This document shows, in pieces, positions 1 to 64,000 of a stretch of DNA of 64,000 bases. The stretch is from the NCBI RefSeq assembly GCF_000397205.1, contig NC_021237.1, positions 5,959,001 to 6,023,000 of the forward strand. Reading direction: 5' to 3'. Made by a program: the position numbers and the translations under genes. Position 1 is the first letter of the stretch; every line of letters begins with the position of its first letter. The stretch is from Pseudomonas protegens CHA0 (GTDB lineage Bacteria; Pseudomonadota; Gammaproteobacteria; Pseudomonadales; Pseudomonadaceae). The notes under the pieces were generated by a model. It was given only the letters and a program-made list of their open reading frames with translations, had not been told where the DNA came from and did not search any database.

Positions 1-370
1 GCTTGCCCGCCAGGTCGAAGACATAGACATAGCCGACGGTAGTCCCCGAGTTGCCGCAGGGCACATAGCTGGAGCCGTCCTCGCACACCGGCGAACGGGT
101 GCCATCGACCTCGAAGCCGTCCAGGGTCACATGGGGCTCGCGACCGTAACCGATCTCCAGCACGTAGACCTTGATGTTCGGGCCGTTGTGATCGCACTGG
201 GTCCGTTCACGGCCGTCGGAGACATCCTCCAGGCCGCAGGAAGGTGACAGCACCTTGAGAATCTCCACCCGGCTCAACGGCGGGGCCGAGCGCGCCATGG
301 CCGGGGCCGCCAGCCAGCAGGCTGTCGCGCCGAGCAATGCCAGGGCTGTCATTTTCACTGTGCTGCGCAT
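1..370 (-). CDS. Secreted hypothetical protein, C-terminus beyond window
   Basis: The ATG at 370 opens a leftward frame that is still open at base 1, so at least 123 residues are present. The first 26 residues look like a Sec signal peptide: a basic start (MRSTVKM), a hydrophobic core, and an A-M-A cleavage site before RSAPPLS. The mature part carries at least four cysteines (SPSCGLE, TQCDHN, SPVCED, VPCGNS), which suggests disulfide bonds in the periplasm or outside the cell. I do not recognise the family. The start is clear; the function is unknown. Confidence 0.7.
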   Translation of the reverse strand, partial: MRSTVKMTALALLGATACWLAAPAMARSAPPLSRVEILKVLSPSCGLEDVSDGRERTQCDHNGPNIKVYVLEIGYGREPHVTLDGFEVDGTRSPVCEDGSSYVPCGNSGTTVGYVYVFDLAGK

Positions 371-576
371 AAATCCCCCCTAAAACCAGGGCGCAGTATG
401 CGCTACTTGCCAGCGCGGCAAAACATCGCCGACGATCGCAGCCATTGGCCCACGCTGCTGGTATGATGCGCGGCTTTTTCCGACCCAGAGCAAATCCGCA
501 GGCACCTTATAAAGTCTGTGCTTTGCTGTTGGAGTCGATACATTCACGGCGCCCGGCGGCGCCACGGGGAGCAGAC

Positions 577-1869
577 ATGCTGGAAAGGCTGTTTCAACTC
601 AAGGCACACAACACCAACGTGCGCACCGAGATTCTTGCGGGCGTGACCACCTTCCTGGCCATGGCCTACATCCTTTTCGTCAACCCGAGCATTCTCGGCG
701 AGACGGGCATGGACAAGGGCGCGATCTTCGTTGCCACCTGCCTGGCGGCGGCCATCGGTTCCACCGTCATGGGCCTGATCGCCAACTACCCGATCGCCCT
801 GGCACCGGGCATGGGCCTGAACGCCTTCTTCACCTACACCGTGGTCCTGCACATGGGCCACACCTGGCAGGTAGCCCTGGGGGCGGTATTCATCTCGGCG
901 GTGCTGTTCTTCCTGCTGTCGATCTTCCGCATCCGCGAATGGATCATCAACAGCATCCCCCTGCCCCTGCGCTCGGCCATTGCCGCCGGTATCGGCCTGT
1001 TCCTGGCGCTGATCGCCCTGCATAACGCCCAGATCGTCGTGGGCAACGAGTCGACCCTGGTCGGCCTGGGCGATCTCAGCAAACCGGCCCCCATCCTCGC
1101 TGCCCTGGGTTTTGCCCTGATCGTGGCCCTGGAAGCCCTGAAAGTGCGCGGCGCGGTGCTGATCGGCATCCTCGCGGTGACCGTCGTCTCCATTCTCATG
1201 GGCGTCACCCCGTTCGGCGGCGTGACCTCGATGCCACCGTCCCTGGCCCCGACCTTCCTGCAACTGGACATCAAGGGCGCCCTGGATATCGGCCTGATCA
1301 GCGTGATCTTCGCCTTCCTGTTCGTCGATCTGTTCGACAACTCCGGCACCCTGATCGGCGTCGCCAAGCGCGCCGGCCTGATGGGCAAGGACGGCCACAT
1401 GCCGAAAATGGGCCGGGCGCTGATCGCCGACAGCACCGCCGCCATGGCCGGTTCCTTGCTGGGCACCTCGACCACCACCAGCTACATCGAATCCGCGGCG
1501 GGCGTGAGCGCCGGCGGCCGCACCGGCCTGACCGCCATCGTGGTGGCGATCATGTTCCTGCTGGCGCTGTTCTTCTCGCCACTGGCAGCCAGCGTGCCCG
1601 CCTTCGCCACCGCACCGGCCCTGCTGTTCGTCGCCGTGCTGATGACCTCGGGCCTGGCAGAAATCGACTGGGAAGACATCACCGTCGCCGCTCCCGTGGT
1701 CGTCACCGCCCTGGCCATGCCGTTCACCTATTCCATCGCCAACGGCATCGCCTTCGGCTTCATCGCCTGGACCGTGATCAAGCTGCTGTCGGGCCGTGCC
1801 CGTGAGCTGAACGCGCCCCTGGTGATCCTGTCGATCCTGTTCGTGATCAAGCTCGGTTACCCCGCATGA
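577..1869 (+). CDS. NCS2-family purine permease (AzgA/PbuG-like)
   Basis: A 430-residue inner-membrane protein with many hydrophobic segments. The N-terminus (MLERLFQL, then [15 protein letters not shown]) and the stretch [19 protein letters not shown] match the AzgA-like branch of NCS2 transporters, which carry adenine, guanine or hypoxanthine with protons. [25 protein letters not shown] and the [22 protein letters not shown] motif are typical of the family. The ATG at 577 is chosen because GGGGAG precedes it; the frame is open further upstream to 445, but that stretch is polar and unlike the family. A TATGAT -10-like element lies at 462-467, leaving a leader of about 105 nt. The stop overlaps the trmA start (ATGA). 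The exact purine is inferred. Confidence 0.9.
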
Positions 1870-2945
1870 CTTTTGACGCCGCAAGCTACACCACCCAGTT
1901 GAATGACAAGGTCGCGCGCTTGCGCGACCTGCTGGCCCCCTTCGATGCCCCCGAGCCTCAGGTCTTCGACTCGCCCCTGCAGAACTTCCGCCTGCGGGCA
2001 GAGTTCCGCCTGTGGCGCGAGGCCGGGGAACGGCACTACGCGATGTTCTCCCAGGACGACAAGCGCACACCGATCCTCATCGAGGAGTTCCCCATCGCCA
2101 GCCAGCGCATCAACCAGTTGATGCCCCGGCTCAAGGCCGCCTGGCAAGCCAGCGCGCCCCTGAGCCACAAGCTGTTCCAGGTGGAGTTCCTCACCACCCT
2201 GGCCGGCGACGCGATGATCACCCTGTGCTACCACCGCCCGCTGGACGAGCACTGGCACAAGGCCGCGAGCCAGTTGGCCGCCGACCTCAAGGTCAGCGTG
2301 ATCGGCCGTTCCAAGGGCAAGCGCGAGGTCATCGGCCAGGACTACGTAGTGGAAAAGCTCGAAGTCGGCGGGCGTACCTTCAGCTACTGCCAGCCCGAAG
2401 GCGCCTTCACCCAGCCCAACGGCACGGTGAACCAGAAGATGCTCAACTGGGCCTATGAAGCCCTGGGCGAGCGCCAGGACGACCTGCTGGAGCTGTACTG
2501 CGGCAATGGCAACTTCACCCTGCCCCTGGCCACCCGGGTGCGCAAGGTGCTGGCCACCGAGATCAGCAAGACCTCGGTGAATGCGGCCTTGAGCAACCTC
2601 AGCGAAAACGCTGTGGATAACGTCACCCTGGTGCGCTTGTCGGCCGAAGAGCTGACCGAAGCCCTGAACGAAGTGCGACCGTTCCGCCGCCTGCAGGGCG
2701 TGGACCTCAAGAGCTACGAATTCGGCAGCGTGTTCGTCGACCCGCCCCGGGCCGGCATGGACCCGGACACCTGCGAACTGACCCGGCGCTTCGACAACAT
2801 CCTGTACATCTCCTGCAACCCGCAGACCCTGGCGGCCAACATCGCCCAGTTGCACGACAGCCACCGCATCACCCGCTGCGCGCTGTTCGACCAGTTCCCC
2901 TGGACCCACCATATGGAATCCGGGGTTTTGCTGACCCGCCGCTGA
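1866..2945 (+). CDS. trmA: tRNA (uracil-5-)-methyltransferase TrmA
   Basis: A 359-residue SAM-dependent enzyme that makes ribothymidine at position 54 in the T-loop of tRNAs. The SAM-binding region is [14 protein letters not shown] (about residues 210-225), followed by [11 protein letters not shown]. The catalytic nucleophile is the cysteine in [12 protein letters not shown], and the C-terminal WTHHMESGV holds the conserved glutamate. Length agrees with E. coli TrmA (366). The start codon overlaps the stop of the purine permease by four bases, which suggests translational coupling. Confident assignment. Confidence 0.96.
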
Positions 2946-2962
2946 TTTGCCGTGCAATAGCC

Positions 2963-2987
2963 AACAGCCGTCCTCGTGACGGCTGTT
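2963..2987 (+). terminator. Hairpin after trmA
   Basis: AACAGCCGTC at 2963-2972 pairs with GACGGCTGTT at 2978-2987 around a 5-nt loop, 18 nt after the trmA stop. The trailing bases are TTGCATTC, a weak U-tract. Likely an intrinsic terminator, less sure because of the poor tail. Confidence 0.55.
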
Positions 2988-3011
2988 TGCATTCTGCCGC
3001 CCTCCCGCTCC

Positions 3012-3093
3012 GTAGGAGCCGGCTTGCCGGCGAAGGGGCCCTTGAGCCTTGCGCCAATCTGGCCGACGCTTTCGCTGGCAAGCCAGCTCCTAC
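3012..3093. repeat. REP element pair (BIME-like)
   Basis: GTAGGAGCCGGCTTGCCGGC with GAA (3012-3034) faces the opposite copy TTCGCTGGCAAGCCAGCTCC with TAC (3071-3093), separated by about 36 nt. This is the common Pseudomonas fluorescens-group REP family in a head-to-head arrangement, between the convergent ends of trmA and hasF. Confidence 0.85.
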
Positions 3094-3116
3094 AGGGGGC
3101 GGTACGGCAATGGGGT

Positions 3117-4454
3117 TCAGCCCAGGGGGCGGAAGTAACCGGCCAGTTGCTGCAGGTCCTGTTCGTTGAGCAGGCCGGCGTAGTACTTGAGCTGGATCCG
3201 CGCCAAGAGGTAGGCATGACGGGCATCCGCCAGGTCGCGGCGGGCGGTGAACAGTTGTTGCTCGGCGTCCAGTACATCCAGGTTTACCCGCTCGCCGCCG
3301 TGCACGCTTTTCTGGGTCGCGGTCACCAGGGCCTCGGCGGAGCTGACGGCCATTTCATAGGCCCGGACCTTGGCCGCGGCGCTGGTGTTGAGGTTGAACT
3401 GCTTGCGCAGTTCGTTGAGGGTGGTGGCGGTCTTGGCGTCCAGTTCGAACTGGGCCTGGGACAGCTGGCTGGCCGCCTGTCGGGTCGAGGCCGATACCGA
3501 GCCACCGGCAAACAGCGGCAGGCTGACCTGGATGCCCACGGTATTGGTGTCGTACTTCTGGTTGTAGGAGCTTTCCGAATCGGAACTGGTTTGACGGCTG
3601 CTGGCATACAAACTCACCTTGGGCAGGTGCCCGGCGCGCTTGCGCTCCACTTCGTACTCCGCCACTCGCAGCGCCTGCTGCTGGGACGCCAGGTCCGGGT
3701 TGTTGGCCATGGCCAGGTCACGCCAGCTGTCGAAGCGGTTGGGCAGCAGCGGCTGGATCTGGAACTGCCGGGTCAGCGGATCCAGTTCGTCGATCTGCAA
3801 CGGTTCGCCGACTATGGCTTGCAGCTCGCGCAGAGCGGCATCCTGCTGGTCCTGGGCCTCGATCTCCTGCGCCAGAGCCAGGCTCAGCCGGGCCTGGGTC
3901 TCCAGCACATCGGTGCGGGTGCCCTCGCCGCCCTTGAGCAGGCGCTCGTTGAGCTGCAAGCGTTCGACGTAGGCTCGCTTCTGCGCCCGGCTCAGTTCGA
4001 TGCGCTCCTGGGCCAGCAGCGCCTGGCTGTAGGCACTGAGCAGGCGCACCGCCAGTTCCTGGCTCTTGCCGCGAAAGCGTTCGTCGGAAAACAGCGCCTG
4101 GGCCGAGCCCTGGCGGTAGCGCGCATAGGCTTCGTAGTCCAGCAGCGGCTGCTGCAGGGTCAGGGTCGAGGCGTAGCTGCGGTAGTCCCGGTCATTGGTG
4201 ACATCACCGCGAACCGTCTCCTGGGTCACTTCGGACTGGTTGCGCGAATTGTTGTAGCTCCAGGACAGGTTCGGCAGCAGCCCGGCACGGCCAATGGCCC
4301 GGTTCTGTTCCCCGGCATCGCGCTCCTTGATCGCCGCCTGGAAGGTCGGGTCATTGCGCAAGGCCAGGTCATAGGCGTCCAGCAAGCCCAGGGCCTGGAC
4401 CGACGGGCTGCTCAACAGGCACAGCAGGGACAGGTACCACCAGGCGCGAATCAT
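3117..4454 (-). CDS. hasF: TolC-family outer membrane protein of the Has type I secretion system
   Basis: A 445-residue protein with a signal peptide (about residues 1-21, ending VQALG) and two TolC/OEP repeats rich in long amphipathic helices. It would form the trimeric outer-membrane duct that joins the HasD-HasE inner-membrane complex to export HasA. LDAYDLALRNDPTFQAA at the N-terminus and the GGERVNLDVLDAEQQLF region are typical of PrtF/AprF/HasF. Its ATG overlaps the hasE stop codon by four bases. An AprF-type duct for a protease is the alternative, but the neighbouring hasA decides for HasF. Confidence 0.88.
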   Translation of the reverse strand: MIRAWWYLSLLCLLSSPSVQALGLLDAYDLALRNDPTFQAAIKERDAGEQNRAIGRAGLLPNLSWSYNNSRNQSEVTQETVRGDVTNDRDYRSYASTLTLQQPLLDYEAYARYRQGSAQALFSDERFRGKSQELAVRLLSAYSQALLAQERIELSRAQKRAYVERLQLNERLLKGGEGTRTDVLETQARLSLALAQEIEAQDQQDAALRELQAIVGEPLQIDELDPLTRQFQIQPLLPNRFDSWRDLAMANNPDLASQQQALRVAEYEVERKRAGHLPKVSLYASSRQTSSDSESSYNQKYDTNTVGIQVSLPLFAGGSVSASTRQAASQLSQAQFELDAKTATTLNELRKQFNLNTSAAAKVRAYEMAVSSAEALVTATQKSVHGGERVNLDVLDAEQQLFTARRDLADARHAYLLARIQLKYYAGLLNEQDLQQLAGYFRPLG

Positions 4455-5800
4455 TCTTCCACCAACGCCATGTGAGTCCGATCCAGCAGAGGCTTGAACA
4501 GGTAGTTGAGCATCGAACGTTCGCCAGTACGGACAAAGGCTTCCACCGGCATGCCCGGGCGGATCTGCAAGCCCTGCAACTGCTGCATGCCCTGGGCGCT
4601 GACCGTGGCCCGCAGGGTGTAGTAAGGCTCCTCGGTGCGCTCGTCCACCTGCCGGTCGGCGGACACCAGGGTCACCTCCCCCGGCACCCTGGGCGTGGTG
4701 CTCTGGTTGAAGGCCGAGAACATCAGCTCCACTGGCAGCCCCGGGTGCACCTTGTCCACCAGTTGCACCGGCACCCGCGCCTCCACCAGCAACGGCTCGT
4801 CCTGGGGCACGATGTCCATCAGCGGCTGGCCCGGCTTGATCACCCCGCCCTCGGTGTACACCTCCAGCCCAACCACCACCCCGGCGGCCGGGGCGCGCAC
4901 CTGGCTGTTGGCCAGTTCGAACTCGGCGGAAGTCAGGCGATTGCGCAGGTCTTCGGTACGGATCCGGGTATCGGCCAACTGGCTGCGCAGGTCTTTCTGG
5001 AAATCCTCGGTGGTCTGGCGGATGCGCAGGCGCAGTTCGAGAATCTGCCGCTGCAACTGGCCGATGCGGCCGAAGTCCTCGGCGATCGAGCCGTCGATCT
5101 GCGCGTACAGGCGCTCGCTGTCCAGCAGCCGGTTGCGCGGGATATAGCCGTCCCGGGCCAGTTCCCGCAGGCCCTGCAACTGTTCATTCAAGGCGCGGCG
5201 CTGCGCCAGCTTGCTGGCCTGGGAATCCCGGGTGCCACGCAACTGCGCCTCGGAGCCGGCGATGGTTTCGGCAATCCCCTGCTGCTCCATGCTCAGGGCC
5301 TGGCGCCGGCTGCTGAACAGCTGCCGTTGCAGCGCCAGGCTGGCGGCCACGTCCGGCTCGCTGGCCAGGGCCTGAAGTTGCGGGTCGAAGAGGATATCGC
5401 TGGCGCCGTCGCGCTCGGCATTGAGCCGCGCTTCGCTGGCCAGCGAGCCCAGGTACTGGCTGCGCAGGGACTGCATCTGGGTGCGCAGCGGCGTCTCGTT
5501 GAGGCGCAGCAGCACCTGCCCGGCGCTGACCCGGTCGCCTTCCTTGACCTCGATCCGCTCGACGATGCCGCCGCTCTGGTGCTGCACGGTCTTGCGATGG
5601 CCCGAGACCATGACCTTGCCCGACACCGCCACGCCCTTGTCCAGCGGCGCCAAGGCGGCCCAGCCGATGAACCCGGCAAAACCTCCCAGCACCAGGAGCC
5701 AGCCGAGCCGTGAGTACTTCCTGTCGTCCAGGGACAATACATTGCTGGCGGCTGGCCCAGCGACCGGCGCAACAGAGCCTGTGGATACACTCGCCTTCAT
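4451..5800 (-). CDS. hasE: HlyD-family membrane fusion protein of the Has type I secretion system
   Basis: A 449-residue periplasmic adaptor. One membrane anchor lies at about residues 33-52 ([20 protein letters not shown]), then a biotinyl-lipoyl-like half ([19 protein letters not shown]), a long coiled coil (about residues 100-290, rich in Q, L and R), and the second lipoyl half ([20 protein letters not shown]). It bridges HasD and HasF. It overlaps both neighbours by four bases (ATGA), so hasD-hasE-hasF are very probably translated as a unit. Confidence 0.9.
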
Positions 5801-7581
5801 GCTTTTTTCCCTTCGCCGCCGGCCACGCCCAGGCGGTAATTCATGTTCAGACTGGTCACCGGATTGCTCACCGGTACAGCTGGCGGCGGCGCGGCCTTGG
5901 CCTTCTGGTTCGCCTCCAGCACCCGTGCCGTCGGGCCAAAGGCTTGCAACTGGCCCTCGCGCAGGATCATCAGTTGGTCGGTGAGGGTCAGCACGTTGGG
6001 CTTATGAGTGATCAGCACCAGGGTCCGCTGCCGTTGCTTGAGTTGGCTGATGGCCTGCAGCAGCGCCTGCTCGCCGGCTTCATCAAGGTTGGAGTTGGGT
6101 TCATCGAGCACGATCAGCGCCGGCAAACCGTACAACGCGCGCGCCAGGCCGATGCGCTGGCGCTGCCCGCCGGACAACCCGGCACCGCCCTCGCCCAGGC
6201 GCGTGTCATAGCCCTGGGGCAATTGCAGGATCAGTTCGTGCACCCCGGCCATTTGTGCGGCCTGCAGGACCTGATCCGAGTCCAGCTGGGCAAAACGCGC
6301 GATGTTCTCGGCGATGCTGCCGGCGAACAGCTGGATGTCCTGGGGCAGGTAACCGATATGCGGACCCAGTTGCTGCCTGTCCCACTGAGCCAGGTCTGCG
6401 CCATCCAGGCGCACCTTTCCCGTCAGGGGCATCCAGGCACCGACCAACAGCCGGGCCAGGGTGGACTTGCCGCAACCGGAAGGGCCGATCACCCCCAGCA
6501 CCTGGCCGGCCTCCAGGGTGAAACCGAGGTTGCTCAGGGCCGGGCGCCGGCTGCCAGGGGCACAGGCACTCAGCTGTTCGACGCTCAACTTGCCCTTGGG
6601 CGTCGGCAGGCTCATGCGCGCCGGCCGTGGCGGGTTGGCCTGCAACAGCTGCGACAGGCGCTCGTAGGCCAGGCGCGCCGAGCTCCATTGCTTCCATACC
6701 GCGATCAACTGGTCGATGGGGCTGAGCACGCGGCCCATTAGGATCGAGCCGGCGATCATCATCCCCGGGGTGATCTGGCCCTGCACCGCCAGCCAGGCGC
6801 CCAGGCCCAGCACCAGGGACTGCAGGGCCATGCGCACGCCCTTGGACCAGGCGCTGATGGTGGCGGTCTTTTCGCTGGCCAGGTTCTGCTGGGCGAGAAA
6901 GCCCTGGTGGCCGATGAACCAGCGCTCGCGCAGGGCACCGAGCATGCCCATGGCTTCGATCGCGTCGGCATTGCGCAGGTTGGCGGTGGCCTGCTGGCTG
7001 GTGATGATCGACAACTGGCTGGCCTGGGCCAGGGGTGCCTGGCAGATATGCTGGTTGATCCAGGCCAGCGCCACCAGCAGCACCGCGCCGGCCAGGGCCA
7101 GCAGGCCGAGCCAGGGGTGAAAGAGAAAGATCACCAGCAGGTAGACCGGAAACCAGGGCGCATCGAAGAACGCGAACAAGGCATTGCCGGTGGCGAACTG
7201 GCGCAGCGCGGTCAGGTCGTTCAAAGCCTGGCCGGCGGCCTGGGGGCTGCCCTTGAGCTGGGCTTCGAAAGCGGCGTCATACACCCGCTGGTTCAGGCGC
7301 ATGTCCATCTGGGTACCGAGGTGGATCACCACCTGGCTGCGCACCCACTCCAACGCCCCCATCAGGCCGAACAGGCCGAGGATCATCAGCGTCAGCATCA
7401 GCAGGGTCATCTGATTGCCCGAGGCCAGCACCCGGTCGTAGACCTGCAGCATGTAAAGGGCCGGGGCCAGCATCAGCAGGTTGATCACCGCCGAGAACAG
7501 GCCGATGTTGAAAAAGCCGCCCTTGTAGGCCGTCAAGGCCGCCAGCGTCTCGGAAGCGGCAAGTGGATTCGGCCTGCTCAT
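5797..7581 (-). CDS. hasD: Type I secretion ABC transporter (permease-ATPase) for HasA
   Basis: A 594-residue ABC half-transporter: six membrane helices in the first 300 residues, then a nucleotide-binding domain with Walker [10 protein letters not shown], signature [15 protein letters not shown], Walker [13 protein letters not shown] and the switch histidine in LITHKPN. It lacks an N-terminal C39 peptidase domain, as expected for substrates with a C-terminal uncleaved signal. The ATG at 7581 is chosen: AGGA lies about 8 nt before it and the sequence starts [11 protein letters not shown]. The frame is open to 7644, but that part is not membrane-like. Member of the PrtD/AprD/HasD group. Confidence 0.9.
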
Positions 7582-7747
7582 CAAGGTGTCCTGTGGAGAG
7601 TGTAGGGTTACAGGGCCTTCCGCTCGGGCAGAGCGGAACGACAAGAGGCGCGCCCGGTGCGTTGACAGGCACCACGGCGCTCCCCAGAATTTGCCACCGC
7701 CGCCGCCCTGGCCTTCGAAAACTCGGGCGACGGAGGTGAGTCAAGCC

Positions 7748-7782
7748 AGCGAATGGAGGAGCGATCCTGCATTCGCTTTTTT
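7748..7782. other. Hairpin between hasA and hasD
   Basis: AGCGAATG (7748-7755) pairs with CATTCGCT (7770-7777), with a G-G mismatch and a further AGGA/TCCT stem inside, loop GCGA. It lies 22 nt downstream of the hasA stop in the direction of has transcription. The T-run (7777-7782) follows the stem only on the + strand; on the transcribed strand there is no U-tract. It could therefore protect the hasA message 3' end or attenuate readthrough into hasDEF. Confidence 0.6.
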
Positions 7783-7799
7783 ATGCCTCAGGCCTGCAC

Positions 7800-8417
7800 T
7801 CAGGCGGCCAGCGCCCAGTCCTGGGCCACGTCCTGCACACCCACCAGGCCAACATCGGCAGCGGCTGCGGCAGCCGGATTGACGTGAGCAACGCCAGCAG
7901 CGGCCAGGTCGTCGAAGGTGGAGTTCACCGACAGGCTTGGGTCGATCGCCTTGAGCAGGGCATCGATCTCGCCGGCCAGCGCCGAGCTGTCGCCACTCAT
8001 CAGGCCGTAGACCACCTTGTGCACTTCGCCTGCACGGCCTTCTTCCTTCAGGCTGTTGAGGCCCAGGTTGGTGAAGCTGACTTCCTGGCTGACCAGGTTG
8101 TAGTTGCTGCCCGAACCACCGGCGAGGGTGTCGCCTAGGGAGATAGTGTCCACCGAGCCCCAGAGGGTGTGGCTCGGGTTGCTGAACAGGGTGTAGTGCA
8201 GGTTGCCGTCGGCGACGAAGGCCGCATCACTGGCGGTGCTCTTGATGGCGTACTGGGTGCCGTCGAACGGGCCCGGGTTGAAGCCACCGGTGTTGGTGCC
8301 GTCGACCACTTCGCCTGGGCGGTGGTTGACGTCGCCGAAGTAGGCCGACCAGTCAGTCAGGTATTGCGCAACAGTATTACCGCCGTAGGTAGCGCTGTAA
8401 GAGATCGAAATGCTCAT
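7800..8417 (-). CDS. hasA: Heme acquisition hemophore HasA
   Basis: A 205-residue secreted heme-binding protein. Start MSISISYSATYGG and overall length match Serratia and P. aeruginosa HasA. The heme-ligand positions fall at the same numbers as in HasAp: His32 (DVNHRPG), Tyr75 (NLHYTLF) and the supporting His83 (NPSHTLW). There is no Sec signal; the alanine-rich C-terminus ending DWALAA is the expected type I secretion signal. The ATG at 8417 is preceded by GGAG. It delivers heme to the receptor encoded just upstream and is exported by HasDEF downstream. Confidence 0.96.
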   Translation of the reverse strand: MSISISYSATYGGNTVAQYLTDWSAYFGDVNHRPGEVVDGTNTGGFNPGPFDGTQYAIKSTASDAAFVADGNLHYTLFSNPSHTLWGSVDTISLGDTLAGGSGSNYNLVSQEVSFTNLGLNSLKEEGRAGEVHKVVYGLMSGDSSALAGEIDALLKAIDPSLSVNSTFDDLAAAGVAHVNPAAAAAADVGLVGVQDVAQDWALAA

Positions 8418-8500
8418 GCAAAACTCCAATACATTAGGGGGGTCATGTCCGCAGCACGCCACTGCCTGCTGCGGTTTTGCCCATCAATGGGCAAAAGCGG

Positions 8501-11206
8501 TCAGAACTGATACTCCACGGTGCCCTGCAAGGTCCGGCCACGGCCGAGGGTGAAGGCCAGGACATCGCCGAGGGGCACCAGGTAGGCGCGGTCGGTGACG
8601 TTTTCCATGGCCAGGCGCAGGGTCAGTTCTTCAGTGGCCCGGTAGCTGCCATACAGGTCGTAGACGGTGTAGGGCTTCCAGTCGGCCGGGTAGACGCCGG
8701 TCTGGCTCACGGTGCCGGTGGCGGAGCCGGCGATCGAATAGCCGGCGCTGTAGCGGGCCCGGGCGCCGATATCCAGCTTGCGGTCGAAAAAGCGTGCGCC
8801 CAGGGTCAGGGTGCCGCGGTCCATGGGCATGTGTTCGGCCGAACCGAGGATCGCCGCATTGCAGCGGCTGGCGTTGTTGGCCGCATCATCGGGGCGCATG
8901 CCGGTGACGATCGCACCACGCCCGCTGCCATTCTTCACCGGCTGGGTCACGCCCCCCAGCCAGGCGATTTTCGTGCAGAAATCGTTGTCGCCGATCATGC
9001 GGGTGTAGTTCAGCTGGCCGTAGGCGCGGCCGGCGTCATAGTCCAGCTGGTACTCCACGCCCTTGAAGCGGGTGCTGCTGAGGTCGTTGACATAGGCACT
9101 GTTGCCGATGCCGGGCGAGCCGTAGCCAGGGGGCTGCACACCCATGGCCATATAGATGAAGTCATCGACCCGGGTATCGAAGTACGCCACCTTGATCCCC
9201 AGGCGGTCATCGTTGAACCAGAGGTTTTCCTTGAAGACGTTGACCCCCGCTTCCCAGGTGCTGGAACGCTCCGGCTTGAGGAAGGGGTTGGGGAAGGTGC
9301 TCTCCGAGCCGCCGCCGTGGGGCCGGCCGGTGATCATGGTTTCGGTCACCGCCGGTGGCCGCCAGCCCTTGCCATAGCTGGCGAACAACTGCAGCCATTC
9401 GACGCCCGGCTTGACCGACAGGCCGAAGGTCGGCGAGAAGCGCCCTTCCTCGTTGTCGATGTCATAGGCCACCGGCACCGAAATCTGCTGGGGCGTCTTG
9501 CCGATCACGAAGGTGCGGGTGTTGATTCCGGTCTCGCCCCGCAGGCGGTAGCGGTCGTAGCGCAAACCGGCGTTGAGGTTCAGCCAGCCGTCGTAGTCGA
9601 AATCCAGGCGGGTGAACAGGCTGCCCAGGGCACGATCGCCCTCGGGGGTCATGCTGGCCGCGGGCGAAGCGCTGACCGCCGACCCTTTGGGCACCGGCTG
9701 GCTGGAGTCGGGGCGGACCTTGTCATAGAAGAACTCCAGGCCGTAGTTGGCCTTCAGCGTGGCCAGCTCGCCGAGCGCGAAGGTCGAGGTGTTCTGCGCC
9801 TGAGCGCCATAGGTGTCGGTCTGGTAGGTGATCGAGTAGCCGGGGCTGCTGCGCCGGGTCAGGGTGCTCTGGTCGTTGCTGTTGTCGACGTAGTAGAGCT
9901 TGGCCTTGAAGTCGATCAGCGGGTTGTCCGGGGTGTAGCTGTAGTCGAGGCCGAAGTTCTGCGAGCGCACATCGCTGCTGCCGAGCTTTTCCCAGAGCTG
10001 TTGCTGGTTCTCGACGTTCATCATGTTGGCGTCGTCGTAGGACACCTGGGTGGTCAGGTAGCTCAGTTGCAGACGCTGGTCCTGGGGCAGGTTGAGCCCC
10101 AGCTTGGCCAGGCGCGAACGCATCACGGAAGCGGAATAGGCCACCTTGGAATTCTTCACCCGGTCATTGATCGACGGGTCCATCCAACTGCCGGTACGCA
10201 GCTCGCCAATGCCGCCCTTGGTCCCCGGGTTGTAGTCCCCCAGGTGCCGTTCACTGGCGGCCAGCAGCATGTCCCAGACCTCGGTGCCGATGGCGAAGGC
10301 GGTGCTGCCGATGAAATGGGTACCGTTGCTGCGGCCACCCAGGCCGCTGGTCACGCGGATCCGGCCACCGATTTCCTGGCCGGGCTTGAGCAGGTCACGG
10401 GCTTCGACGGTGCGAAAATTGGCGACCCCGCCAATCACCCCGGCGCCGCCCATGGTCGAAGTGGCGCCCTTCTCCACCACCACCTCGGAGAGCAGCTCGG
10501 GGTCGACGTAGAGGGTGCCGTTGCGCTGCTGGTGGCCGCTCTGCTGGTAGTTCTGGCGCATGCCGTCCACCGACATGTTGACCCGGCCATAGTCCTGGAG
10601 GCCGCGGATATTCACGGACAGGCCCGGGTCCTGCTGGCTGACTGCCGAATACACACCGGAGGTTTCCTCCAGCATGTCGGCCGCGTGCCGGGGCGGGTTG
10701 CGATCGAGCTGCTCGCGGCCGACCACGCTCACCGAACGTGGCGCGTTATACACCCAGTCGCTCTGGCGGCCTTCGAGGTTGCCGGAGATGGTGGTGGGCG
10801 CCAGGGCCAGGGCGCCGTCACGGCCGGTTTCCACCCGGTTCAGGGTCACTTGGCGCTCGCCGGTGAAGCGGTACTGCACCGGCGCATTGCCCAGCAGCCG
10901 CGCCAGGCCCTCCTCGGCGCTGTAGCGGCCCTTGAGCGGCGAGCTGTGCAAGCCATGCAGGCGCAGGCTGTCGAACAGCACCTGCACCCCGGCCTGCTCG
11001 GCAAACACCAGCACCGCACTGCCGAGAGCCTGGGCGGGGATATCGAAATCCATCTCGCGTTGCTGCTGGGCGCTCTGTGGGGCTGCACCCACAGGCTCTG
11101 CCGCGTGCAGCAAACCGCCTCCTGCCAACAGCCCTGCGACGCCCAAGTGAATGGCCAGGGCCAAACGACTTGCTGCGTGAATTCCAGTGCGACTGCCTAC
11201 CCTCAT
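8501..11206 (-). CDS. hasR: TonB-dependent hemophore receptor HasR
   Basis: A 901-residue outer-membrane receptor. It has a signal peptide (about 1-36), an STN signalling domain (about 50-105, starting FDIPAQALGSAV), a plug (RSVSVVGREQLDRNPP to about residue 270), and a TonB beta-barrel ending in the aromatic residue F (TVEYQF). FRAP-like and NPNL-like boxes are visible as YGKGWRPPAVTE and NPFLKPERS, as in heme receptors. The STN domain means it also signals to the anti-sigma factor HasS. AGGA lies 8 nt before the ATG. It sits between hasS and hasA in the same direction. Confidence 0.93.
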   Translation of the reverse strand: MRVGSRTGIHAASRLALAIHLGVAGLLAGGGLLHAAEPVGAAPQSAQQQREMDFDIPAQALGSAVLVFAEQAGVQVLFDSLRLHGLHSSPLKGRYSAEEGLARLLGNAPVQYRFTGERQVTLNRVETGRDGALALAPTTISGNLEGRQSDWVYNAPRSVSVVGREQLDRNPPRHAADMLEETSGVYSAVSQQDPGLSVNIRGLQDYGRVNMSVDGMRQNYQQSGHQQRNGTLYVDPELLSEVVVEKGATSTMGGAGVIGGVANFRTVEARDLLKPGQEIGGRIRVTSGLGGRSNGTHFIGSTAFAIGTEVWDMLLAASERHLGDYNPGTKGGIGELRTGSWMDPSINDRVKNSKVAYSASVMRSRLAKLGLNLPQDQRLQLSYLTTQVSYDDANMMNVENQQQLWEKLGSSDVRSQNFGLDYSYTPDNPLIDFKAKLYYVDNSNDQSTLTRRSSPGYSITYQTDTYGAQAQNTSTFALGELATLKANYGLEFFYDKVRPDSSQPVPKGSAVSASPAASMTPEGDRALGSLFTRLDFDYDGWLNLNAGLRYDRYRLRGETGINTRTFVIGKTPQQISVPVAYDIDNEEGRFSPTFGLSVKPGVEWLQLFASYGKGWRPPAVTETMITGRPHGGGSESTFPNPFLKPERSSTWEAGVNVFKENLWFNDDRLGIKVAYFDTRVDDFIYMAMGVQPPGYGSPGIGNSAYVNDLSSTRFKGVEYQLDYDAGRAYGQLNYTRMIGDNDFCTKIAWLGGVTQPVKNGSGRGAIVTGMRPDDAANNASRCNAAILGSAEHMPMDRGTLTLGARFFDRKLDIGARARYSAGYSIAGSATGTVSQTGVYPADWKPYTVYDLYGSYRATEELTLRLAMENVTDRAYLVPLGDVLAFTLGRGRTLQGTVEYQF

Positions 11207-11320
11207 GTCCCTTGTTCCTGCGCTGGCTATTTTTGTTTATGCGAATGCATCTCAATTAGCTAGACGTGCCAGGCAGGAAAACTCAGTAAGGTTTTTTTGA
11301 ATTATTTTGCACAAGGGTGG

Positions 11321-11337
11321 AAAAAGGCCCGCAGGCC
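11321..11337 (-). terminator. Short terminator after hasS
   Basis: On the minus strand AGGCC-loop-GGCCT is followed by a run of five T, immediately after the hasS stop. The 5-bp stem is short. It would separate the low-level hasIS regulatory transcript from hasR, which then needs its own promoter in 11207-11320. Confidence 0.45.
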
Positions 11338-12351
11338 TCAGTAAATCAGGCTGACGCCGGCCAGGTCGAAACGCTGCACCTGCAATTCCTGGGTCAGGGT
11401 AACCAGGGCTGCATCGAGCATGTCCAGGCGGAAGACACCGCTGACCTGACGCTGGGCCAGGGCACTGTTGGTCAGCACCACCCGCCCGGGCCGATAGCGA
11501 TTGAGGCGCTCCACCACCAGGCCCAGGGGCTGGCGGTCGAACACCAGGACGCCGCGCCGCCAACTGGTAGCCCGCTGCAGGTCGAGCCCATCAAGCGCCA
11601 CCACCCCCGACTGCGGGTCATAGCGTACGCTCTGCCCCTCTTGCAGCACCCGCTCGGAGGCCCCACGTTGCGCCGGGGCATCCAGGCTCACCGCGACACT
11701 GTGCTGCAACACGCCGACCCAGGCCTGTTGAGCACTCTCGCGCCCGACCACGAAACGGGTGCCCAGGGCGCGGGTCTGGCCGCCGGCACTCTGCACGATA
11801 AAAGGTCGTTTTTCCTCGCCGGCCATGGGCGCCACGTCAAACACCGCGGAGCCGGCCAGCAATTGAACCTGGCGCTTGTCGCCGCTGTAGTCCAGGCGAA
11901 TGGCGCTGCCCGAATCCAGCTCCACCTGGCTGCCATCGGCCAGTTGTACGGTGCGCACCTCGCCCTTGCCGGTAAGGTAGTCAGCCTGCAGGTACAGCAG
12001 CGCCTGCGGCCCTTGCAGCCAGCCCAGGGCCACCGCCAGTACCAGCATCGCCACGCTGGCGGCCCGCACCAGCCGGCGTCGACGGCGCGGGCGCGGTATT
12101 GTCGCCGCAGGCCGCGCCGCCTGGCGCCGTGGTGGGGCAGTGGCCGCCAGTTCGGGGTCCAGGCGCAACTCGCCCAGGGCCTCCCAGGTCTGCCGGGCAA
12201 ACACCAGAGCCTGGGGATGACGCGGGTCGGCGGCCTGCCATTGGGCAAGCTGCGCCTGCTCGGTGGCGCTCAGGCCTCCCGCGTGCAAACGCACCGCCCA
12301 GTCGGCGGCGGCCTCGGTGATACTGCGCTCTTGCGGACCCTGGCTATTCAC
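11338..12351 (-). CDS. hasS: FecR-type anti-sigma factor HasS
   Basis: A 337-residue single-pass inner-membrane regulator. The N-terminal cytoplasmic part (AADWAVRLHAGGLSATEQ, about residues 14-60) binds the sigma factor; a basic stretch RRRRR precedes the membrane helix (about 100-120); then a periplasmic FecR domain (DGSQVELDSGSAIRLDYS) and a C-terminal STN-like end. It holds HasI inactive until HasR binds heme-loaded HasA. The start reads GTG at 12351, giving MNSQGPQERS; no better ATG is in frame. It is 63 nt after hasI. Confidence 0.9.
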   Translation of the reverse strand: MNSQGPQERSITEAAADWAVRLHAGGLSATEQAQLAQWQAADPRHPQALVFARQTWEALGELRLDPELAATAPPRRQAARPAATIPRPRRRRRLVRAASVAMLVLAVALGWLQGPQALLYLQADYLTGKGEVRTVQLADGSQVELDSGSAIRLDYSGDKRQVQLLAGSAVFDVAPMAGEEKRPFIVQSAGGQTRALGTRFVVGRESAQQAWVGVLQHSVAVSLDAPAQRGASERVLQEGQSVRYDPQSGVVALDGLDLQRATSWRRGVLVFDRQPLGLVVERLNRYRPGRVVLTNSALAQRQVSGVFRLDMLDAALVTLTQELQVQRFDLAGVSLIY

Positions 12352-12414
12352 GTGTGAATCTCGATTTCTCGTTATATATAAGCAGTGACGTCTGACCCCG
12401 ACTTTTACCGTAAC

Positions 12415-12954
12415 TCACTCGTCGACCGGCCGACCGTCGGTAGCCTGCAAACGCTGCATCACATAGGCCAGCGCCCGGGACAGGTGCTTTTGCACCGAGC
12501 TGTCGGAAATATTCAGGTGCCGGGCCACCTCGGCGTGGGTCATGCCTTCGATACGGTTGAGGCGAAAGATTTCCTGGGTCCGCGGGGGCAGTTCCATGAT
12601 CGCCTGTTTCAGTGCCTTGCGCTGTTGCTGCGCCATCGCCTGAGCCTCCAGCCCGGCCGCCTCATCCTCGATGTCGGCCAGCACTTCATGGGGCACGGTC
12701 TCGGTCTTGCGCCGCGCCTCCTGACGTACATGGTCGATCAGCAGATTGTTCGCCGTGCGGTAGAGATAGCCCTGGGAGTTGTCGATACGCTCGCCGCGCG
12801 TGTGCTCGGCCAGCCGCAGGAAACTCTCCTGCACCAGATCAGCGGCCAACTGCGGGTCCCGTATCTTGCGCGCCAGGTACCCACGCAAGGCAGCGGCATG
12901 CTTGAGAAACAGTCCCTTGAGATCCACGTCCGACAAACCGACTCCCTGGAACAT
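12415..12954 (-). CDS. hasI: ECF sigma factor HasI
   Basis: A 179-residue ECF sigma factor of the FecI type. Region 2 is LAADLVQESFLRLAEHTR (about residues 35-55); region 4 is LPPRTQEIFRLNRIEGMTHAEVA with the helix-turn-helix DSSVQKHLSRAL near the C-terminus. It should direct transcription of hasR and the genes after it. The frame extends upstream to 13014, but that would place the Fur box inside the gene. ATG 12954 has no good ribosome site; TTG at 12936 has CAGGGAG 5 nt upstream and may be the real start. Confidence 0.9.
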   Translation of the reverse strand: MFQGVGLSDVDLKGLFLKHAAALRGYLARKIRDPQLAADLVQESFLRLAEHTRGERIDNSQGYLYRTANNLLIDHVRQEARRKTETVPHEVLADIEDEAAGLEAQAMAQQQRKALKQAIMELPPRTQEIFRLNRIEGMTHAEVARHLNISDSSVQKHLSRALAYVMQRLQATDGRPVDE

Positions 12955-12986
12955 GAAGGAAATTGCCGGGCATCTTACGGCCAGTC

Positions 12987-13005
12987 GAGAATGATTTTCA
13001 ATTGA
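12987..13005 (-). promoter_or_regulatory. Fur box upstream of hasI
   Basis: On the + strand GAGAATGATTTTCAATTGA matches the Fur consensus GATAATGATAATCATTATC at most key positions (on the minus strand it reads as TTGAAAATCATTCTC). It lies 33 bp before the hasI ATG, which is where iron-bound Fur would block RNA polymerase. It makes the has locus iron-repressed, as in known has systems. Confidence 0.75.
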
Positions 13006-13054
13006 TATAAGCACTCATTGGCGGCAGCCTTGCACCTGCGAGCCCTACGCTGCC

Positions 13055-13069
13055 GTTCGATTACCGAAC
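13055..13069. promoter_or_regulatory. IclR/PcaR-type operator upstream of aroQ
   Basis: GTTCGATTACCGAAC, an almost perfect inverted repeat (GTTCG-N5-CGAAC), 127 bp before the catabolic aroQ start. The same word recurs at 17709 and 24132, and in degraded form at 25081. It resembles the PcaR operator of P. putida (recalled as GTTCGATAATCGCAC). Confidence 0.7.
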
Positions 13070-13195
13070 ACTTAATCCGCCCTCCCCCCGTTGTGCATCT
13101 ACCGCCAATTGACCAAATTAACCAGTTAGTACAATTTACCTTTCAACGCCTCGTACGCTCTCCCGAGGCCGACAATAACAACGGAGATTTACCCC

Positions 13196-13645
13196 ATGCG
13201 TCCTATCGTTCTGGTGCTCAACGGCCCGAACCTGAACCTGCTCGGCACCCGCGAGCCGGCCACTTACGGCCACGAAACCCTGGCTGACATTTCCGCCCTG
13301 TGCGGCCGCGCCGCCGAGGAGTTCGGCCTCGCTGTGGAGTTTCGCCAGACCAACCATGAAGGCGAGTTGCTCGACTGGATCCACGGGGCGCGTGGTCGCT
13401 GCGCCGGCATCCTGATCAACCCGGCCGCCTGGACCCACACCTCGGTGGCAATCCGTGACGCCCTGGTGGCCAGCGAGCTGCCGGTGATCGAAGTGCACCT
13501 GTCCAACGTCCACGCGCGCGAACCGTTTCGTCATCACTCCTTCGTTTCCGCCATCGCACAGGCGGTGATGTGCGGCTTTGGCAGCCATGGCTATCGCCTG
13601 GCGCTGGAACACTTCAGCCAGCGGTTCAAGGAGCAAGGCGCATGA
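13196..13645 (+). CDS. aroQ: Type II 3-dehydroquinate dehydratase, catabolic paralog
   Basis: A 149-residue type II dehydroquinase that interconverts 3-dehydroquinate and 3-dehydroshikimate. [17 protein letters not shown] opens the protein, with the catalytic tyrosine in ATYGHETL; the histidine site is [24 protein letters not shown] lies about 10 nt before the ATG. The next gene overlaps it (ATGA) and is a quinate/shikimate dehydrogenase, so this copy most likely serves quinate breakdown rather than aromatic amino acid synthesis. The operator at 13055 lies in its promoter region. Confidence 0.93.
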
Positions 13646-14496
13646 GCCGGCAAGCCAGCGTTCTGGCCGGGCTGATTGGCGCCGGCATCCAGGCCTCCCG
13701 CACCCCGGCCCTGCACGAACAAGAGGGCGATGCCCAGCATTTGCGCTACCTGTACCGCTTGATCGACCTGGATCAACTGGGCCTGGACAGCAGCGCCCTG
13801 CCTGAACTGTTGCGCGCCGCCGAGCAGATGAGCTTCACCGGCCTGAACATCACCTTTCCCTGCAAGCAGAGCATCCTGCCGCTACTCGACGAACTGTCCC
13901 CGGAAGCCCAGGGCATCGGTGCGGTGAACACCGTGGTGCTCAAGGATGGCAAACGAGTCGGCCACAATACCGACTGCCTGGGTTTTGCCGAGGGCTTTCG
14001 CCGCGGCCTGCAGGACGTGGCAAGGCGCCAGGTGGTGCAGATGGGCGCCGGCGGTGCCGGGGCCGCAGTGGCTCACGCCCTGCTGAGTGAAGGCGTGGAG
14101 CAACTGAACATTTTTGACGTGGAGCCGCAGCGGGCGCAAAGCCTGGCGGACAACCTCAACCAGCATTTCGGCAGCGCCCGGGCCCGGGCAGGCGGTGATC
14201 TATCGAGTGCCCTGCACAGCGCCGACGGGCTGGTGAACACCACGCCCATGGGCATGGCCAAGCTGCCGGGCATGCCGGTGCCGGTGGAACTGCTGCGAGC
14301 GCAGTTGTGGGTTGCCGAGATCGTCTACTTTCCCCTGGAAACCGAACTGCTGCGCAATGCCCGGGCCCTGGGTTGCAGGACCCTGGACGGCGGCACCATG
14401 GCGGTGTTCCAGGCGGTCAAGGCGTTCGAGCTGTTCAGCGGCCAACGCGCGGACCCGCAGCGCATGCTGGCGCACTTTCACAGCATGAACGGCTGA
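13642..14496 (+). CDS. Quinate/shikimate dehydrogenase (AroE paralog, QsuD type)
   Basis: A 284-residue member of the shikimate dehydrogenase family. The substrate-binding site contains NITFPCKQ with the catalytic lysine, and GHNTDCLGF with the catalytic aspartate. The Rossmann motif is [13 protein letters not shown], followed by [11 protein letters not shown]; an acidic residue after the second strand (FDV) suggests NAD rather than NADP. The PCKQ site and [10 protein letters not shown] resemble, from memory, the Corynebacterium quinate/shikimate dehydrogenase more than the biosynthetic AroE. It oxidises quinate to 3-dehydroquinate and shikimate to 3-dehydroshikimate. The start overlaps the aroQ stop. 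Confidence 0.88.
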
Positions 14497-14507
14497 GACA
14501 GGCTTCG

Positions 14508-14556
14508 GTAGCAGCTGCTGCCTTCAGGGCGCTGGCGAGCCTGCGGCAGCGGCTAC
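14508..14556. repeat. Short inverted repeat of a second REP-like type
   Basis: GTAGCAGCTGCTGCC (14508-14522) faces GGCAGCGGCTAC (14545-14556) in the gap between the dehydrogenase gene and the convergent small membrane gene. Its outer word GTAGC...GCTAC differs from the GTAGGAGC family. It may also act as a terminator hairpin. Confidence 0.5.
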
Positions 14557-14563
14557 AGCCTGC

Positions 14564-14788
14564 TTAGTCGGATTTGAGCTGCAGACGCGAGAGCAGGCCG
14601 ATCAGCAGCACATTGAAGAGAATCATCAGCAGGCTGCCGAGGATGCCCACCAGGCTGATCACCGACGACGGCAACCAGTCGAACATGCTGAACCCGGTGA
14701 GGGACAGCAGGCGCTCGCCGAACCAGAACGTGTCGACCACGATCATCAGGATCAGGATTATTTTCAGGGTTGGAACGGGGTTGCCCAT
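14564..14788 (-). CDS. Small two-helix membrane protein, unknown function
   Basis: A 74-residue protein with two hydrophobic helices (about residues 7-25 and 42-65) joined by the segment GERLLSLTGFSMFDWLPSS. It ends in a short charged tail (RLQLKSD). AAGGCA precedes the ATG at a suitable distance. It is convergent with the quinate dehydrogenase. I do not recognise a function; the regular topology and ribosome site support a real gene. Confidence 0.65.
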   Translation of the reverse strand: MGNPVPTLKIILILMIVVDTFWFGERLLSLTGFSMFDWLPSSVISLVGILGSLLMILFNVLLIGLLSRLQLKSD

Positions 14789-14853
14789 GGTGCCTTCCTT
14801 GTCGTGGTGCAGGTTGCAGAAGCCTTGGTGGCGATGGCGATCTTACGGGCGCT

Positions 14854-14891
14854 TTCGCTGGCAAGCCAGCGCCTGCCAAGCCAGCTCCTAC
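14854..14891. repeat. REP element with internal duplication
   Basis: TTCGCTGGCAAGCCAGCGCC is followed directly by TGCCAAGCCAGCTCCTAC. The core GCCAAGCCAGC / GGCAAGCCAGC is present twice in tandem within one REP, just downstream of the TetR gene. Confidence 0.7.
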
Positions 14892-14902
14892 AAAGAGTGG
14901 GA

Positions 14903-15580
14903 TCAGGCCTGCAGGTAGCGCAGCACCGACTCGCAGATCATCTCCCGGTGGCGTTGCTTGATGCCTTCATCCGGCAGGTCGATCTGGAAGATCTCGCCAA
15001 AGGTGTGGCGGTTCGAGACCCGGTAGAAACAGAACGAGCTGATCAGCAAATGCACATCCAGCGGATCCAGGCCGCCGCGGAACACGCCTTCGCGCGCGCC
15101 GCGCTCGAGGATCTCGCCCAGGGCATGGAGAATGGTGTTGTTCATGGCCTTGATCACGCCGGACTGCTTCACGTACTCGGCCTTGTGGATGTTCTCGATG
15201 CTGACGATGCGCACGAAATCGACGTTGCGGTCGTGGTGATCGAAGGTGAACTCCACCAGCCGGCGAATCGCTTCCTGCGGCGCCAGCTCTGCCAGGTGCA
15301 GGCGGCTCTCGGTGCTGCGGATATCGCCGTAGAGCTTCTCCAGCACCTCGACGTACAGCTGCTCCTTGCTGCCGAAGTAGTAATAGATCATGCGCTTGGA
15401 GGTATGGATGCGTTCGGCGATTGCATCCACTCGCGCGCCGGACAAGCCCTGCTGGACGAACTCGACAATGGCTTCTTGAAGGATGTTCTCGCGGGTCTTT
15501 TCAGGGTTGTTCTTGCGACTCTTGCGCGGTTCGAGAGCAGGCTCATCGGGCGCAATCGAGCGTTCACTGGTCATTGTCAT
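14903..15580 (-). CDS. TetR-family transcriptional regulator
   Basis: A 225-residue regulator with an N-terminal helix-turn-helix (about residues 24-65: TRENILQEAIVEF, then SKRMIYYYFGSKEQLY) and a ligand domain. The ATG at 15580 (MTMTSERS) is chosen; the frame continues upstream to 15631 without family-like sequence. It follows quiC1 in the same direction after a hairpin, so it may be co-transcribed at low level. Its position makes it a candidate regulator of the dehydroshikimate dehydratase or of the MFS transporter. The ligand is not known. Confidence 0.85.
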   Translation of the reverse strand: MTMTSERSIAPDEPALEPRKSRKNNPEKTRENILQEAIVEFVQQGLSGARVDAIAERIHTSKRMIYYYFGSKEQLYVEVLEKLYGDIRSTESRLHLAELAPQEAIRRLVEFTFDHHDRNVDFVRIVSIENIHKAEYVKQSGVIKAMNNTILHALGEILERGAREGVFRGGLDPLDVHLLISSFCFYRVSNRHTFGEIFQIDLPDEGIKQRHREMICESVLRYLQA

Positions 15581-15647
15581 TCTGGGCTCACGGCCATCAC
15601 TGCACACGCGGGCGATTATGGGCCGCGTCACCCTGCGAAAGAAAGCG

Positions 15648-15671
15648 CGACGGCGGCCGTTACCGCCGTCG
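15648..15671 (-). terminator. Hairpin after quiC1
   Basis: CGACGGCGG (15648-15656) pairs with CCGCCGTCG (15663-15671), loop CCGTTA, 11 nt after the quiC1 stop. On the minus strand it is followed by CGCTTTCTTTC, a partial U-tract. Likely a leaky terminator before the TetR gene. Confidence 0.55.
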
Positions 15672-15682
15672 TTAACAATCTT

Positions 15683-17593
15683 CTACAACTTGGCCTGGCG
15701 CACGGCACCGCTGCGTGATTTGGCCATGGCCGCCAGGCGCACCGCGACGTTGGCCGCACCGTAGCCGGCATAGCCGTTCTTGCGCTGGATGATCTCGAAG
15801 AAGAAGCGCCCTTCGAAGGGCTCGGTGTAGACGTGAAACAGCTCGCCGCCCTGGGCATCGCGGTCGTAGAGGACGTTGTAGTAGGCCAGTTCGCTGAGAA
15901 ATTCGTCGTCGAAATCAAAGCGTGCCGCCAGGTCGTCGTAGTAGTTGAGCGGGATGTCCAGCAGCGGCACACCAGCCTCCTTGGCCCGGCTGACTTCGGC
16001 AAAGATGTCGTCGCAATCGAAAGCGATGTGGTGCACCCCGGAACCGCGATAGCTGGACAAAGCATGGGAGATCGCAGTATTGCGATTTTCCGAGATGTTC
16101 AGCGGCAGGCGGATCGAGCTGCAACGGCTGCGCAGGGCGCGGCTTTTCACCAGGCCGTAGGGGTCGGGCAGCACCACTTCGTCGTCGGCCTCGAAGTCCA
16201 GCAGGCTCTTGTAGAACAGCACCCAGCTGTCCAGGCTGTCCGCCGGCAGGGCCATGGCCATGTGGTCGATGCGCTTGAGGCCGCCCTTGGCCACCACGCC
16301 GCTGTGCATATTGAAATCGGTGTCGTACAGGTGCTGGCCGCCCTGCTGCTGATCCACCAGGTAGATCAGGCTGCCATCGGGCTCGCGCACCGCCGCCAGC
16401 TCCAGCTCATTGGGGCCAACCAGGCCGCGATAGGGCTGGCCCTTGTAGGCCACCGCCCGCTCCAGGGCCTTGGCGCTGTCCTTGACCCGGATTGCCGTGG
16501 CACACACCGAAGGGCCGTGGGCCTCGAAGAAACTGTGGGCGAAGGAATAGGGCTCGGAGTTGAGGATCAGGTTGATATCCCCTTGGCGCATCAGGCTGAC
16601 GCTCTTGGAGCGATGCTGCCCGGCCCTGGCGAACCCCAGGCGCTCCAGCCAGCCGCCGAGCTTGGCGCCCAGGGCCTCGTCCACGGCGAACTCGAGAAAC
16701 TCGGTGCCGCCATAGGCCTGCACCGCAGGCGGCGCGAACAGGGTGTCGATGTTCGCCACCGGCTGGCCTTCCTGCAGCAGGCGCTCGCGGGTCTTCTCTT
16801 CCAGGTACAGCAGCGAGCGCAAGCCATCGGCTGCGTTGGCCCGCGGCGGCGCGGCGCGAAAGCCGTCGTTGAAGATCTCCAGGGACAGCGGCCCGGTGTA
16901 GCCGCTCTTGATGATCGGCGCCAGAAAACCCGGCAGGTCGAATTCGCCCTGGCCGGGGAAGCAGCGGAAATGCCGGCTCCACTCCAGCACATCCATGGCC
17001 AGGATCGGCGCATCGGCCATCTGCACGAAGAAGATCTTGTCCCCGGGAATCTCGGCAATCGCCGCCGGGTCGCCCTTGAGCGACAGGGTGTGGAAGCTGT
17101 CCAGCAACACCCCGAGGCTTGGGTGATCGGCGCTGCGCACGATGTCCCAGACCTGTTGATAAGTATTCACGTGACGGCCCCAGGCAAGGGCTTCGTAGCC
17201 GATGCGCAGGCCCCGAGCACCGGCCCGCTCGGCCAGCAGGTGCAGGTCGTCGATGAGGATCTGCCGGTCCCCCAGGCTGTCCGCCGAGGCGTTGCTGCAC
17301 ACCAGCACCAGGTCGGTGCCCAGCTCCTGCATCAGGTCGAACTTGCGCTCGGCGCGCTCCAGGTTGCGCGGCAGACGGTCGCGACGACAGCCCTCGAAAT
17401 CCCGGAATGGCTGGAACAGGGTGATGGCAATGCCCAGGTCGGCGCACATCTGCTTGATTTCCCGAGGGCTGCCGTCGTAGTAGAGCAGGTCGTTCTCGAA
17501 GATCTCCACGCCGTCGAACCCGGCGGCGGCGATGGCTTCGAGTTTTTCCGGCAGGGTACCGCTCAGGGACACGGTGGCAATGGAACGCTGCAT
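15683..17593 (-). CDS. quiC1: 3-Dehydroshikimate dehydratase fused to an HPPD-like domain (QuiC1)
   Basis: A 636-residue two-domain protein. Residues 1 to about 280 form a sugar-phosphate isomerase/AP-endonuclease-like TIM barrel (MQRSIATVSLSGTL, FDGVEIFENDLLY, LLDSFHTLS, FFVQMADAP), which dehydrates 3-dehydroshikimate to protocatechuate. The C-terminal half is a VOC/4-hydroxyphenylpyruvate-dioxygenase-like domain in which the three metal-ligand motifs are all present: RIDHMAMAL, GVHHIAFDC and FFFEIIQRKNGY. ATG 17593 has GGGAG 7 nt upstream; the extension to 17629 is rejected. Length agrees with P. putida QuiC1 (about 635). The role of the C-terminal domain is not established. Confidence 0.92.
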   Translation of the reverse strand: MQRSIATVSLSGTLPEKLEAIAAAGFDGVEIFENDLLYYDGSPREIKQMCADLGIAITLFQPFRDFEGCRRDRLPRNLERAERKFDLMQELGTDLVLVCSNASADSLGDRQILIDDLHLLAERAGARGLRIGYEALAWGRHVNTYQQVWDIVRSADHPSLGVLLDSFHTLSLKGDPAAIAEIPGDKIFFVQMADAPILAMDVLEWSRHFRCFPGQGEFDLPGFLAPIIKSGYTGPLSLEIFNDGFRAAPPRANAADGLRSLLYLEEKTRERLLQEGQPVANIDTLFAPPAVQAYGGTEFLEFAVDEALGAKLGGWLERLGFARAGQHRSKSVSLMRQGDINLILNSEPYSFAHSFFEAHGPSVCATAIRVKDSAKALERAVAYKGQPYRGLVGPNELELAAVREPDGSLIYLVDQQQGGQHLYDTDFNMHSGVVAKGGLKRIDHMAMALPADSLDSWVLFYKSLLDFEADDEVVLPDPYGLVKSRALRSRCSSIRLPLNISENRNTAISHALSSYRGSGVHHIAFDCDDIFAEVSRAKEAGVPLLDIPLNYYDDLAARFDFDDEFLSELAYYNVLYDRDAQGGELFHVYTEPFEGRFFFEIIQRKNGYAGYGAANVAVRLAAMAKSRSGAVRQAKL

Positions 17594-18130
17594 GATTCGA
17601 CTCCCGGGTAAGGACGGCCAGTCGGGCACAGGGGGACCGCGGCTTTTTATTGGATGTTGCGGATTATTCCACAGGCCTTGTTAAAGTGTACGAACCAGTT
17701 AGTTTTGTGTTCGATTATCGAACAAAATACAGATTGGCGAATTGACGATTTTTCAGCCACTGCGCACCATCGATAGCACGTTGAGCCGGCCCCAAACCCC
17801 CGGCTTCAATCACCCAGACCCAGAACACACCATAAAAATTTCAAAAATCGGGTACACCCTCATGCTTGCACTCAACGCCCTTCACTGCTGCACATCCCTT
17901 TGGCTGATACCGCCAACGGCCTCAACCGGCACCCTGGAATACGCCGCGCTACAGCCCTGAGCTGCAGCCGACCCGATGGCGCTCACCTGCCCGGCATCTG
18001 CCGCAGCGACGCGCCGCCCCAGCCGATCAACCCGCAGGTTCCCGGGCTGCCATGCCCCCGCCGACGGTTGGTCACGCGCCCTTGAGTTCCGACGAGCCCC
18101 GGCTCGCCAGTCACTGAACGGATGGCCCAC
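17594..18130. other. 537-bp gene-free divergent control region
   Basis: This lies between quiC1 (leftward) and the MFS gene (rightward). It holds the operator at 17709-17723 and a degenerate second copy near 17690 (on the minus strand GGTTCGTACAC), both close to quiC1. The MFS side, 17740-18130, has only short frames without ribosome sites. I see no convincing small gene; most of it would be a long leader for the transporter. Confidence 0.6.
17709..17723. promoter_or_regulatory. IclR/PcaR-type operator upstream of quiC1
   Basis: GTTCGATTATCGAAC, a perfect inverted repeat (arms GTTCGA/TCGAAC), 116 bp before quiC1; one flanking pair extends it to TGTTCGATTATCGAACA. It is the most symmetrical of the four copies in the window. 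Confidence 0.75.
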
Positions 18131-19465
18131 ATGACTCCTTCCCAAAGCTCTCGCATCGCCCCGAGCCTCAGCGTTGCCGGCGGCATCGGCGACAAGATCC
18201 GCGGCGCCATGGCGGTCGGCAAGACCCGCTGGGGCATGCTCGCCCTGGTGTTCTTCGCCACCACCCTGAACTACATAGATCGCGCCGCACTGGGCGTGAT
18301 GCAGCCGATCCTGGCCAAGGAAATGAACTGGACGGCGATGGACTACGCCAACATCAACTTCTGGTTCCAGGTCGGCTACGCCGTGGGCTTCGTGCTCCAG
18401 GGCCGCCTGATCGACCGGGTTGGGGTGAAGCGGGTGTTCTTCTTCGCCGTGCTGTTGTGGAGCCTGGCCACCGGCGCCCACGGCCTGGCCACTTCGGCGG
18501 CAGGCTTCATGGTCTGCCGGTTCATTCTCGGGCTCACCGAAGCCGCCAACTACCCGGCCTGCGTGAAGACCACGCGGCTGTGGTTCCCGGCCGGCGAACG
18601 GGCCGTGGCCACCGGGATCTTCAACGCCGGGACCAACGTCGGCGCAATGTTCACGCCCATGCTGCTGCCGCTGATCCTCCACGCCTGGGGCTGGCAGGCC
18701 GCGTTCCTGTGCATGGCCGCGCTGGGTGGCATCTGGCTGCTGTTCTGGGGCCTGAAGTACTTCAACCCTGAAGATCATCCAAGCGTCAAAGCCTCCGAGC
18801 TGGCCTACATCCAGCAACAGGTGGAGCCGGAAGAAACCCGCGTGCCCTTCAGCCGCATCCTGCGCATGCGCGGCACCTGGGCCTTCGCCCTGGCCTACGC
18901 GATGACAGCGCCGGTGTTCTGGTTCTACCTGTACTGGCTGCCGCCGTTCCTCAACCAGCAGTACAACCTGGGCATCAACGTGACCCAGATGGGCATCCCG
19001 CTGATCATCATCTACCTGACCGCCGACTTCGGCAGCGTCGGCGGCGGCATCCTCTCTTCGTTCCTGATCGGGCGCGGCATGAACCCGATCAAGGCGCGGC
19101 TGCTGTCGATGTTCCTGTTCGCCTGCTGCATCATCGGCGTGATCATGGCCGCCGGCACCGCCAACCTGTGGCTGGCCGTGTTCGCCATCTCCCTGGGGAT
19201 CGGCGCGCACCAGGCCTGGACCGCCAACATCTGGAGCCTGGTGATGGACTACACGCCCAAGCACATGATGAGCACAGTGTTCGGCTTCGGCGGCATGTGC
19301 GCGGCCATCGGCGGCATGTTCATGACCCAGATCGTCGGCCACATCCTGACCGTGACCAACAACAACTACACCCTGCTGTTCACCCTGATCCCGGCGATGT
19401 ACTTCATTGCCCTGACCTGGATGTACTTCATGGCCCCGCGCAAGATTCCCCGCGTAGAAGACTGA
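18131..19465 (+). CDS. MFS transporter (ACS family), probable quinate/shikimate importer
   Basis: A 444-residue protein with about twelve membrane helices. [19 protein letters not shown] after helix 1 is the usual signature of the anion:cation symporter family (hexuronate, phthalate, galactarate transporters). [13 protein letters not shown] is the A-like loop motif and [19 protein letters not shown] is typical of the ACS branch. ATG 18131 is chosen over 18122 because GGATGG sits 5 nt before it. It is divergent from quiC1 and ends in a strong terminator, so it is a single-gene unit on this side. The substrate is inferred from the neighbours. Confidence 0.87.
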
Positions 19466-19476
19466 TGCTCCTTTCA

Positions 19477-19507
19477 CGCAGGCCCACTCGGGGCCTGCGT
19501 TTTTTTA
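19477..19507 (+). terminator. Intrinsic terminator after the MFS gene
   Basis: CGCAGGCCC (19477-19485) pairs with GGGCCTGCG (19491-19499), followed by seven T. It starts 12 nt after the stop codon. A textbook Rho-independent terminator. Confidence 0.88.
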
Positions 19508-19556
19508 TCGGCTCGCCCTCCCCCCCTTTTGTTTTTCCAGACTCGGAGATCGTCCC

Positions 19557-21179
19557 ATGACGCTCGGTAACCTGAGCATCGCCCAACGCGCCGTGATCAG
19601 CTTCGGCGTGATTGCCCTGCTGGTCCTGCTGCAGGGGCTGTTCGCCCTCAAGCAAGTGGCCGAAGTCCGCGCCACCGGCCAACACACCGAAAACATTTCC
19701 CTGCCCAGCACCCGCTACCTGGGAGAAGTGCGCGACTACGTGTTGAGCATCCGCGTGCTGAGCCTGCGCATGGCCCTCAACCGTGAACCGCAAGTGCTGG
19801 AAAGCACCATTGCCCGCCTGCATCAGGTACAAGCCTGGCTCGACCAGGCCCTGGCCAGGTTCGCGCCGCTGGCGGGCGATCACAATCGGGTGCCATACGA
19901 AGCATTCCTCGCCACGGTCAAGAGCTACCAACAGGCACTGGCCCAGTACGAAGCCCTGTCCCGGGACAACCGCAGCAGCGAGATGACAGCGCTGCTCAAC
20001 GGCAAGATCCAGGATTACTCGACCCAGACCGGCGACCAGTTCACCGAGCTGATGAACCTGACTGCCGAGGAAGTCAGCCAGTCGGCGCAGCATGCCGACG
20101 CGCTTTACACCCAAGTAAAAATCACGGTGATCGGCGCCCTGATCGCCGTCGCCCTGCTGACCCTGTGCCTGGCCTGGCTGTTGATTCGCAGCATCGTCGT
20201 GCCCATCCGCCAGGCTGTGGACGTGGCCGAGCAAGTGGCCGCCGGCGATCTCGGCCGCCCCATCCACTGCGAGGGCAGCGATGAAACCGCGCGCCTGCTC
20301 AAGGCCCTGGCCAGGATGCAGGCCAGCCTGCGTGAAACCCTGCAACTGATCAGCAGCACCTCGACCCAACTGGCCGCCGCCGCGCAACAGATGAGCCAGA
20401 GTACCCATCAGGACTCCAGCCGGCTGCAGCAGCAACACAACGAAATCGAGCAAGCAGCCACGGCCGTCAACGAGATGACCGCGGCCGTCGAGGAAGTGGC
20501 ACGCAACGCAGTGTCCACCTCCGATACCACCCGCCAGTCCACCGCCCAGGCCACCCAGGGGCAAACCCGGGTGACCCAGACCCTGGACGCGATCCAGGCC
20601 ATGAGCAGCGATGTCGGCATCGCCCTGCAGCAAGTGCAGACCCTGGCCGAGCAGTCACGGGAAATCGGCAAGGTGCTGGACGTGATCCGCGCCATTGCCG
20701 AACAGACCAACCTGCTGGCCCTGAACGCCGCCATCGAGGCCGCGCGGGCTGGGGAAGCCGGCCGTGGTTTTGCCGTAGTGGCAGACGAAGTGCGGGCCCT
20801 GGCCCATCGCACCCAGCAGTCGACCCAGGAAATCGAACAGATGATCGGCCGGGTCCAGGGCGACACCGACAGCGTGGTGCAGTCCATGCACGGCAACAGT
20901 CAGCGGGTGGCCCAGACCCTGTCCATCGCCGAGCAGGCCGGGCTGGCCCTGGGGGAAATCACCCGGGCCATGGAACAGATCCACGAGCGCAACCTGGTGA
21001 TCGCCAGTGCCTCGGAAGAACAGGCCCAGGTGGCCCGTGAAGTGGACCGCAACCTGCTGAACATCCGCGACCTGTCCCTGGAAAGCGCCGACGCCGCCAC
21101 CCGCACCAACGCCACCAGCCAGGAGCTGTCGCACCTGGCGGCCGGCCTGCAGAACCTGGTGGTGCGCTTCCGCTTTTGA
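19557..21179 (+). CDS. Methyl-accepting chemotaxis protein with four-helix-bundle sensor
   Basis: A 540-residue chemoreceptor. Membrane helix 1 spans about residues 10-30; an all-helical periplasmic sensor of about 160 residues follows (four-helix-bundle type); helix 2 lies at about 188-210; then a HAMP linker ([18 protein letters not shown]) and a signalling domain with the hairpin tip [24 protein letters not shown]. The CGGAG ribosome site precedes the ATG. P. putida PcaY, a four-helix-bundle receptor for quinate, shikimate and protocatechuate, is the obvious comparison given the neighbours; ligand and name are therefore inference. Confidence 0.9.
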
Positions 21180-21185
21180 GCCGTC

Positions 21186-22064
21186 TCAGCGGCGGCGCTG
21201 CTGCCAGGCCGCCGCCAGCCCGCTGAGGCAGATCACGATGATGCCCACCTGGGTGATCAACGACGGCGCGTGGCCGAACAGCAACCAGCCCAGCAACCCG
21301 GCAAAGACAATCTGGCAATAACCGAAGGGCGCCAGCAGCGCCGGCGCCGCATGACGAAAGGCCTGGGTCAGGAACAGATGGGCACTCATGCCGCAGGCGC
21401 CCAGCGCCAGCATCAGCAAGCCATGGAGGAACCCGGGGGTCTGCCAGAAGAACGGCACCAGCGCCGTCATTACCAGGGTGTTGCACAACCCGGCAAAGAA
21501 GTTGCTGGTGGTGGGGCTGTCATGCTCGGCCAGCTTGCGTGTGAGCAGTTGATAGAAACAGAAGAACAGCGCCGAACAGAACGGCAGCAACACCGCCGGC
21601 GTGAACAGCTCGCCGCCCGGATGCACGATGATCAGCACCCCGACGAAACCGCAGATTACCGCCAGCCACTGGCCCCGGGTCACCTGCTCGCCAAGCAAAG
21701 GCACCGACAACGCGGTGACCAGTACCGGGGCGAGAAAGTTGACCGCCGTGGCCTCGGCCAGGGGGATGAACAGCAACGCCGAGGTGAACAGCAGACTGGT
21801 GCTCAACAGACACAGAGCCCGGGCCAGTTGCAGCAGTGGGCGCTTGCTGCGCAGCACACGCAGGCCCGATTGCGGCAGGAAGATCCCGGCCATCAGCAAG
21901 GTATGGATCAGGTAACGGGCCCAGACCACCATGATCACCGGGAAGAACCCCGACAGGTATTTGGACAGGGCATCGTGGCTGGCGAACAGAAAGGTCGCCA
22001 GGACGATCAGCAGAATGCCCTTGAAGGGGTGATTGATCCCGGAAAGTGGCGTGCTGCGGGTCAT
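21186..22064 (-). CDS. DMT-superfamily (EamA) transporter
   Basis: A 292-residue protein with ten hydrophobic helices in two EamA repeats (GILLIVLATFLFASHDALSKYL in the first half, YCQIVFAGLLGWLLFGHAP in the second). The ATG at 22064 is chosen since AAGGA is 6 nt before it; the ATG at 22070 touches the same site. Its 3' end comes within 7 bp of the convergent chemoreceptor gene. Being downstream of two catabolic-type enzymes on the same strand, it may export or import a small metabolite of that pathway. Substrate unknown. Confidence 0.8.
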   Translation of the reverse strand: MTRSTPLSGINHPFKGILLIVLATFLFASHDALSKYLSGFFPVIMVVWARYLIHTLLMAGIFLPQSGLRVLRSKRPLLQLARALCLLSTSLLFTSALLFIPLAEATAVNFLAPVLVTALSVPLLGEQVTRGQWLAVICGFVGVLIIVHPGGELFTPAVLLPFCSALFFCFYQLLTRKLAEHDSPTTSNFFAGLCNTLVMTALVPFFWQTPGFLHGLLMLALGACGMSAHLFLTQAFRHAAPALLAPFGYCQIVFAGLLGWLLFGHAPSLITQVGIIVICLSGLAAAWQQRRR

Positions 22065-22095
22065 GGGCATTCCTTGGGGTGATTGAAAACACAGC

Positions 22096-22149
22096 TTCGC
22101 GGTCCGCCAGCGCCTACCGGGTATTTGTAGGAGCCGGCTTGCCGGCGAA
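22096..22149. repeat. REP element pair
   Basis: A degenerate copy TTCGCGGTCCGCCAGCGCCT (22096-22117 with AC) faces GTAGGAGCCGGCTTGCCGGC (22127-22149 with GAA), 9 nt apart, between the isomerase-like gene and the DMT gene. Confidence 0.75.
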
Positions 22150-22164
22150 AGTCCTCCCGCCGAC

Positions 22165-22980
22165 TCAGATCCTGGCCAGCAGCGCGCGAGTTGCATCCAG
22201 CGCCATCTGCGCTCGCTGCAAAGCACTCACACCCTGCTCCAGCAACTGCACCGTGGGTATTTCCAGGCTCAGGGGCAGTTCTGGCGGCAGGCACTTGAGC
22301 AGCCCCGCCAGATCACAGTCGCCCTCCCCTGGAAAACGCCGCTCGTTGCGGGCCTGGCGCAGGATCTCCTGCATATCGTCCGGACAGGGCCCGGCGACAT
22401 CGCACAACTGTGCATAACGCAGGCGCGCCGGATCAACCTTGGCCAGGTCCTCCAGGCGCGATCCCGAGCGGTCGAAGTGAAAGGCGTCCACCAGCACGCA
22501 GCCGTTGCTGCGAGCGGCGTTCTCCACCACGCGCACGGCTTGCTCCAGGTTGCGCGCATCGGTCCAGGGCATGAACTCCAGATGGGGATGCAGTCCGTAC
22601 TGCTGCGCCAGATCGCACAAGGCGGCGAAGTTGTCGGTCATGCGCGCCTCATCGGGATCATTGCCCGCCACCAGCAACTCGCTGGCGGCAAACTCGGCGC
22701 CCACCGCCAGCACCGCCTCGAAGTCGCTGATCCGGGTCTGCGGCTTGAGCCGCAGGATCTCCACATCCAGCACCCGCACCCCGGTATCGCGCAGGCGATC
22801 CCGGGTTTGCCGACGCAAGCCGGTATCGGCCACCAGCGGAAAGTGATGTTCCTCCGGGGTTGCCGGCACCAGCCGCAGGCCCAAATGGCTGTAGCCGGCA
22901 CGGGCCGCCACTTCCACCATCTCTGGCGGAGACAGCTCCAGCACGGTCAGGCTGGCCAGGGAAAAAATCCGTTCACTCAT
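22165..22980 (-). CDS. Sugar phosphate isomerase/epimerase-like TIM-barrel enzyme
   Basis: A 271-residue protein of the AP-endonuclease-2-like superfamily that includes xylose isomerase, IolE/IolI and dehydroshikimate dehydratases. Seen: AGYSHLGLRLVPATPEEH, YGLHPHLEFMPWTDARN, VLVDAFHFDRSGS, RYAQLCDVAGPCP, RFPGEGDCDLAG and LPLSLEIP, which carry the usual Glu/Asp/His/Glu metal-site positions (HLEFMP, VDAFHF, DVAGP, SLEI). ATG 22980 is used; a TTG at 22995 would overlap the upstream gene by 8 bp. It is coupled to the Gfo/Idh/MocA gene. It could be a second dehydroshikimate dehydratase or an inosose-type dehydratase; the substrate is open. Confidence 0.78.
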   Translation of the reverse strand: MSERIFSLASLTVLELSPPEMVEVAARAGYSHLGLRLVPATPEEHHFPLVADTGLRRQTRDRLRDTGVRVLDVEILRLKPQTRISDFEAVLAVGAEFAASELLVAGNDPDEARMTDNFAALCDLAQQYGLHPHLEFMPWTDARNLEQAVRVVENAARSNGCVLVDAFHFDRSGSRLEDLAKVDPARLRYAQLCDVAGPCPDDMQEILRQARNERRFPGEGDCDLAGLLKCLPPELPLSLEIPTVQLLEQGVSALQRAQMALDATRALLARI

Positions 22981-22987
22981 CAGTTGT

Positions 22988-24040
22988 TCACTCAATGGGG
23001 GTTGGGGTGCAGGCGCGACCCGTGGCGGCGGCCTGGCGAATGGCTTCGATCAGGGCCAGGGTACGAGCGGCATCGGCGGCGCTGACCAGGGGCGCGACTT
23101 CGCCCCGGGCGACCTTGACGAAATGCTGCAGTTGCAAGCGCAGCGCCTCATCCGGCACGAAGCTTTCCTGCTGCATCAACAAGGGCTGGTGCCAACCGGC
23201 GCCCGCTTCGGCGTAGTGCCAGCGCTTGAGCTGAGGAATGCTCAAGGCTCCCTGAGTGCCGGCCAGCAGGTAGCAAGGCTGATCGGCCTGGCGCGGATAC
23301 ACCGGGTTCTCCCCGGAATCCAGCTCCCAGCTCCAGGGCGCCGCCACCGCATCGGAACCGGTGAGGCTGCCCAGGGCGCCGTTGTCGAACTGCAGCAGCA
23401 CCGCCGCACAATCCTCATTGGCGTAACCACGCACGGTGTTGCTGGTGATGGCCTGCACCTGTCGCACTTCTCCGCACAGGTGCCGCAACAGGTCGAGGTC
23501 GTGGATCAGGTTGGTCAGCAACATGCCGGCGCCGGGCTCACGACGCCAGGGCACATCGAAGTAACTCTCGGGCTTGTGCAACTGCCAGAGCGCAGTGACT
23601 GTGGTCAGCCGGCCCAGGGCGCCGCCGTGCACCAGTTCATGGGCCCGGGCGATCAACGGATTGTGTCGCCGATGATGCCCCACCAGCACCGGCACGCCGT
23701 TAGTGCGCGATGCCGCCACCAGCTCGCGCACTTCATCCAGGTGCACGCCCACGGGTTTTTCCAGCAGCACCGGGATACCCGCCGCCAGACAATTCAGGGC
23801 AGTGCTGACGTGAAGGTTATTGGGGTTGGCGACGATGACCGCATCCGGGCGCGCGTCCTTGAGCAAGGTCCGGTGATCGCTGAAATGCGGCACCTGCCAT
23901 TGCCCCGCGATGGCTTGCGCCTGGGGCCCGGGGTCGGCCACGGCGCACAGACTGGCCTCGGCCAGGGTCTTGAGGTGTTGATAGTGCTGCTGCCCCATAT
24001 TGCCGACGCCGATCAGGGCAATGCGCAGTGGCGGGTTCAA
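22988..24040 (-). CDS. Gfo/Idh/MocA-family NAD(P)-dependent oxidoreductase
   Basis: A 350-residue oxidoreductase. The N-terminal Rossmann domain has LIGVGNMGQQHYQHL; the family motif LLEKPVGVHLDEV lies at about residues 91-103; the C-terminal domain has GAGMLLTNLIHDLDLLRHLCG with the expected catalytic D-x-x-x-H-type region (NLIHDLD). The start is TTG at 24040, with AGAGGA 7 nt upstream and no in-frame ATG nearby. Family members oxidise polyols, inositols and sugar acids. An IclR/PcaR-type operator sits 92 bp upstream, linking it to the quinate genes; the substrate is not known. Confidence 0.83.
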   Translation of the reverse strand: MNPPLRIALIGVGNMGQQHYQHLKTLAEASLCAVADPGPQAQAIAGQWQVPHFSDHRTLLKDARPDAVIVANPNNLHVSTALNCLAAGIPVLLEKPVGVHLDEVRELVAASRTNGVPVLVGHHRRHNPLIARAHELVHGGALGRLTTVTALWQLHKPESYFDVPWRREPGAGMLLTNLIHDLDLLRHLCGEVRQVQAITSNTVRGYANEDCAAVLLQFDNGALGSLTGSDAVAAPWSWELDSGENPVYPRQADQPCYLLAGTQGALSIPQLKRWHYAEAGAGWHQPLLMQQESFVPDEALRLQLQHFVKVARGEVAPLVSAADAARTLALIEAIRQAAATGRACTPTPIE

Positions 24041-24131
24041 TGGCGAATCCTCTTGTGATTGTTATCGGGACGCTGATATTCAATTATTTAGAACTCAGTT
24101 CCAATTTCACACAAGAGCGATAAAAAATACT

Positions 24132-24146
24132 GTCCGATTACCGAAC
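24132..24146. promoter_or_regulatory. IclR/PcaR-type operator upstream of the Gfo/Idh/MocA gene
   Basis: GTCCGATTACCGAAC, one base from the aroQ copy, 92 bp ahead of the TTG start of the oxidoreductase on the minus strand. Confidence 0.65.
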
Positions 24147-24183
24147 GGCTTTGTAAGGATTCGCGGAAACCCTGCGCCTTCCT

Positions 24184-24228
24184 GCTCTGCCCGTAGCCGC
24201 CAGGGCAAGCAACGGCTACGGGCAGAGC
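24184..24228. terminator. Long perfect hairpin after iclR
   Basis: GCTCTGCCCGTAGCCG (24184-24199) pairs without mismatch with CGGCTACGGGCAGAGC (24213-24228), 13-nt loop, 9 nt after the iclR stop. There is no U-tract on either side. Position suggests transcript-end formation or message protection; the inner word GTAGCCG/CGGCTAC is also like the second REP type at 14508. Confidence 0.55.
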
Positions 24229-24236
24229 GCGTGGCG

Positions 24237-25013
24237 TCAGTTGAACAGTTCGGAAGCCTGGCTGGCGGCCGACAGCTCTTGGGCAAATTGCAGCAGCAAT
24301 GGCGCCAGTTCATGCAGCCGCGCCAGGGGCAGGCGCGCGCTGGGGCCGGCAACGCTGAGCACACCCACGACCCGGCCATCGATGGGATGGCGCACCACCG
24401 CGGCAATCGCCGAGGTGCCGACCGCCGAGCTTTCCTCGACCCAGGCGTAGCCCTGCTCGCGGGCCAGGCGCAGGCGCTCCAGCAACTCGATGTTCGAGCG
24501 CGGCGCATTGGGCCCCAGGTCCGCCGGGGTTTCCACGCGCTGGCGCTCCACCAGGGACAACGCCTCGGCGTCACTCAGAGTGGCCAGCCAGGCATGCCCG
24601 GAAGCGGTGTAGAACAGCGGCGCCTCGCGGCCCATGTCCGGGTCGTAACGCAGCCCGGAACGGGCGCCCTGGGACTTGGCAATCCAGGTCTGGCGCTCGC
24701 CTTCGATCACCCCCAGGCGTACCAGCTCGCCGGACTCCTGGGCCAGGCGATCGAGTACCGGCTGGACGATGTCCGCGCCGCTGGCAGACAGGTAGCGAAA
24801 GCCCATGGCCACCAGCCGGGTGGACAGCTGGTAGCGCAGGTTGTCCGGGTTCTGCCGCACATAGCCCAGGCGAATCAACTCCGCCAACAGGCGATGGGTT
24901 GCACTTTTGGGGATTTCCAGCTGTTCCGCCAGGGTCTGCAACGGCAGGCCGCGGGGATCACCGGTAAGACGTTCGAGAACGCTGAAGACGCGTTCGATTT
25001 GACTGCCAGCCAT
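24237..25013 (-). CDS. IclR-family transcriptional regulator
   Basis: A 258-residue regulator. An N-terminal winged helix (QIERVFSVLERLTGDPRG, LQTLAEQLEIPKSATHRLLAEL, about residues 4-60) is followed by the IclR effector domain (RYDPDMGREAPLFYTASGHAWLA, VGTSAIAAVVRHP). ATG 25013 follows a GGGAC stretch; the upstream open frame to 25130 is rejected as non-coding. It is the only IclR gene in the window and is surrounded by the GTTCGATTAYCGAAC sites, one of them (degraded) in its own promoter. It is therefore the best candidate to bind them and respond to a quinate, shikimate or protocatechuate-type ligand. PcaR itself may be encoded elsewhere. Confidence 0.87.
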   Translation of the reverse strand: MAGSQIERVFSVLERLTGDPRGLPLQTLAEQLEIPKSATHRLLAELIRLGYVRQNPDNLRYQLSTRLVAMGFRYLSASGADIVQPVLDRLAQESGELVRLGVIEGERQTWIAKSQGARSGLRYDPDMGREAPLFYTASGHAWLATLSDAEALSLVERQRVETPADLGPNAPRSNIELLERLRLAREQGYAWVEESSAVGTSAIAAVVRHPIDGRVVGVLSVAGPSARLPLARLHELAPLLLQFAQELSAASQASELFN

Positions 25014-25080
25014 GGTCGGGTCCCGACAAAATTTGGCCGATTCTAGTGACAACGGGCCGGTTGGGGAACTGCAGGGCGTG

Positions 25081-25095
25081 GTTCGATTACCGCCC
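25081..25095. promoter_or_regulatory. Degraded IclR/PcaR-type operator upstream of iclR
   Basis: GTTCGATTACCGCCC keeps 12 bases of the aroQ operator exactly and loses the last three. It lies 68 bp before iclR and 223 bp before the divergent aldo-keto reductase, so it may autoregulate iclR. Confidence 0.45.
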
Positions 25096-25317
25096 GGAAT
25101 CGACGAAAGCGGGCTTTTCACCCGACACAACGCCTTGTGCGCAGGTTAGCCGAGCTCGTATATTTTTTGGAATCACTTTCCATAAATACAACAACCACCA
25201 CAGGCCTCCACACTCGATTCGCCGGGCATTTTCTGTGCGGCTGCGCTGTCCAAACCAGCGACGCCCGACAGCCCTCGCCGACCCGGCCGTGTTCTTTTAT
25301 CCACAGGGAGATTGCCC

Positions 25318-26166
25318 ATGCCTCACTCCGTAGATTGCCCAGTCCTGACCCACAGTGGCCTGCACATGCCCAAGCTTGGCCTCGGCACTTGGCCGATGCT
25401 CGATGACGAGTGCACTCGCGCCGTGGAACAGGCCCTGGACCTGGGTTACCGACACATCGATACCGCCCAGGCCTACAACAACGAAGACGCCGTGGGCCAG
25501 GCCCTGACCAACACCCCGGTGCCCCGGGAGCAGATCCACCTCACCACCAAGGTCTGGTGGGACCAACTGCGCCCCGAGGCCATGCGCCATTCCCTGGAGC
25601 GCAGCCTGAAAGCCCTGCGCTGCGATTATGTGGATCTGTTTCATATCCACTGGCCCACCAGCGATTGGGAGCTGGAACGCAGCATCGAAACCCTGGTGTC
25701 GTTCAGGGAACAGGGACTGGTGAAGCACATTGGCGTGGCCAATTTCCCCCTGGCGCTGCTGCGCCGAGTGATTGAAGGGCTGGGCGCACCGCTGTCGGCG
25801 ATCCAGGTGGAATACCACGTGCTGCTGGGGCAAAGCGGCCTGCTGGACTATGCCCGCAGCCGCGACATGGTGCTGACCGCCTATACGCCGCTGGCACGCA
25901 ACAAGGTGTCCGAGGTGGCCGAGATCCGGCAGATCGCCGCCAAGCACGGCGTGCTGCCGACCCAGGTGGCGCTCAAGTGGTTGCTGGATCAGAACAACGT
26001 CGCGGCCATTCCCAAAGCCAGCAGTCGGGCCAACCAATTGGCCAACCTGGAGTCCCTCAAGCTGCAGTTGGACGATGAAGACCGGGCACTGATCGCCGGC
26101 CTGCCCAAGGATCAGCGTCAGGTCAGCCCGGACTTCGCTCCGGTCTGGGATCATTTCGATCATTGA
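25318..26166 (+). CDS. Aldo-keto reductase (2,5-diketogluconate reductase-like)
   Basis: A 282-residue NADPH-type aldo-keto reductase. LGLGTWPM opens the barrel; the catalytic tetrad is visible as Asp in HIDTAQAYNNE, Tyr in the same motif, Lys in LTTKVWWDQL and His in LFHIHWP. The C-terminal IPKASSRANQLANL is the cofactor-phosphate loop. The CAGGGAG site is 8 nt before ATG 25318. It resembles DkgB/AKR5 enzymes. It is divergent from iclR and convergent with pcaG. Its substrate in this setting may be a keto sugar acid or dehydroshikimate-like compound, which is inference. Confidence 0.85.
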   Translation: MPHSVDCPVLTHSGLHMPKLGLGTWPMLDDECTRAVEQALDLGYRHIDTAQAYNNEDAVGQALTNTPVPREQIHLTTKVWWDQLRPEAMRHSLERSLKALRCDYVDLFHIHWPTSDWELERSIETLVSFREQGLVKHIGVANFPLALLRRVIEGLGAPLSAIQVEYHVLLGQSGLLDYARSRDMVLTAYTPLARNKVSEVAEIRQIAAKHGVLPTQVALKWLLDQNNVAAIPKASSRANQLANLESLKLQLDDEDRALIAGLPKDQRQVSPDFAPVWDHFDH

Positions 26167-26222
26167 CCCACTGCGGCCATGGGTGGGCCCCGCAGGGTGC
26201 CATGCATGGCCTCAGGCTTTTT

Positions 26223-26828
26223 TCAGAAGTCGAAGAACACCGTCTCGCCTTCACCCTGGATGCGAATGTCGAAGCGATAGGCGCGCTGGCCATTCACCTC
26301 GCAAGGATGGGCCAGCAGGGTTTCCCGGCGCTGGGGCTGTTCGATCAGGTTCAACACCGGACACTGGGCGTTGGCCTCCGGCTCGTCGGCAAAGTACAGC
26401 CGGGTGTGCAGGTGGATATTGATCCCCCGGGCAAACAGCGACAGGTTGATGTGCGGCGCCATCGGCACGCCAGCTGCGTTGTTCACCACCCCGGGCTTGA
26501 CCGTGTTGAGTGTCCATTCCCCGGCATCGAAGGTGGTGGCGGTGCGACCGAAGCAGTTGAACGGTTTCTCCGTATCGAACACCGGGTCGTAGACCCCGGC
26601 GTGGTCGGCCTGCCAGAACTCCAGGAATGAATCGCGCACCAGGTGGCCATTGCCATCGTAGACGTGGCCGATCAGCAGGATCCGCTCACCCGGCGCATCG
26701 GCCTTGGCCATCTGGTTCCAGATTTCCTCGGGGCGCGGCGGGTTTCCCGCGGCCGCCAGGGCCAGGCCGATATGCACATAGGGGCCGGCCGTTTGCGAGG
26801 GGGTTTCAGGCAGCAGTTGAACAGGCAT
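26223..26828 (-). CDS. pcaG: Protocatechuate 3,4-dioxygenase alpha subunit
   Basis: A 201-residue subunit of the intradiol dioxygenase that opens protocatechuate to 3-carboxy-cis,cis-muconate. LLPETPSQTAGPYVHIGLA at the N-terminus, GHVYDGNGHLVRDSFLEFWQAD, and APHINLSLFARGINIHLHTR are typical of PcaG; the iron ligands are in the beta chain. AGGAG is 7 nt before the ATG. It follows pcaH by 10 nt on the same strand. Length matches the P. putida protein (about 200). Confidence 0.95.
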   Translation of the reverse strand: MPVQLLPETPSQTAGPYVHIGLALAAAGNPPRPEEIWNQMAKADAPGERILLIGHVYDGNGHLVRDSFLEFWQADHAGVYDPVFDTEKPFNCFGRTATTFDAGEWTLNTVKPGVVNNAAGVPMAPHINLSLFARGINIHLHTRLYFADEPEANAQCPVLNLIEQPQRRETLLAHPCEVNGQRAYRFDIRIQGEGETVFFDF

Positions 26829-26838
26829 GTCAGGCTCC

Positions 26839-27558
26839 TCAGCAGTTCTCGAAGTGGGTCTTGCGCTGGCCGCGCAGCACGATGTCGAAGCGGTAGGCCA
26901 GGCAATCCATGGGGTTGGCGCCGCCCATGTCCAGGCGCGCGATCAGGCTCTGTACCGCGTCCGGGTTGGCGATGGACTTGACGATCGGGCACAGCGGGAT
27001 CAGCGGGTCGCCTTCGAAATACAGCTGGGTGATCAGGCGCGTGGCGATCGACGGGCCACTGATGGAGAAATGGATATGCGCCGGGCGCCAGTCATTGGGG
27101 CCGTTGCGCCACGGGTAGGGGCCGGGCTTGATGGTGCGGAAACTGTAGTAGCCATCACGGTCGGTGAGGGCCCGGCCGACGCCACCGAAGTTCGGGTCCA
27201 GGGGCGCCAGGTAGCGGTCGTTCTTGTGCCGGTAGCGGCCGCCGGCGTTGGCTTGCCACATTTCCACCAGGGTATGGGGAATGGGTTTGCCGTACTGATC
27301 GCAGACCCGCCCGGAAACGATGATCCGCTCGCCCACGGGCAAGCCACCGTTGTTGAAGTTGAGCAGCAGGTCGTTGTCGAAACGCCCGGTGCGCAGGTGG
27401 GAAAAGTCCGGGCCTGTGGTTTCACTGACCGATTGTGGGATGCTCACCAGCGCCTGGCGCGGGGAGCGAGTGACGGAGGTCTTGTAGTCGGGGGTCAGGG
27501 CCTTGGGGTGCCAATTACGGTCGCGAATCACGAAGCGACTGCTGTCTGCATCAGACAT
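26839..27558 (-). CDS. pcaH: Protocatechuate 3,4-dioxygenase beta subunit
   Basis: A 239-residue iron-binding subunit. The four Fe(III) ligands can be read: Tyr in GGRYRHKND, Tyr in GPYPWRNGP, and the two histidines of [31 protein letters not shown] is the intradiol dioxygenase signature. CAGGAG is 6 nt before the ATG. With pcaG it forms an (alpha-beta) multimer in the cytoplasm. A PcaQ-type site lies about 95 bp upstream, so induction by an early ring-cleavage product through PcaQ is likely. Confidence 0.96.
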
Positions 27559-27649
27559 GTCGATCTCCTGTTGTTTGATTTATGGAGCGCAGCCGGCGCA
27601 GTTTCAAACAAACCAGGAGCGGGGAAAATTGAAATGCCGCCCTCAATCA

Positions 27650-27665
27650 ATAACCAAATGGTTAT
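27650..27665. promoter_or_regulatory. PcaQ-type binding site ahead of pcaHG
   Basis: ATAACC-AAAT-GGTTAT is a perfect palindrome and matches the PcaQ consensus recalled from Sinorhizobium and Agrobacterium (ATAACC-N4-GGTTAA). It overlaps the pcaQ stop codon and is about 92-107 bp upstream of pcaH, the usual distance for LysR activation. Confidence 0.75.
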
Positions 27666-28591
27666 GGATAACTGCCCTCGCGATAGGCCAGCCCCACTTC
27701 CCGGAGCACCTCCACCGCCCATTGCGCCGCCAGGGACAAAGGCAGGCTGGCATTGCTGGAAATCCCCACCGAGCCACCGGGTTCGTGCAGGCCCAGGTCC
27801 AGCTCCTGCAGTTCGCCATTGGCCAGGTCCAGGCGCACGGCATCCAGCGGCGCGATCCACAGCGCGTCGCTGGACAAGGTGTAGCGCCGGCTCAGGGCCA
27901 CCGAGAGGGTTTCCAGACGCTGCTGCGACGGGGCAATGCCGCACTGGATGAACAGGCTGTCGGCGTGCTTGCGAATGCTGGTGCCGGCCAGGGGCAGCAC
28001 CAGGGGATAGGCGCTCACCGCGTCGCGGTCCAGAGGGCCGGTTGCCAGTGGATGCTGCGGACGGGCCACCAGGGTCATGGATTCGCTGTACAGATGCTCG
28101 AAGCTCAGGCCGTGGATCTCCGGACTCTCGGTCATGCGCCCCACCACCAGGTCCAGGTCGCCGACCCGCAATTGCGACAGCAGGTAAGCACTGGGGCCGG
28201 TCAGCACACTCACGGTCAGCGCCGAATGGCGCTGATGCAGGCGCCGCATCACCTCCGGCAGCAGCAGGCTTTCCACCGTGGAAAGCACACCGATGCGCAC
28301 CAGCCCGGCGGCGTACTCACCGCCGCGCAGGCTGCTGACACCCTCCCGCAGGGCCTGCACCGAAGGCCCGGCATAACGCAGGAAGGCCCGCCCGGCCTCG
28401 GTCAGGCTGAGGCCGGCCTTGCTCCTGGCAAACAGCCGGGTCTCCAGCAACGCTTCCAGTTCCTTGAGGGTTTTCGACATCGCCGGCTGGCTCACCGCCA
28501 GGACATCGGCCGCCCGGGCCAGGCTGCCCTGGCGGGCCATTTCAAGAAAACACACCAAGTGACGGAATTTGATGCGGGTATCGATGTTCAA
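27662..28591 (-). CDS. pcaQ: LysR-type activator PcaQ
   Basis: A 309-residue LysR regulator. The helix-turn-helix is at the N-terminus (KFRHLVCFLEMARQGSLARA, then VSQPAMSKTLKELEALLETRLF), followed by the co-inducer domain. The only sensible start is TTG at 28591, giving (M)NIDTRIKFRHL; the same start segment is familiar from other PcaQ proteins (..DARIKFRHL..). There is no strong ribosome site. It precedes pcaHG in the same direction and the operator overlaps its stop codon. PcaQ activates pca genes in response to beta-carboxymuconate-type ligands in rhizobia. Confidence 0.85.
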   Translation of the reverse strand: MNIDTRIKFRHLVCFLEMARQGSLARAADVLAVSQPAMSKTLKELEALLETRLFARSKAGLSLTEAGRAFLRYAGPSVQALREGVSSLRGGEYAAGLVRIGVLSTVESLLLPEVMRRLHQRHSALTVSVLTGPSAYLLSQLRVGDLDLVVGRMTESPEIHGLSFEHLYSESMTLVARPQHPLATGPLDRDAVSAYPLVLPLAGTSIRKHADSLFIQCGIAPSQQRLETLSVALSRRYTLSSDALWIAPLDAVRLDLANGELQELDLGLHEPGGSVGISSNASLPLSLAAQWAVEVLREVGLAYREGSYP

Positions 28592-28730
28592 TAGGGAGCC
28601 CCGAATGCGCCTGGACCGGATCGATCCGTAACCGGGCCATGGTAGCGTGCAGAAAAATCCCTGACGACCGGACTGGCGCCGGTTCGAGCCACCAGCAACA
28701 CTGACCAGCAGAAAAAACGAGGACACCCCC

Positions 28731-29627
28731 ATGCTTTGGAAAAAAGGCCGGCGCAGCGACAACGTCGTGGACGCGCGAGATGACAGCAGCGCCGGCGGTG
28801 GCGGTGGCATGCGGTTCGGTGGAGGCAAGGGCTTGAGCCTGACGGCGATCGTACTGATCGTCGGCATCGGCTGGGCCACCGGCCAGGATCCGCTGCAGAT
28901 CCTCGGGCAACTGCTGGGCCAGCAGAGCGGGCAGACTTCAGCGCCGGCCACCACCCAGGCACGCAAGGCACCACCGGCCAATGACGAACAGGCAGAGTTT
29001 GTCCGCGCCATCCTCGGTGACACCGAAGACACCTGGGGCCAGATCTTCCAGCAAGCCGGCCGCCAGTATCAGCCGCCCAAGCTGATCCTGTTCCGGGGCC
29101 GGGTCAATTCCGCCTGTGGCGCGGCCACTTCCGCCAGCGGGCCCTTCTACTGCCCCGCCGACCGCCAGGTGTACCTGGACATGGACTTCTTCCGGGAGAT
29201 GGCCCAGCGCTTTTCCGCCGCCGGCGACTTCGCCCAGGCCTACGTGATTGCCCATGAGGTCGGGCACCACGTGCAGACCCTGCTCGGGGTCTCGGCAAAA
29301 ATCCAGGCCGCGCGCCAGCAAGGCCAGCAGATGCAAGGCGATGGCGGCCTGCTGGTACGCCAGGAGCTGCAGGCCGACTGCTTTGCCGGGGTCTGGGCCT
29401 ATCACGCACAGAAGCGCCTGAACTGGCTGGAACCCGGGGATGTGGAAGAAGCCCTGAACGCCGCCAATGCCATCGGTGACGACCGCCTGCAGCAGCAAGG
29501 CCAGGGCCGGGTGGTGCCGGACTCCTTCACCCACGGCACCTCGGCGCAGCGAGTGCGCTGGTTCAAGACCGGCTTCAGCCAGGGCCAGGTCAGCCAGTGC
29601 GATACCTTCAGCGCCAGGAGCCTGTAG
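28731..29627 (+). CDS. ypfJ: YpfJ-family neutral zinc metallopeptidase
   Basis: A 298-residue membrane-anchored protease. A glycine-rich N-terminus (SSAGGGGGMRFGGGKG) precedes one membrane helix (about 38-50); the periplasmic zincin domain has VIAHEVGHHVQTLLG and the downstream QELQADCFAGVWA, the third ligand region. CGRAATSASGPFYCPAD-like cysteines also match the family. GAGGAC precedes the ATG. The next gene starts directly at its stop codon, so the two are co-transcribed. Natural substrate is unknown. Confidence 0.9.
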   Translation: MLWKKGRRSDNVVDARDDSSAGGGGGMRFGGGKGLSLTAIVLIVGIGWATGQDPLQILGQLLGQQSGQTSAPATTQARKAPPANDEQAEFVRAILGDTEDTWGQIFQQAGRQYQPPKLILFRGRVNSACGAATSASGPFYCPADRQVYLDMDFFREMAQRFSAAGDFAQAYVIAHEVGHHVQTLLGVSAKIQAARQQGQQMQGDGGLLVRQELQADCFAGVWAYHAQKRLNWLEPGDVEEALNAANAIGDDRLQQQGQGRVVPDSFTHGTSAQRVRWFKTGFSQGQVSQCDTFSARSL

Positions 29628-30599
29628 ATGCGCCGCTTGCTGGTCCTGCTGCTGTGCCTGGGTGGCTGCGGCGTCCAGGCGGCGGAACAGGGGGTCAAGG
29701 TCATCAGCCCGCAACGCCTGCCCCTGGAGGGCGGGCAACTGGCGCTGGGCCTGAGCCAGGATTGGCGCCAGCCGCTGCCGGGCGTAGAGCGGGCCCTGAT
29801 CATCGTTCACGGCCGACTGCGCAACGCCCAGACGTATCTGCACAGTGGGCAAAGCGCTGCCGGGCAGGCCGGGCAAAGCACAACAACCCTGGTGATCGCC
29901 CCGCAGTTTCTCAACCAGAGCGACATCGCCCGCCATCAATTGCCAGACGCGCTACTGCGCTGGAAGGGCAATGGCTGGATGGCCGGCGAGCCTTCAGTTA
30001 GCCCGCAGGCCATCAGCTCCTATGCGGTGCTCGATGCCATCCTCCAGCGCCTGGAAGACCGCAAACGTTTTCCGGCACTCAAGGAAGTGGTGATCGCCGG
30101 TCACTCCGGCGGCGCCCAGGTGGTGCAGCGCTATGCGCTGAGCACCGGCAGCCACCCCGAGCTGGAAAAAGCCGGGATCGGCCTGCGCTACGTGATCGCC
30201 AATCCGTCGTCCTACGCCTACTTCGACGCATGGCGCCCGGTGGCATTCGAACCGGCCAGTTGCCCGGGCTTCAACGACTGGAAGTACGGCCTGAACCAGC
30301 TACCGGCCTATGCCGGCGGCCATTCCCCGGCGCAGCTTGAACAGGGCTACGTGACGCGCGACATCACCTACCTGCTGGGCCAGCAGGACACCGATCCCAA
30401 CCATCCCGCCCTGGACAAGAGCTGCGCCGCCGAGACCCAGGGCGCGTACCGGTTGATTCGCGGGCACAACTACTTCGACTACCTGGTGCGGCGTCATCCG
30501 CAAGGCTTGCTGCAACGGCTGGTGGAAGTGCCCGGGGTCGGGCATGACGGTGACCGGATGTTCACCTCGCCCGAGGGGCAGGCGGCAGTGTTCAAGTAA
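29628..30599 (+). CDS. Exported alpha/beta-hydrolase-like protein
   Basis: A 323-residue protein with a signal peptide (MRRLLVLLLCLGGCGVQA, possibly a lipoprotein at GGC). An alpha/beta-hydrolase fold is suggested by ALIIVHGRLRNAQTYL (oxyanion region), the nucleophile elbow VIAGHSGGAQVV, and the late histidine in PGVGHDGDRMF. It begins immediately after the ypfJ stop (TAG ATG). I do not recognise a precise substrate; esterase or peptidase activity in the periplasm is possible. Confidence 0.75.
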   Translation: MRRLLVLLLCLGGCGVQAAEQGVKVISPQRLPLEGGQLALGLSQDWRQPLPGVERALIIVHGRLRNAQTYLHSGQSAAGQAGQSTTTLVIAPQFLNQSDIARHQLPDALLRWKGNGWMAGEPSVSPQAISSYAVLDAILQRLEDRKRFPALKEVVIAGHSGGAQVVQRYALSTGSHPELEKAGIGLRYVIANPSSYAYFDAWRPVAFEPASCPGFNDWKYGLNQLPAYAGGHSPAQLEQGYVTRDITYLLGQQDTDPNHPALDKSCAAETQGAYRLIRGHNYFDYLVRRHPQGLLQRLVEVPGVGHDGDRMFTSPEGQAAVFK

Positions 30600-30625
30600 A
30601 GAAAGGCGCTGCCTGGAATGACGCT

Positions 30626-30663
30626 TTCGCCGGCAAGGCTCCGACGGGAGCCTTGCCGGCGAA
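30626..30663. repeat. Compact REP palindrome
   Basis: TTCGCCGGCAAGGCTCC (30626-30642) and GGAGCCTTGCCGGCGAA (30647-30663) form a perfect 17-bp inverted repeat around GACG. It is the REP core in a closed hairpin form and probably also ends the two convergent transcripts on either side. Confidence 0.8.
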
Positions 30664-30671
30664 CAGGACCC

Positions 30672-31265
30672 TCAGGCCGACAGCAGGTCGCGCAACTGCG
30701 CACAATCCCGGGCATGCCAGTCGGTCAGCTCCGGCCAGGGGTTGTCCGGCAGGTTGACCAGCACCGTGCGGGTCCCGGCGGCCCGCCCGCAGTCCAGGTC
30801 GAAGCGGTAGTCCCCCACCATGACCATCCGTGACGGCGAGATATCCCAGGCTTCGGCCAGCTTCAGCAAACCGCCCGGATGGGGCTTGGGCGGTGCTTCG
30901 TCGCGGCCCAGCACGTCGGCCTCGGCAAAGCAGTCCGCCAGGCCGATGGCCTCCAGGGTCACATGGGCCAGCTCCCGCGCATTGCGGGTGAGGATGCCCA
31001 GGCGATAACCGCGCCCGGCCAGTTCCCGCACCAGTTCCACCGCACCCGGCGCCGGGCGCGAACCCTGGGCCAGGTCGCGCTCGTGTTCCAGCAGCCAGGC
31101 ATGCTTGGCCGCGGATTCGTCCGCCGGCAAGGCCGCCAGGTGTGTGAGGATGTCATCCTCGGCAGGAATCGACAGCGCCTCGCGGATCGCCGCGAAATCA
31201 TGCACAGCGATGGTCAGGGTGCCGTCCATGTCGAACACCCAATGTTTTATCTCTGAAAGACTCAT
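30672..31265 (-). CDS. HAD-superfamily hydrolase (phosphoglycolate phosphatase-like)
   Basis: A 197-residue HAD phosphatase. Motif I is VFDMDGTLT (nucleophile Asp and acid Asp), motif II LGILTRNARE, motif III the lysine in PPKPHPGG, and motif IV MVGDYRFDLDCG. The small helical cap fits the Gph/PGP group. ATG 31265 has AAGGA at the right distance, while a TTG six bases earlier is rejected. It overlaps the tesB stop by four bases (ATGA), so it is translated with tesB. Confidence 0.87.
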   Translation of the reverse strand: MSLSEIKHWVFDMDGTLTIAVHDFAAIREALSIPAEDDILTHLAALPADESAAKHAWLLEHERDLAQGSRPAPGAVELVRELAGRGYRLGILTRNARELAHVTLEAIGLADCFAEADVLGRDEAPPKPHPGGLLKLAEAWDISPSRMVMVGDYRFDLDCGRAAGTRTVLVNLPDNPWPELTDWHARDCAQLRDLLSA

Positions 31266-32131
31266 GCCCAATCCTTGCGATGGCGGATCAACCCTTCCTG
31301 AGTCACCGAGGCCACCAACTGCCCGGCACGGTTGAACACGCTGCCCCGGGAGAAGCCCCGGGAGTTTCCGGCCCAGGGGCTGTCCATGGCATACAGCAGC
31401 CAGTCGTCAGCGCGCAGGTCGGCGTGAAACCACAGAGCGTGGTCGAGGCTGGCGACCTGCATGTCCTTCTGCCACACCGACTTGCCGTGGGGCAGCATCG
31501 AGGTGGTCAGCAGGCCGAAATCCGAAGCGTAGGCCAGCAGGTACTTGTGCAGCGCCGGGCTGTCGGCCAGGGCGCCGTCAGCGCGGAACCAGACGTACTT
31601 CACCGGGTCCATGGGCTGCGGGTTGTAGGGGTCCTTCTCGGTCACCGGGCGCACTTCGATCGGCTTGGGGCACAGCAGTTTCTCGCGCATGTGCTCGGGA
31701 ATCAGGTGCGCACGCTGGGTGGTGATCTCCAGCTCCGACGGCAGGTTTTCCGGCCCGACCACCTGGGGCATGCTGTTCTGGTGCTCGAAGCCTTCTTCGT
31801 CGTACTGGAAGGAAGCACTGCAGGTGAAGATCGGGTTGCCCTTCTGAATCGCCGTCACCCGGCGGGTGCTGAAACTGCCACCGTCACGGACCCGATCCAC
31901 TTGGTAGACCACTGGCAAGGCGGCGTCCCCCGGACGCAGGAAATAGCCGTGCATGGAGTGCACGTGGCGTGCCTCCTCGACTGTCTGACTGGCTGCGGAC
32001 AACGACTGGCCGAGCACCTGGCCGCCAAACAGCTGGCGAAAACCGAGGTCCTGGCTGCGACCGCGAAACAGGTTTTCTTCAATGGCTTCCAGGGTCAACA
32101 GATCGACCAGATCATCCAGCACATGACTCAT
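31262..32131 (-). CDS. tesB: Acyl-CoA thioesterase II
   Basis: A 289-residue double hot-dog thioesterase that hydrolyses acyl-CoA to free acid and CoA. RSQDLGFRQLFGGQVLGQSL is the first hot-dog helix region; the catalytic Asp/Thr/Gln of E. coli TesB are matched by VASLDHALWFH, and SVTQEGLIR. Length is equal to E. coli TesB (286). GGAGAG precedes the ATG. It forms a two-gene unit with the HAD phosphatase downstream. Confidence 0.94.
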   Translation of the reverse strand: MSHVLDDLVDLLTLEAIEENLFRGRSQDLGFRQLFGGQVLGQSLSAASQTVEEARHVHSMHGYFLRPGDAALPVVYQVDRVRDGGSFSTRRVTAIQKGNPIFTCSASFQYDEEGFEHQNSMPQVVGPENLPSELEITTQRAHLIPEHMREKLLCPKPIEVRPVTEKDPYNPQPMDPVKYVWFRADGALADSPALHKYLLAYASDFGLLTTSMLPHGKSVWQKDMQVASLDHALWFHADLRADDWLLYAMDSPWAGNSRGFSRGSVFNRAGQLVASVTQEGLIRHRKDWA

Positions 32132-32234
32132 TCAGACTCTCCTCACACAGGGCAACACCGCGCAATCTCGGCTGCGGCAGTGATATCAATTGGGGCCAGG
32201 TATCTCATCGGCACATTCTAAACGTGCGCGCCTG

Positions 32235-32804
32235 CTATCCATGCAAGGTTTCCAGCCATTGTTCGCGGGTAATGCGGTACAGCACATGCTCGCGCAGCGG
32301 GTGATCGCCAGCGAGGTTCGGATGCTCGAAGTCGTCCGCAGCAGCGTGATGCATACCAATGGCCTGCATCACCTTCTGCGACGGCAGGTTGTTGCGGGTG
32401 GTAAAGGCCACGACTTCGTCGAGGGACAGACGATCGAAAGCGCAACGCAAGGCTGTCCAGGCCGCTTCGCTGGCATAACCCAGGCCCCAGTGCTCGCGAG
32501 CCAGGCGCCAGGCGATTTCCACTGCCGGGGTGAACGACGCCTCGAAACCGACGACGCCCAGTCCGGTAAAACCGATGAACGCACCAGTGTCCTTACGCTC
32601 CAGGGCCCAGACCCCGAAGCCGTGCTCGGCAAAATGCCCGCGTATCCGCCCGATCAGCGCGGCACTTTCCAGACGACTCAAGGGCGCGGGAAAGTAGCGC
32701 ATGACCTGTGGATCGGCACACATTGCCGCAAATTCCGGCAAATCATCGTCGCGCCATTGACGCAGCAGCAGGCGCGCGCTTTCGAGTTGCAGTATCGGCT
32801 CCAT
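32235..32804 (-). CDS. GNAT-family N-acetyltransferase (RimJ/RimL-like)
   Basis: A 189-residue acetyltransferase. LESARLLLRQWRDDDLPEFA is the usual RimJ/RimL start; the acetyl-CoA loop is WRLAREHWGLGYASEAAW (Q/R-x-x-G-x-G/A), and LDEVVAFTTRNNLPSQKVM covers the C-terminal core. The ATG at 32804 has GGAGG 7 nt upstream. The longer open frame reaching 33761 is antisense to the deacetylase gene and rejected. Substrate unknown; it stands opposite a deacetylase-like gene. Confidence 0.86.
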   Translation of the reverse strand: MEPILQLESARLLLRQWRDDDLPEFAAMCADPQVMRYFPAPLSRLESAALIGRIRGHFAEHGFGVWALERKDTGAFIGFTGLGVVGFEASFTPAVEIAWRLAREHWGLGYASEAAWTALRCAFDRLSLDEVVAFTTRNNLPSQKVMQAIGMHHAAADDFEHPNLAGDHPLREHVLYRITREQWLETLHG

Positions 32805-32879
32805 CAGTGCCCTCCGTTTCCGTGGGTGCAAGTCTACATCGCTGGTAGGATCCTTCACGGGTTCCTCTAAGAAAATGCC

Positions 32880-33800
32880 ATGCCATTGCCATTGATCTAT
32901 CACGACGACTACAGCCCCGAGTTCCCGGCGGAGCACCGCTTCCCCATGGACAAGTTCCGCCTGCTGCGCGATCACCTGGTGGACAGTGGCCTGACCCGGG
33001 ACGCCGATTTGCTGCGCCCGCAACTGTGCCCCACGGATGTCCTGGCCCTGGCCCACGACCCTGGCTATATCGAACGCTACATGAGCGGCGAATTGTCCCG
33101 GGAAGATCAGCGGCGCCTCGGCCTGCCCTGGAGCGAAGCCTTGGCCCGGCGCACGGTGCGTGCCGTCGGCGGCTCCTTGCTGGCCGCCGAACAGGCACTG
33201 GAACATGGCCTGGCCTGCCACCTGGCCGGCGGCACCCACCACGCCCACTATGACTACCCGGCGGGGTTCTGCATCTTCAACGACCTGGCGGTGATCAGCC
33301 ATTACCTGCTGGAAAGCGGGCGCGTGGGCCGGGTACTGATATTCGACTGCGATGTGCACCAGGGCGATGGCACCGCGCGGATCCTGCAACATACCGCCGA
33401 CGCAGTGACCGTCTCGTTGCACTGTGAAAAGAACTTCCCCGCGCGCAAGGCCCAGAGCGACTGGGATATCCCGCTGCCCATGGGCATGGGCGACGCCGAC
33501 TACCTGAACGTGGTGGACGACACGCTCAACTACCTGCTGCCCCTGTACCAGCCGGACCTGGTGTTGTACGACGCCGGGGTCGACGTGCATCAGGACGACG
33601 CCCTGGGCTACCTCAAACTCACCGATGCCGGCGTGGCCGAACGCGACGAACGGGTCATGCGCCACTGCCTGGGCCGCGACATCCCGGTGGTCGGCGTGAT
33701 CGGCGGCGGCTACAGCAAGGACCGCCAGGCCCTGGCCCGGCGCCACGGCATTCTTCACCACAGTGCCCAGAAGGTCTGGGAATCGTCAGGGTGCTACTGA
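32880..33800 (+). CDS. Histone-deacetylase-like amidohydrolase (AcuC family)
   Basis: A 306-residue zinc deacetylase. The fold motifs are LAGGTHHAHYDYPAGFCIFND (charge-relay histidines), FDCDVHQGDGT (zinc Asp and His), YDAGVDVHQDD (second zinc Asp) and VIGGGYSKD with the transition-state tyrosine. This class removes acyl groups from lysine or small amides. It is divergent from the GNAT gene with 75 bp between starts; an acetylation/deacetylation pair is possible but not shown. Confidence 0.9.
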   Translation: MPLPLIYHDDYSPEFPAEHRFPMDKFRLLRDHLVDSGLTRDADLLRPQLCPTDVLALAHDPGYIERYMSGELSREDQRRLGLPWSEALARRTVRAVGGSLLAAEQALEHGLACHLAGGTHHAHYDYPAGFCIFNDLAVISHYLLESGRVGRVLIFDCDVHQGDGTARILQHTADAVTVSLHCEKNFPARKAQSDWDIPLPMGMGDADYLNVVDDTLNYLLPLYQPDLVLYDAGVDVHQDDALGYLKLTDAGVAERDERVMRHCLGRDIPVVGVIGGGYSKDRQALARRHGILHHSAQKVWESSGCY

Positions 33801-33811
33801 CATCCGCAGGC

Positions 33812-34183
33812 CTTACCCACATCCACTGTGGAACCGCTTGTGGATAAGCTGGGAGAAAGCCTCTGCAGCCCTTGTCCCACGGGGCCTCAAGGCCATCGCC
33901 TGTTTTTTGATCAGTGACATCAGATGGTCATACAGTTGTGAGTGTCTTACCCCCAATCCCTGTGGAGCCGCCTGTGGATAACCTGCGTGAAAGACGCTAG
34001 GCCCCTTGCTCTGCAAGGCCTGCAGAGCGGTGCCTGTTTTTTGATCAGGGCGCAGCAGGCCTCCGGCGACGCCGTAGCGCTTACCCCCAATCGCTGTGGA
34101 GCCGCCTGTGGACAACCTGCGCGAAAGTCGAGCCAGCCCACGGGACACAAGGCCCGCAGCCCGCTGTCTAGTTTTTGACCAGG
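33812..34183. repeat. Three tandem copies of a 134-bp repeat with DnaA-box-like words
   Basis: Copies start at 33812, 33946 and 34080, exactly 134 bp apart. Each has CTTACCC near its start, CTGTGGARCCGC about 15-20 nt further on, then TGTGGATAA (33839-33847 and 33973-33981) or TGTGGACAA (34107-34115), a variable GC-rich middle, and an end CTGTTTTTTGATCAG (33900-33914, 34034-34048; copy 3 has TAGTTTTTGACCAG). TGTGGATAA is the reverse complement of the DnaA box TTATCCACA. The whole gene-free stretch 33801-34255 consists of these copies and short spacers; no small gene is supported. Confidence 0.85.
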
Positions 34184-34255
34184 CATCATCGACCCAGCAA
34201 GCCCCCTGCACCTCGGGTAGAATGCCCGGCCTATTTCCTCAGCCCCGCCTCTGCC

Positions 34256-35497
34256 ATGACTGCATCGCACTCTTCCACGCCCCACCACGTCGCGATTATC
34301 GGCGGCGGCCCCGCCGGCCTGATGGCCGCCGAGGTACTGAGCCAGGCCGGGGTTCAGGTCGACTTGTACGACGGCATGCCATCGGTGGGCCGAAAATTCC
34401 TCCTGGCTGGGGTCGGTGGCATGAACATCACCCACTCCGAAGCCTATCCGGCCTTCCTCTCGCGCTACGCCGAGCGTGCACCGCACATCGCCCCGTTGCT
34501 GCGGGAATTTGGCGCCGAGGCGCTTTGCCAATGGATTCATGGCCTTGGTATCCAGACGTTTGTCGGCAGCTCCGGCCGGGTGTTTCCTACCGACATGAAG
34601 GCTGCGCCGCTGCTGCGCGCCTGGCTCAAGCGCCTGCGCGATGCCGGAGTCGTTATCCACACTCGGCACCGCTGGCTGGGCTGGAATGCCGACGGCAGCC
34701 TGCGCATCCGGCATGCCGAGGGTGAAAGTGCGGTACGGGCGGATGGGGTCCTGCTGGCATTGGGCGGCGGCAGTTGGGCACGCCTGGGTTCCGACGGGGC
34801 TTGGCTGCCCCTGCTGGAACAGCGCGGTGCACAGCTCGCACCCTTGCAACCGAGCAATTGCGGTTTTGAGGTCAGCGCCTGGAGCGAGCTGCTGCGCAGC
34901 AAATTCGCCGGCGCGCCGCTGAAGAACGTGGCCATCGGCCTTGATGACGACGCACCACGGCTGGGTGAATGCGTGATCACCGCCAGCGGCATCGAGGGCA
35001 GCCTGATCTATGCCTTGTCGGCGCCGATTCGCGAATCCATCAACCGGCACGGGCAGGCGACGATCCATATCGACCTGCTACCGAACAAGCCCCTGGACAA
35101 GGTCCAGGCCGCCCTTTCCAAGCCACGCGGCTCGCGGTCCATGGCCAAGCACTTGCAGAGCCAGTTAGGGATCGAGGGGGTGAAGGCGGCGTTGCTGCGG
35201 GAGCTGACCCCGGCAGAGAGCTTCAACGATCCGGCGCTCCTGGCGGCAGCCATCAAGGCCCTGCCGTTGACGCTGGTCAGGCCCCGGCCGCTGGACGAAG
35301 CCATCAGCAGCGCCGGCGGCGTAATGTTTGAAGCCCTGGACGACGACCTGATGCTTCGGCAGTTGCCTGGAGTGTTTTGCGCAGGGGAAATGCTCGACTG
35401 GGAAGCGCCGACCGGCGGCTACCTGCTGACCGCCTGCTTTGCCAGCGGGCGCCAGGCGGGGCTGGGGATGCTGAAGTGGTTGCGGCGCCAGCCATAA
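34256..35497 (+). CDS. BaiN/HI0933-like flavoprotein (TIGR03862 type)
   Basis: A 413-residue FAD-dependent oxidoreductase. The dinucleotide-binding motif is VAIIGGGPAGLMAAEVL (residues 12-28); GRKFLLAGVGGMNITHSE is the family hallmark, and the C-terminal FAD site is GVFCAGEMLDWEAPTGGYLL. The GFEVSAWSEL insert places it in the subgroup usually labelled TIGR03862. ATG 34256 is chosen as the sequence upstream is repeat-derived. The reaction is unknown in most members. Confidence 0.87.
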   Translation: MTASHSSTPHHVAIIGGGPAGLMAAEVLSQAGVQVDLYDGMPSVGRKFLLAGVGGMNITHSEAYPAFLSRYAERAPHIAPLLREFGAEALCQWIHGLGIQTFVGSSGRVFPTDMKAAPLLRAWLKRLRDAGVVIHTRHRWLGWNADGSLRIRHAEGESAVRADGVLLALGGGSWARLGSDGAWLPLLEQRGAQLAPLQPSNCGFEVSAWSELLRSKFAGAPLKNVAIGLDDDAPRLGECVITASGIEGSLIYALSAPIRESINRHGQATIHIDLLPNKPLDKVQAALSKPRGSRSMAKHLQSQLGIEGVKAALLRELTPAESFNDPALLAAAIKALPLTLVRPRPLDEAISSAGGVMFEALDDDLMLRQLPGVFCAGEMLDWEAPTGGYLLTACFASGRQAGLGMLKWLRRQP

Positions 35498-35502
35498 ACA
35501 GC

Positions 35503-35554
35503 TTCGCCGGCAAGTCGGCGCCTACGCAAGGGTAGGAGCCGGCTTGCCGGCGAA
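35503..35554. repeat. REP element pair
   Basis: TTCGCCGGCAAGTCGGCGCC with TAC faces GTAGGAGCCGGCTTGCCGGC with GAA, 6-8 nt apart, in the 77-bp gap between two convergent genes. Confidence 0.8.
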
Positions 35555-35574
35555 GGGCCCGGCGCGATGTCAGA

Positions 35575-36909
35575 TCAAGGCTTGCGCTTGCGCGGCCCGG
35601 TGTTGAAAGCCGGCACCTTGCGCACCGGTTTCACCGCCGGAGCTTCAGCCACTTCGCCACTGTCCACCCACTTGCCCAGGTTGCGCTTGCCGCCACCGCC
35701 GGAGGTTTTCGGCTTCTTGGGCTTCTTCGGCTTTTTCACCACCTGGCCACTGGCATCGGTTTCCGGCACCCGGTGCTCGGGTTCGAAATCCTGTTCCTCA
35801 TGGCGCTTGAGGGTCTGGCGGGTGAGCATCTCGATCGCCGAGAGCAGGTTCACCTCGTCGGCGCACACCAGGGAAATCGCCTCGCCGGTGGAACCGGCAC
35901 GGCCGGTACGCCCGATGCGGTGGATGTAATCCTCGGCCACGATCGGCAGGTCGAAGTTGACCACCAGGGGCAGGTCTTCGATGTCCAGGCCGCGGGCCGC
36001 CACATCGGTGGCCACCAGGATCTGGATCTCACTGGCCTTGAACCGGTCCAGGGCGCGCTGACGCGTGGCCTGTGGCTTGTCGCCATGGATGCCGTCGGCA
36101 TTCACGCCCTGGCCCTGGAGTTTCTCCACCAGCGCATCCACACCGTTGCGGGTCTTGGCGAACACCAGCACCTGCTTCCAGCGATTCTTGCGCAGCAGGT
36201 GGCTGAACAGCTCCGGCTTGCGCTTCTTGTCCACCGGCACCACCCATTGCTTGACCGTGTTGGCAGCCACGTTGCGCGGGCTGACCTCGATGCTCAGCGG
36301 ATCGTTGAGCATCTGCCCGGCCAGCTGGCGGATGGCGTCGGAGAAGGTGGCGGAGAACAACAGGGTCTGGCGTTTCTTCGGCAGGGCCGCGTAGATGCTC
36401 TTGAGCTCTTCGGAGAATCCCAGGTCGAGCATGCGATCGGCCTCATCCAGCACCAGGGTCTGCAACTGGCTGAACTTCACCGCATTCTGACGGAACAGGT
36501 CCAGCAGACGCCCCGGAGTCGCCACCAGCAAGTCCACGCCTTTGCGCAGCTTCATCATTTGCGGGTTGATGCTGACCCCGCCGTACACCGCATAGGTGCG
36601 CAGCGGCAGGTGTTCGGCGTACTGGCGCACGCTTTCGTGGACCTGCTCGGCCAGTTCCCGGGTCGGCACCAGGATCAGCGCGCGTACCGAGTTGCTATCG
36701 ACTTTCGGCCCTTCCAGGGTCAGCAACTGCAACAGCGGCAGAGCGAAACCGGCGGTCTTGCCGGTGCCGGTCTGGGCTGCGGCCATCAGGTCACGCCCGC
36801 CCAGCACTGCCGGAATGGCTTGCGCCTGCACCGGGGTCGGGGTCTGGTAGCCGAGGGTTTCGAGGGCGCGCAGCAGGGGTTCGATCAGGCCAAGAGTGGC
36901 GAATGTCAT
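35575..36909 (-). CDS. rhlE: DEAD-box ATP-dependent RNA helicase (RhlE-like)
   Basis: A 444-residue RNA helicase. Q motif PTPVQAQAIP, motif I AAQTGTGKT, Ia PTRELAEQ, II VLDEADRMLD, III FSATFS, V ATDVAARGLDIE and VI HRIGRTGRAG are all present. The C-terminal tail (about 375-444) is basic and lysine/proline-rich with KKPKKPKKPK, suited to RNA binding. ATG 36909 starts MTFATLGLIEPLL; a nine-residue upstream extension is not favoured. RhlE is the closest named group, but other DEAD proteins share all motifs. Confidence 0.88.
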   Translation of the reverse strand: MTFATLGLIEPLLRALETLGYQTPTPVQAQAIPAVLGGRDLMAAAQTGTGKTAGFALPLLQLLTLEGPKVDSNSVRALILVPTRELAEQVHESVRQYAEHLPLRTYAVYGGVSINPQMMKLRKGVDLLVATPGRLLDLFRQNAVKFSQLQTLVLDEADRMLDLGFSEELKSIYAALPKKRQTLLFSATFSDAIRQLAGQMLNDPLSIEVSPRNVAANTVKQWVVPVDKKRKPELFSHLLRKNRWKQVLVFAKTRNGVDALVEKLQGQGVNADGIHGDKPQATRQRALDRFKASEIQILVATDVAARGLDIEDLPLVVNFDLPIVAEDYIHRIGRTGRAGSTGEAISLVCADEVNLLSAIEMLTRQTLKRHEEQDFEPEHRVPETDASGQVVKKPKKPKKPKTSGGGGKRNLGKWVDSGEVAEAPAVKPVRKVPAFNTGPRKRKP

Positions 36910-37124
36910 GGGGGTACCGTAGGAAAAAGTCAGCACAGGGACGCAATGGGCGGCAGTTTACCCTAATTCAGGGGCTCGCTCCCGGGCCGCCCCAGGCCTG
37001 CCAAGCCCGCCCCGGTGAGTGTATGCTCGCCCCACTGTTTGCCACGGGTCGCGCACAAGGGCAGCGCAACACCCGAGCTGGCACTCAACCGCCCCTTTGC
37101 CCTTCCCAAGGAGCCTCACCGCGC

Positions 37125-37583
37125 ATGGACAACCAAAACCCCTTCCAGGCCCCTGCCGCCGAACTCCTGGCCAGCAAGCCAACCGATCAGAGCCTGTGCC
37201 TCTACAGCGTGGCGGCCATTGGCCTGAGCACCTTCATCGGCACCTCCGTGGCCGGCGCCTATTTCATCAGCCAGAACCTCAAGGCCATGGGCCGCGAGAG
37301 CGAAGTGAACAAAGTCTGGGCCATGGGCATCGGCCTTTTCATTGCCATGAGCGTGGCAGGCTTTTTTCTTCCGGAAAGTATCCCTGCGGTGGTGTTCATC
37401 CTGCCGCCGATCTACGGGATGAACGCCTACGCACGCCAACTGTTCGGCCCCCAGGTGATAGAGCACAAGGCCGGCAACGGGCGCTTCTTCTCGCTATGGC
37501 GAGTGGCGGGAATCAGCCTGCTGTTTTCCCTGGCCCTGGCGGCAGTGTTATTCGCCCTCGTCCTGCTGAGCGGGTTCGAGTAA
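37125..37583 (+). CDS. Conserved hypothetical membrane protein
   Basis: A 152-residue protein beginning MDNQNPFQAPAAEL, a start seen in several small membrane-protein families, followed by four hydrophobic helices (about residues 25-47, 64-80, 80-95 and 125-148). AAGGAG lies about 10 nt before the ATG. It stands alone, divergent from rhlE. No function recognised. Confidence 0.72.
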   Translation: MDNQNPFQAPAAELLASKPTDQSLCLYSVAAIGLSTFIGTSVAGAYFISQNLKAMGRESEVNKVWAMGIGLFIAMSVAGFFLPESIPAVVFILPPIYGMNAYARQLFGPQVIEHKAGNGRFFSLWRVAGISLLFSLALAAVLFALVLLSGFE

Positions 37584-37591
37584 GGCCCCCT

Positions 37592-37610
37592 GGCGGCCCT
37601 TTCGGCCGCC
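37592..37610 (+). terminator. Hairpin after the hypothetical membrane gene
   Basis: GGCGGCC (37592-37598) pairs with GGCCGCC (37604-37610), loop CTTTC, 9 nt after the stop. No U-tract, so a weak or Rho-assisted end. Confidence 0.4.
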
Positions 37611-37660
37611 ACAAGCCCCCACCGGGCAGCCTCTTGCGGCCTGGCTCAATGGAGTGAGCG

Positions 37661-38710
37661 ATGCGCAATCTTGTCCTGTACACCTCAATGCTAGTGGGGC
37701 TTTGCCTGCCACACGCCTATGCAGCTGAATCCATCGGCTTTCGTGAAATCCAGCTAGGGGATTCCAGCCACAACCGTGAGCTACATGTCGGCCTCTGGTA
37801 CCCCACCGAGGACGGGGCAACGCCTGCCACCTCCTCGGAAAATCCGGTTTTCCAGGGGGTGCCGGCGATCAAGGATGCCCACCCCACCGCCCGCGCCCAT
37901 CCATTGGTGGTGCTGTCCCATGGCTATGGCGGCAACTGGCGCAACCTCAGTTGGCTGGTACCGTTACTGGTCAGCCAGGGCTATATAGTGGCGGCACCTG
38001 ATCATCCGGGCACCAGCACCTTCGACAAGCGCCCGGTGCAAGCCGCAAGGCTCTGGGAGCGGCCGCGGGACCTGAGCCGGGTCATCGACGCCCTCAGCGC
38101 TGACCAGTCCCTGGCAGGCGCGGTCGACCCACAGCGCATCGCCGCCATCGGCCATTCGCTGGGCGGCTGGACGGTCACCGCATTGGCCGGCGCCCGCTAT
38201 AGCCCGCAACGCTTCCTTGAGGAATGTCGGCTGCATCCCAACCCGCGTCTGTGCGGGCTGGCTCCGGAGCTGGGGATTGCACCGCAAAACCAAGGCTCTC
38301 TGGGCACCGACCTGCGGGATCCGCGAGTCAAGGCGGTCGTCTCCCTGGACCCGGGGCTGGTCCGTGGGTTCACCCCGCAAAGCTTGTCAGCGGTGCAGAC
38401 GCCGACCCTGATCCTGGGAGCAGGAGTCGATATTGCCAGCATGCCGGTGGAGCAGGAGTCGGGCTACCTGGAAACCCACCTGCCGTCGGCCACCTCCAGC
38501 CTGCTGGTGATCGCCGATGCCAGCCATTTCAGCTTCATGCAAATCTGCAAGCCAGGCGCCACGGCCCTGCTCCGGGAAGAGAACCCCGAGGATGAAATCA
38601 TCTGCCGGGACGGCGGCCAGCGCAGCCGCGAAGCGATTCACCAGCAAGCGAGCCAGGTCATCGGCGACTTTCTCCAACGGAGCCTGGCCGGCCTGCCACC
38701 GGGACAGTGA
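37661..38710 (+). CDS. Exported alpha/beta hydrolase (PAF-acetylhydrolase/dienelactone hydrolase-like)
   Basis: A 349-residue hydrolase with a signal peptide ending AYAAES (about residue 22). LVVLSHGYGGNWRNLSWL is the oxyanion region, IAAIGHSLGGWTV carries the nucleophile serine, and ADASHFSFMQ gives the catalytic histidine. Four cysteines in the mature part (ECRLHPNPRLCG, ICKPG, IICRDG) may form disulfides. The arrangement is that of platelet-activating-factor acetylhydrolase-like bacterial proteins. Its stop is directly next to the convergent yedA stop. Confidence 0.82.
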   Translation: MRNLVLYTSMLVGLCLPHAYAAESIGFREIQLGDSSHNRELHVGLWYPTEDGATPATSSENPVFQGVPAIKDAHPTARAHPLVVLSHGYGGNWRNLSWLVPLLVSQGYIVAAPDHPGTSTFDKRPVQAARLWERPRDLSRVIDALSADQSLAGAVDPQRIAAIGHSLGGWTVTALAGARYSPQRFLEECRLHPNPRLCGLAPELGIAPQNQGSLGTDLRDPRVKAVVSLDPGLVRGFTPQSLSAVQTPTLILGAGVDIASMPVEQESGYLETHLPSATSSLLVIADASHFSFMQICKPGATALLREENPEDEIICRDGGQRSREAIHQQASQVIGDFLQRSLAGLPPGQ

Positions 38711-39619
38711 TCAGGCCGCCTCTTCCTGGACCCCGGCCTTGGGCTTGCGCCATTGGGGCAGGCCGATCAGCACTACGGCACTGATGATCACCAGCATGGC
38801 CATGGCCTCCTCGATGCCAATGGTTTCGCCGACGAAGACGATGCCCAGCAGCACCGCCACCGCCGGGTTGACATAGGCGTAGCTGGTGGCCGCGGCTGGG
38901 CGCACGTGCTTGAGCAGGTACATGTAGGCGTTGAAGGCGATGATCGAACCGAAACCGGCCAGGTAGGCCAGGGCCAGCCAGCCTTCCATCGGAGGCAGGG
39001 TGTCCAGATGCTCACCGCTCAGGGCACTGCCGATCATCAGCACCACGCCACCGACAAGCATTTCCGCGGCACTGGCCATGGCGCCCTGGGGCAGCGGCAG
39101 ATGCTTGCTCCACACCGAGCCGAAAGCCCAGGCCGCCGCAGCGAACAGCAGCAAGGCGGCGCCCATCGGGCTCGACTGCAGGTTGGACCCCAGGTTGAGC
39201 ATGCCGATGCCAATCATCCCGAGGACGATCCCGGCCCACTCCAGGCGCGTGTTGCGTGCACCCCAGAAATACCCGCAGAGCAAGGTGAACAAAGGCACCG
39301 TGGCCACCGCCAGCGCCGCGACGCCGGAGGTCACCCCGGAGTGTTCGGCCAGCGTTACCGCGCCATTGCCACAGCTCAACAGCAGCACACCGATGATCCC
39401 TGCGGCCTTCCATTGCGCCCAGGTCGGCGCCGGCACCCCGCGCCAGCGCAGAAAGGCGTACATCAGGCTACCGGCGATGATGAAGCGAATGCCGCCGAGC
39501 ATCAGTGGCGGCCAGTATTCGACACCGATGCGAATCACCAGGTACGTCGAGCCCCAGATTACATAGAGGGCAAAAAAGGCGGCGATCAACGGCAGCGGAA
39601 AACGGCTTTGGCCAGGCAT
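38711..39619 (-). CDS. yedA: DMT-superfamily EamA transporter (YedA-like)
   Basis: A 302-residue membrane protein with ten helices in two EamA domains. The start FALYVIWGSTYLVIRIG and the end of domain 2, ATSYAYVNPAVAVLLG, are characteristic of the YedA/RhaT-like drug/metabolite exporters. Divergent from an Lrp-type regulator with 161 bp between starts, a common layout in which the regulator controls an amino-acid exporter. Substrate not known. Confidence 0.85.
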   Translation of the reverse strand: MPGQSRFPLPLIAAFFALYVIWGSTYLVIRIGVEYWPPLMLGGIRFIIAGSLMYAFLRWRGVPAPTWAQWKAAGIIGVLLLSCGNGAVTLAEHSGVTSGVAALAVATVPLFTLLCGYFWGARNTRLEWAGIVLGMIGIGMLNLGSNLQSSPMGAALLLFAAAAWAFGSVWSKHLPLPQGAMASAAEMLVGGVVLMIGSALSGEHLDTLPPMEGWLALAYLAGFGSIIAFNAYMYLLKHVRPAAATSYAYVNPAVAVLLGIVFVGETIGIEEAMAMLVIISAVVLIGLPQWRKPKAGVQEEAA

Positions 39620-39780
39620 GGGAGGCGGCTCTGAGGCAGGCAGGGGGAGGTCTATTCTAGAAACTCGGCCCAGGGAACTTAAGTTACAAAACCTGTTTAT
39701 AACGCCCGTACACTTTCCAAAAGATGGAGATAAGGGCTATATACCGTGCTTTCGAAAGCTGGATAGATCGAGAGCCTTCC

Positions 39781-40227
39781 ATGGACAAGTACGACCGCAT
39801 GCTCCTGGCCAGCCTGCTGGAAAATGGCCGGGCGAGTTACGCCGAGCTGGCACGCAAGGTGAATCTCTCGGCACCGGCGGTGGCCGAACGCGTGGCCAAG
39901 CTGGAGGCCAGCGGAGTGATCACCGGCTACCAGGCCAAAGTCGACATGGCCAAGGTCGGCTTGCCGATCCAGTGCGTGATCGAACTGCGCCTGGCCCAGC
40001 ACGGCAACCAGAAGGCCTATGACGAACTGATCAAGATTCCCCAGCTCACCGAGTGCCACCGGGTCACCGGCGACCCTTGCGTGATCATGCAGGCCGCAGT
40101 GGGATCGATGCCGGAGCTGGAGGAGTTGATCAACCGCGTGGCCCAGTTCGGTTTCAGCAAGACCTCCATCGTGCTCTCCAGTGCCATTGAACGGCGCGTG
40201 CCCCTGGGGCAACTGGAAAGCAAATGA
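39781..40227 (+). CDS. Lrp/AsnC-family transcriptional regulator
   Basis: A 148-residue regulator: helix-turn-helix at about residues 4-50 (LLASLLENGRASYAELARKV, LSAPAVAERVAKLE) and a RAM ligand domain (CVIELRLAQHG to the C-terminus). The start is set at 39781 (MDKYDRML); an in-frame ATG at 39724 adds 19 residues that do not look like this family. It probably responds to an amino acid and controls the divergent yedA. Confidence 0.87.
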   Translation: MDKYDRMLLASLLENGRASYAELARKVNLSAPAVAERVAKLEASGVITGYQAKVDMAKVGLPIQCVIELRLAQHGNQKAYDELIKIPQLTECHRVTGDPCVIMQAAVGSMPELEELINRVAQFGFSKTSIVLSSAIERRVPLGQLESK

Positions 40228-40237
40228 ACCTCGGGAC

Positions 40238-40849
40238 TCAGAACCCGCGGTGGCGCTTGAGGTGTTCGGGGACTTTGGCCGCGGGAACCTTCTGCAGTTT
40301 GCACAGGAAGTCATGGGACAGCTCGCGCAGGCCATGCTTGTGCCTCAGTTCGCCGGCCAGGTGGGCCACCAGGTTGGCTGCCATTTCCGCATCGGCCATG
40401 GCCCGGTGAGCCTGGCCGGTGTGCGGCAGGCCGGCGAATGAAGTCAGGGTGCCCAGCTTGTGATTAGGAGCCGCCGGCATCAGGCGCCGGGCCAGCAGCA
40501 GCGAACAGGCGAAGTTCTGCAGGCGGGTGCGCTTGATCCGGCCCAGCTCGAAATCCCAGAACTTCTGGTCGAAGGCCGCGTTGTGCGCCAGCAACGGCGT
40601 GATGCCGACGAACTCGTTGACCTCGTTCATCACCTGCTCTGCCGGGGGTGCGCTGCGCAACATGGCATTGCTGATGCCGGTCAGTTGCTCAATAAACGCC
40701 GGCACCCGCACGCCGGCGTTCATCAGGCTCTGGTAACGCTCGACGATGCGCCCCTGCTCAAGGATCACCACGGCTATTTCCGTGGCCCGGCAACTGCTGC
40801 TCGGGGAGATCCCGGTGGTTTCAAAGTCGATGACGGCAATGCGTTCCAA
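40238..40849 (-). CDS. DEDDh 3'-5' exonuclease (DNA polymerase III epsilon-like)
   Basis: A 203-residue exonuclease. ExoI is VIDFETTGISP, ExoII LLAHNAAFDQKFWD and ExoIII HRAMADAEM, giving the D-E-D-D catalytic set with the histidine of the DEDDh class. It lacks the polymerase-binding tail of the dnaQ product, so it is a stand-alone nuclease. It lies 27 nt downstream of the NYN gene on the same strand. Confidence 0.88.
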   Translation of the reverse strand: MERIAVIDFETTGISPSSSCRATEIAVVILEQGRIVERYQSLMNAGVRVPAFIEQLTGISNAMLRSAPPAEQVMNEVNEFVGITPLLAHNAAFDQKFWDFELGRIKRTRLQNFACSLLLARRLMPAAPNHKLGTLTSFAGLPHTGQAHRAMADAEMAANLVAHLAGELRHKHGLRELSHDFLCKLQKVPAAKVPEHLKRHRGF

Positions 40850-40876
40850 ACCTGTCCTGCTCCGTATGAAAATTGA

Positions 40877-41356
40877 TCAGCTTTTAAGCAGCAAGGCGCC
40901 TTCGATCGGCACATAGCGCGTAGCCGCGCGAATCAGCGAATTGGCGGTCAGCCCCGGCACGCCATAGGCCACCGCGCTGACCCCGTGCTTGTGGATGATG
41001 CGCTCCAGCAGCAGGTCGAAATCACCGTCGCCGGAAGCCAGCACCACTTCGTCGACATGGGCCGCAGCGTCCATGATGTCGATGGTGATGCCCACGTCCC
41101 AGTCGCCCTTGGCCGAGCCGTCGCTGCGCTGGATGTAGGGCTTGAGTTTTACCGTGAAGCCCAGGTTGCGCAGGATCTGCTGGAACTGCTGTTGCTTGCT
41201 GTCACCACGGTCGATGGCATAGGCATAGGCTTCGACTATCTGCCCTTGCTTGCTGATATCCGCCCACAGCGCCGCATAGTTGAAGTGGCAACCATAGGCC
41301 TGACGAACGGTGTAGTAGAGGTTCTGGACATCGGCGAACACAGCGATTTTCTTCAC
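40877..41356 (-). CDS. NYN-domain (LabA/DUF88-like) putative ribonuclease
   Basis: A 159-residue PIN-like NYN protein. The acidic catalytic positions are visible in VFADVQNLYYTV, WDVGITIDIMD and LASGDGDFDLLL. This fold is found in RNases acting on tRNA or mRNA. It directly precedes the DEDDh exonuclease in the same direction. Substrate unknown. The AAGGAG-type site is not obvious; GGATTA lies before the ATG. Confidence 0.85.
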   Translation of the reverse strand: MKKIAVFADVQNLYYTVRQAYGCHFNYAALWADISKQGQIVEAYAYAIDRGDSKQQQFQQILRNLGFTVKLKPYIQRSDGSAKGDWDVGITIDIMDAAAHVDEVVLASGDGDFDLLLERIIHKHGVSAVAYGVPGLTANSLIRAATRYVPIEGALLLKS

Positions 41357-41456
41357 CGCTAATCCTCATGGCGCAGCAGCGCAAGGGCTGGATCGGGCCT
41401 CAGGCCCCGAAAAGTCGCCCAGTATGCCAGTCGCAGGGATTGTTCCGCGAATAATC

Positions 41457-41484
41457 GGTCCGGGGCAGGTGTCTGCCCCGGACC
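41457..41484. terminator. Hairpin after the DUF2076 gene
   Basis: GGTCCGGGGCAG (41457-41468) and CTGCCCCGGACC (41473-41484) form a perfect 12-bp stem with loop GTGT, 8 nt after the DUF2076 stop. No U-tract on either strand. Confidence 0.6.
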
Positions 41485-41492
41485 GACGCAGG

Positions 41493-42275
41493 TCAGACGA
41501 AGGAGTCGTCGTCGGAGAAGAACGAGCTGTCGTCGTTGTCGTAGTCGGCGTTGCTGAAGCCACCCTGGTCGTTGTTGCCCCAGGAATCGTTGTTGGCCAG
41601 GCGCTGGTCGTCATTGCCCCAGCCGCTGTTGTCGCTGGCCGGCGCCGGTTCTTCCTTGATGACTTCGACGATTTCCTGGGGCTGCTGGTTGTTATGGAAC
41701 AGGCTGCTGATGCCCTGGGCCAGCATGACCCCGCCCGCAACGCCGGCGGCAGTTTTCAAGGCGCCGCCCAGGAAACTGCTACCCGCCGCCGGGGCCTGCT
41801 GCGGTGCATAGTTCTGTGGCGGTGCGGCGTAATTCTGCTGCGGCGCGCCGAAGTTCTGTTGCGCGGGGGCGCCAAAGGAAGAACGCGCCGGTTCACGCCA
41901 GCCACCACCGGACGACGGTGGCGGTGCACTCTGGCTCGGTGCCGGCTGTGGCTCGCGGGAACCGCCGAAGATGCTCGACAGGAAACCGCCACCGGCCGCC
42001 GGTGCCGGAGCACTGGCCTGGGCCCGGGCTTGTTGCAGGTCAGCCTGCAATTGCTGGACTTGCTGGTTCAGCTGCTGGTTCTGCTCGTTGAGGCTCTTAA
42101 GTGCGGCCTCCTGCACCAGAATCGCCTGGGTCATGAAATACCCGGCCGCAGGCTGGCGGGTCAGATGCTCCTTGATCCGCGCCTCTGCCTGGGCGTCACG
42201 CGGGGCTGAATCCGTTTCGGCTTGCTGCAACCGTGAAAACAGTCCATCGATCAGGGTTTGCTCTTGGTTGTTCAT
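41493..42275 (-). CDS. DUF2076-family protein
   Basis: A 260-residue protein. Residues 1-85 form a charged helical region with a coiled coil (LNEQNQQLNQQVQQLQADL). The middle is low-complexity (A, P, Q, G, with FGAPQQNY-like repeats). A hydrophobic segment lies at about 165-190 (FLGGALKTAAGVAGGVMLAQGIS), and the tail is very acidic (DDDSSFF-type). This is the DUF2076 arrangement, described as a periplasmic or envelope protein. Function unknown. GAGGTC precedes the ATG. Confidence 0.82.
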   Translation of the reverse strand: MNNQEQTLIDGLFSRLQQAETDSAPRDAQAEARIKEHLTRQPAAGYFMTQAILVQEAALKSLNEQNQQLNQQVQQLQADLQQARAQASAPAPAAGGGFLSSIFGGSREPQPAPSQSAPPPSSGGGWREPARSSFGAPAQQNFGAPQQNYAAPPQNYAPQQAPAAGSSFLGGALKTAAGVAGGVMLAQGISSLFHNNQQPQEIVEVIKEEPAPASDNSGWGNDDQRLANNDSWGNNDQGGFSNADYDNDDSSFFSDDDSFV

Positions 42276-42456
42276 GGCGACCTCTTTAGATTGCCGGTAG
42301 AAATCTGGTCCGCCGCTCGGACAGAGCGGTGGTACGCACCAGTTATGGGGCTGGTGCGACGACTTTCAATGGTCTTTACCCAAGGTTTACGTTTGCTCGG
42401 GCGGGGCCTGCATCGGTTAAAGTGTGCAACCGCTTCTTCAACTGCGATCTCATCGA

Positions 42457-43119
42457 ATGAATCCGTTAGATGTACTGCGTGACTCTCTGTATTTCTTCCA
42501 GCGCAACCTCGGGCAGATCGCCCAGCTGTGCCTGCCGCTGGTGATTCTCGAAGCCTTGCTGCAACAAGGGGTCAACAGCGCCCTGGGCCCCGATACCTTC
42601 CCGGGCTACAGCGTGGTGGTGGGCCTTCTGGTGTACCCGTTGTACACCGGTGCGCTGATCCTGTTTCTCGACGCCCGCACCCGGGGCGAGTCGCCGCGTA
42701 CCCGGGACCTGCTGGCCATGGCCCTGACCCTGTGGCCGCGTTTTGCCCTGCTGACGGCGGTCAGCACCCTGCTGATCCTGGTGGGGTTGTCGCTGTATTT
42801 CCTGCCGGGGCTGTGGCTGATGGTGGTACTGGCTTTCGCCGAGTACCTGCTGGTGCTCAAGGGCATGGCGCCGCTGGCGGCCATCAGCGAAAGTTTCCGC
42901 CTCAGCCGTGGGCACTTCCTGCGGATCCTGGTGTGCATCCTGGCGGTAATGACCCCGCTGTGGCTGCTCAAGGGTGCCAGTGAAGCAGCCTATTCCGAAC
43001 CGCTGAACCCGCTGCTGTCCCTGGCCATCGATAGCGCCTACAGCTTTCTGCAGCTGTTCACCAGCGTGGTGCTGTTCCGCCTGTTCATGCTGATCAGCGA
43101 GCAGCCGGACAAGCGCTGA
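42457..43119 (+). CDS. yciC: YciC/UPF0259-like inner membrane protein
   Basis: A 220-residue protein with about six hydrophobic helices and the N-terminal motif MNPLDVLRDSLYFFQRNLGQIA, typical of the YciC family; FLPGLWLMVVLAFAEYLLVLKG and ISESFRLSRGHFLR are also family features. The start at 42457 is preferred over 42424, which adds eleven residues. Function is not known. It is divergent from the DUF2076 gene. Confidence 0.82.
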   Translation: MNPLDVLRDSLYFFQRNLGQIAQLCLPLVILEALLQQGVNSALGPDTFPGYSVVVGLLVYPLYTGALILFLDARTRGESPRTRDLLAMALTLWPRFALLTAVSTLLILVGLSLYFLPGLWLMVVLAFAEYLLVLKGMAPLAAISESFRLSRGHFLRILVCILAVMTPLWLLKGASEAAYSEPLNPLLSLAIDSAYSFLQLFTSVVLFRLFMLISEQPDKR

Positions 43120-43208
43120 ATCCTCCCCCCGGCCGCTCTGCCCCTTGGGTGACGGCCGTGCTCTCGGTTATGCTCCGGGGCCATCCTGCAACGCCATAAG
43201 CCGAGCCG

Positions 43209-44285
43209 ATGATCCGTCTACTTCGCATCACCCTGTTGAGCCTGTTGTTGATCGGTCTGGTGCTGGCCGGGCTGGTCTACAGCCTGACCTGGCGCCCGGA
43301 GGCCAAGGAAAGCCTCGCTGTCAGTTGCAGTGCCCAGGCCGCGCCGCTGGTGCCGGGCCAGGCCCTGAAAGTGATGACCTGGAACCTGCAGTACCTGGCG
43401 GGCAAGCGCTATGTGTTCTGGAACGACCAGGCACAGGGCGAGGACGAGCAGCCGACCCTGGAGGACATGGCCTTCAGCCTCGACGAAGTGGCTCGCGTGA
43501 TCCGCGACGAACAACCGGACCTGGTGCTGCTGCAGGAAGTGGACAACGGTGCCAAGGCCAGCGCCTACCAGGACCAGCTCAAACTCCTGCAGGAACGCCT
43601 TACCGATCTCTACCCCTGCAGCACCCAGGCTTACGACTGGAAAGCCGATTTCGTACCATCGCCGCATATTTTCGGCAGTGTCGGCCGACAACTGGCCACC
43701 CTCAGCCGCTATCGCATCGATCACGCCGAACGCCTGCAACTGCCCACAGCCGAACACGGCTTCATCGGCCGGCAGTTCCAGCCCAGGGAGGCCCTGCTGC
43801 TGAGCTACCTGCCCCTGAACGACGGCGGCCAGGTGGCGGTGCTCAATACCCATCTGGAACGTGCTCGCACACCTGGCCAGACGCAATCAAGGCAGGTCGC
43901 AGCCATTGGCAAAGTCCTGGATAAACTCGAAGGCCGCGGCACGCCCTGGCTGATTGGCGGGGATTTCAACCTGTTGCCCCTGGGCCAGTACCAGCGACTG
44001 AGCGACGTGCAACGGGCGCCCTACAGTGCCGACAGCCCGCTGCACCTGCTGTGGGACAAATACCCGATGATCCCCAGCAACACCCAGGCCAGCGGCGTCG
44101 ACCGCGCACATTGGCTGACCCACTACCCCAACGACCCGAGCCTCGACGGCCCGGATCGCACGGTGGACTACCTGTTCTACAGCCCGCGGCTCAAGCGAGT
44201 CGAATCCCGGGTGCGCCAGGACGACACCTTGCGCATCTCCGACCACCTGCCGGTGCTGGCCCGCTTCCTCTTGCCGGCGCAATAA
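43209..44285 (+). CDS. Endonuclease/exonuclease/phosphatase-family protein
   Basis: A 358-residue protein with an N-terminal membrane anchor or uncleaved signal (about 7-27). The EEP fold motifs are VMTWNLQYLAG, LVLLQEVDNG, NTHLERA, LIGGDFNLLP and ISDHLPVLA, which hold the metal Asn/Glu and the Asp/His pair. Members cleave phosphodiesters of DNA, phospholipids or inositol phosphates. Periplasmic location is likely. Specific substrate unknown. Confidence 0.86.
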   Translation: MIRLLRITLLSLLLIGLVLAGLVYSLTWRPEAKESLAVSCSAQAAPLVPGQALKVMTWNLQYLAGKRYVFWNDQAQGEDEQPTLEDMAFSLDEVARVIRDEQPDLVLLQEVDNGAKASAYQDQLKLLQERLTDLYPCSTQAYDWKADFVPSPHIFGSVGRQLATLSRYRIDHAERLQLPTAEHGFIGRQFQPREALLLSYLPLNDGGQVAVLNTHLERARTPGQTQSRQVAAIGKVLDKLEGRGTPWLIGGDFNLLPLGQYQRLSDVQRAPYSADSPLHLLWDKYPMIPSNTQASGVDRAHWLTHYPNDPSLDGPDRTVDYLFYSPRLKRVESRVRQDDTLRISDHLPVLARFLLPAQ

Positions 44286-44322
44286 ACCCCAGAGCGGCTA
44301 CAGGGCAGTACGGGAGTTCGGG

Positions 44323-46842
44323 TTATTTGCGCGGTTTGACCCGCGCCGTGGCTTCGGCGATCAGCGGGTCATCCGGCCAGTAGTGCTTGGGATAACGGCC
44401 CTTGAGGTCCTTTTTCACCTCGGCGTAGGTGCTGCGCCAGAAGTTCGCCAGATCCTGGGTGACCTGTACCGGACGTCGTGCCGGAGACAACAGGTGCAAC
44501 TTGACCACCTGGCGGCCACCAGCAATGCGCGGTGTTTGCGCCAGGCCGAACAGCTCCTGCAGGCGTACCGCCAGGATGGGTGGATGCTCGCTGTAGTCCA
44601 GGCGAATCGACGACCCGGAAGGCACCGTCAGGTGATGGGGGGCCAGCTCATCCAGGCGCTGAGGCAGTGGCCAGGGCAGCAGGTTGTGGATAATTCCGGC
44701 CAGCTCCAGGTTGGCGAAGTGGCTGAGCCGCGAGACCTTGCCCAGGTAGGGCTGCAACCACTGCTCCAGCCCCTTGAGCAAGGCCCCGTCACTGACATCC
44801 GGCCATTGGCTGGTGCCCGTGGCCTCCAGGTCCAGCTGACGCAACAACGCTACCCGGGCCTGCCACTGGCGCAGCTCCGGGGTCCAGGGCAACAGCTCCA
44901 GGCCTTTGCGCCGGACCAGATTGACCAGGGCCAGGGTGCGGGCGGACTCATCCAGCCCGCTCAGCGGTTCGCGACTGAGCACCAGTTCGCCGACCTTGCG
45001 CTGGCGTTCGGCCCGCAGCACGCCTTCGCGCTCGTCCCAATCCAGCTGATCGACTTGCCGCACCTGCTCCGCCAGTACCGAATCGAACAACATCGGATCG
45101 AAATCCGCCGCCAGGTAGATGCGCTCCTCGCGCTGCCCCTGGCGGCTGCCCAGGTCGGCGATCACCAGCCAGGGTTGCTTCATCAGGCTGTCAGTTTCGC
45201 TGAACAGCGCCGCGCGGCCGTTGGCCAGGCGGTATTCGGCGCCGCCGGGGCGCCGCTGCTGGGCCACCCGGTCGGGATAGGCCAGGGCCAACAGGGCGCC
45301 GAGCCAGCGCGGGTGCTCGGGGTCGGCCACCGCAGCCTCGGGCTGCCCGCGCAGATAGCCCCGGTACTGGCGCGCCAGTTGTCGGGCACGCTGCACCCCG
45401 CCCTGGGCTCCGCGAGCGGCACGTTCTTCTCCGCCAAGCAGCACCAGGCGGCTGTGCAGGTCGGCGCCGGCGCCGCGCAGGATATCCCGCTCCCCCAGCA
45501 GGGCCGCGACATCGCAAGCCATCGGCGCCAACCCCAGGGACTGGCCGCGCAGCAGCAGATGGGCGATGCGCGGGTGAGCCGGCAACTCGGCCATGGCCTG
45601 GCCGTGGCGGGTCAGGCTGCCATCGTCATTCAACGCCCCCAGGCGCACCAGCAAGTCCTGGGCCTGGGCATAAGCGGCACTGGGGGGAGCGTCCAGCCAT
45701 ACCAGTTGATTTGGCGTCACGCCCCAGCGCGCCAGTTGCAGGGCCAATCCGGCCAGGTCCGCCTGGAGGATTTCCGCACTGGCATAGGCGGCCAGTTGCT
45801 CCTGTTGATCGGCCGACCACAAGCGGTAGCACACGCCGGGCTCCAGACGCCCGGCACGCCCGGCGCGCTGGGTGGCGCTGGCCCGGGAAATACGCTGGGT
45901 ATCAAGGCGGGTCATGCCGCTGCCGGGATCGAAACGCGGCACCCGCGCCAGCCCAGCATCCACCACCACCCGCACGCCATCGATGGTCAGGCTGGTTTCG
46001 GCAATGTTGGTGGCCAGCACCACTTTGCGCTTGCCCGACGGCGCCGGGTCGATGGCTGCGCGCTGGGCTGCCAGGTCCAGCTCGCCATGCAACGGGCAGA
46101 GCAGGATCTCGCTGCGCTCGCCCAGGGCTTCGGCCAACTGCTGGTGCACCCGGCGGATCTCCGCCTGGCCGGGGAGGAACACCAGCAGGCTGCCGCTTTC
46201 ATCGTTGAGGGCCTCGAGCACGGTCTGCACCACCCTTGGCTCGATGAATTCACCGGGCTGGAAGGGTCGGCCCCAGCGCTGGGTCACCGGGTACATGCGC
46301 CCTTCACTGCGCAGGATCGGCGCATCGCCGAGCAGGGTCGACAGGCGCTCGCCTTCCAGCGTCGCCGACATCAGCAGGATCTTCAGTGGCTGCTCGTCAC
46401 GAAACAGCTCGCGGCCATTGAGGCTCAGGGCCAGGGCCAGATCGGCGTCCAGGCTGCGTTCGTGGAATTCATCGAAGATCAGCAGGCCGACGCCTTCCAG
46501 GGCCGGGTCATCCTGCAGGCGCCGGGTGAGGATGCCTTCGGTGACCACCTCGATGCGGGTACGCGGGCCGACCTTGCTGTCCAGGCGGATGCGATAACCC
46601 ACGGTCTCGCCGACTTTCTCTCCCAGCTCGCTAGCCAGGCGCTCGGCGGCGGCCCGGGCGGCCAGGCGCCGGGGTTCGAGCATGAGGATGGTCTGTCCGG
46701 CCAGCCAGTCCTGGTCCAGGAGCGCCAGGGGCACGCGGGTCGTCTTGCCGGCACCGGGCGGGGCTTCGAGCACCGCTTCATGGCGTGTCGCCAGGGCGGT
46801 ACGCAGTGCAGGCAAAACTTCATCAATTGGCAAAGAATTCAT
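44323..46842 (-). CDS. hrpB: ATP-dependent helicase HrpB (DEAH family)
   Basis: An 839-residue DEAH helicase. Walker A is APPGAGKTT, motif Ia EPRRLAARA, motif II FDEFHERS (a DEFH variant typical of HrpB), III MSATLEG, and VI QRAGRAGRLEPG. A C-terminal HrpB domain follows (AHPRIAHLLL; WPLPQRLDELAPHHLTVPSG; RRPVQVTQDLANFW). Length agrees with E. coli HrpB (about 810-820). RNA or DNA role is not settled in the family. CCAGC precedes the ATG; no strong ribosome site. Confidence 0.94.
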   Translation of the reverse strand: MNSLPIDEVLPALRTALATRHEAVLEAPPGAGKTTRVPLALLDQDWLAGQTILMLEPRRLAARAAAERLASELGEKVGETVGYRIRLDSKVGPRTRIEVVTEGILTRRLQDDPALEGVGLLIFDEFHERSLDADLALALSLNGRELFRDEQPLKILLMSATLEGERLSTLLGDAPILRSEGRMYPVTQRWGRPFQPGEFIEPRVVQTVLEALNDESGSLLVFLPGQAEIRRVHQQLAEALGERSEILLCPLHGELDLAAQRAAIDPAPSGKRKVVLATNIAETSLTIDGVRVVVDAGLARVPRFDPGSGMTRLDTQRISRASATQRAGRAGRLEPGVCYRLWSADQQEQLAAYASAEILQADLAGLALQLARWGVTPNQLVWLDAPPSAAYAQAQDLLVRLGALNDDGSLTRHGQAMAELPAHPRIAHLLLRGQSLGLAPMACDVAALLGERDILRGAGADLHSRLVLLGGEERAARGAQGGVQRARQLARQYRGYLRGQPEAAVADPEHPRWLGALLALAYPDRVAQQRRPGGAEYRLANGRAALFSETDSLMKQPWLVIADLGSRQGQREERIYLAADFDPMLFDSVLAEQVRQVDQLDWDEREGVLRAERQRKVGELVLSREPLSGLDESARTLALVNLVRRKGLELLPWTPELRQWQARVALLRQLDLEATGTSQWPDVSDGALLKGLEQWLQPYLGKVSRLSHFANLELAGIIHNLLPWPLPQRLDELAPHHLTVPSGSSIRLDYSEHPPILAVRLQELFGLAQTPRIAGGRQVVKLHLLSPARRPVQVTQDLANFWRSTYAEVKKDLKGRYPKHYWPDDPLIAEATARVKPRK

Positions 46843-46972
46843 GCTGGCTCCAAAACAGAGGCGCGAGTATAACGGCGAACTGCCTGGGGTTAATCATGGT
46901 CTGAGTGCTGATCGACAAGACTCAACACCCCGCTTCATCCCTCGTTGCTTTCGTGCTTGCTAGGAGATTTCC

Positions 46973-47392
46973 ATGCGTATTTCCCACCGTGTCATCGGCG
47001 GCGTTCTGGTGGCCACCCTGCTGACCCAACTCACCGCCTGCGGCTCGATCTTCTTCCCCGACCGGCGCGGCCAGATCGACGGCAAGATCGATCCCCTGGT
47101 GGCTGTGCTGGATGCCGTTGGCCTGCTGTTCTACGTGATCCCAGGGCTGATCGCCTTCGGCGTCGACTTCGCCACCGGGGCCATCTACCTGGAGCCGGGC
47201 AAGACCGCGCAGATCGCGCCGGAAAAACTGCAACAGGCCATCGGCGCCGACGGTAAAGTCGACAACCGCAAGCTGCAGGCCATCCTGGAAAGCGAACTGG
47301 GGGGCAGTTTCCCCCTGGATGACCCACGCCTGATCCAGCACAAGGGCAGCGTGCAGCAACTGGCGCTGTACGGCCTGCAACCTGCTGCCTGA
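46973..47392 (+). CDS. Putative lipoprotein, unknown function
   Basis: A 139-residue protein with a lipoprotein signal: basic start (MRISHR), hydrophobic core, and lipobox LTAC at residues 20-23. The mature part has a hydrophobic stretch (PLVAVLDAVGLLFYVIPGLIAFGVDFA type, about 42-68) and a polar C-terminus. AGGAG is 8 nt before the ATG. It resembles a widespread Pseudomonas lipoprotein of unknown role. Confidence 0.78.
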   Translation: MRISHRVIGGVLVATLLTQLTACGSIFFPDRRGQIDGKIDPLVAVLDAVGLLFYVIPGLIAFGVDFATGAIYLEPGKTAQIAPEKLQQAIGADGKVDNRKLQAILESELGGSFPLDDPRLIQHKGSVQQLALYGLQPAA

Positions 47393-47419
47393 TCACTTTT
47401 ACCCAGGAACCCGCCATCA

Positions 47420-48316
47420 ATGACCGCCAACTCGGAACACGCCCGCCTCCTGCGCCTGGCCACCCGCGCCTCGGTCACCGTGGCGGGCATACTGATCGCG
47501 ACCAAGGCTGTCGCCTGGTGGCTCAGCGGCTCGGTGAGCATGCTCGCCGGGCTCACCGACTCGGTACTGGACGGTTTCACCTCGCTGCTCAACCTGCTGG
47601 CAGTGCATTACGCCCTGCGCCCGGCAGACGACGACCACCGCTATGGCCACGGCAAGGCCGAGTCCCTGGCGGGCATGGCCCAGGCATTGTTCATCGCCGG
47701 CAGCGCGGTTCTGATTGCCTTCCAGGCGGCGCAACGCCTGCAACATCCGGAACCGGTAGGCGCGCCCTGGCTGAGCATCGGGGTGATCGTCCTGTCGCTG
47801 GCGCTGACCATTGCCCTGCTGCTCCTGCAGCACCGGGTGATCCGGGCGACCGGCTCCAATGCAGTGCGCGCCGACTCCCTGCACTACCGCTCCGACCTGA
47901 TGCTCAACGGCAGCATCCTGCTGGCCCTGGTGCTGGCGGCGTTCGGCCTGCATCAGGTGGACGCCTGGTTCGGCCTGGGGATTGCCGTCTACATTCTCTG
48001 GAGCGCGATCCAGATCGCCCGGGAGAGCTTCTCGGTGCTGATGGACCAGGAGCTGCCACCGGACGTCAGCCAGCACATGCTGGAGCTGGCGTGTAGTGTG
48101 CCGGGAGTACTGGGAGCCCATGACCTGCGCACACGGATTTCCGGCAGCCACTGGTTTGTCCAACTGCACCTGGAATTACCCGGGGAACTGACCCTTTCGG
48201 TGGCCCATGGCATCAGCGACCAGGCCGCCGATGCCATCCAGAAGGCCTATCCACGGGCCGAAGTGCTGGTGCACGCCGACCCGCAGGAAGTGGTGAAGGC
48301 AGCCAGGGCTCAGTAG
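47420..48316 (+). CDS. fieF: Cation diffusion facilitator (FieF-like)
   Basis: A 298-residue CDF transporter with six membrane helices and a cytoplasmic C-terminal domain. The two metal-site motifs are seen as LTDSVLDGF (Asp-x-x-x-Asp, helix 2) and HYRSDL (His-x-x-x-Asp, helix 5). The C-terminal domain includes GAHDLRTRISG and HADPQEV. It exports Fe(II) or Zn(II) against protons. The stop overlaps the convergent DUF6515 gene by 7 bp. The fieF name is by family; zinc specificity is equally possible. Confidence 0.88.
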   Translation: MTANSEHARLLRLATRASVTVAGILIATKAVAWWLSGSVSMLAGLTDSVLDGFTSLLNLLAVHYALRPADDDHRYGHGKAESLAGMAQALFIAGSAVLIAFQAAQRLQHPEPVGAPWLSIGVIVLSLALTIALLLLQHRVIRATGSNAVRADSLHYRSDLMLNGSILLALVLAAFGLHQVDAWFGLGIAVYILWSAIQIARESFSVLMDQELPPDVSQHMLELACSVPGVLGAHDLRTRISGSHWFVQLHLELPGELTLSVAHGISDQAADAIQKAYPRAEVLVHADPQEVVKAARAQ

Positions 48317-49410
48317 GTCACCTGATAGCCCCGTGAGCTCAAGCAGTTGCCCTGGGCCTGGCGGTAGGCCTGGACCACTTGCGGGGCCGGCTGATAGGTC
48401 ACGCTCGCAGGATCGAAGCCGCTCTGCTGCACCGCCCAGCGATAGCAGTCGTAACGGTCCTGGTCGATCTGCTGCGGCGACTGGCCGTTGACCGGGTAGG
48501 CCAGCACGTCATAGCCATTGCCGCTCTGCTGCGGGTCCGCAACCGGCACGCCGGCAGGTGGCTCGACCACCACGTACTGCTGGGTGTTGGCTTCGTAGGT
48601 GTAGTAGGCCCCTGCCGCCAGAAAGAACAGCGCGCTGCCGATCCAGACTTCCCGCGCATAGTCGGGCAGGTACGTCACGCGAATGCCATAGGGCGGGCGC
48701 ACCACCACATAGCGCGGGCCTTGCGGGCGGTACCAGTAACCACCGGAAAAAAAGTAATCCTGGCCGCGATAGGCGACCCGGTCATTGCGCCCGGGGAAGC
48801 GGTCGATCACATACCCGGGGCGGTACTGCGGCCCGGGGCCCCAGCCATTGCCATGACCATCGGGGCGGCCCGGCCAGCGGTAGTCGTTGGGATGGCCGCC
48901 ACCTGGCCGAGAGCCCGGGCCGCCAGCCTGCCAATGCTGGTTGTAGTCGTTGCGCCGGGGAATGTCCTGATAGTAGCCACGCTGTGGCTCCTGGGTCTGG
49001 CGTACGGTGTCGGGGCGGCCCTGGATCGGCAGATTGTTCGGCTGCTGCACCTGGGGTTGTGGCACAGGGGCCGGGCGAACCTGCTGATTGGGATCGTGCT
49101 GAGGCCGGTTCTGCCACTGCCCTCCCGGGTTCTGGCCGTTGTGCTCGAACTGACGGCTGTTATCGCCGCGAATGATTTCATTCTGCGGCCGCTGTGGCTG
49201 CGCACTGGGTGGTGGACGGTTGGGAACATTGGCGGGCCGCGGCGGGGCATTTTCCGGGCGGCCCTGGCCTTGATGCTCTCGCTGCTCGCCCCCGGGAGCG
49301 CCATGCTGCGCAGGCGGCCGATTCTCGTCTCGCTCATCGGCGAGCAACTGAGCGTTGACGCTCAGGCACAACACACCAACACCTGCCATACGCCAGATGC
49401 GCGACTTCAT
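48310..49410 (-). CDS. DUF6515-family secreted protein with Pro/Gln/Asn-rich region
   Basis: A 366-residue protein with a signal peptide (about 1-25, ending QLLADE). Residues 26-190 are low complexity (P, Q, N, G, R). A structured C-terminal part contains AYRGQDYFFSGGYWYRPQG, a hydrophobic segment (about 260-275) and QIDQDRYDCYRWAVQQSGFDP with a conserved pair of cysteines. This order is that of DUF6515 proteins. Function unknown; an envelope or surface role is likely. ATG 49410 is chosen over an upstream in-frame start at 49446. Confidence 0.75.
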   Translation of the reverse strand: MKSRIWRMAGVGVLCLSVNAQLLADERDENRPPAQHGAPGGEQREHQGQGRPENAPPRPANVPNRPPPSAQPQRPQNEIIRGDNSRQFEHNGQNPGGQWQNRPQHDPNQQVRPAPVPQPQVQQPNNLPIQGRPDTVRQTQEPQRGYYQDIPRRNDYNQHWQAGGPGSRPGGGHPNDYRWPGRPDGHGNGWGPGPQYRPGYVIDRFPGRNDRVAYRGQDYFFSGGYWYRPQGPRYVVVRPPYGIRVTYLPDYAREVWIGSALFFLAAGAYYTYEANTQQYVVVEPPAGVPVADPQQSGNGYDVLAYPVNGQSPQQIDQDRYDCYRWAVQQSGFDPASVTYQPAPQVVQAYRQAQGNCLSSRGYQVTY

Positions 49411-49826
49411 GCTATTCCTCACTGCGGATAGGGGGGGCCTGTACATAAGACTGAAAAAGCCCTGGGCGGTTCTGCATCAGGTTATCAGTCACGAGACTTA
49501 TTTCGCAGGCAATAAAAAAGGGCGGCCCGTCGGCCGCCCTTTGAGATTTTGTCCGTGCTCGGCGCTTTTGACGCCGGCTCACCTCACTCCGTCTTCTGGA
49601 CAGTGTGTAGCCCGGGGGCCGGCTCAACCCTGTGGGATTGGCGGCCGCGGCAGGCCTGATTCGGCGGGCCGCAGTGGACTCTATGTCCGGGCAGTGATTC
49701 TGGTGATAAGAATAGGCGCGCAGCGAAGACAGAGGATTGCGAAGATTGCTTGTAAAAACACCACTTGCGCAATTTTTAACTCAAGATAGATAATTCAACG
49801 CAATAGTTACGACAAAGGCCTGATTG
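49411..49826 (-). other. Gene-free region with a candidate minus-strand small RNA
   Basis: No supported protein gene lies here. A strong leftward terminator (49518-49541) has no minus-strand gene to its right before 49827. A possible minus-strand promoter is TTGTCG, 17-bp spacer, TATCTA in about 49785-49815, and the intervening 250 nt are rich in potential stems. On the + strand TTGCGC (49765) and GATAAT (49789) with an 18-bp spacer could be the promoter of the Lrp gene. A transcript of about 250-270 nt is a guess from these parts. Confidence 0.3.
49518..49541 (-). terminator. Strong hairpin with T-run on the minus strand
   Basis: AAGGGCGGC and GCCGCCCTT form a 9-bp stem with loop CCGTCG; read leftward it is followed by TTTTTATT. 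On the + strand the tail TTGAGATTTT is weaker. Confidence 0.75.
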
Positions 49827-50306
49827 ATGAGCAAACTCGACCGCTACGACCTGAGCATTTTGGCGGAGTTGCAACGCGACGCCCGTATCTCCAACCAGGA
49901 ACTGGCCGAGCGCATCGGACTGTCGCCCTCCCCTTGCTCGCGCCGGGTCAAGCAGCTGGAGGACGATGGCTACATTTCCCGCCAGGTCGCCCTGCTGGAC
50001 CGCAAGATGCTCGGTCTGAGCCTGACCGCCTATGTCCTGATCGGCATGGACCGGCACACGCCGGAACGCTTCGAGAATTTCGAAGCCGCGATCCGCAGCC
50101 TGCCCCAGGTGCTGGAGTGCAGCCTGGTGACCGGGGTCGATGCCGACTACCAGCTCAAGGTGGTGGTACCGGACATGGACCATTACCAGAAGCTGCTGCT
50201 CGGCCATCTGACCCGTATCGAGGGCGTGACCAGCGTGCGTTCGAGCTTCGTGCTCAATCAGGTGCTCAACAGCACCGAACTGCCGCTGACCCACCTGCGC
50301 AACTGA
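49827..50306 (+). CDS. Lrp/AsnC-family transcriptional regulator
   Basis: A 159-residue regulator. Helix-turn-helix LAELQRDARISNQELAERIGL then SPSPCSRRVKQLEDDGYI (about residues 10-50); the RAM domain follows (LECSLVTGVDADYQLKVVVPDMDHY). The cysteine-containing SPCSRRV is usual for the Lrp rather than AsnC branch. ATG 49827 follows AAAGG; the preceding TTG is not used. The target is not evident from the neighbours. Confidence 0.87.
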   Translation: MSKLDRYDLSILAELQRDARISNQELAERIGLSPSPCSRRVKQLEDDGYISRQVALLDRKMLGLSLTAYVLIGMDRHTPERFENFEAAIRSLPQVLECSLVTGVDADYQLKVVVPDMDHYQKLLLGHLTRIEGVTSVRSSFVLNQVLNSTELPLTHLRN

Positions 50307-50416
50307 ATCCCGGCCCCCGCTGTGGCGACATAACGCATGCAGATCAATGCTTGGGCCGCGGGCGTTGGCGTATACTCGCCCGGCATTTTTTGCCCTGCCT
50401 GCACTGGAGATGAGTG

Positions 50417-50626
50417 ATGGACCCAGCAGTATTCGAAGAGTGGATGATGACCGGCCTGGTCAGCATCCTGATCATTTTCATGGGTTTCATCGTCTGGGAC
50501 CTGGCCAAGAAGTCCAAGGCCGGGCGCTTCGGCTCGTTCATCCTGTTCTTCGTGCTGGGCCTGGGCGTTGCAGCATTCATCATCAAGAGCGTGGTGATCG
50601 GCCTGATCGAGTCCGGCGCCTTATAA
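50417..50626 (+). CDS. DUF2788-family small membrane protein
   Basis: A 69-residue protein with two membrane helices (about 10-28 and 41-62) joined by [13 protein letters not shown]. This is the DUF2788 family, widespread in Pseudomonas. GGAGATGAG precedes ATG 50417. Its last 6 bases overlap the end of the convergent rluE gene. Function unknown. Confidence 0.82.
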
Positions 50627-51259
50627 GCGCGCCGCCACCTCTTTCCACTGGCCCTGCTCCAGGCCGTCCAGGGTCCAGTCGCCGATCCTGACCCGCACCA
50701 GGCGCAAGGTCGGTAGCCCCACCGCAGCGGTCATGCGCCTTACCTGGCGGTTGCGCCCCTCGCGTATCACCAGCTCCAGCCAACTGGTGGGCACGCTCTT
50801 GCGAAAGCGCACCGGCGGGTTGCGCGGCCATAGCGTCGGTTCTTCGAGCTGACGCGCCTCGGCCGGCAGGGTCATGCCGTCATTCAACTGCACACCTTCG
50901 CGCAAGCGCTGCAACTGCTCGGCACTGGGCTCGCCCTCGACCTGCACCCAATAGGTCTTGGCCAGCTTGTGCTTGGGATCGGCGATGCGCGCCTGCAACT
51001 GCCCGTCATTGGTCAACAGCAGCAACCCTTCACTGTCGCGATCCAGGCGCCCGGCCGGGTAGACCCCGGGAACCGCAATGAAGTCCTTGAGCGTGGCCCG
51101 CCCCTCGCCATCGCTGAACTGGGTCAGCACATCGAAAGGCTTGTTGAACAGGATCAGCTTCGGCTCGACCGGCGCGGCCTTGGCCACACGCTTGGCGGGA
51201 GAGGAGGAAAACGGTTTGGCGCCAGGGCGGCGGGAAGCGGGACGGGGCGGACGGGACAT
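50621..51259 (-). CDS. rluE: 23S rRNA pseudouridine synthase RluE
   Basis: A 212-residue RsuA-family synthase. The catalytic aspartate is in [32 protein letters not shown] and [12 protein letters not shown] are family motifs; [18 protein letters not shown] is the C-terminal signature. There is no S4 domain and the basic N-terminus (about 1-33) fits RluE, which modifies U2457 of 23S rRNA in E. coli. Confidence 0.9.
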
Positions 51260-51333
51260 GGGAGCAGGAACATTCAGCGATCAGGACCGACAATGCTAGT
51301 GGCCTGACCGCCAAATGACCATGGCTTAAACGC

Positions 51334-52797
51334 TTAGCGGAAAGGCGGCTCGTCGAAGCTGCGCAGTTTGCGCGAGTGCAGGGAGTTGAGCTCGCTGCGC
51401 ATCAGGTCCACCGCTTCGATACCGATCTTCAGATGCTGGCTGACCGCACGCTCATAAAAGGCGTTGGCCGCGCCCGGCAACTTGATTTCACTGTGCAATG
51501 GCTTGTCCGAGACACACAGCAAGGTGCCGTATGGTACTCGCAGGCGATACCCCTGGGCGGCGATGGTGCCGCTTTCCATGTCCACCGCCACGGCCCGGGA
51601 CAGGTTGATCAGCGGGCGTTCCTCGGCCCAACGCAACTCCCAGTTGCGGTCGTCGTAAGTCAGCACGGTGCCGGTGCGCAGGCGTTTCTTCAGTTGTTCG
51701 CCCTTTTCCCCGGTGACATTGGCCGCCGCCTGCTGCAACGCCAGCTGGACTTCGGCCAGGGCCGGAATCGGAATGTTCGGCGGCACCACGCGGTCGAGAA
51801 TGCCGTCGCGACGCATATAAGCGTGGGCCAGCACGTAGTCGCCAATGGTCTGGGACTGCCGCAGGCCGCCGCAGTGGCCGATCATCAGCCAGCAATGCGG
51901 ACGCAGCACCGCCAGGTGGTCGGTGATGTTCTTGGCGTTGGACGGGCCGACACCGATATTCACCAGAGTCACACCGTGGCCATCGCTGGCCTGCAAGTGG
52001 TAGGCCGGCATCTGGTAGCGGTGCCAGACCACACCGGCGGCGATGGCCGAGGCCTCGCCGTGATCCATGCTTTTCTCGATGATCACGTTGCCCGGCAGGA
52101 CCATGCGCACAAAGCGCGGATCGCTGCGCAACTGCTCCAGGCCATGAACGATGAACTGGTCCACATAGCGGTGATAGTTGGTCAGCAGGATCCACGGCTG
52201 CACATGACGCCAGTCGCTACCGGTGTAGTGCACCAGGCGCCGCAGGGAGAAATCCACTCGCGCGGCATCGAACAGCGCCAGGGGCAGCGGATGGGTATTT
52301 TCCCAATCGTAGAGGCCATCGGCGATGCCATCGGTGGCGGCCGACAGGTCGGTACTCGGGAACACCCGCGCCAGCGCCGCAGCGGTCACGCCGGAACCTG
52401 CCAGCTCGTCGCCCTGCTCCACGACATAGGGATAAGGAATGTTCTGCTCACTGACGCCCACTTCCACCGTCACGGTGAAGTCGTGCATCAACGGCACCAA
52501 TTGTTCGAGCAGGTAATTACGGAAGGCTGCAGGATGGGTCACGGTGACACTGTAGGTGCCCGGCAACTGGACCTTGGCATAGGCCCTTGTGGTCTGTGGG
52601 ACTTCGCCGTGGCAGTGGTAGGTCAGGCGCAACTCAGGGTAGCGAAACAGTGCTCGTTGCTCGGCATCCGGCTCGACCCGGTCCTTGAGATAACGCTTGA
52701 GCGCCTGGCTCAGCGCCGTGGTGGCCCGCTCATGCAGGGCGGCAAGCCGGTCCACGGCTTGCTCGGCGGTTTGAACGACAATAAAAGCTTCGGTCAC
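51334..52797 (-). CDS. amn: AMP nucleosidase
   Basis: A 487-residue enzyme that splits AMP into adenine and ribose 5-phosphate. The N-terminal part (about 1-200) is the AMN-specific domain; the C-terminal phosphorylase-like domain has VTLVNIGVGPSNAKNITDHL, WLMIGHCGGLR and AVAVDMESGTIAAQGYR with the catalytic-type aspartate later in CVSDKPLHSE. Length agrees with E. coli Amn (484). A GTG at 52797 has AGGA 8 nt before it and is preferred; the ATG at 52806 touches the same AGGA. A 9-bp inverted repeat (CTTGCAGGC/GCCTGCAAG, 52820-52846) lies in the leader. Confidence 0.93.
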   Translation of the reverse strand: MTEAFIVVQTAEQAVDRLAALHERATTALSQALKRYLKDRVEPDAEQRALFRYPELRLTYHCHGEVPQTTRAYAKVQLPGTYSVTVTHPAAFRNYLLEQLVPLMHDFTVTVEVGVSEQNIPYPYVVEQGDELAGSGVTAAALARVFPSTDLSAATDGIADGLYDWENTHPLPLALFDAARVDFSLRRLVHYTGSDWRHVQPWILLTNYHRYVDQFIVHGLEQLRSDPRFVRMVLPGNVIIEKSMDHGEASAIAAGVVWHRYQMPAYHLQASDGHGVTLVNIGVGPSNAKNITDHLAVLRPHCWLMIGHCGGLRQSQTIGDYVLAHAYMRRDGILDRVVPPNIPIPALAEVQLALQQAAANVTGEKGEQLKKRLRTGTVLTYDDRNWELRWAEERPLINLSRAVAVDMESGTIAAQGYRLRVPYGTLLCVSDKPLHSEIKLPGAANAFYERAVSQHLKIGIEAVDLMRSELNSLHSRKLRSFDEPPFR

Positions 52798-52877
52798 GAT
52801 AAGCATCCTGTGTTCTGAACTTGCAGGCGTTCATCTTGCCTGCAAGACCGTCCCACGGGAACAGCGTAATCACCGCA

Positions 52878-52897
52878 GGCGCCGGGAAGCCGGCGCC
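52878..52897 (-). terminator. Hairpin after aidB
   Basis: GGCGCCGG and CCGGCGCC with a 4-nt loop, 8 nt after the aidB stop. No clear U-tract on the minus strand. Confidence 0.5.
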
Positions 52898-52905
52898 AGG
52901 GAGGG

Positions 52906-54558
52906 TCAGAAGCCCTGAGGGGAGGAGCGGGCGACAATGGCTGCCACGTCCAGGCCACGCGGCAAGGTGCCGTAGACCCGCCCGCCCTGGCCGCCCAGGC
53001 GGCTGGCGATAAAGGCGTCGCTGACCACCTGGTTGCCGGCTTCCAGCAAGAGCTTGGCCTGCAGGCCCAGGGCAATGTCCTCGGTGAGTTGACGAGCACG
53101 GTATTGAATGTCGCCGGTGTCCTTGAAGCTCTCCTTCAGCCCGTTGATATGGGCGGCCAGGCGCTTGTCGCCATGGCCATTGCCCAATTCGGCGAACAAG
53201 GCGTCCAGCACGCCCGGCTCCTTCGACAAGGCTCGCAGCACATCCAGGCATTGCACGTTGCCGGAGCCTTCCCAGGTGGAGTTCACCGGCGCCTCGCGGT
53301 ACAGCCGTGGCAGGATGCTGTCCTCGACATAACCGGCACCGCCCATGCACTCCGCCGCCTCGTTGATCATCGCCGGGGCCCGCTTGCAGATCCAGTACTT
53401 GCCCACCGCCGTCACCAGCCGGGAAAACTTCGCCTCCTGGGCATCGTCCAGATGATCCAGGGCCCGCCCCATGCGCATGCTCAGGGCCAGGGCCGCTTCG
53501 CTTTCCAGGGCCAGGTCGGCCAGCACGTTCTGCATCAGGGGCTGCTCGCTGAGCACCCGCCCGCCCACGGTGCGATGGGCACAGTGATGGCTGGCCTGGG
53601 TCAGGGCCTGGCGCATCAGGGAGCTGGAGCCGACCATGCAATCGAAACGGGTCATGGCCACCATCTCGATAATGGTCGGCACGCCGCGGCCTTCCTCGCC
53701 AATCATCCAGGCCAGGGCACCGCGGAACTCCACTTCGCTGGAAGCGTTGGAAAGGTTGCCGAGCTTGTTCTTCAGGCGCTGGATATAGAACTGGTTGCGC
53801 GTGTCATCGGGACGGTGCCGGGGCAGGAGGAAGCAGGTCAGGCCCTTGTCGGTCTGGGCCAGGGTCAGGAAGGCATCGCACATCGGCGCCGAACAGAACC
53901 ATTTGTGGCCCACCAGCTCGTACGCCTGCCCGGGGCCGCCAGCCCCCACCGGGTAGGCCCGGGTGGTGTTGGCACGCACATCGGTGCCGCCCTGTTTCTC
54001 GGTCATGGCCATGCCGATGGTCAGCCCGGCCTTGTGTTGCATGCCGACATTGCGCGGGTCGTACCGGGTGGCAAGGATCTTGGGCAGCCACTGGTCGGCG
54101 ATATCCGGTTGCAGCTTCAAGGCCGGTACACAGGCGAAGGTCATGGTCAGCGGGCATCCGCTGCCGGCCTCGGCCTGGCTGTGCAGATAGGTCATGGAGG
54201 CGCGGGCAACGTGGGCCCCCGCTTGCGGATCGGTCCAGGGCAGTGAGGTCAGGCCGGCTTCGATCGCCGCCTGCATCAATTGGTGATAGGCGGGATGAAA
54301 CTCCACCAGATCGATCCGGTGGCCAAAGCGGTCGTGGCTGGAAAATACCGGTTTGTTCTGATTGGCCAGGAACCCCGCCTCCATCAACGGACCACCGGCC
54401 AGGGCGCCATAGGCGTCGACCCGCGACTCGGCCCAACCGGCATCGAAACGGCGCATCCATTGCTGCAGCGGCAGGTCGATCCGATAGAGATTGGCGCCGT
54501 CCAAAGCTGGCGGCTGGTTGGTGACTTCGTGGGTTTCAGCGAACTGGTGGAGGTTCAT
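52906..54558 (-). CDS. aidB: AidB-like acyl-CoA dehydrogenase
   Basis: A 550-residue flavoprotein matching E. coli AidB along its length: ANLYRIDLPLQQWM, VEFHPAYHQLMQAAIEAGL, GMAMTEKQGGTDVRANTTRA, YELVGHKWFCSAP, MTRFDCMVGSSSLMRQAL, ECMGGAGYVEDSILPRLYRE and WEGSGNVQCLDVLRAL. AidB binds DNA and FAD and is part of the adaptive alkylation response in E. coli, although its reaction is unclear. GGAG is 7 nt before the ATG. No Ada site was looked for with confidence here. Confidence 0.92.
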   Translation of the reverse strand: MNLHQFAETHEVTNQPPALDGANLYRIDLPLQQWMRRFDAGWAESRVDAYGALAGGPLMEAGFLANQNKPVFSSHDRFGHRIDLVEFHPAYHQLMQAAIEAGLTSLPWTDPQAGAHVARASMTYLHSQAEAGSGCPLTMTFACVPALKLQPDIADQWLPKILATRYDPRNVGMQHKAGLTIGMAMTEKQGGTDVRANTTRAYPVGAGGPGQAYELVGHKWFCSAPMCDAFLTLAQTDKGLTCFLLPRHRPDDTRNQFYIQRLKNKLGNLSNASSEVEFRGALAWMIGEEGRGVPTIIEMVAMTRFDCMVGSSSLMRQALTQASHHCAHRTVGGRVLSEQPLMQNVLADLALESEAALALSMRMGRALDHLDDAQEAKFSRLVTAVGKYWICKRAPAMINEAAECMGGAGYVEDSILPRLYREAPVNSTWEGSGNVQCLDVLRALSKEPGVLDALFAELGNGHGDKRLAAHINGLKESFKDTGDIQYRARQLTEDIALGLQAKLLLEAGNQVVSDAFIASRLGGQGGRVYGTLPRGLDVAAIVARSSPQGF

Positions 54559-54632
54559 CGCGGGGCTCCTTCAGGGTGTGCCAAGACCCCAGTTAAGCAC
54601 CGCCCCCACCCCGAACAAAGTGGCATACCTGC

Positions 54633-56999
54633 CTAAATGTCGGCGCTTTCGCCCTGTTCCACAGAGAGCACATATCTCGACAATGCCGTTTGCAAGGCCT
54701 CGAACTTCACCGGTTTAGCCAGATAGTCGGAGCCAGCCCCCGCCGGGCAGCCCTCTTTGCCGGGCATGCAGGCCAGCAGGATGGGCAATTGGGAGTAGCC
54801 GGGCAGCGCCTGGGCCTGCAAGCGAAACGCCCCCAGTTGCGCCGTGGACATCTCGCCATCGATCAACACCGCACTGACCAGCTCACGCCCGAGCAATTGC
54901 AGGGCATCAGTAGGGCTACCGGCGGTGCGCACCTGGTAGCCCAGCTTGAGCAGCATGCCCCTGACCACCAACTGATTGACGTCGTTGTCGTCCACCAGCA
55001 GCACGGTGCAGTCCCGGGGCAAGCGTCGCGCCACTGCCGCCGGCGAGCGCGGGGCGGGTTCCTGGGCGTCGAACTCCACCAGCAGGCGGAAACAACTGCC
55101 CCGGCCTGGCGTGGATTCGTGGGTCAATTGCCCGCCCAGCAACTCCACCAACTGCCGACAGATCGCCAGGCCGATACCCAGCCCGCCATATTCACGGGTC
55201 ATGGAACCATCGAGCTGGAAGAAACGCTGATACAGGGTCGCTTCATCCAGGTTGACGAAGCCAATACCGCTGTCGATCACCTCGAAACTCAGGCTGACCC
55301 GCTGCGCCGACACGGAACGCGTGAGCACCCGCAGCACCACGCTGCCCGAAGGGGTGAACTTGATGGCATTGTCCAGCAGGCACTCCAGACAATGGCTGAG
55401 TTTGCAGCGGTCGCCCTGCAAGCGATCGGGCAGCCCGGCGCTCAAGTCGATCTGGAAAGCCAGCGACTTGGCGGCGGCACTGGCGCCGTATTGGGTCTGC
55501 AGTGTCGTCAGCAGGGAGCGCAGGCTGAACGGCTGACGCTGGGCGCTGAGCTTGCCGGCCTGCAGCTCGGTCAGGGTCAGAATGCCGTTGACCATGCGCA
55601 TCATGTCCCGCGCCGAGCCGGCCGCTGTCTGCTGGTATTGCTCCAGCTCCGGATCCAGTTCCAGGGTCTGCATCAGTTCCAGGGAGCCGATGACGCCGTT
55701 CATCGGGGTCCGCAGCTCATGGGTCAGGGTGGCCAGGAATTCGTCCTTGAGCCGGTTGCTGTGGGCCAGTTGCTGGTTCAACACTTCAAGCTTCTGCCCG
55801 GCTTCGAGCAGTGTCTGGGCCTGTTGCTCACGCATGGCATTGATGCGATCGGCCAGGGCCAGGGACAGCAACGCCACTTCGATCGCCGAGCCGATCTGGC
55901 TGGCGTACATGGTCAGGAACACATTCGGCAGGTAACCCAGCACCATCAAGGTGTTGATCACCCCTCCAAACAAAAAGGCCGACCAGGCGATGATGAAATA
56001 GCGTGCCACGCGCAGGCCTCGACACCAGGCGACAATCCCGGCCACGTAGATCACCACGGTGAACACCAGGGCCAGGGTGGTGGCCAGGCGCAATGCCAGG
56101 GCATAACTGGTCATCAGTGAAAGCGCCATGACCAGCGCGCCAAAGGCCATCAAGGCCAGTAGCACACGGTCGACCCAGGGGCTGTGGCGGGAAGTCTGCA
56201 GGAAGCTGCGGGCGAACTGGCTGCCGAACAAACCTGCCGAACCGATGAAGAACGGTGTCGCGGCATTGGCCCACCAGGGGCTGTCGGGCCAGAAGTACTC
56301 CACTGCGGCGCCGTTGACCGACAGCTGATAGAGACCGAAGGAAGCGATATAGACGATGTAGTAGAGGTAGCTGGTGTCCCGCACGCTGAGGTAGATGAAC
56401 AGGTTGTACACCAGCATCCCCAGCAGCACGCCGTAAATCAGCCCGAGCACATACAACCGCACCGGCTGGGCTTCCAGGTAAGCACTGCTGGACCACAGGC
56501 TCACCGGCGCCTGGATCGAGCCTTCACTGGCCAGCCGCAGGTAGACGGTCTTGTGCTCGTGGGGAGAAAAATTCAGGTTGAACAGGTAGTTGTTCTGGCG
56601 AATCTCTCGACTGTCGAAGGGCAAGGCATCCCCGGTACGACCCGCCAGGCGATAACCACCAGACTCGTCAGGGACGTACAGTTCAAGGTGGTCCAGAGGC
56701 GGATAGGCCAACTCCAGCAACCAGCTGCGTTGTGCGCTCGGGTTGGCGGGGCGATAGTCGAGGTCGATCTTCAGCCAGAACGCCGAGCGCGAATAACCGG
56801 CGTTGAGGGTGTCTTTGTCGTGGGGTCTGAATTGTTCAGCCAGAGGCCCCGAGCTGACATCGGCAATGGTCGCCTCACCCCCCGCGTCTTCGAGTACTTG
56901 CATCACTCGGCCCAAGGGCAGGCGTTGGGTGAACTCGTCGAACTCGGCGGCGCCAGCCAGCATCGGCAAGCTCAACAGCAACATCAGCAAATAGTGCAT
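54633..56999 (-). CDS. Hybrid sensor histidine kinase with 7TMR-DISM sensor
   Basis: A 788-residue membrane kinase. Signal peptide (MHYLLMLLLSLPMLAGAA), periplasmic 7TMR-DISMED2 domain (about 25-165), seven membrane helices (about 170-370), HisKA with the phospho-histidine in LATLTHELRTPMNGVIG, HATPase with LLDNAIKFTPSG, DSGIGF and GGLGIGLAICR, then a C-terminal receiver (VLLVDDNDVNQLVV, phospho-Asp in VLIDGEMS, lysine in YLAKPVKF). The receiver has GEMS where GEMP or CQMP is usual. ATG 57044 is an alternative start with a badly spaced ribosome site. No response regulator lies next to it. Signal unknown. Confidence 0.9.
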   Translation of the reverse strand: MHYLLMLLLSLPMLAGAAEFDEFTQRLPLGRVMQVLEDAGGEATIADVSSGPLAEQFRPHDKDTLNAGYSRSAFWLKIDLDYRPANPSAQRSWLLELAYPPLDHLELYVPDESGGYRLAGRTGDALPFDSREIRQNNYLFNLNFSPHEHKTVYLRLASEGSIQAPVSLWSSSAYLEAQPVRLYVLGLIYGVLLGMLVYNLFIYLSVRDTSYLYYIVYIASFGLYQLSVNGAAVEYFWPDSPWWANAATPFFIGSAGLFGSQFARSFLQTSRHSPWVDRVLLALMAFGALVMALSLMTSYALALRLATTLALVFTVVIYVAGIVAWCRGLRVARYFIIAWSAFLFGGVINTLMVLGYLPNVFLTMYASQIGSAIEVALLSLALADRINAMREQQAQTLLEAGQKLEVLNQQLAHSNRLKDEFLATLTHELRTPMNGVIGSLELMQTLELDPELEQYQQTAAGSARDMMRMVNGILTLTELQAGKLSAQRQPFSLRSLLTTLQTQYGASAAAKSLAFQIDLSAGLPDRLQGDRCKLSHCLECLLDNAIKFTPSGSVVLRVLTRSVSAQRVSLSFEVIDSGIGFVNLDEATLYQRFFQLDGSMTREYGGLGIGLAICRQLVELLGGQLTHESTPGRGSCFRLLVEFDAQEPAPRSPAAVARRLPRDCTVLLVDDNDVNQLVVRGMLLKLGYQVRTAGSPTDALQLLGRELVSAVLIDGEMSTAQLGAFRLQAQALPGYSQLPILLACMPGKEGCPAGAGSDYLAKPVKFEALQTALSRYVLSVEQGESADI

Positions 57000-57288
57000 A
57001 AAGCCCCAGCGTGGCTTGTCCGGTGGTGTCAGGAAGTCCCCCATTTCCCTTGAGCAGACGTAGAACCGGCATGACCTGTTATTGATTTGAATCCACTCTA
57101 GCATAGCCGCTGATGGCCATTGAACACCATTGTAAGTTTTAGTCTAAAGGCTCTAGAACGGGGCTTTCAGCGCAATCCAGCGGGCTAGAGCTGTTGCTTC
57201 GGTCAAGTGGGCTGGCCGGCGCCAGATCGCCCCTCTCTTATATGTCGAGCGCCGCGAAAAAAAACGTTTGGTGGTAAGCTCGCCGCCC

Positions 57289-58086
57289 ATGAATATCTAC
57301 AGCTCTCGCCCCGTTGTCCTCTGTCTCTCCGGCCACGACCCCAGTGGTGGCGCCGGCCTGCAGGCAGATATCGAAGCCCTGCTGGCTCAGGGTTGTCATG
57401 CAGCTCCGGCTGTCACCGCGTTGACCGTGCAGGACACGGTCAATGTCAGCGACTTCCGCGTCCTGGATCGCGAGTGGGTATTGGCCCAGGCCAATGCGGT
57501 GCTCAACGACTCCACGGTAGCGGCGGTCAAGCTGGGCATGCTCGGTTCCCTGGAAATGGTCGACACCGTGGTCGAGCTGCTCCAGGCCCACCCGCACCTG
57601 CCAGTGGTCTGCGATCCGGTGTTGCGCGCCGGCGGCGGTGGCCGGCTGGGCAAGGATGAAGTCGGCTACGCCATGCGCGAGCGCCTCCTGCCCCTGGCAA
57701 CCATTGCCACCCCCAACCTTCCCGAAGCCCGAATTCTCGCGGAACTGCCTGAAGGCAGCGCCGACCAATGCGCCGAAAAACTCCTGCCCTTCGTCAAGCA
57801 TTTGCTGATCACCGGCGGCCACGGCGATGAACACGAAGTCCACAATCGCCTGTACAGCCGTGACGGCCTGCGCAAAACCTATACCTGCCAGCGCTTGCCG
57901 GGCAGCTACCACGGCTCCGGCTGCACCCTGGCCAGCGCACTGGCCGGCCGCCTGGCCCAAGGTGAACACCTGGCCAGTGCGGTGAAGTCCGCCCTGGATT
58001 ACACCTGGCGCACCCTGCGCGATGCCGAACAGCTTGGCCGTGGCCAGTTCGTTCCGCGCCGCTTGCCGCTGGATTTCTGCTCGTAA
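57289..58086 (+). CDS. thiD: Hydroxymethylpyrimidine/phosphomethylpyrimidine kinase
   Basis: A 265-residue kinase of thiamine synthesis that phosphorylates HMP and HMP-P. LSGHDPSGGAGLQADIEALL is the N-terminal HMP-kinase motif, VVCDPVLRAGGGG and ATPNLPEARILA follow, and the C-terminal GSYHGSGCTLASALA has the anion hole and catalytic-type cysteine/aspartate region. ATG 57289 is used since it gives the usual start; GTG 57268 is possible. thiE follows after 18 nt. I looked for a TPP riboswitch in the leader and saw none. Confidence 0.95.
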   Translation: MNIYSSRPVVLCLSGHDPSGGAGLQADIEALLAQGCHAAPAVTALTVQDTVNVSDFRVLDREWVLAQANAVLNDSTVAAVKLGMLGSLEMVDTVVELLQAHPHLPVVCDPVLRAGGGGRLGKDEVGYAMRERLLPLATIATPNLPEARILAELPEGSADQCAEKLLPFVKHLLITGGHGDEHEVHNRLYSRDGLRKTYTCQRLPGSYHGSGCTLASALAGRLAQGEHLASAVKSALDYTWRTLRDAEQLGRGQFVPRRLPLDFCS

Positions 58087-58104
58087 TGTCATGAGGCCTG
58101 CTCA

Positions 58105-58728
58105 ATGAAACTACGTGGTCTGTACGCCATCACCGACAGCCAACTGTTGGCCGGCAAGTTTCTGAAGTACGTGGAGGCGGCGCTGGAAGGCGGTGTCACG
58201 CTGTTGCAGTACCGCGACAAAAGCGACGACCAGGCCCGCCGACTGCGGGAGGCCGAAACCCTGCTGGCCTTGTGCGAGCGCTACAAGACCCGTTTGATCA
58301 TCAACGATGATGCCGAGCTGGCGGCGCGTATCGGTGCCGGCGTGCACCTGGGCCAGACTGATGGCCCATTGACCCCGGCCCGAGCCTTGCTGGGCCGCCA
58401 GGCGATCATCGGTGCCACCTGCCACAGCCAGTTGCCACTGGCCGAGCAAGCCGCCAAGGATGGCGCCAGCTATGTCGCCTTCGGCCGTTTCTTCAATTCC
58501 ACCACCAAACCCGGCGCGCCTGCGGCCAGCCTGGAGCTGCTGGACCAGGCCCGGGCCAGCCTGCACCTGCCGATCTGCGTGATCGGCGGCATCACCCTGG
58601 ACAACGCCGCGCCACTGGTGAACCACGGCGCCGACCTGCTGGCGGTGGTCCACGGCCTGTTCGGCGCCGAGAGCGCCGAAGAAGTGACCCGCCGCGCCCG
58701 CGCCTTCAACGCCCTATTCAACAGCTGA
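58105..58728 (+). CDS. thiE: Thiamine-phosphate synthase
   Basis: A 207-residue TIM-barrel enzyme that joins HMP-PP and thiazole phosphate. [19 protein letters not shown] (phosphate-binding Arg-Asp-Lys), [54 protein letters not shown] and [10 protein letters not shown] are the usual ThiE motifs. Middle gene of thiD-thiE-hemL with short spacers. Confidence 0.96.
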
Positions 58729-58745
58729 TTTTTGAGAGCCCGATC

Positions 58746-60029
58746 ATGTCTCGTTCCGAAACCCTGTTTGCCAACGCCCAGAAACACATCCCGGGTGGCG
58801 TCAATTCGCCTGTCCGCGCCTTCAAGAGCGTGGGCGGCACCCCGCTGTTCTTCAAACACGCAGAAGGTGCCTACGTCACCGACGAAGACGACAAGCGCTA
58901 TGTCGACTACGTTGGCTCCTGGGGCCCGATGATTCTTGGCCACAGCCACCCTGATGTCCTGGACGCCGTGCGCAAGCAACTGGAACACGGCCTGTCCTAC
59001 GGCGCACCGACCGCCATGGAAACCGAAATGGCCGACCTGGTGTGCTCCATCGTGCCATCCATGGAAATGGTGCGCATGGTCAGTTCGGGCACCGAAGCCA
59101 CCATGAGTGCCATTCGCCTGGCCCGTGGCTTCACCGGCCGGGACAGCATCATCAAGTTCGAAGGCTGCTACCACGGCCACTCCGACAGCCTGCTGGTGAA
59201 GGCTGGCTCCGGCGCCCTGACCCAAGGCGTGCCGAGCTCCGCCGGTGTGCCCGCGGCTTTCGCCAAGCACACCCTGACCCTGCCCTTCAACGACATTGCG
59301 GCGGTGGAAAAAATGCTCGCCGAAGTAGGCCAGGAAGTGGCCTGCATCATCGTTGAACCAGTGGCCGGCAACATGAACTGCGTACCCCCGGCACCGGGTT
59401 TCCTCGAAGGCCTGCGTCGCCTCTGCGATCAGCACGGCGTAGTGCTGATCTTCGACGAAGTGATGACCGGTTTCCGTGTTGCCCTCGGTGGCGCTCAGGC
59501 CCATTACGGCGTGACACCCGACCTGTCGACCTTCGGCAAGATCATCGGCGGCGGCATGCCGGTAGGCTGCTTCGGCGGCAAGCGCAAGATCATGGAGCAC
59601 ATCGCGCCCCTGGGCCCGGTCTACCAGGCCGGCACCCTGTCCGGCAACCCGCTGGCCATGGCCGCAGGCCTCACCACTCTGCGCCTGATCAGCCGCCCGG
59701 GCTTCCACGCCGAACTGAGCGACTACACCAGCCGTCTGCTCGAAGGCCTGCAACAACGCGCCGATGCAGCAGGCATTCCGTTCGTCACCACCCAGGCTGG
59801 CGGCATGTTCGGCCTGTACTTCAGCGGTGCCGATGACATCGTCACCTTCGACGATGTGATGGCCAGCGACGCCAACCTGTTCAAGCGCTTCTTCCACCTG
59901 ATGCTGGAAGGCGGCGTATACCTGGCGCCGAGTGCCTTCGAAGCGGGCTTCACCTCCATCGCCCACGGCGAGGCCGAGTTGCAGCTGACGCTGGATGCGG
60001 CAGAGCGGGCATTCGCCGCCCTGAAGTAA
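58746..60029 (+). CDS. hemL: Glutamate-1-semialdehyde 2,1-aminomutase
   Basis: A 427-residue PLP enzyme that makes 5-aminolevulinate for heme. Motifs: [57 protein letters not shown], and the PLP lysine in [13 protein letters not shown]. Length equals E. coli HemL (426). It starts 17 nt after thiE, and a terminator follows. Confidence 0.97.
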
Positions 60030-60040
60030 GCGCTGGACGG

Positions 60041-60074
60041 CGGGCGTGTGAAACATCACGCCCGTTGTAGTCTT
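60041..60074 (+). terminator. Terminator after hemL
   Basis: CGGGCGTG (60041-60048) pairs with CACGCCCG (60057-60064), loop of 8, then TTGTAGTCTT. It starts 11 nt after the stop codon. Confidence 0.65.
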
Positions 60075-60160
60075 TACTTGAATTTTCTGCAGTGAAACCT
60101 GCAAATGCTGATGAATCCTTGGGATATAGCGCCCACGCAGCAGAAAAACGAGTAAAGACT
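60069..60160. repeat. Long imperfect inverted repeat between hemL and the Sel1 gene
   Basis: The left arm 60069-60090 (AGTCTTTACT, TGAA, TTTTCTGC) can pair with the right arm 60140-60160 (GCAGAAAA, ACG, AGTAAAGACT). The outer 10 bp and inner 8 bp are perfect, with a small internal bulge, and the loop is 49 nt. This would be a stable 18-20-bp stem if transcribed. It lies just before the Sel1 promoter. Confidence 0.65.
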
Positions 60161-60190
60161 TTGTAAGGTGGGCCCTGCTTATTTCATAAT
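60161..60190 (+). promoter_or_regulatory. Sigma-70-type promoter for the Sel1 gene
   Basis: TTGTAA (60161-60166), 18-bp spacer, CATAAT (60185-60190), about 57 nt upstream of the ATG at 60248. Confidence 0.5.
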
Positions 60191-60247
60191 GCGCGCTTAT
60201 TGGGCCCCACGCTGGGCCCCGCGCCCCTCAGAGGTAAGTCGATTCCC

Positions 60248-60802
60248 ATGAACCGCACCGGCCGCGCCCTGACACTGGGCTGCCTGTTGCTCCTTCAGCC
60301 CCTGCTCGCGCATGCACAAGCAGGTGGCAACTCGTTGTTGATCCCGGCGCTGGGTCGCTGCACCCTCGATCCCCAGGCTCAGGACCAGGCCGAGGCCCTC
60401 ACCGCCTGCCAGAAGGCCGCCGACGAGGGGGATGCCGAGGCGCAATACGAGTTGGGTGAGTTCTACTACGAGGGCAAAGGTGCGCCGCAAGATTTCAATC
60501 AAGCCCTGAGCTACTTCGAAAAGGCCTCCTTGCAAGGCCATGCCCAGGCGCAATTCAAGCTGGGCACCATGTTCTTCCACGGTGAAGGCGTGCCGGCCAA
60601 TAACGTGCAGGCTTACATCGTGCTGAAGATGGCTGCGGTCAATGGCGCCGAAGACGCCCTGGACACCGCCGACGAAGTCGCCGAGCACATGCAGCGCGAC
60701 GAACTGGAAGTTGCGACCCAGGTACTGGGACAGATTTTCCGCAAATACCTGATGGAACTGCAGAGCGCCGATGGGCGTTCACCCTTCTCGCCCCTGCCGT
60801 AG
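60248..60802 (+). CDS. Secreted Sel1-repeat protein
   Basis: A 184-residue protein with a signal peptide (about 1-24, ending AHAQAG) and at least two Sel1-like repeats: GDAEAQYELGEFYYEGKGAP and GHAQAQFKLGTMFFHGEGVP, with AYIVLKMAAVNG starting a third. Such repeats mediate protein contacts, often in the periplasm. Start at 60248 (MNRTGRAL) follows GAGGTAAG at some distance; the longer frame from 60200 is rejected. Confidence 0.85.
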   Translation: MNRTGRALTLGCLLLLQPLLAHAQAGGNSLLIPALGRCTLDPQAQDQAEALTACQKAADEGDAEAQYELGEFYYEGKGAPQDFNQALSYFEKASLQGHAQAQFKLGTMFFHGEGVPANNVQAYIVLKMAAVNGAEDALDTADEVAEHMQRDELEVATQVLGQIFRKYLMELQSADGRSPFSPLP

Positions 60803-60879
60803 GCATTTGCGCCTCAGTCGCCGGTGAGCCGGCTTCCACACAGACAACCGCCCTCCCGGAAAGACGGAATCGGCCAGGC

Positions 60880-61206
60880 TTACTTTTCCGGCATCGGCAT
60901 CGGGAACGGCATGACATTGCTCACCCCGCGGGCCTCGCTGATCTTCGGCGTACCCAGGCGCTCGACTTCATCGATGCGCACGATCGAATGCATCGGCACA
61001 AAGCTGCGCACTACACCTTCGAACTGGGCCTTGAGCTTCTCCTCGCTCGGGTCAACGACCACTTGCGTGCGCTCGCCAAAGACGAACTCTTCCACTTCCA
61101 GGAAACCCCACAGATCACTCTGATAGATCTGCTTGGCGTACATTTCGAACACCTGGCCCTGGTTGAGGAAAATCACCTTGTAGATTGGAGCTTCACGTTT
61201 GGTCAT
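60880..61206 (-). CDS. DUF1820-family protein
   Basis: A 108-residue soluble protein: IYKVIFLNQGQVFEMYAKQI, DLWGFLEVEEFVFGERTQVV and VPMHSIVRIDEVERLGTPKI are the DUF1820 core. The C-terminus is proline/methionine-rich (MPFPMPMPEK). ATG 61206 is used; six upstream codons are rejected. It is divergent from miaB. Function unknown; it is well conserved next to miaB in pseudomonads. Confidence 0.85.
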   Translation of the reverse strand: MTKREAPIYKVIFLNQGQVFEMYAKQIYQSDLWGFLEVEEFVFGERTQVVVDPSEEKLKAQFEGVVRSFVPMHSIVRIDEVERLGTPKISEARGVSNVMPFPMPMPEK

Positions 61207-61300
61207 GGCGGGCGGGTAACACATCGGGGGACAAAAATAGGGCGCGAACTATAGCATAGCTACCCGATGCACAACCCTAGGAACCTGTGGGCATGGCCCC

Positions 61301-61306
61301 TATAAT
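61301..61306 (+). promoter_or_regulatory. -10 element of miaB
   Basis: TATAAT followed by GCGCGG, 35 nt before the miaB ATG. A matching -35 is not clear (AGGAAC-like at the right distance). Confidence 0.5.
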
Positions 61307-61340
61307 GCGCGGTTCTTTGAATCACGTGATGATCCCGTCC

Positions 61341-62669
61341 ATGGCCAAGAAGCTTTACATCGAAACCCACGGTTGCCAGATGAACGAGTACGACAGCTCG
61401 CGCATGGTGGACCTGCTGGGCGAACATCAGGCCCTGGAAGTCACCGCACGCGCCGAAGATGCGGACGTCATCCTGCTCAACACCTGCTCCATTCGCGAAC
61501 GCGCCCAGGACCGGGTGTACTCCCAGCTCGGGCGCTGGCGTGAGCTCAAGCTGGCCAATCCGGACATGGTGATCGCCGTAGGCGGTTGCGTGGCCAGCCA
61601 GGAGGGCGCGGCCATCCGCGACCGCGCCCCCTATGTAGACGTGGTCTTCGGCCCGCAGACCCTGCACCGCCTGCCGGAAATGATCGACGTCGCGCGCATC
61701 ACCAAATTGCCGCAGGTCGACGTCTCGTTCCCGGAAATCGAAAAGTTCGACCACCTGCCCGAGCCCCGGATCGATGGCCCGAGCGCCTATGTCTCGGTGA
61801 TGGAAGGCTGCAGCAAGTACTGCACCTTCTGCGTCGTGCCCTACACCCGCGGCGAAGAAGTCAGCCGGCCCTTCGACGATGTGATCGCCGAGATCATCCA
61901 CCTGGCGGAAAACGGCGTCCGCGAGGTGACCCTGCTGGGACAGAACGTCAACGGCTATCGCGGCCAAACCCACGACGGGCGCATGGCCGACCTGGCCGAA
62001 TTGATTCGTGTGGTTGCCGCGATCGATGGCATCGAGCGAATTCGCTACACCACCTCACATCCACTGGAGTTCTCCGACAGCCTGATCCAGGCGCATGCCG
62101 AAGTACCAGAACTGGTGAAGCACCTGCACCTGCCGGTGCAATCCGGCTCGGACCGGATCCTCGCGGCCATGAAGCGCAATCACACCGCCCTGGAGTACAA
62201 GTCCAAGCTGCGCAAGCTCAGGGCGGCTGTTCCGGGAATCTGCATCAGTTCGGACTTTATCGTCGGCTTCCCAGGCGAGACGGAGAAGGATTTCCAGCAG
62301 ACCATGAAACTGATCGAAGACGTCGGTTTCGACTTCTCCTACTCCTTCGTCTACAGCCAACGGCCGGGAACACCGGCCGCCGACCTAGCCGACGAAACAC
62401 CGGAGGCGGTGAAAAAGGAACGGCTCAACGCCTTGCAGCACCGCCTCAACCAGCAAGGTTTTGAAATCAGCCGACAAATGGTCGGCTCTACCCAGCGCAT
62501 CCTGGTGACCGACTACTCGAAGAAAGACCCGGGCGAACTGCAGGGACGGACCGAGAACAACCGCATCGTCAACTTCCGCTGTGACAATCCCACACTGATC
62601 GGCCAGTTCGCCGACGTGTACATCGACTCGGCGCAGCCTCACTCGCTGCGCGGCTCCCTGCTGCAATAA
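61341..62669 (+). CDS. miaB: tRNA-2-methylthio-N6-dimethylallyladenosine synthase
   Basis: A 442-residue radical-SAM methylthiotransferase. The N-terminal cluster cysteines are in [21 protein letters not shown] and AVGGCVASQ; the radical-SAM motif is CSKYCTFC (C-x3-C-x2-C). A C-terminal TRAM domain covers about 375-442. It adds the methylthio group to i6A37 of tRNAs. Start at 61341 ([11 protein letters not shown]) is standard. It begins the miaB-ybeZ-ybeY cluster. Confidence 0.97.
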
Positions 62670-62782
62670 CCTGGCAGGGAAAAGCCCCAGCAGCCCTTGC
62701 TCCGCATAAGAGCTTTCGCACCCAGGCTGCTGGCGTTATCCTTGAATTCATCTTAATTGCCGTTGGGCGGCTAAAAACGACC

Positions 62783-63802
62783 TTGAACGCACCCATAGAA
62801 CCTCATCGTTTCATCCTCGAGCCCTTCGAGGCTCGCCGCTTCGCCAATCTGTGCGGGCAATTCGACGAGCATCTGCGCTTGATCGAACAGCGCCTGACGA
62901 TCGAGATCCGCAACCGCGGCAATCAGTTCGAACTGATCGGCGAACCCAAGCAAACCACCTCCGCGGAAAACCTTCTGCGCCGTCTCTACCGGGAAACCAA
63001 GGGCACCGAGCTGTCGCCGGACCTGGTCCACCTGTTCTTGCAGGAGTCTGCCGTGCAAGAGCTGGACAACCCTTCGGTAGCCGATGCCGCCGTGGCCCTG
63101 CGCACCAAGAAAGGCATGATTCGCCCCCGCGGCCTGAATCAGCAGCGCTACGTCAAAGAGATCCTCGGCAACGACATCAACTTCGGCATTGGCCCGGCCG
63201 GTACCGGCAAGACCTACCTGGCCGTGGCCTGCGCCGTGGACGCCCTGGAACGCGAGCAGGTGCGACGCATCCTGCTGGTGCGCCCGGCGGTAGAAGCCGG
63301 CGAAAAGCTCGGTTTCCTGCCCGGCGACCTGGCCCAAAAGATCGACCCCTACCTGCGCCCGCTGTACGACGCCCTGTATGAAATGCTCGGCTTCGAACAC
63401 GTGGCCAAGCTCATCGAACGCCAGGTCATCGAGATCGCGCCCCTGGCCTACATGCGCGGCCGCACCTTGAACAACAGCTTCATCATCCTCGATGAGAGCC
63501 AGAACACCACCGTGGAACAGATGAAGATGTTCCTGACACGGATCGGTTTCGGCTCCACTGCGGTGATCACCGGCGACATCACCCAGGTCGACCTGCCCAA
63601 GGGCACCAAGTCCGGCCTGGCCCATGTGATCAACGTGCTCAAGGATGTGCCTGGTATCAGCTTCACTCACTTCATGCCCAAGGACGTGGTGCGCCATCCG
63701 CTGGTGCAACGCATCGTCGAAGCCTACGAGCGCTTCGAACTGCACGCTGCCGACGAGGCCGCCAAGGCTGCAGCAGACCGAGGCAACCGCCACGATGCTT
63801 GA
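62783..63802 (+). CDS. ybeZ: PhoH-like ATPase YbeZ
   Basis: A 339-residue ATPase. Walker A is [19 protein letters not shown], Walker [12 protein letters not shown], with [17 protein letters not shown] between them. Start is TTG at 62783 giving (M)NAPIEPHRF; no ATG is in frame nearby and there is no clear ribosome site. It overlaps ybeY by 8 bp and acts with YbeY in RNA metabolism. CCAGCAGCC/GGCTGCTGG (62687-62733) before it may end the miaB transcript. Confidence 0.94.
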
Positions 63803-64000
63803 GCTTGACCTGCAGCGCGCCAGCCAACAGCCGGCCCCCAGCGATGAACAGTTCCGCCAGTGGTGCGAGCTGGCCCTGCGCCAGCGCACCGCCGATTCGG
63901 AACTGACCATCCGCCTGGTGGACGAAGCAGAAGGGCGTGAGCTGAACCACACCTGGCGTCATAAGGATTACGCCACCAATGTGCTGTCATTTCCTGCCGA
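63795..64000 (+). CDS. ybeY: Endoribonuclease YbeY, C-terminus beyond window
   Basis: The ATG at 63795 opens a frame still open at 64000 (68 residues seen). [20 protein letters not shown] and DYATNVLSF are typical of YbeY; the zinc site H-x3-H-x5-H would lie after the window end. It starts inside the last codons of ybeZ. YbeY is needed for 16S rRNA 3'-end maturation and ribosome quality control. Confidence 0.93.

Follow-up and report, generated by a model that had tools for sequence, protein, structure and literature searches.

Probable PcaR boxes and a second palindrome in a quinate gene island of Pseudomonas protegens CHA0

The island and its shared word

The window, i.e. the whole 64-kb stretch of DNA that was analysed, carries an island in which quinate genes lie beside a gfo-tim-eamA operon and an iclR gene. 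Its features are listed below in window coordinates.

13055..13069, + strand: predicted PcaR box in the aroQ promoter, GTTCGATTACCGAAC (word match, conserved in relatives)
13120..13137, + strand: second aroQ-promoter element, kept in relatives, where a TetR-type regulator may bind
13196..13645, + strand: aroQ, type II 3-dehydroquinate dehydratase (TIGR01088, 194.6 bits, above cut-off)
13642..14496, + strand: aroE-like gene of the shikimate/quinate dehydrogenase family (NF009201, 471.9 bits, above cut-off)
14903..15631, - strand: TetR-family regulator gene (PF00440, PF17938)
15683..17593, - strand: quiC1, 3-dehydroshikimate dehydratase (NF042435, 1298.7 bits, cut-off 1200)
17693..17710, + strand: second, conserved element next to the predicted PcaR box between quiC1 and the MFS gene, possible TetR operator
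17709..17723, no strand: predicted PcaR box between quiC1 and the MFS gene, GTTCGATTATCGAAC (word match and conservation)
18122..19465, + strand: MFS transporter gene (PF07690)
21186..22079, - strand: eamA, EamA-type transporter gene (family name read from the ORF, no model match)
22165..22995, - strand: tim, xylose-isomerase-like TIM barrel gene (PF01261)
22988..24040, - strand: gfo, Gfo/Idh/MocA oxidoreductase gene (PF01408, PF02894)
24083..24110, - strand: promoter-like hexamers around the IclR-type palindrome (weak: 2 sites versus 1.7 expected in shuffles)
24089..24103, - strand: putative operator for the local IclR upstream of gfo, TGGAACTGAGTTCTA (at least 10 of 12 positions in 80/80 named gfo promoters)
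24132..24146, - strand: PcaR-type box upstream of gfo, its first base 43 bp ahead of the IclR-type palindrome
24237..25013, - strand: iclR (PF09339, PF01614)
25081..25095, no strand: PcaR-type box in the iclR promoter, GTTCGATTACCGCCC
25168..25182, - strand: putative operator for the local IclR, in the region separating iclR from its divergent neighbour, TGGAAAGTGATTCCA (palindrome in 71/76 named iclR promoters)
25312..26166, + strand: aldo-keto reductase gene, divergent from iclR (PF00248)

Two gene assignments were considered and not adopted. The MCP encoded at 19557-21179 was not retained as PcaY, its best match to 6s18 spanning residues 190-539 only, so that likeness of the sensor domain is unsupported. 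Likewise, tim shares 28% identity with QuiC1 (163 residues aligned, QuiC1 residues 109-262) and has Lmo2234 as best structure match, which does not clearly mark it as a second dehydroshikimate dehydratase.

The PcaR-type word shared across the island is written here as GTTCGATWAYCGAAC and is distinct from a second palindrome, TGGAAYNNNRTTCYA. The original prediction had placed copies of the word at 13055, 17709, 24132 and 25081, at 65-130 bp upstream of start codons. All four were found there, separated by 126 bp from aroQ (start 13196), 115 bp from quiC1 (17593), 91 bp from gfo (TTG at 24040; TTG or ATG among 18 aligned loci) and 67 bp from iclR (25013). Two of these sites also precede divergently oriented genes: 13055 is immediately upstream of a fecI-like gene, and 17709 is upstream of the MFS gene. 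With up to three mismatches, the window displayed 7 rows versus 0.88 expected, corresponding to 4 distinct places since palindromic matches were counted on both strands; none of 100 shuffles of the window gave 7 rows. A genome-wide scan, as proposed together with the prediction, yielded 29 rows (22 places) versus 13 control rows at up to two mismatches. The word is enriched in the genome, yet not unique to the island. It was also encountered near genes without visible link to aromatics, e.g. at 631167 near a thiC-like gene.

Probable PcaR boxes at aroQ and quiC1

The predicted resemblance to the PcaR operator agreed with the published P. putida operator (PMC12455658, PMC8222616), which reads GTTCGATAATCGCAC in the former, Table 1 of the latter giving the PcaR operator as WWWRKTCGATWATCGSAYRRW. 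Read on the opposite strand, site 17709 is one base off GTTCGATAATCGCAC. A PcaR orthologue is present in this genome (350 bits versus a cut-off of 284.75), its gene lying outside the island, and the promoters of pcaR, pcaK and pcaI bear the same word as sites 13055 and 17709 (pcaK and pcaI were identified from position and N-termini). With at most two mismatches, the word was recorded in the pcaR promoter of 21/21 genomes, before pcaK in 20/21 and before pcaI in 17/21, where some boxes may be missed because slices were taken at a fixed distance from pcaR.

A matrix was built from the 10 distinct pcaR, pcaK and pcaI boxes of 21 genomes. Weak boxes were left out (pcaI of L280, L285 and L288, pcaK of L291), as was the pcaI box of L291 with its 5 mismatches. 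When the window was scanned with this matrix, whose background contains the true sites, the top four places were exactly the four sites discussed here (27.2, 24.5, 19.2 and 18.3; the fifth place scored 10.1), the score of 17709 being not independent since one training box is its reverse complement.

Orthologous promoters displayed conserved sites, as had been anticipated. Among the 30 best-matching loci read for each gene (drawn from 93 aroQ and 98 quiC1 genomes, partial quiC1 matches in G003, G076 and G080 included), the aroQ box occurred at -96 to -143 in all 30, with all 8 arm bases in 26 and 7 in the other four. The quiC1 box was found in 30/30 loci as well, 19 of them identical to the published PcaR operator. 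The pcaR gene itself was present in 97 of the 98 genomes with quiC1, and the 98th (G034) has it in three pieces. On this distribution, the word at aroQ and quiC1 most likely serves PcaR, which regulates the beta-ketoadipate pathway and is encoded elsewhere in the genome. A pattern derived from the second aroQ-promoter element (13120..13137) showed no genome-wide enrichment (5 rows versus 8 control rows).

Boxes at gfo and iclR, and the second palindrome

The centre of the gfo box diverges from the PcaR consensus in many species; the GTNCG/CGNAC arms hold. Boxes reading GTGCGGTGTTCGCAC or GTGCGCTGTTCGAAC, encountered in many species, scored about 9 with the pca matrix versus 18-27 for the window sites, and PcaR was 96-98% identical in genomes with diverged gfo boxes. 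Spacing of 43 bp between box and palindrome was observed in 71/80 gfo loci when any copy was counted (58 loci when the single best copy per locus was taken), the other nine lacking the pair; it was also maintained before eamA in 5/6 gfo-less loci. This combination of arms and centre drifting from the pca boxes, with GTNCG/CGNAC and spacing maintained, would suit a reading in which PcaR acts at aroQ and quiC1 and the similar boxes at gfo and iclR belong to a different regulator, e.g. the second dimer of a local IclR tetramer held by that spacing, IclR-family proteins being described as binding as dimers or tetramers (PMC8222616). We consider it rather unlikely, since gfo boxes of the P. protegens group stay near those of the pca genes (18.3 bits in the window; four named loci read GTTCGATAATCGGAC), aroQ boxes also drift between species and occur without IclR, and a fixed spacing is equally expected if the promoter sets both sites. 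Control of the gfo promoter by PcaR itself appears likely.

Of the 76 named iclR promoters, 72 contain a box within 320 bp that keeps 7 or all 8 of the arm bases, and in 66 it lies at -75 to -99. The copy at 25081 had been termed degraded; it is not mere decay, because most named relatives (the same 66) keep the site in place, but among 30 other aligned loci only 3 of the 12 gfo-less ones displayed a recognisable box (L041, L055 and L060). The iclR gene probably belongs to the PcaR regulon. The predicted link to genes never assigned to quinate use stood, with membership of gfo and iclR in a PcaR regulon probable.

The second palindrome followed another distribution. Besides the 80 named gfo promoters, TGGAAYNNNRTTCYA preceded eamA in 5/6 gfo-less loci. 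Exact copies occupied 3 places in the 6.87-Mb genome (5 rows, 1 control row), one being the gfo promoter and another lying upstream of a ChcC2-like FAD desaturase gene (C1:2758080-2759798). Such FAD genes adjoin iclR in 28 of the 37 genomes having one, and the palindrome was found before 28/28 of these and before 7/9 FAD genes away from iclR, four of these seven (G012, G063, G064 and G078) sharing one arrangement and therefore not being independent. It was not seen at the FAD genes of G071 and G080, the G080 match starting at residue 109 with its true promoter outside view. Upstream of the FAD genes that lie away from iclR in G000, G061, G023 and G071, no box of PcaR type was detected. The desaturase is related to ChcC2 without being a member of that family (526.5 of 900 bits with NF053677 for the gene of relative L190). 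It occurred in 37 of 119 genomes, all within the 53 with IclR, and in 31/31 genomes with a close gfo orthologue, related genomes being non-independent samples so that hypergeometric values overstate this co-occurrence. Where gfo and tim are absent, eamA stays by iclR, and iclR formed one gene run with eamA, the MFS gene and quiC1 in 7/7 gfo-less regions fetched.

That gene run, together with the presence of the word twice around iclR, could be taken to mean that the local IclR is a hydroaromatic regulator recognising the 15-bp word in each of the four promoters, in line with the original view of one operator and one IclR. Further, GTNCG-N5-6-CGNAC is given as common to several IclR-family regulators (PMC8222616), and the protein scored best with the PcaR/PcaU/PobR model TIGR02431, although its 109 bits fall under the cut-off of 284.75 (98.5 bits with the E. 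coli IclR model, cut-off 380); its best solved-structure match is PcaR (8eju). This proposal was rejected as improbable because the quiC1 and aroQ boxes persist in genomes devoid of the local IclR (7/7 and 5/5, respectively). Moreover, its recognition helix IPKSATHRLLAEL lacks the RxxxRR pattern, of which PcaR (IPRAAVRRCLHTL) was the sole carrier among 9 family members found. PobR has this pattern too, and its Arg56, Arg60 and Arg61 are reported to matter for function (PMC8222616). Finally, it is the other palindrome that tracks the local IclR and its likely target genes, distant loci included. As a candidate operator, TGGAAYNNNRTTCYA most likely fits the local IclR better than the shared word does.

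Site 24132 lies downstream of iclR, and a scan called its palindrome and T-rich stretch terminator-like (15 found versus 9.1 expected in shuffles). An intrinsic terminator of iclR instead of an operator is nonetheless very improbable. Of 71 loci, no more than 37 would allow positions 3 and 13 to pair, and no more than 32 would allow pairing at all five stem positions; at least 6 T in the next 10 bases were present in only 13, and the distance from the iclR stop varied from 12 to 972 bp (68 loci) versus the fixed 43 bp to the downstream palindrome. Chance, or relics of one duplication, is hardly credible as an origin of the four words, even with copies elsewhere in the genome, given the shuffles, the gap between the fourth and fifth matrix matches and the positions kept in relatives.

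A possible two-tier regulon and its known counterparts

The explanation that we favour, and hold to be fairly likely, is a two-tier hydroaromatic regulon composed of PcaR and a local regulator, for which Acinetobacter PcaU provides a precedent. It builds on the computed sites, their conservation, spacing and co-occurrence, and the difference in helix pattern; from these we infer the pairing of proteins with words, the sign of regulation and the ligands. PcaR would occupy the aroQ-aroE promoter and the region separating quiC1-tetR from the MFS gene, restricting the conversion of quinate and shikimate to protocatechuate to times when the downstream pathway is in use. Every promoter would carry a second element for its own pathway-specific regulator, of TetR type at the quinate genes. 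The local IclR would act via TGGAAYNNNRTTCYA at gfo-tim-eamA, at iclR itself and at the ChcC2-like FAD desaturase gene. In the gfo promoter, the palindrome at about -20, within the promoter-like hexamers, would allow repression by the local IclR, lifted by some substrate, and the PcaR-type box at about -63, about four helical turns upstream, would allow upstream activation by PcaR.

This scheme would also implicate gfo, tim and the desaturase in the use of hydroaromatic acids. The desaturase accompanied gfo in all 31 genomes with the close gfo orthologue, which points to an unassigned catabolic route for plant-derived ring acids. More tentatively, and with less than even confidence, gfo-tim-eamA and the FAD desaturase may form a new route by which pseudomonads oxidise and aromatise a plant acid of alicyclic, quinate-like type and feed it into the protocatechuate pathway, where the local IclR would sense the substrate via TGGAAYNNNRTTCYA and PcaR would gate the route via the upstream box, two IclR-family specificities thus sharing one promoter.

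These results provide a concrete, testable list of new candidate PcaR targets for quinate catabolism in Pseudomonas, and set a small putative IclR regulon, with desaturase and Gfo/Idh genes that travel together, apart from them. They further illustrate that a regulator gene within an island need not read the common word of that island.

The closest known counterpart is the P. putida PcaR regulon: the present genome has the same 15-bp operator, a PcaR orthologue and the word at its pcaR, pcaK and pcaI promoters. Here, in contrast, the box also occurs before quinate genes and, in weaker form, before gfo and iclR. A P. putida 'PcaR' iModulon has been described, with its gene list in the supplement (PMC10949508). 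Among the paper listings and passages covered, no report of a Pseudomonas PcaR box in front of aroQ or quiC1 was found, and the passages and sections covered of Suvorova and Gelfand 2021 (PMC8222616), which leaves species and genes to its supplements, do not name a PcaR-quiC1 pair among predicted IclR-family regulogs. The E. coli IclR operator TGGAAATNATTTCCA has nearly the arms and length of TGGAAYNNNRTTCYA (PMC8222616), but its regulator has other target genes, and the local IclR was compared with it by profile model only (score given above). PcaU, which regulates pca genes in Acinetobacter baylyi, likewise belongs to the IclR family and has an almost identical operator (PMC8222616), and in that species quinate genes lie in the same operonic region as pca (PMC4213383). 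Whereas the Acinetobacter pcaI-quiA region is described as an operon (PMC4213383), the genes of the present island have separate promoters, each with a box and a second local element.

The word in the window and in the genome

The original prediction placed one 15-bp word upstream of four genes in the window, and all four copies were recovered as distinct places in a search allowing three mismatches or fewer (7 rows against 0.88 expected; none of 100 shuffles reached as many). A weight matrix built from the pcaR, pcaK and pcaI boxes (the pca matrix) gave the same sites its top four ranks among all window hits, the fifth scoring clearly lower. The elements discussed below are:

13055: box upstream of aroQ, and also just upstream of a fecI-like gene
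17709: box of the quiC1/MFS promoter
24132: box of the promoter of gfo, a Gfo/Idh/MocA oxidoreductase gene
25081: box of the iclR promoter
24237-25013, minus strand: iclR, encoding the local IclR
24089-24103: IclR-type palindrome of the gfo promoter
13120-13137 (aroQ) and 17693-17710 (quiC1/MFS): second element, core ACCAGTTAGT / ACTAACYGG

The host genome is a single contig of 6.87 Mb, and the nearest named relative of the window's gfo is that of Pseudomonas protegens 14B2 (99%). Genome-wide frequency, proposed from the start as a check, exceeded that of the controls (29 rows versus 13 control rows at two mismatches or fewer), the rows representing 22 distinct places. Ten of these lay in or beside promoters that suit a role in aromatic or hydroaromatic use. 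Four are the window sites; three belong to the pca genes (upstream of pcaR, between pcaR and pcaK, upstream of pcaI); the last three are beside pobA, within an OprD/MFS intergenic region and ahead of an OprD-like gene. Among the remaining 12 are 631167, close to a thiC-like gene, and several within coding sequence. Gene names at these places come from N-termini rather than family searches, except for pcaR, identified by TIGR02431 (350 bits). At contig positions 1522087-1522101 (locus L008), a 15-mer identical to that at 25081 precedes an OprD-like porin gene by about 210 bp; at 631167-631181 (locus L009), GTTCGATTGTCGAAC lies between TolC-like and thiC-like genes, with no visible link to aromatics.

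Probable PcaR boxes at the quinate promoters

The suspected resemblance to the PcaR operator is supported by the published operators, GTTCGATAATCGCAC in P. putida (PMC12455658) and WWWRKTCGATWATCGSAYRRW in Table 1 of PMC8222616. The same word is present at pcaR, pcaK and pcaI. At two mismatches or fewer, it occurred in the pcaR promoter of all 21 genomes compared, before pcaK in 20 and before pcaI in 17, variation being mostly at position 10 and positions 13-14. Gene quiC1 was present in 98 of the 119 genomes searched, and its box in the best 30 loci was exactly GTTCGATAATCGCAC in 19 and a close variant in 11. The aroQ boxes, taken from the best 30 aroE loci of 93 genomes, drifted more (often GTGCGATCACCGAAC); all 30 kept at least 7 of the 8 arm bases. 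Conservation in orthologous promoters was 30/30 for each gene among these best loci. The box was also kept in genomes with no detected local IclR (7/7 quiC1 and 5/5 aroQ loci among the respective 30). PcaR was detected in 112 of the 119 genomes, and among the 98 with quiC1 only G034 fell outside this set, its pcaR being in three pieces. At that locus (G034:C1:2393337-2394078) the quiC1 box is intact, and the interruption of pcaR is either genuine or due to misassembly.

Close to the PcaR box, the quinate promoters also contain the second element, whose core is common to aroQ and quiC1/MFS and kept in relatives; at quiC1 loci it directly adjoins the box. It may be an operator for the TetR-type regulator encoded at 14903-15631. 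A pattern derived from the element was not enriched genome-wide (5 rows versus 8 control rows). Genes for FecA/FecR/FecI-type iron signalling, as read from ORFs, lie directly beside aroQ (8501-13014). A chemoreceptor gene (19557-21179) adjoins the quinate MFS gene, an arrangement shared with several relatives; its match to PcaY (6s18) covers the signalling part.

Two words at the gfo and iclR promoters

Control of gfo and iclR by PcaR is likely in the P. protegens group and no more than possible elsewhere, because gfo boxes drift in many species and the iclR box is seldom recognisable without gfo. Among 71 loci the gfo box read GTGCGGTGTTCGCAC in 17 and GTGCGCTGTTCGAAC in 15, variants scoring about 9 with the pca matrix versus 18-27 for the window sites, while PcaR in those genomes was still 96-98% identical. 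The iclR-promoter box was recognisable in 3 of 12 iclR loci lacking gfo.

These promoters also carry a second word. E. coli IclR binds TGGAAATNATTTCCA (PMC8222616). Here, palindrome TGGAAYNNNRTTCYA was almost invariant across 18 aligned gfo promoters, and at least 10 of its 12 positions matched in 80/80 named gfo promoters (best 80 of 96 relatives). It occurred in 71 of 76 iclR promoters of named relatives (67 with both words, 5 with the PcaR-type word only, 4 with the palindrome only). Where gfo is absent, it preceded the EamA-type transporter gene eamA in 5 of 6 regions; in one further region (L197) it preceded the xylose-isomerase-like TIM barrel gene tim.

The PcaR-type box began exactly 43 bp upstream of the palindrome in 71 of 80 gfo loci and, before eamA, in 5 of 6 loci lacking gfo, while the interval between the iclR stop and the gfo box spanned 12-972 bp among 68 loci. 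A scan also flagged the gfo box as terminator-like, a reading spoken against by this fixed spacing and by positions 3 and 13 being able to pair in just 37 of 71 loci. In the same scan, promoter-like hexamers flank the palindrome on both sides, a weak signal (2 found versus 1.7 expected); if real, they would centre it near -20, where a repressor is expected, and put the PcaR-type box near -63, an expected upstream activator position. In iclR promoters L032-L061, a conserved GGTTCCAGATTTCGC lies between PcaR-type box and likely -10 in most aligned loci; it is absent here.

The local IclR and the FAD gene

The recognition helices read IPRAAVRRCLHTL in PcaR and IPKSATHRLLAEL in the local IclR. Among nine family members found by TIGR02431, PcaR alone has RxxxRR, whose places match Arg56, Arg60 and Arg61 of PobR (PMC8222616). 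Two results count against this helix-based separation: over its whole sequence the local IclR scored higher with the model for PcaR/PcaU/PobR (109 bits) than with that for E. coli IclR (98.5 bits), no score reaching its cut-off, and its best solved relative is PcaR.

The exact palindrome occurred at three places in this genome (5 rows versus 1 control row): the gfo promoter; just upstream of a ChcC2-like FAD desaturase gene (gene and palindrome at contig positions 2758080-2759868; L298, L328, L337), 3.2 Mb from iclR; and 6431935, near response-regulator-like genes, probably a chance match. The FAD gene of L190 matched NF004789 (FAD-dependent oxidoreductase) at 1007 bits, over cut-off, and the ChcC2 model (4-oxocyclohex-2-ene-1-carboxylate 5-dehydrogenase) at 526.5, below the cut-off of 900. 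All 37 genomes with the FAD gene fell among the 53 with IclR, and the 31 close gfo orthologues (at least 74% identity) all lay within the FAD-gene set. The gene was divergent from iclR in 28 of the 37. The palindrome preceded it in 28/28 loci adjoining iclR and in 7/9 away from it, four of these seven being one common arrangement. No palindrome was found upstream in G071, where the gene adjoins another IclR-family gene, nor in G080, where the match is partial and the true promoter lies outside the stretch covered. This accompaniment to distant loci is the strongest evidence for the palindrome as candidate operator of the local IclR. Seven genomes without a close gfo orthologue (G007, G009, G023, G051, G076, G080, G086) carry a 42-45% identical Gfo/Idh gene; the FAD desaturase is present in six of them, and the G023 copy (L331) is clustered with a TIM-barrel gene and the Gfo/Idh gene.

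The literature surveyed, mostly without full texts, contained no report of PcaR boxes at the aroQ or quiC1 promoters of Pseudomonas, and none of the local IclR, the palindrome or the gfo-FAD gene set. The PcaR-quiC1 link may already be anticipated in PMC8222616, since its section 15 reports a co-regulated quinate/shikimate set among IclR-family regulogs. In Acinetobacter, a pca regulator is established as controlling quinate genes (PcaU, pcaI-quiA region; PMC4213383), and the authors of that work suggest that PcaU might also function at sites belonging to other IclR proteins.
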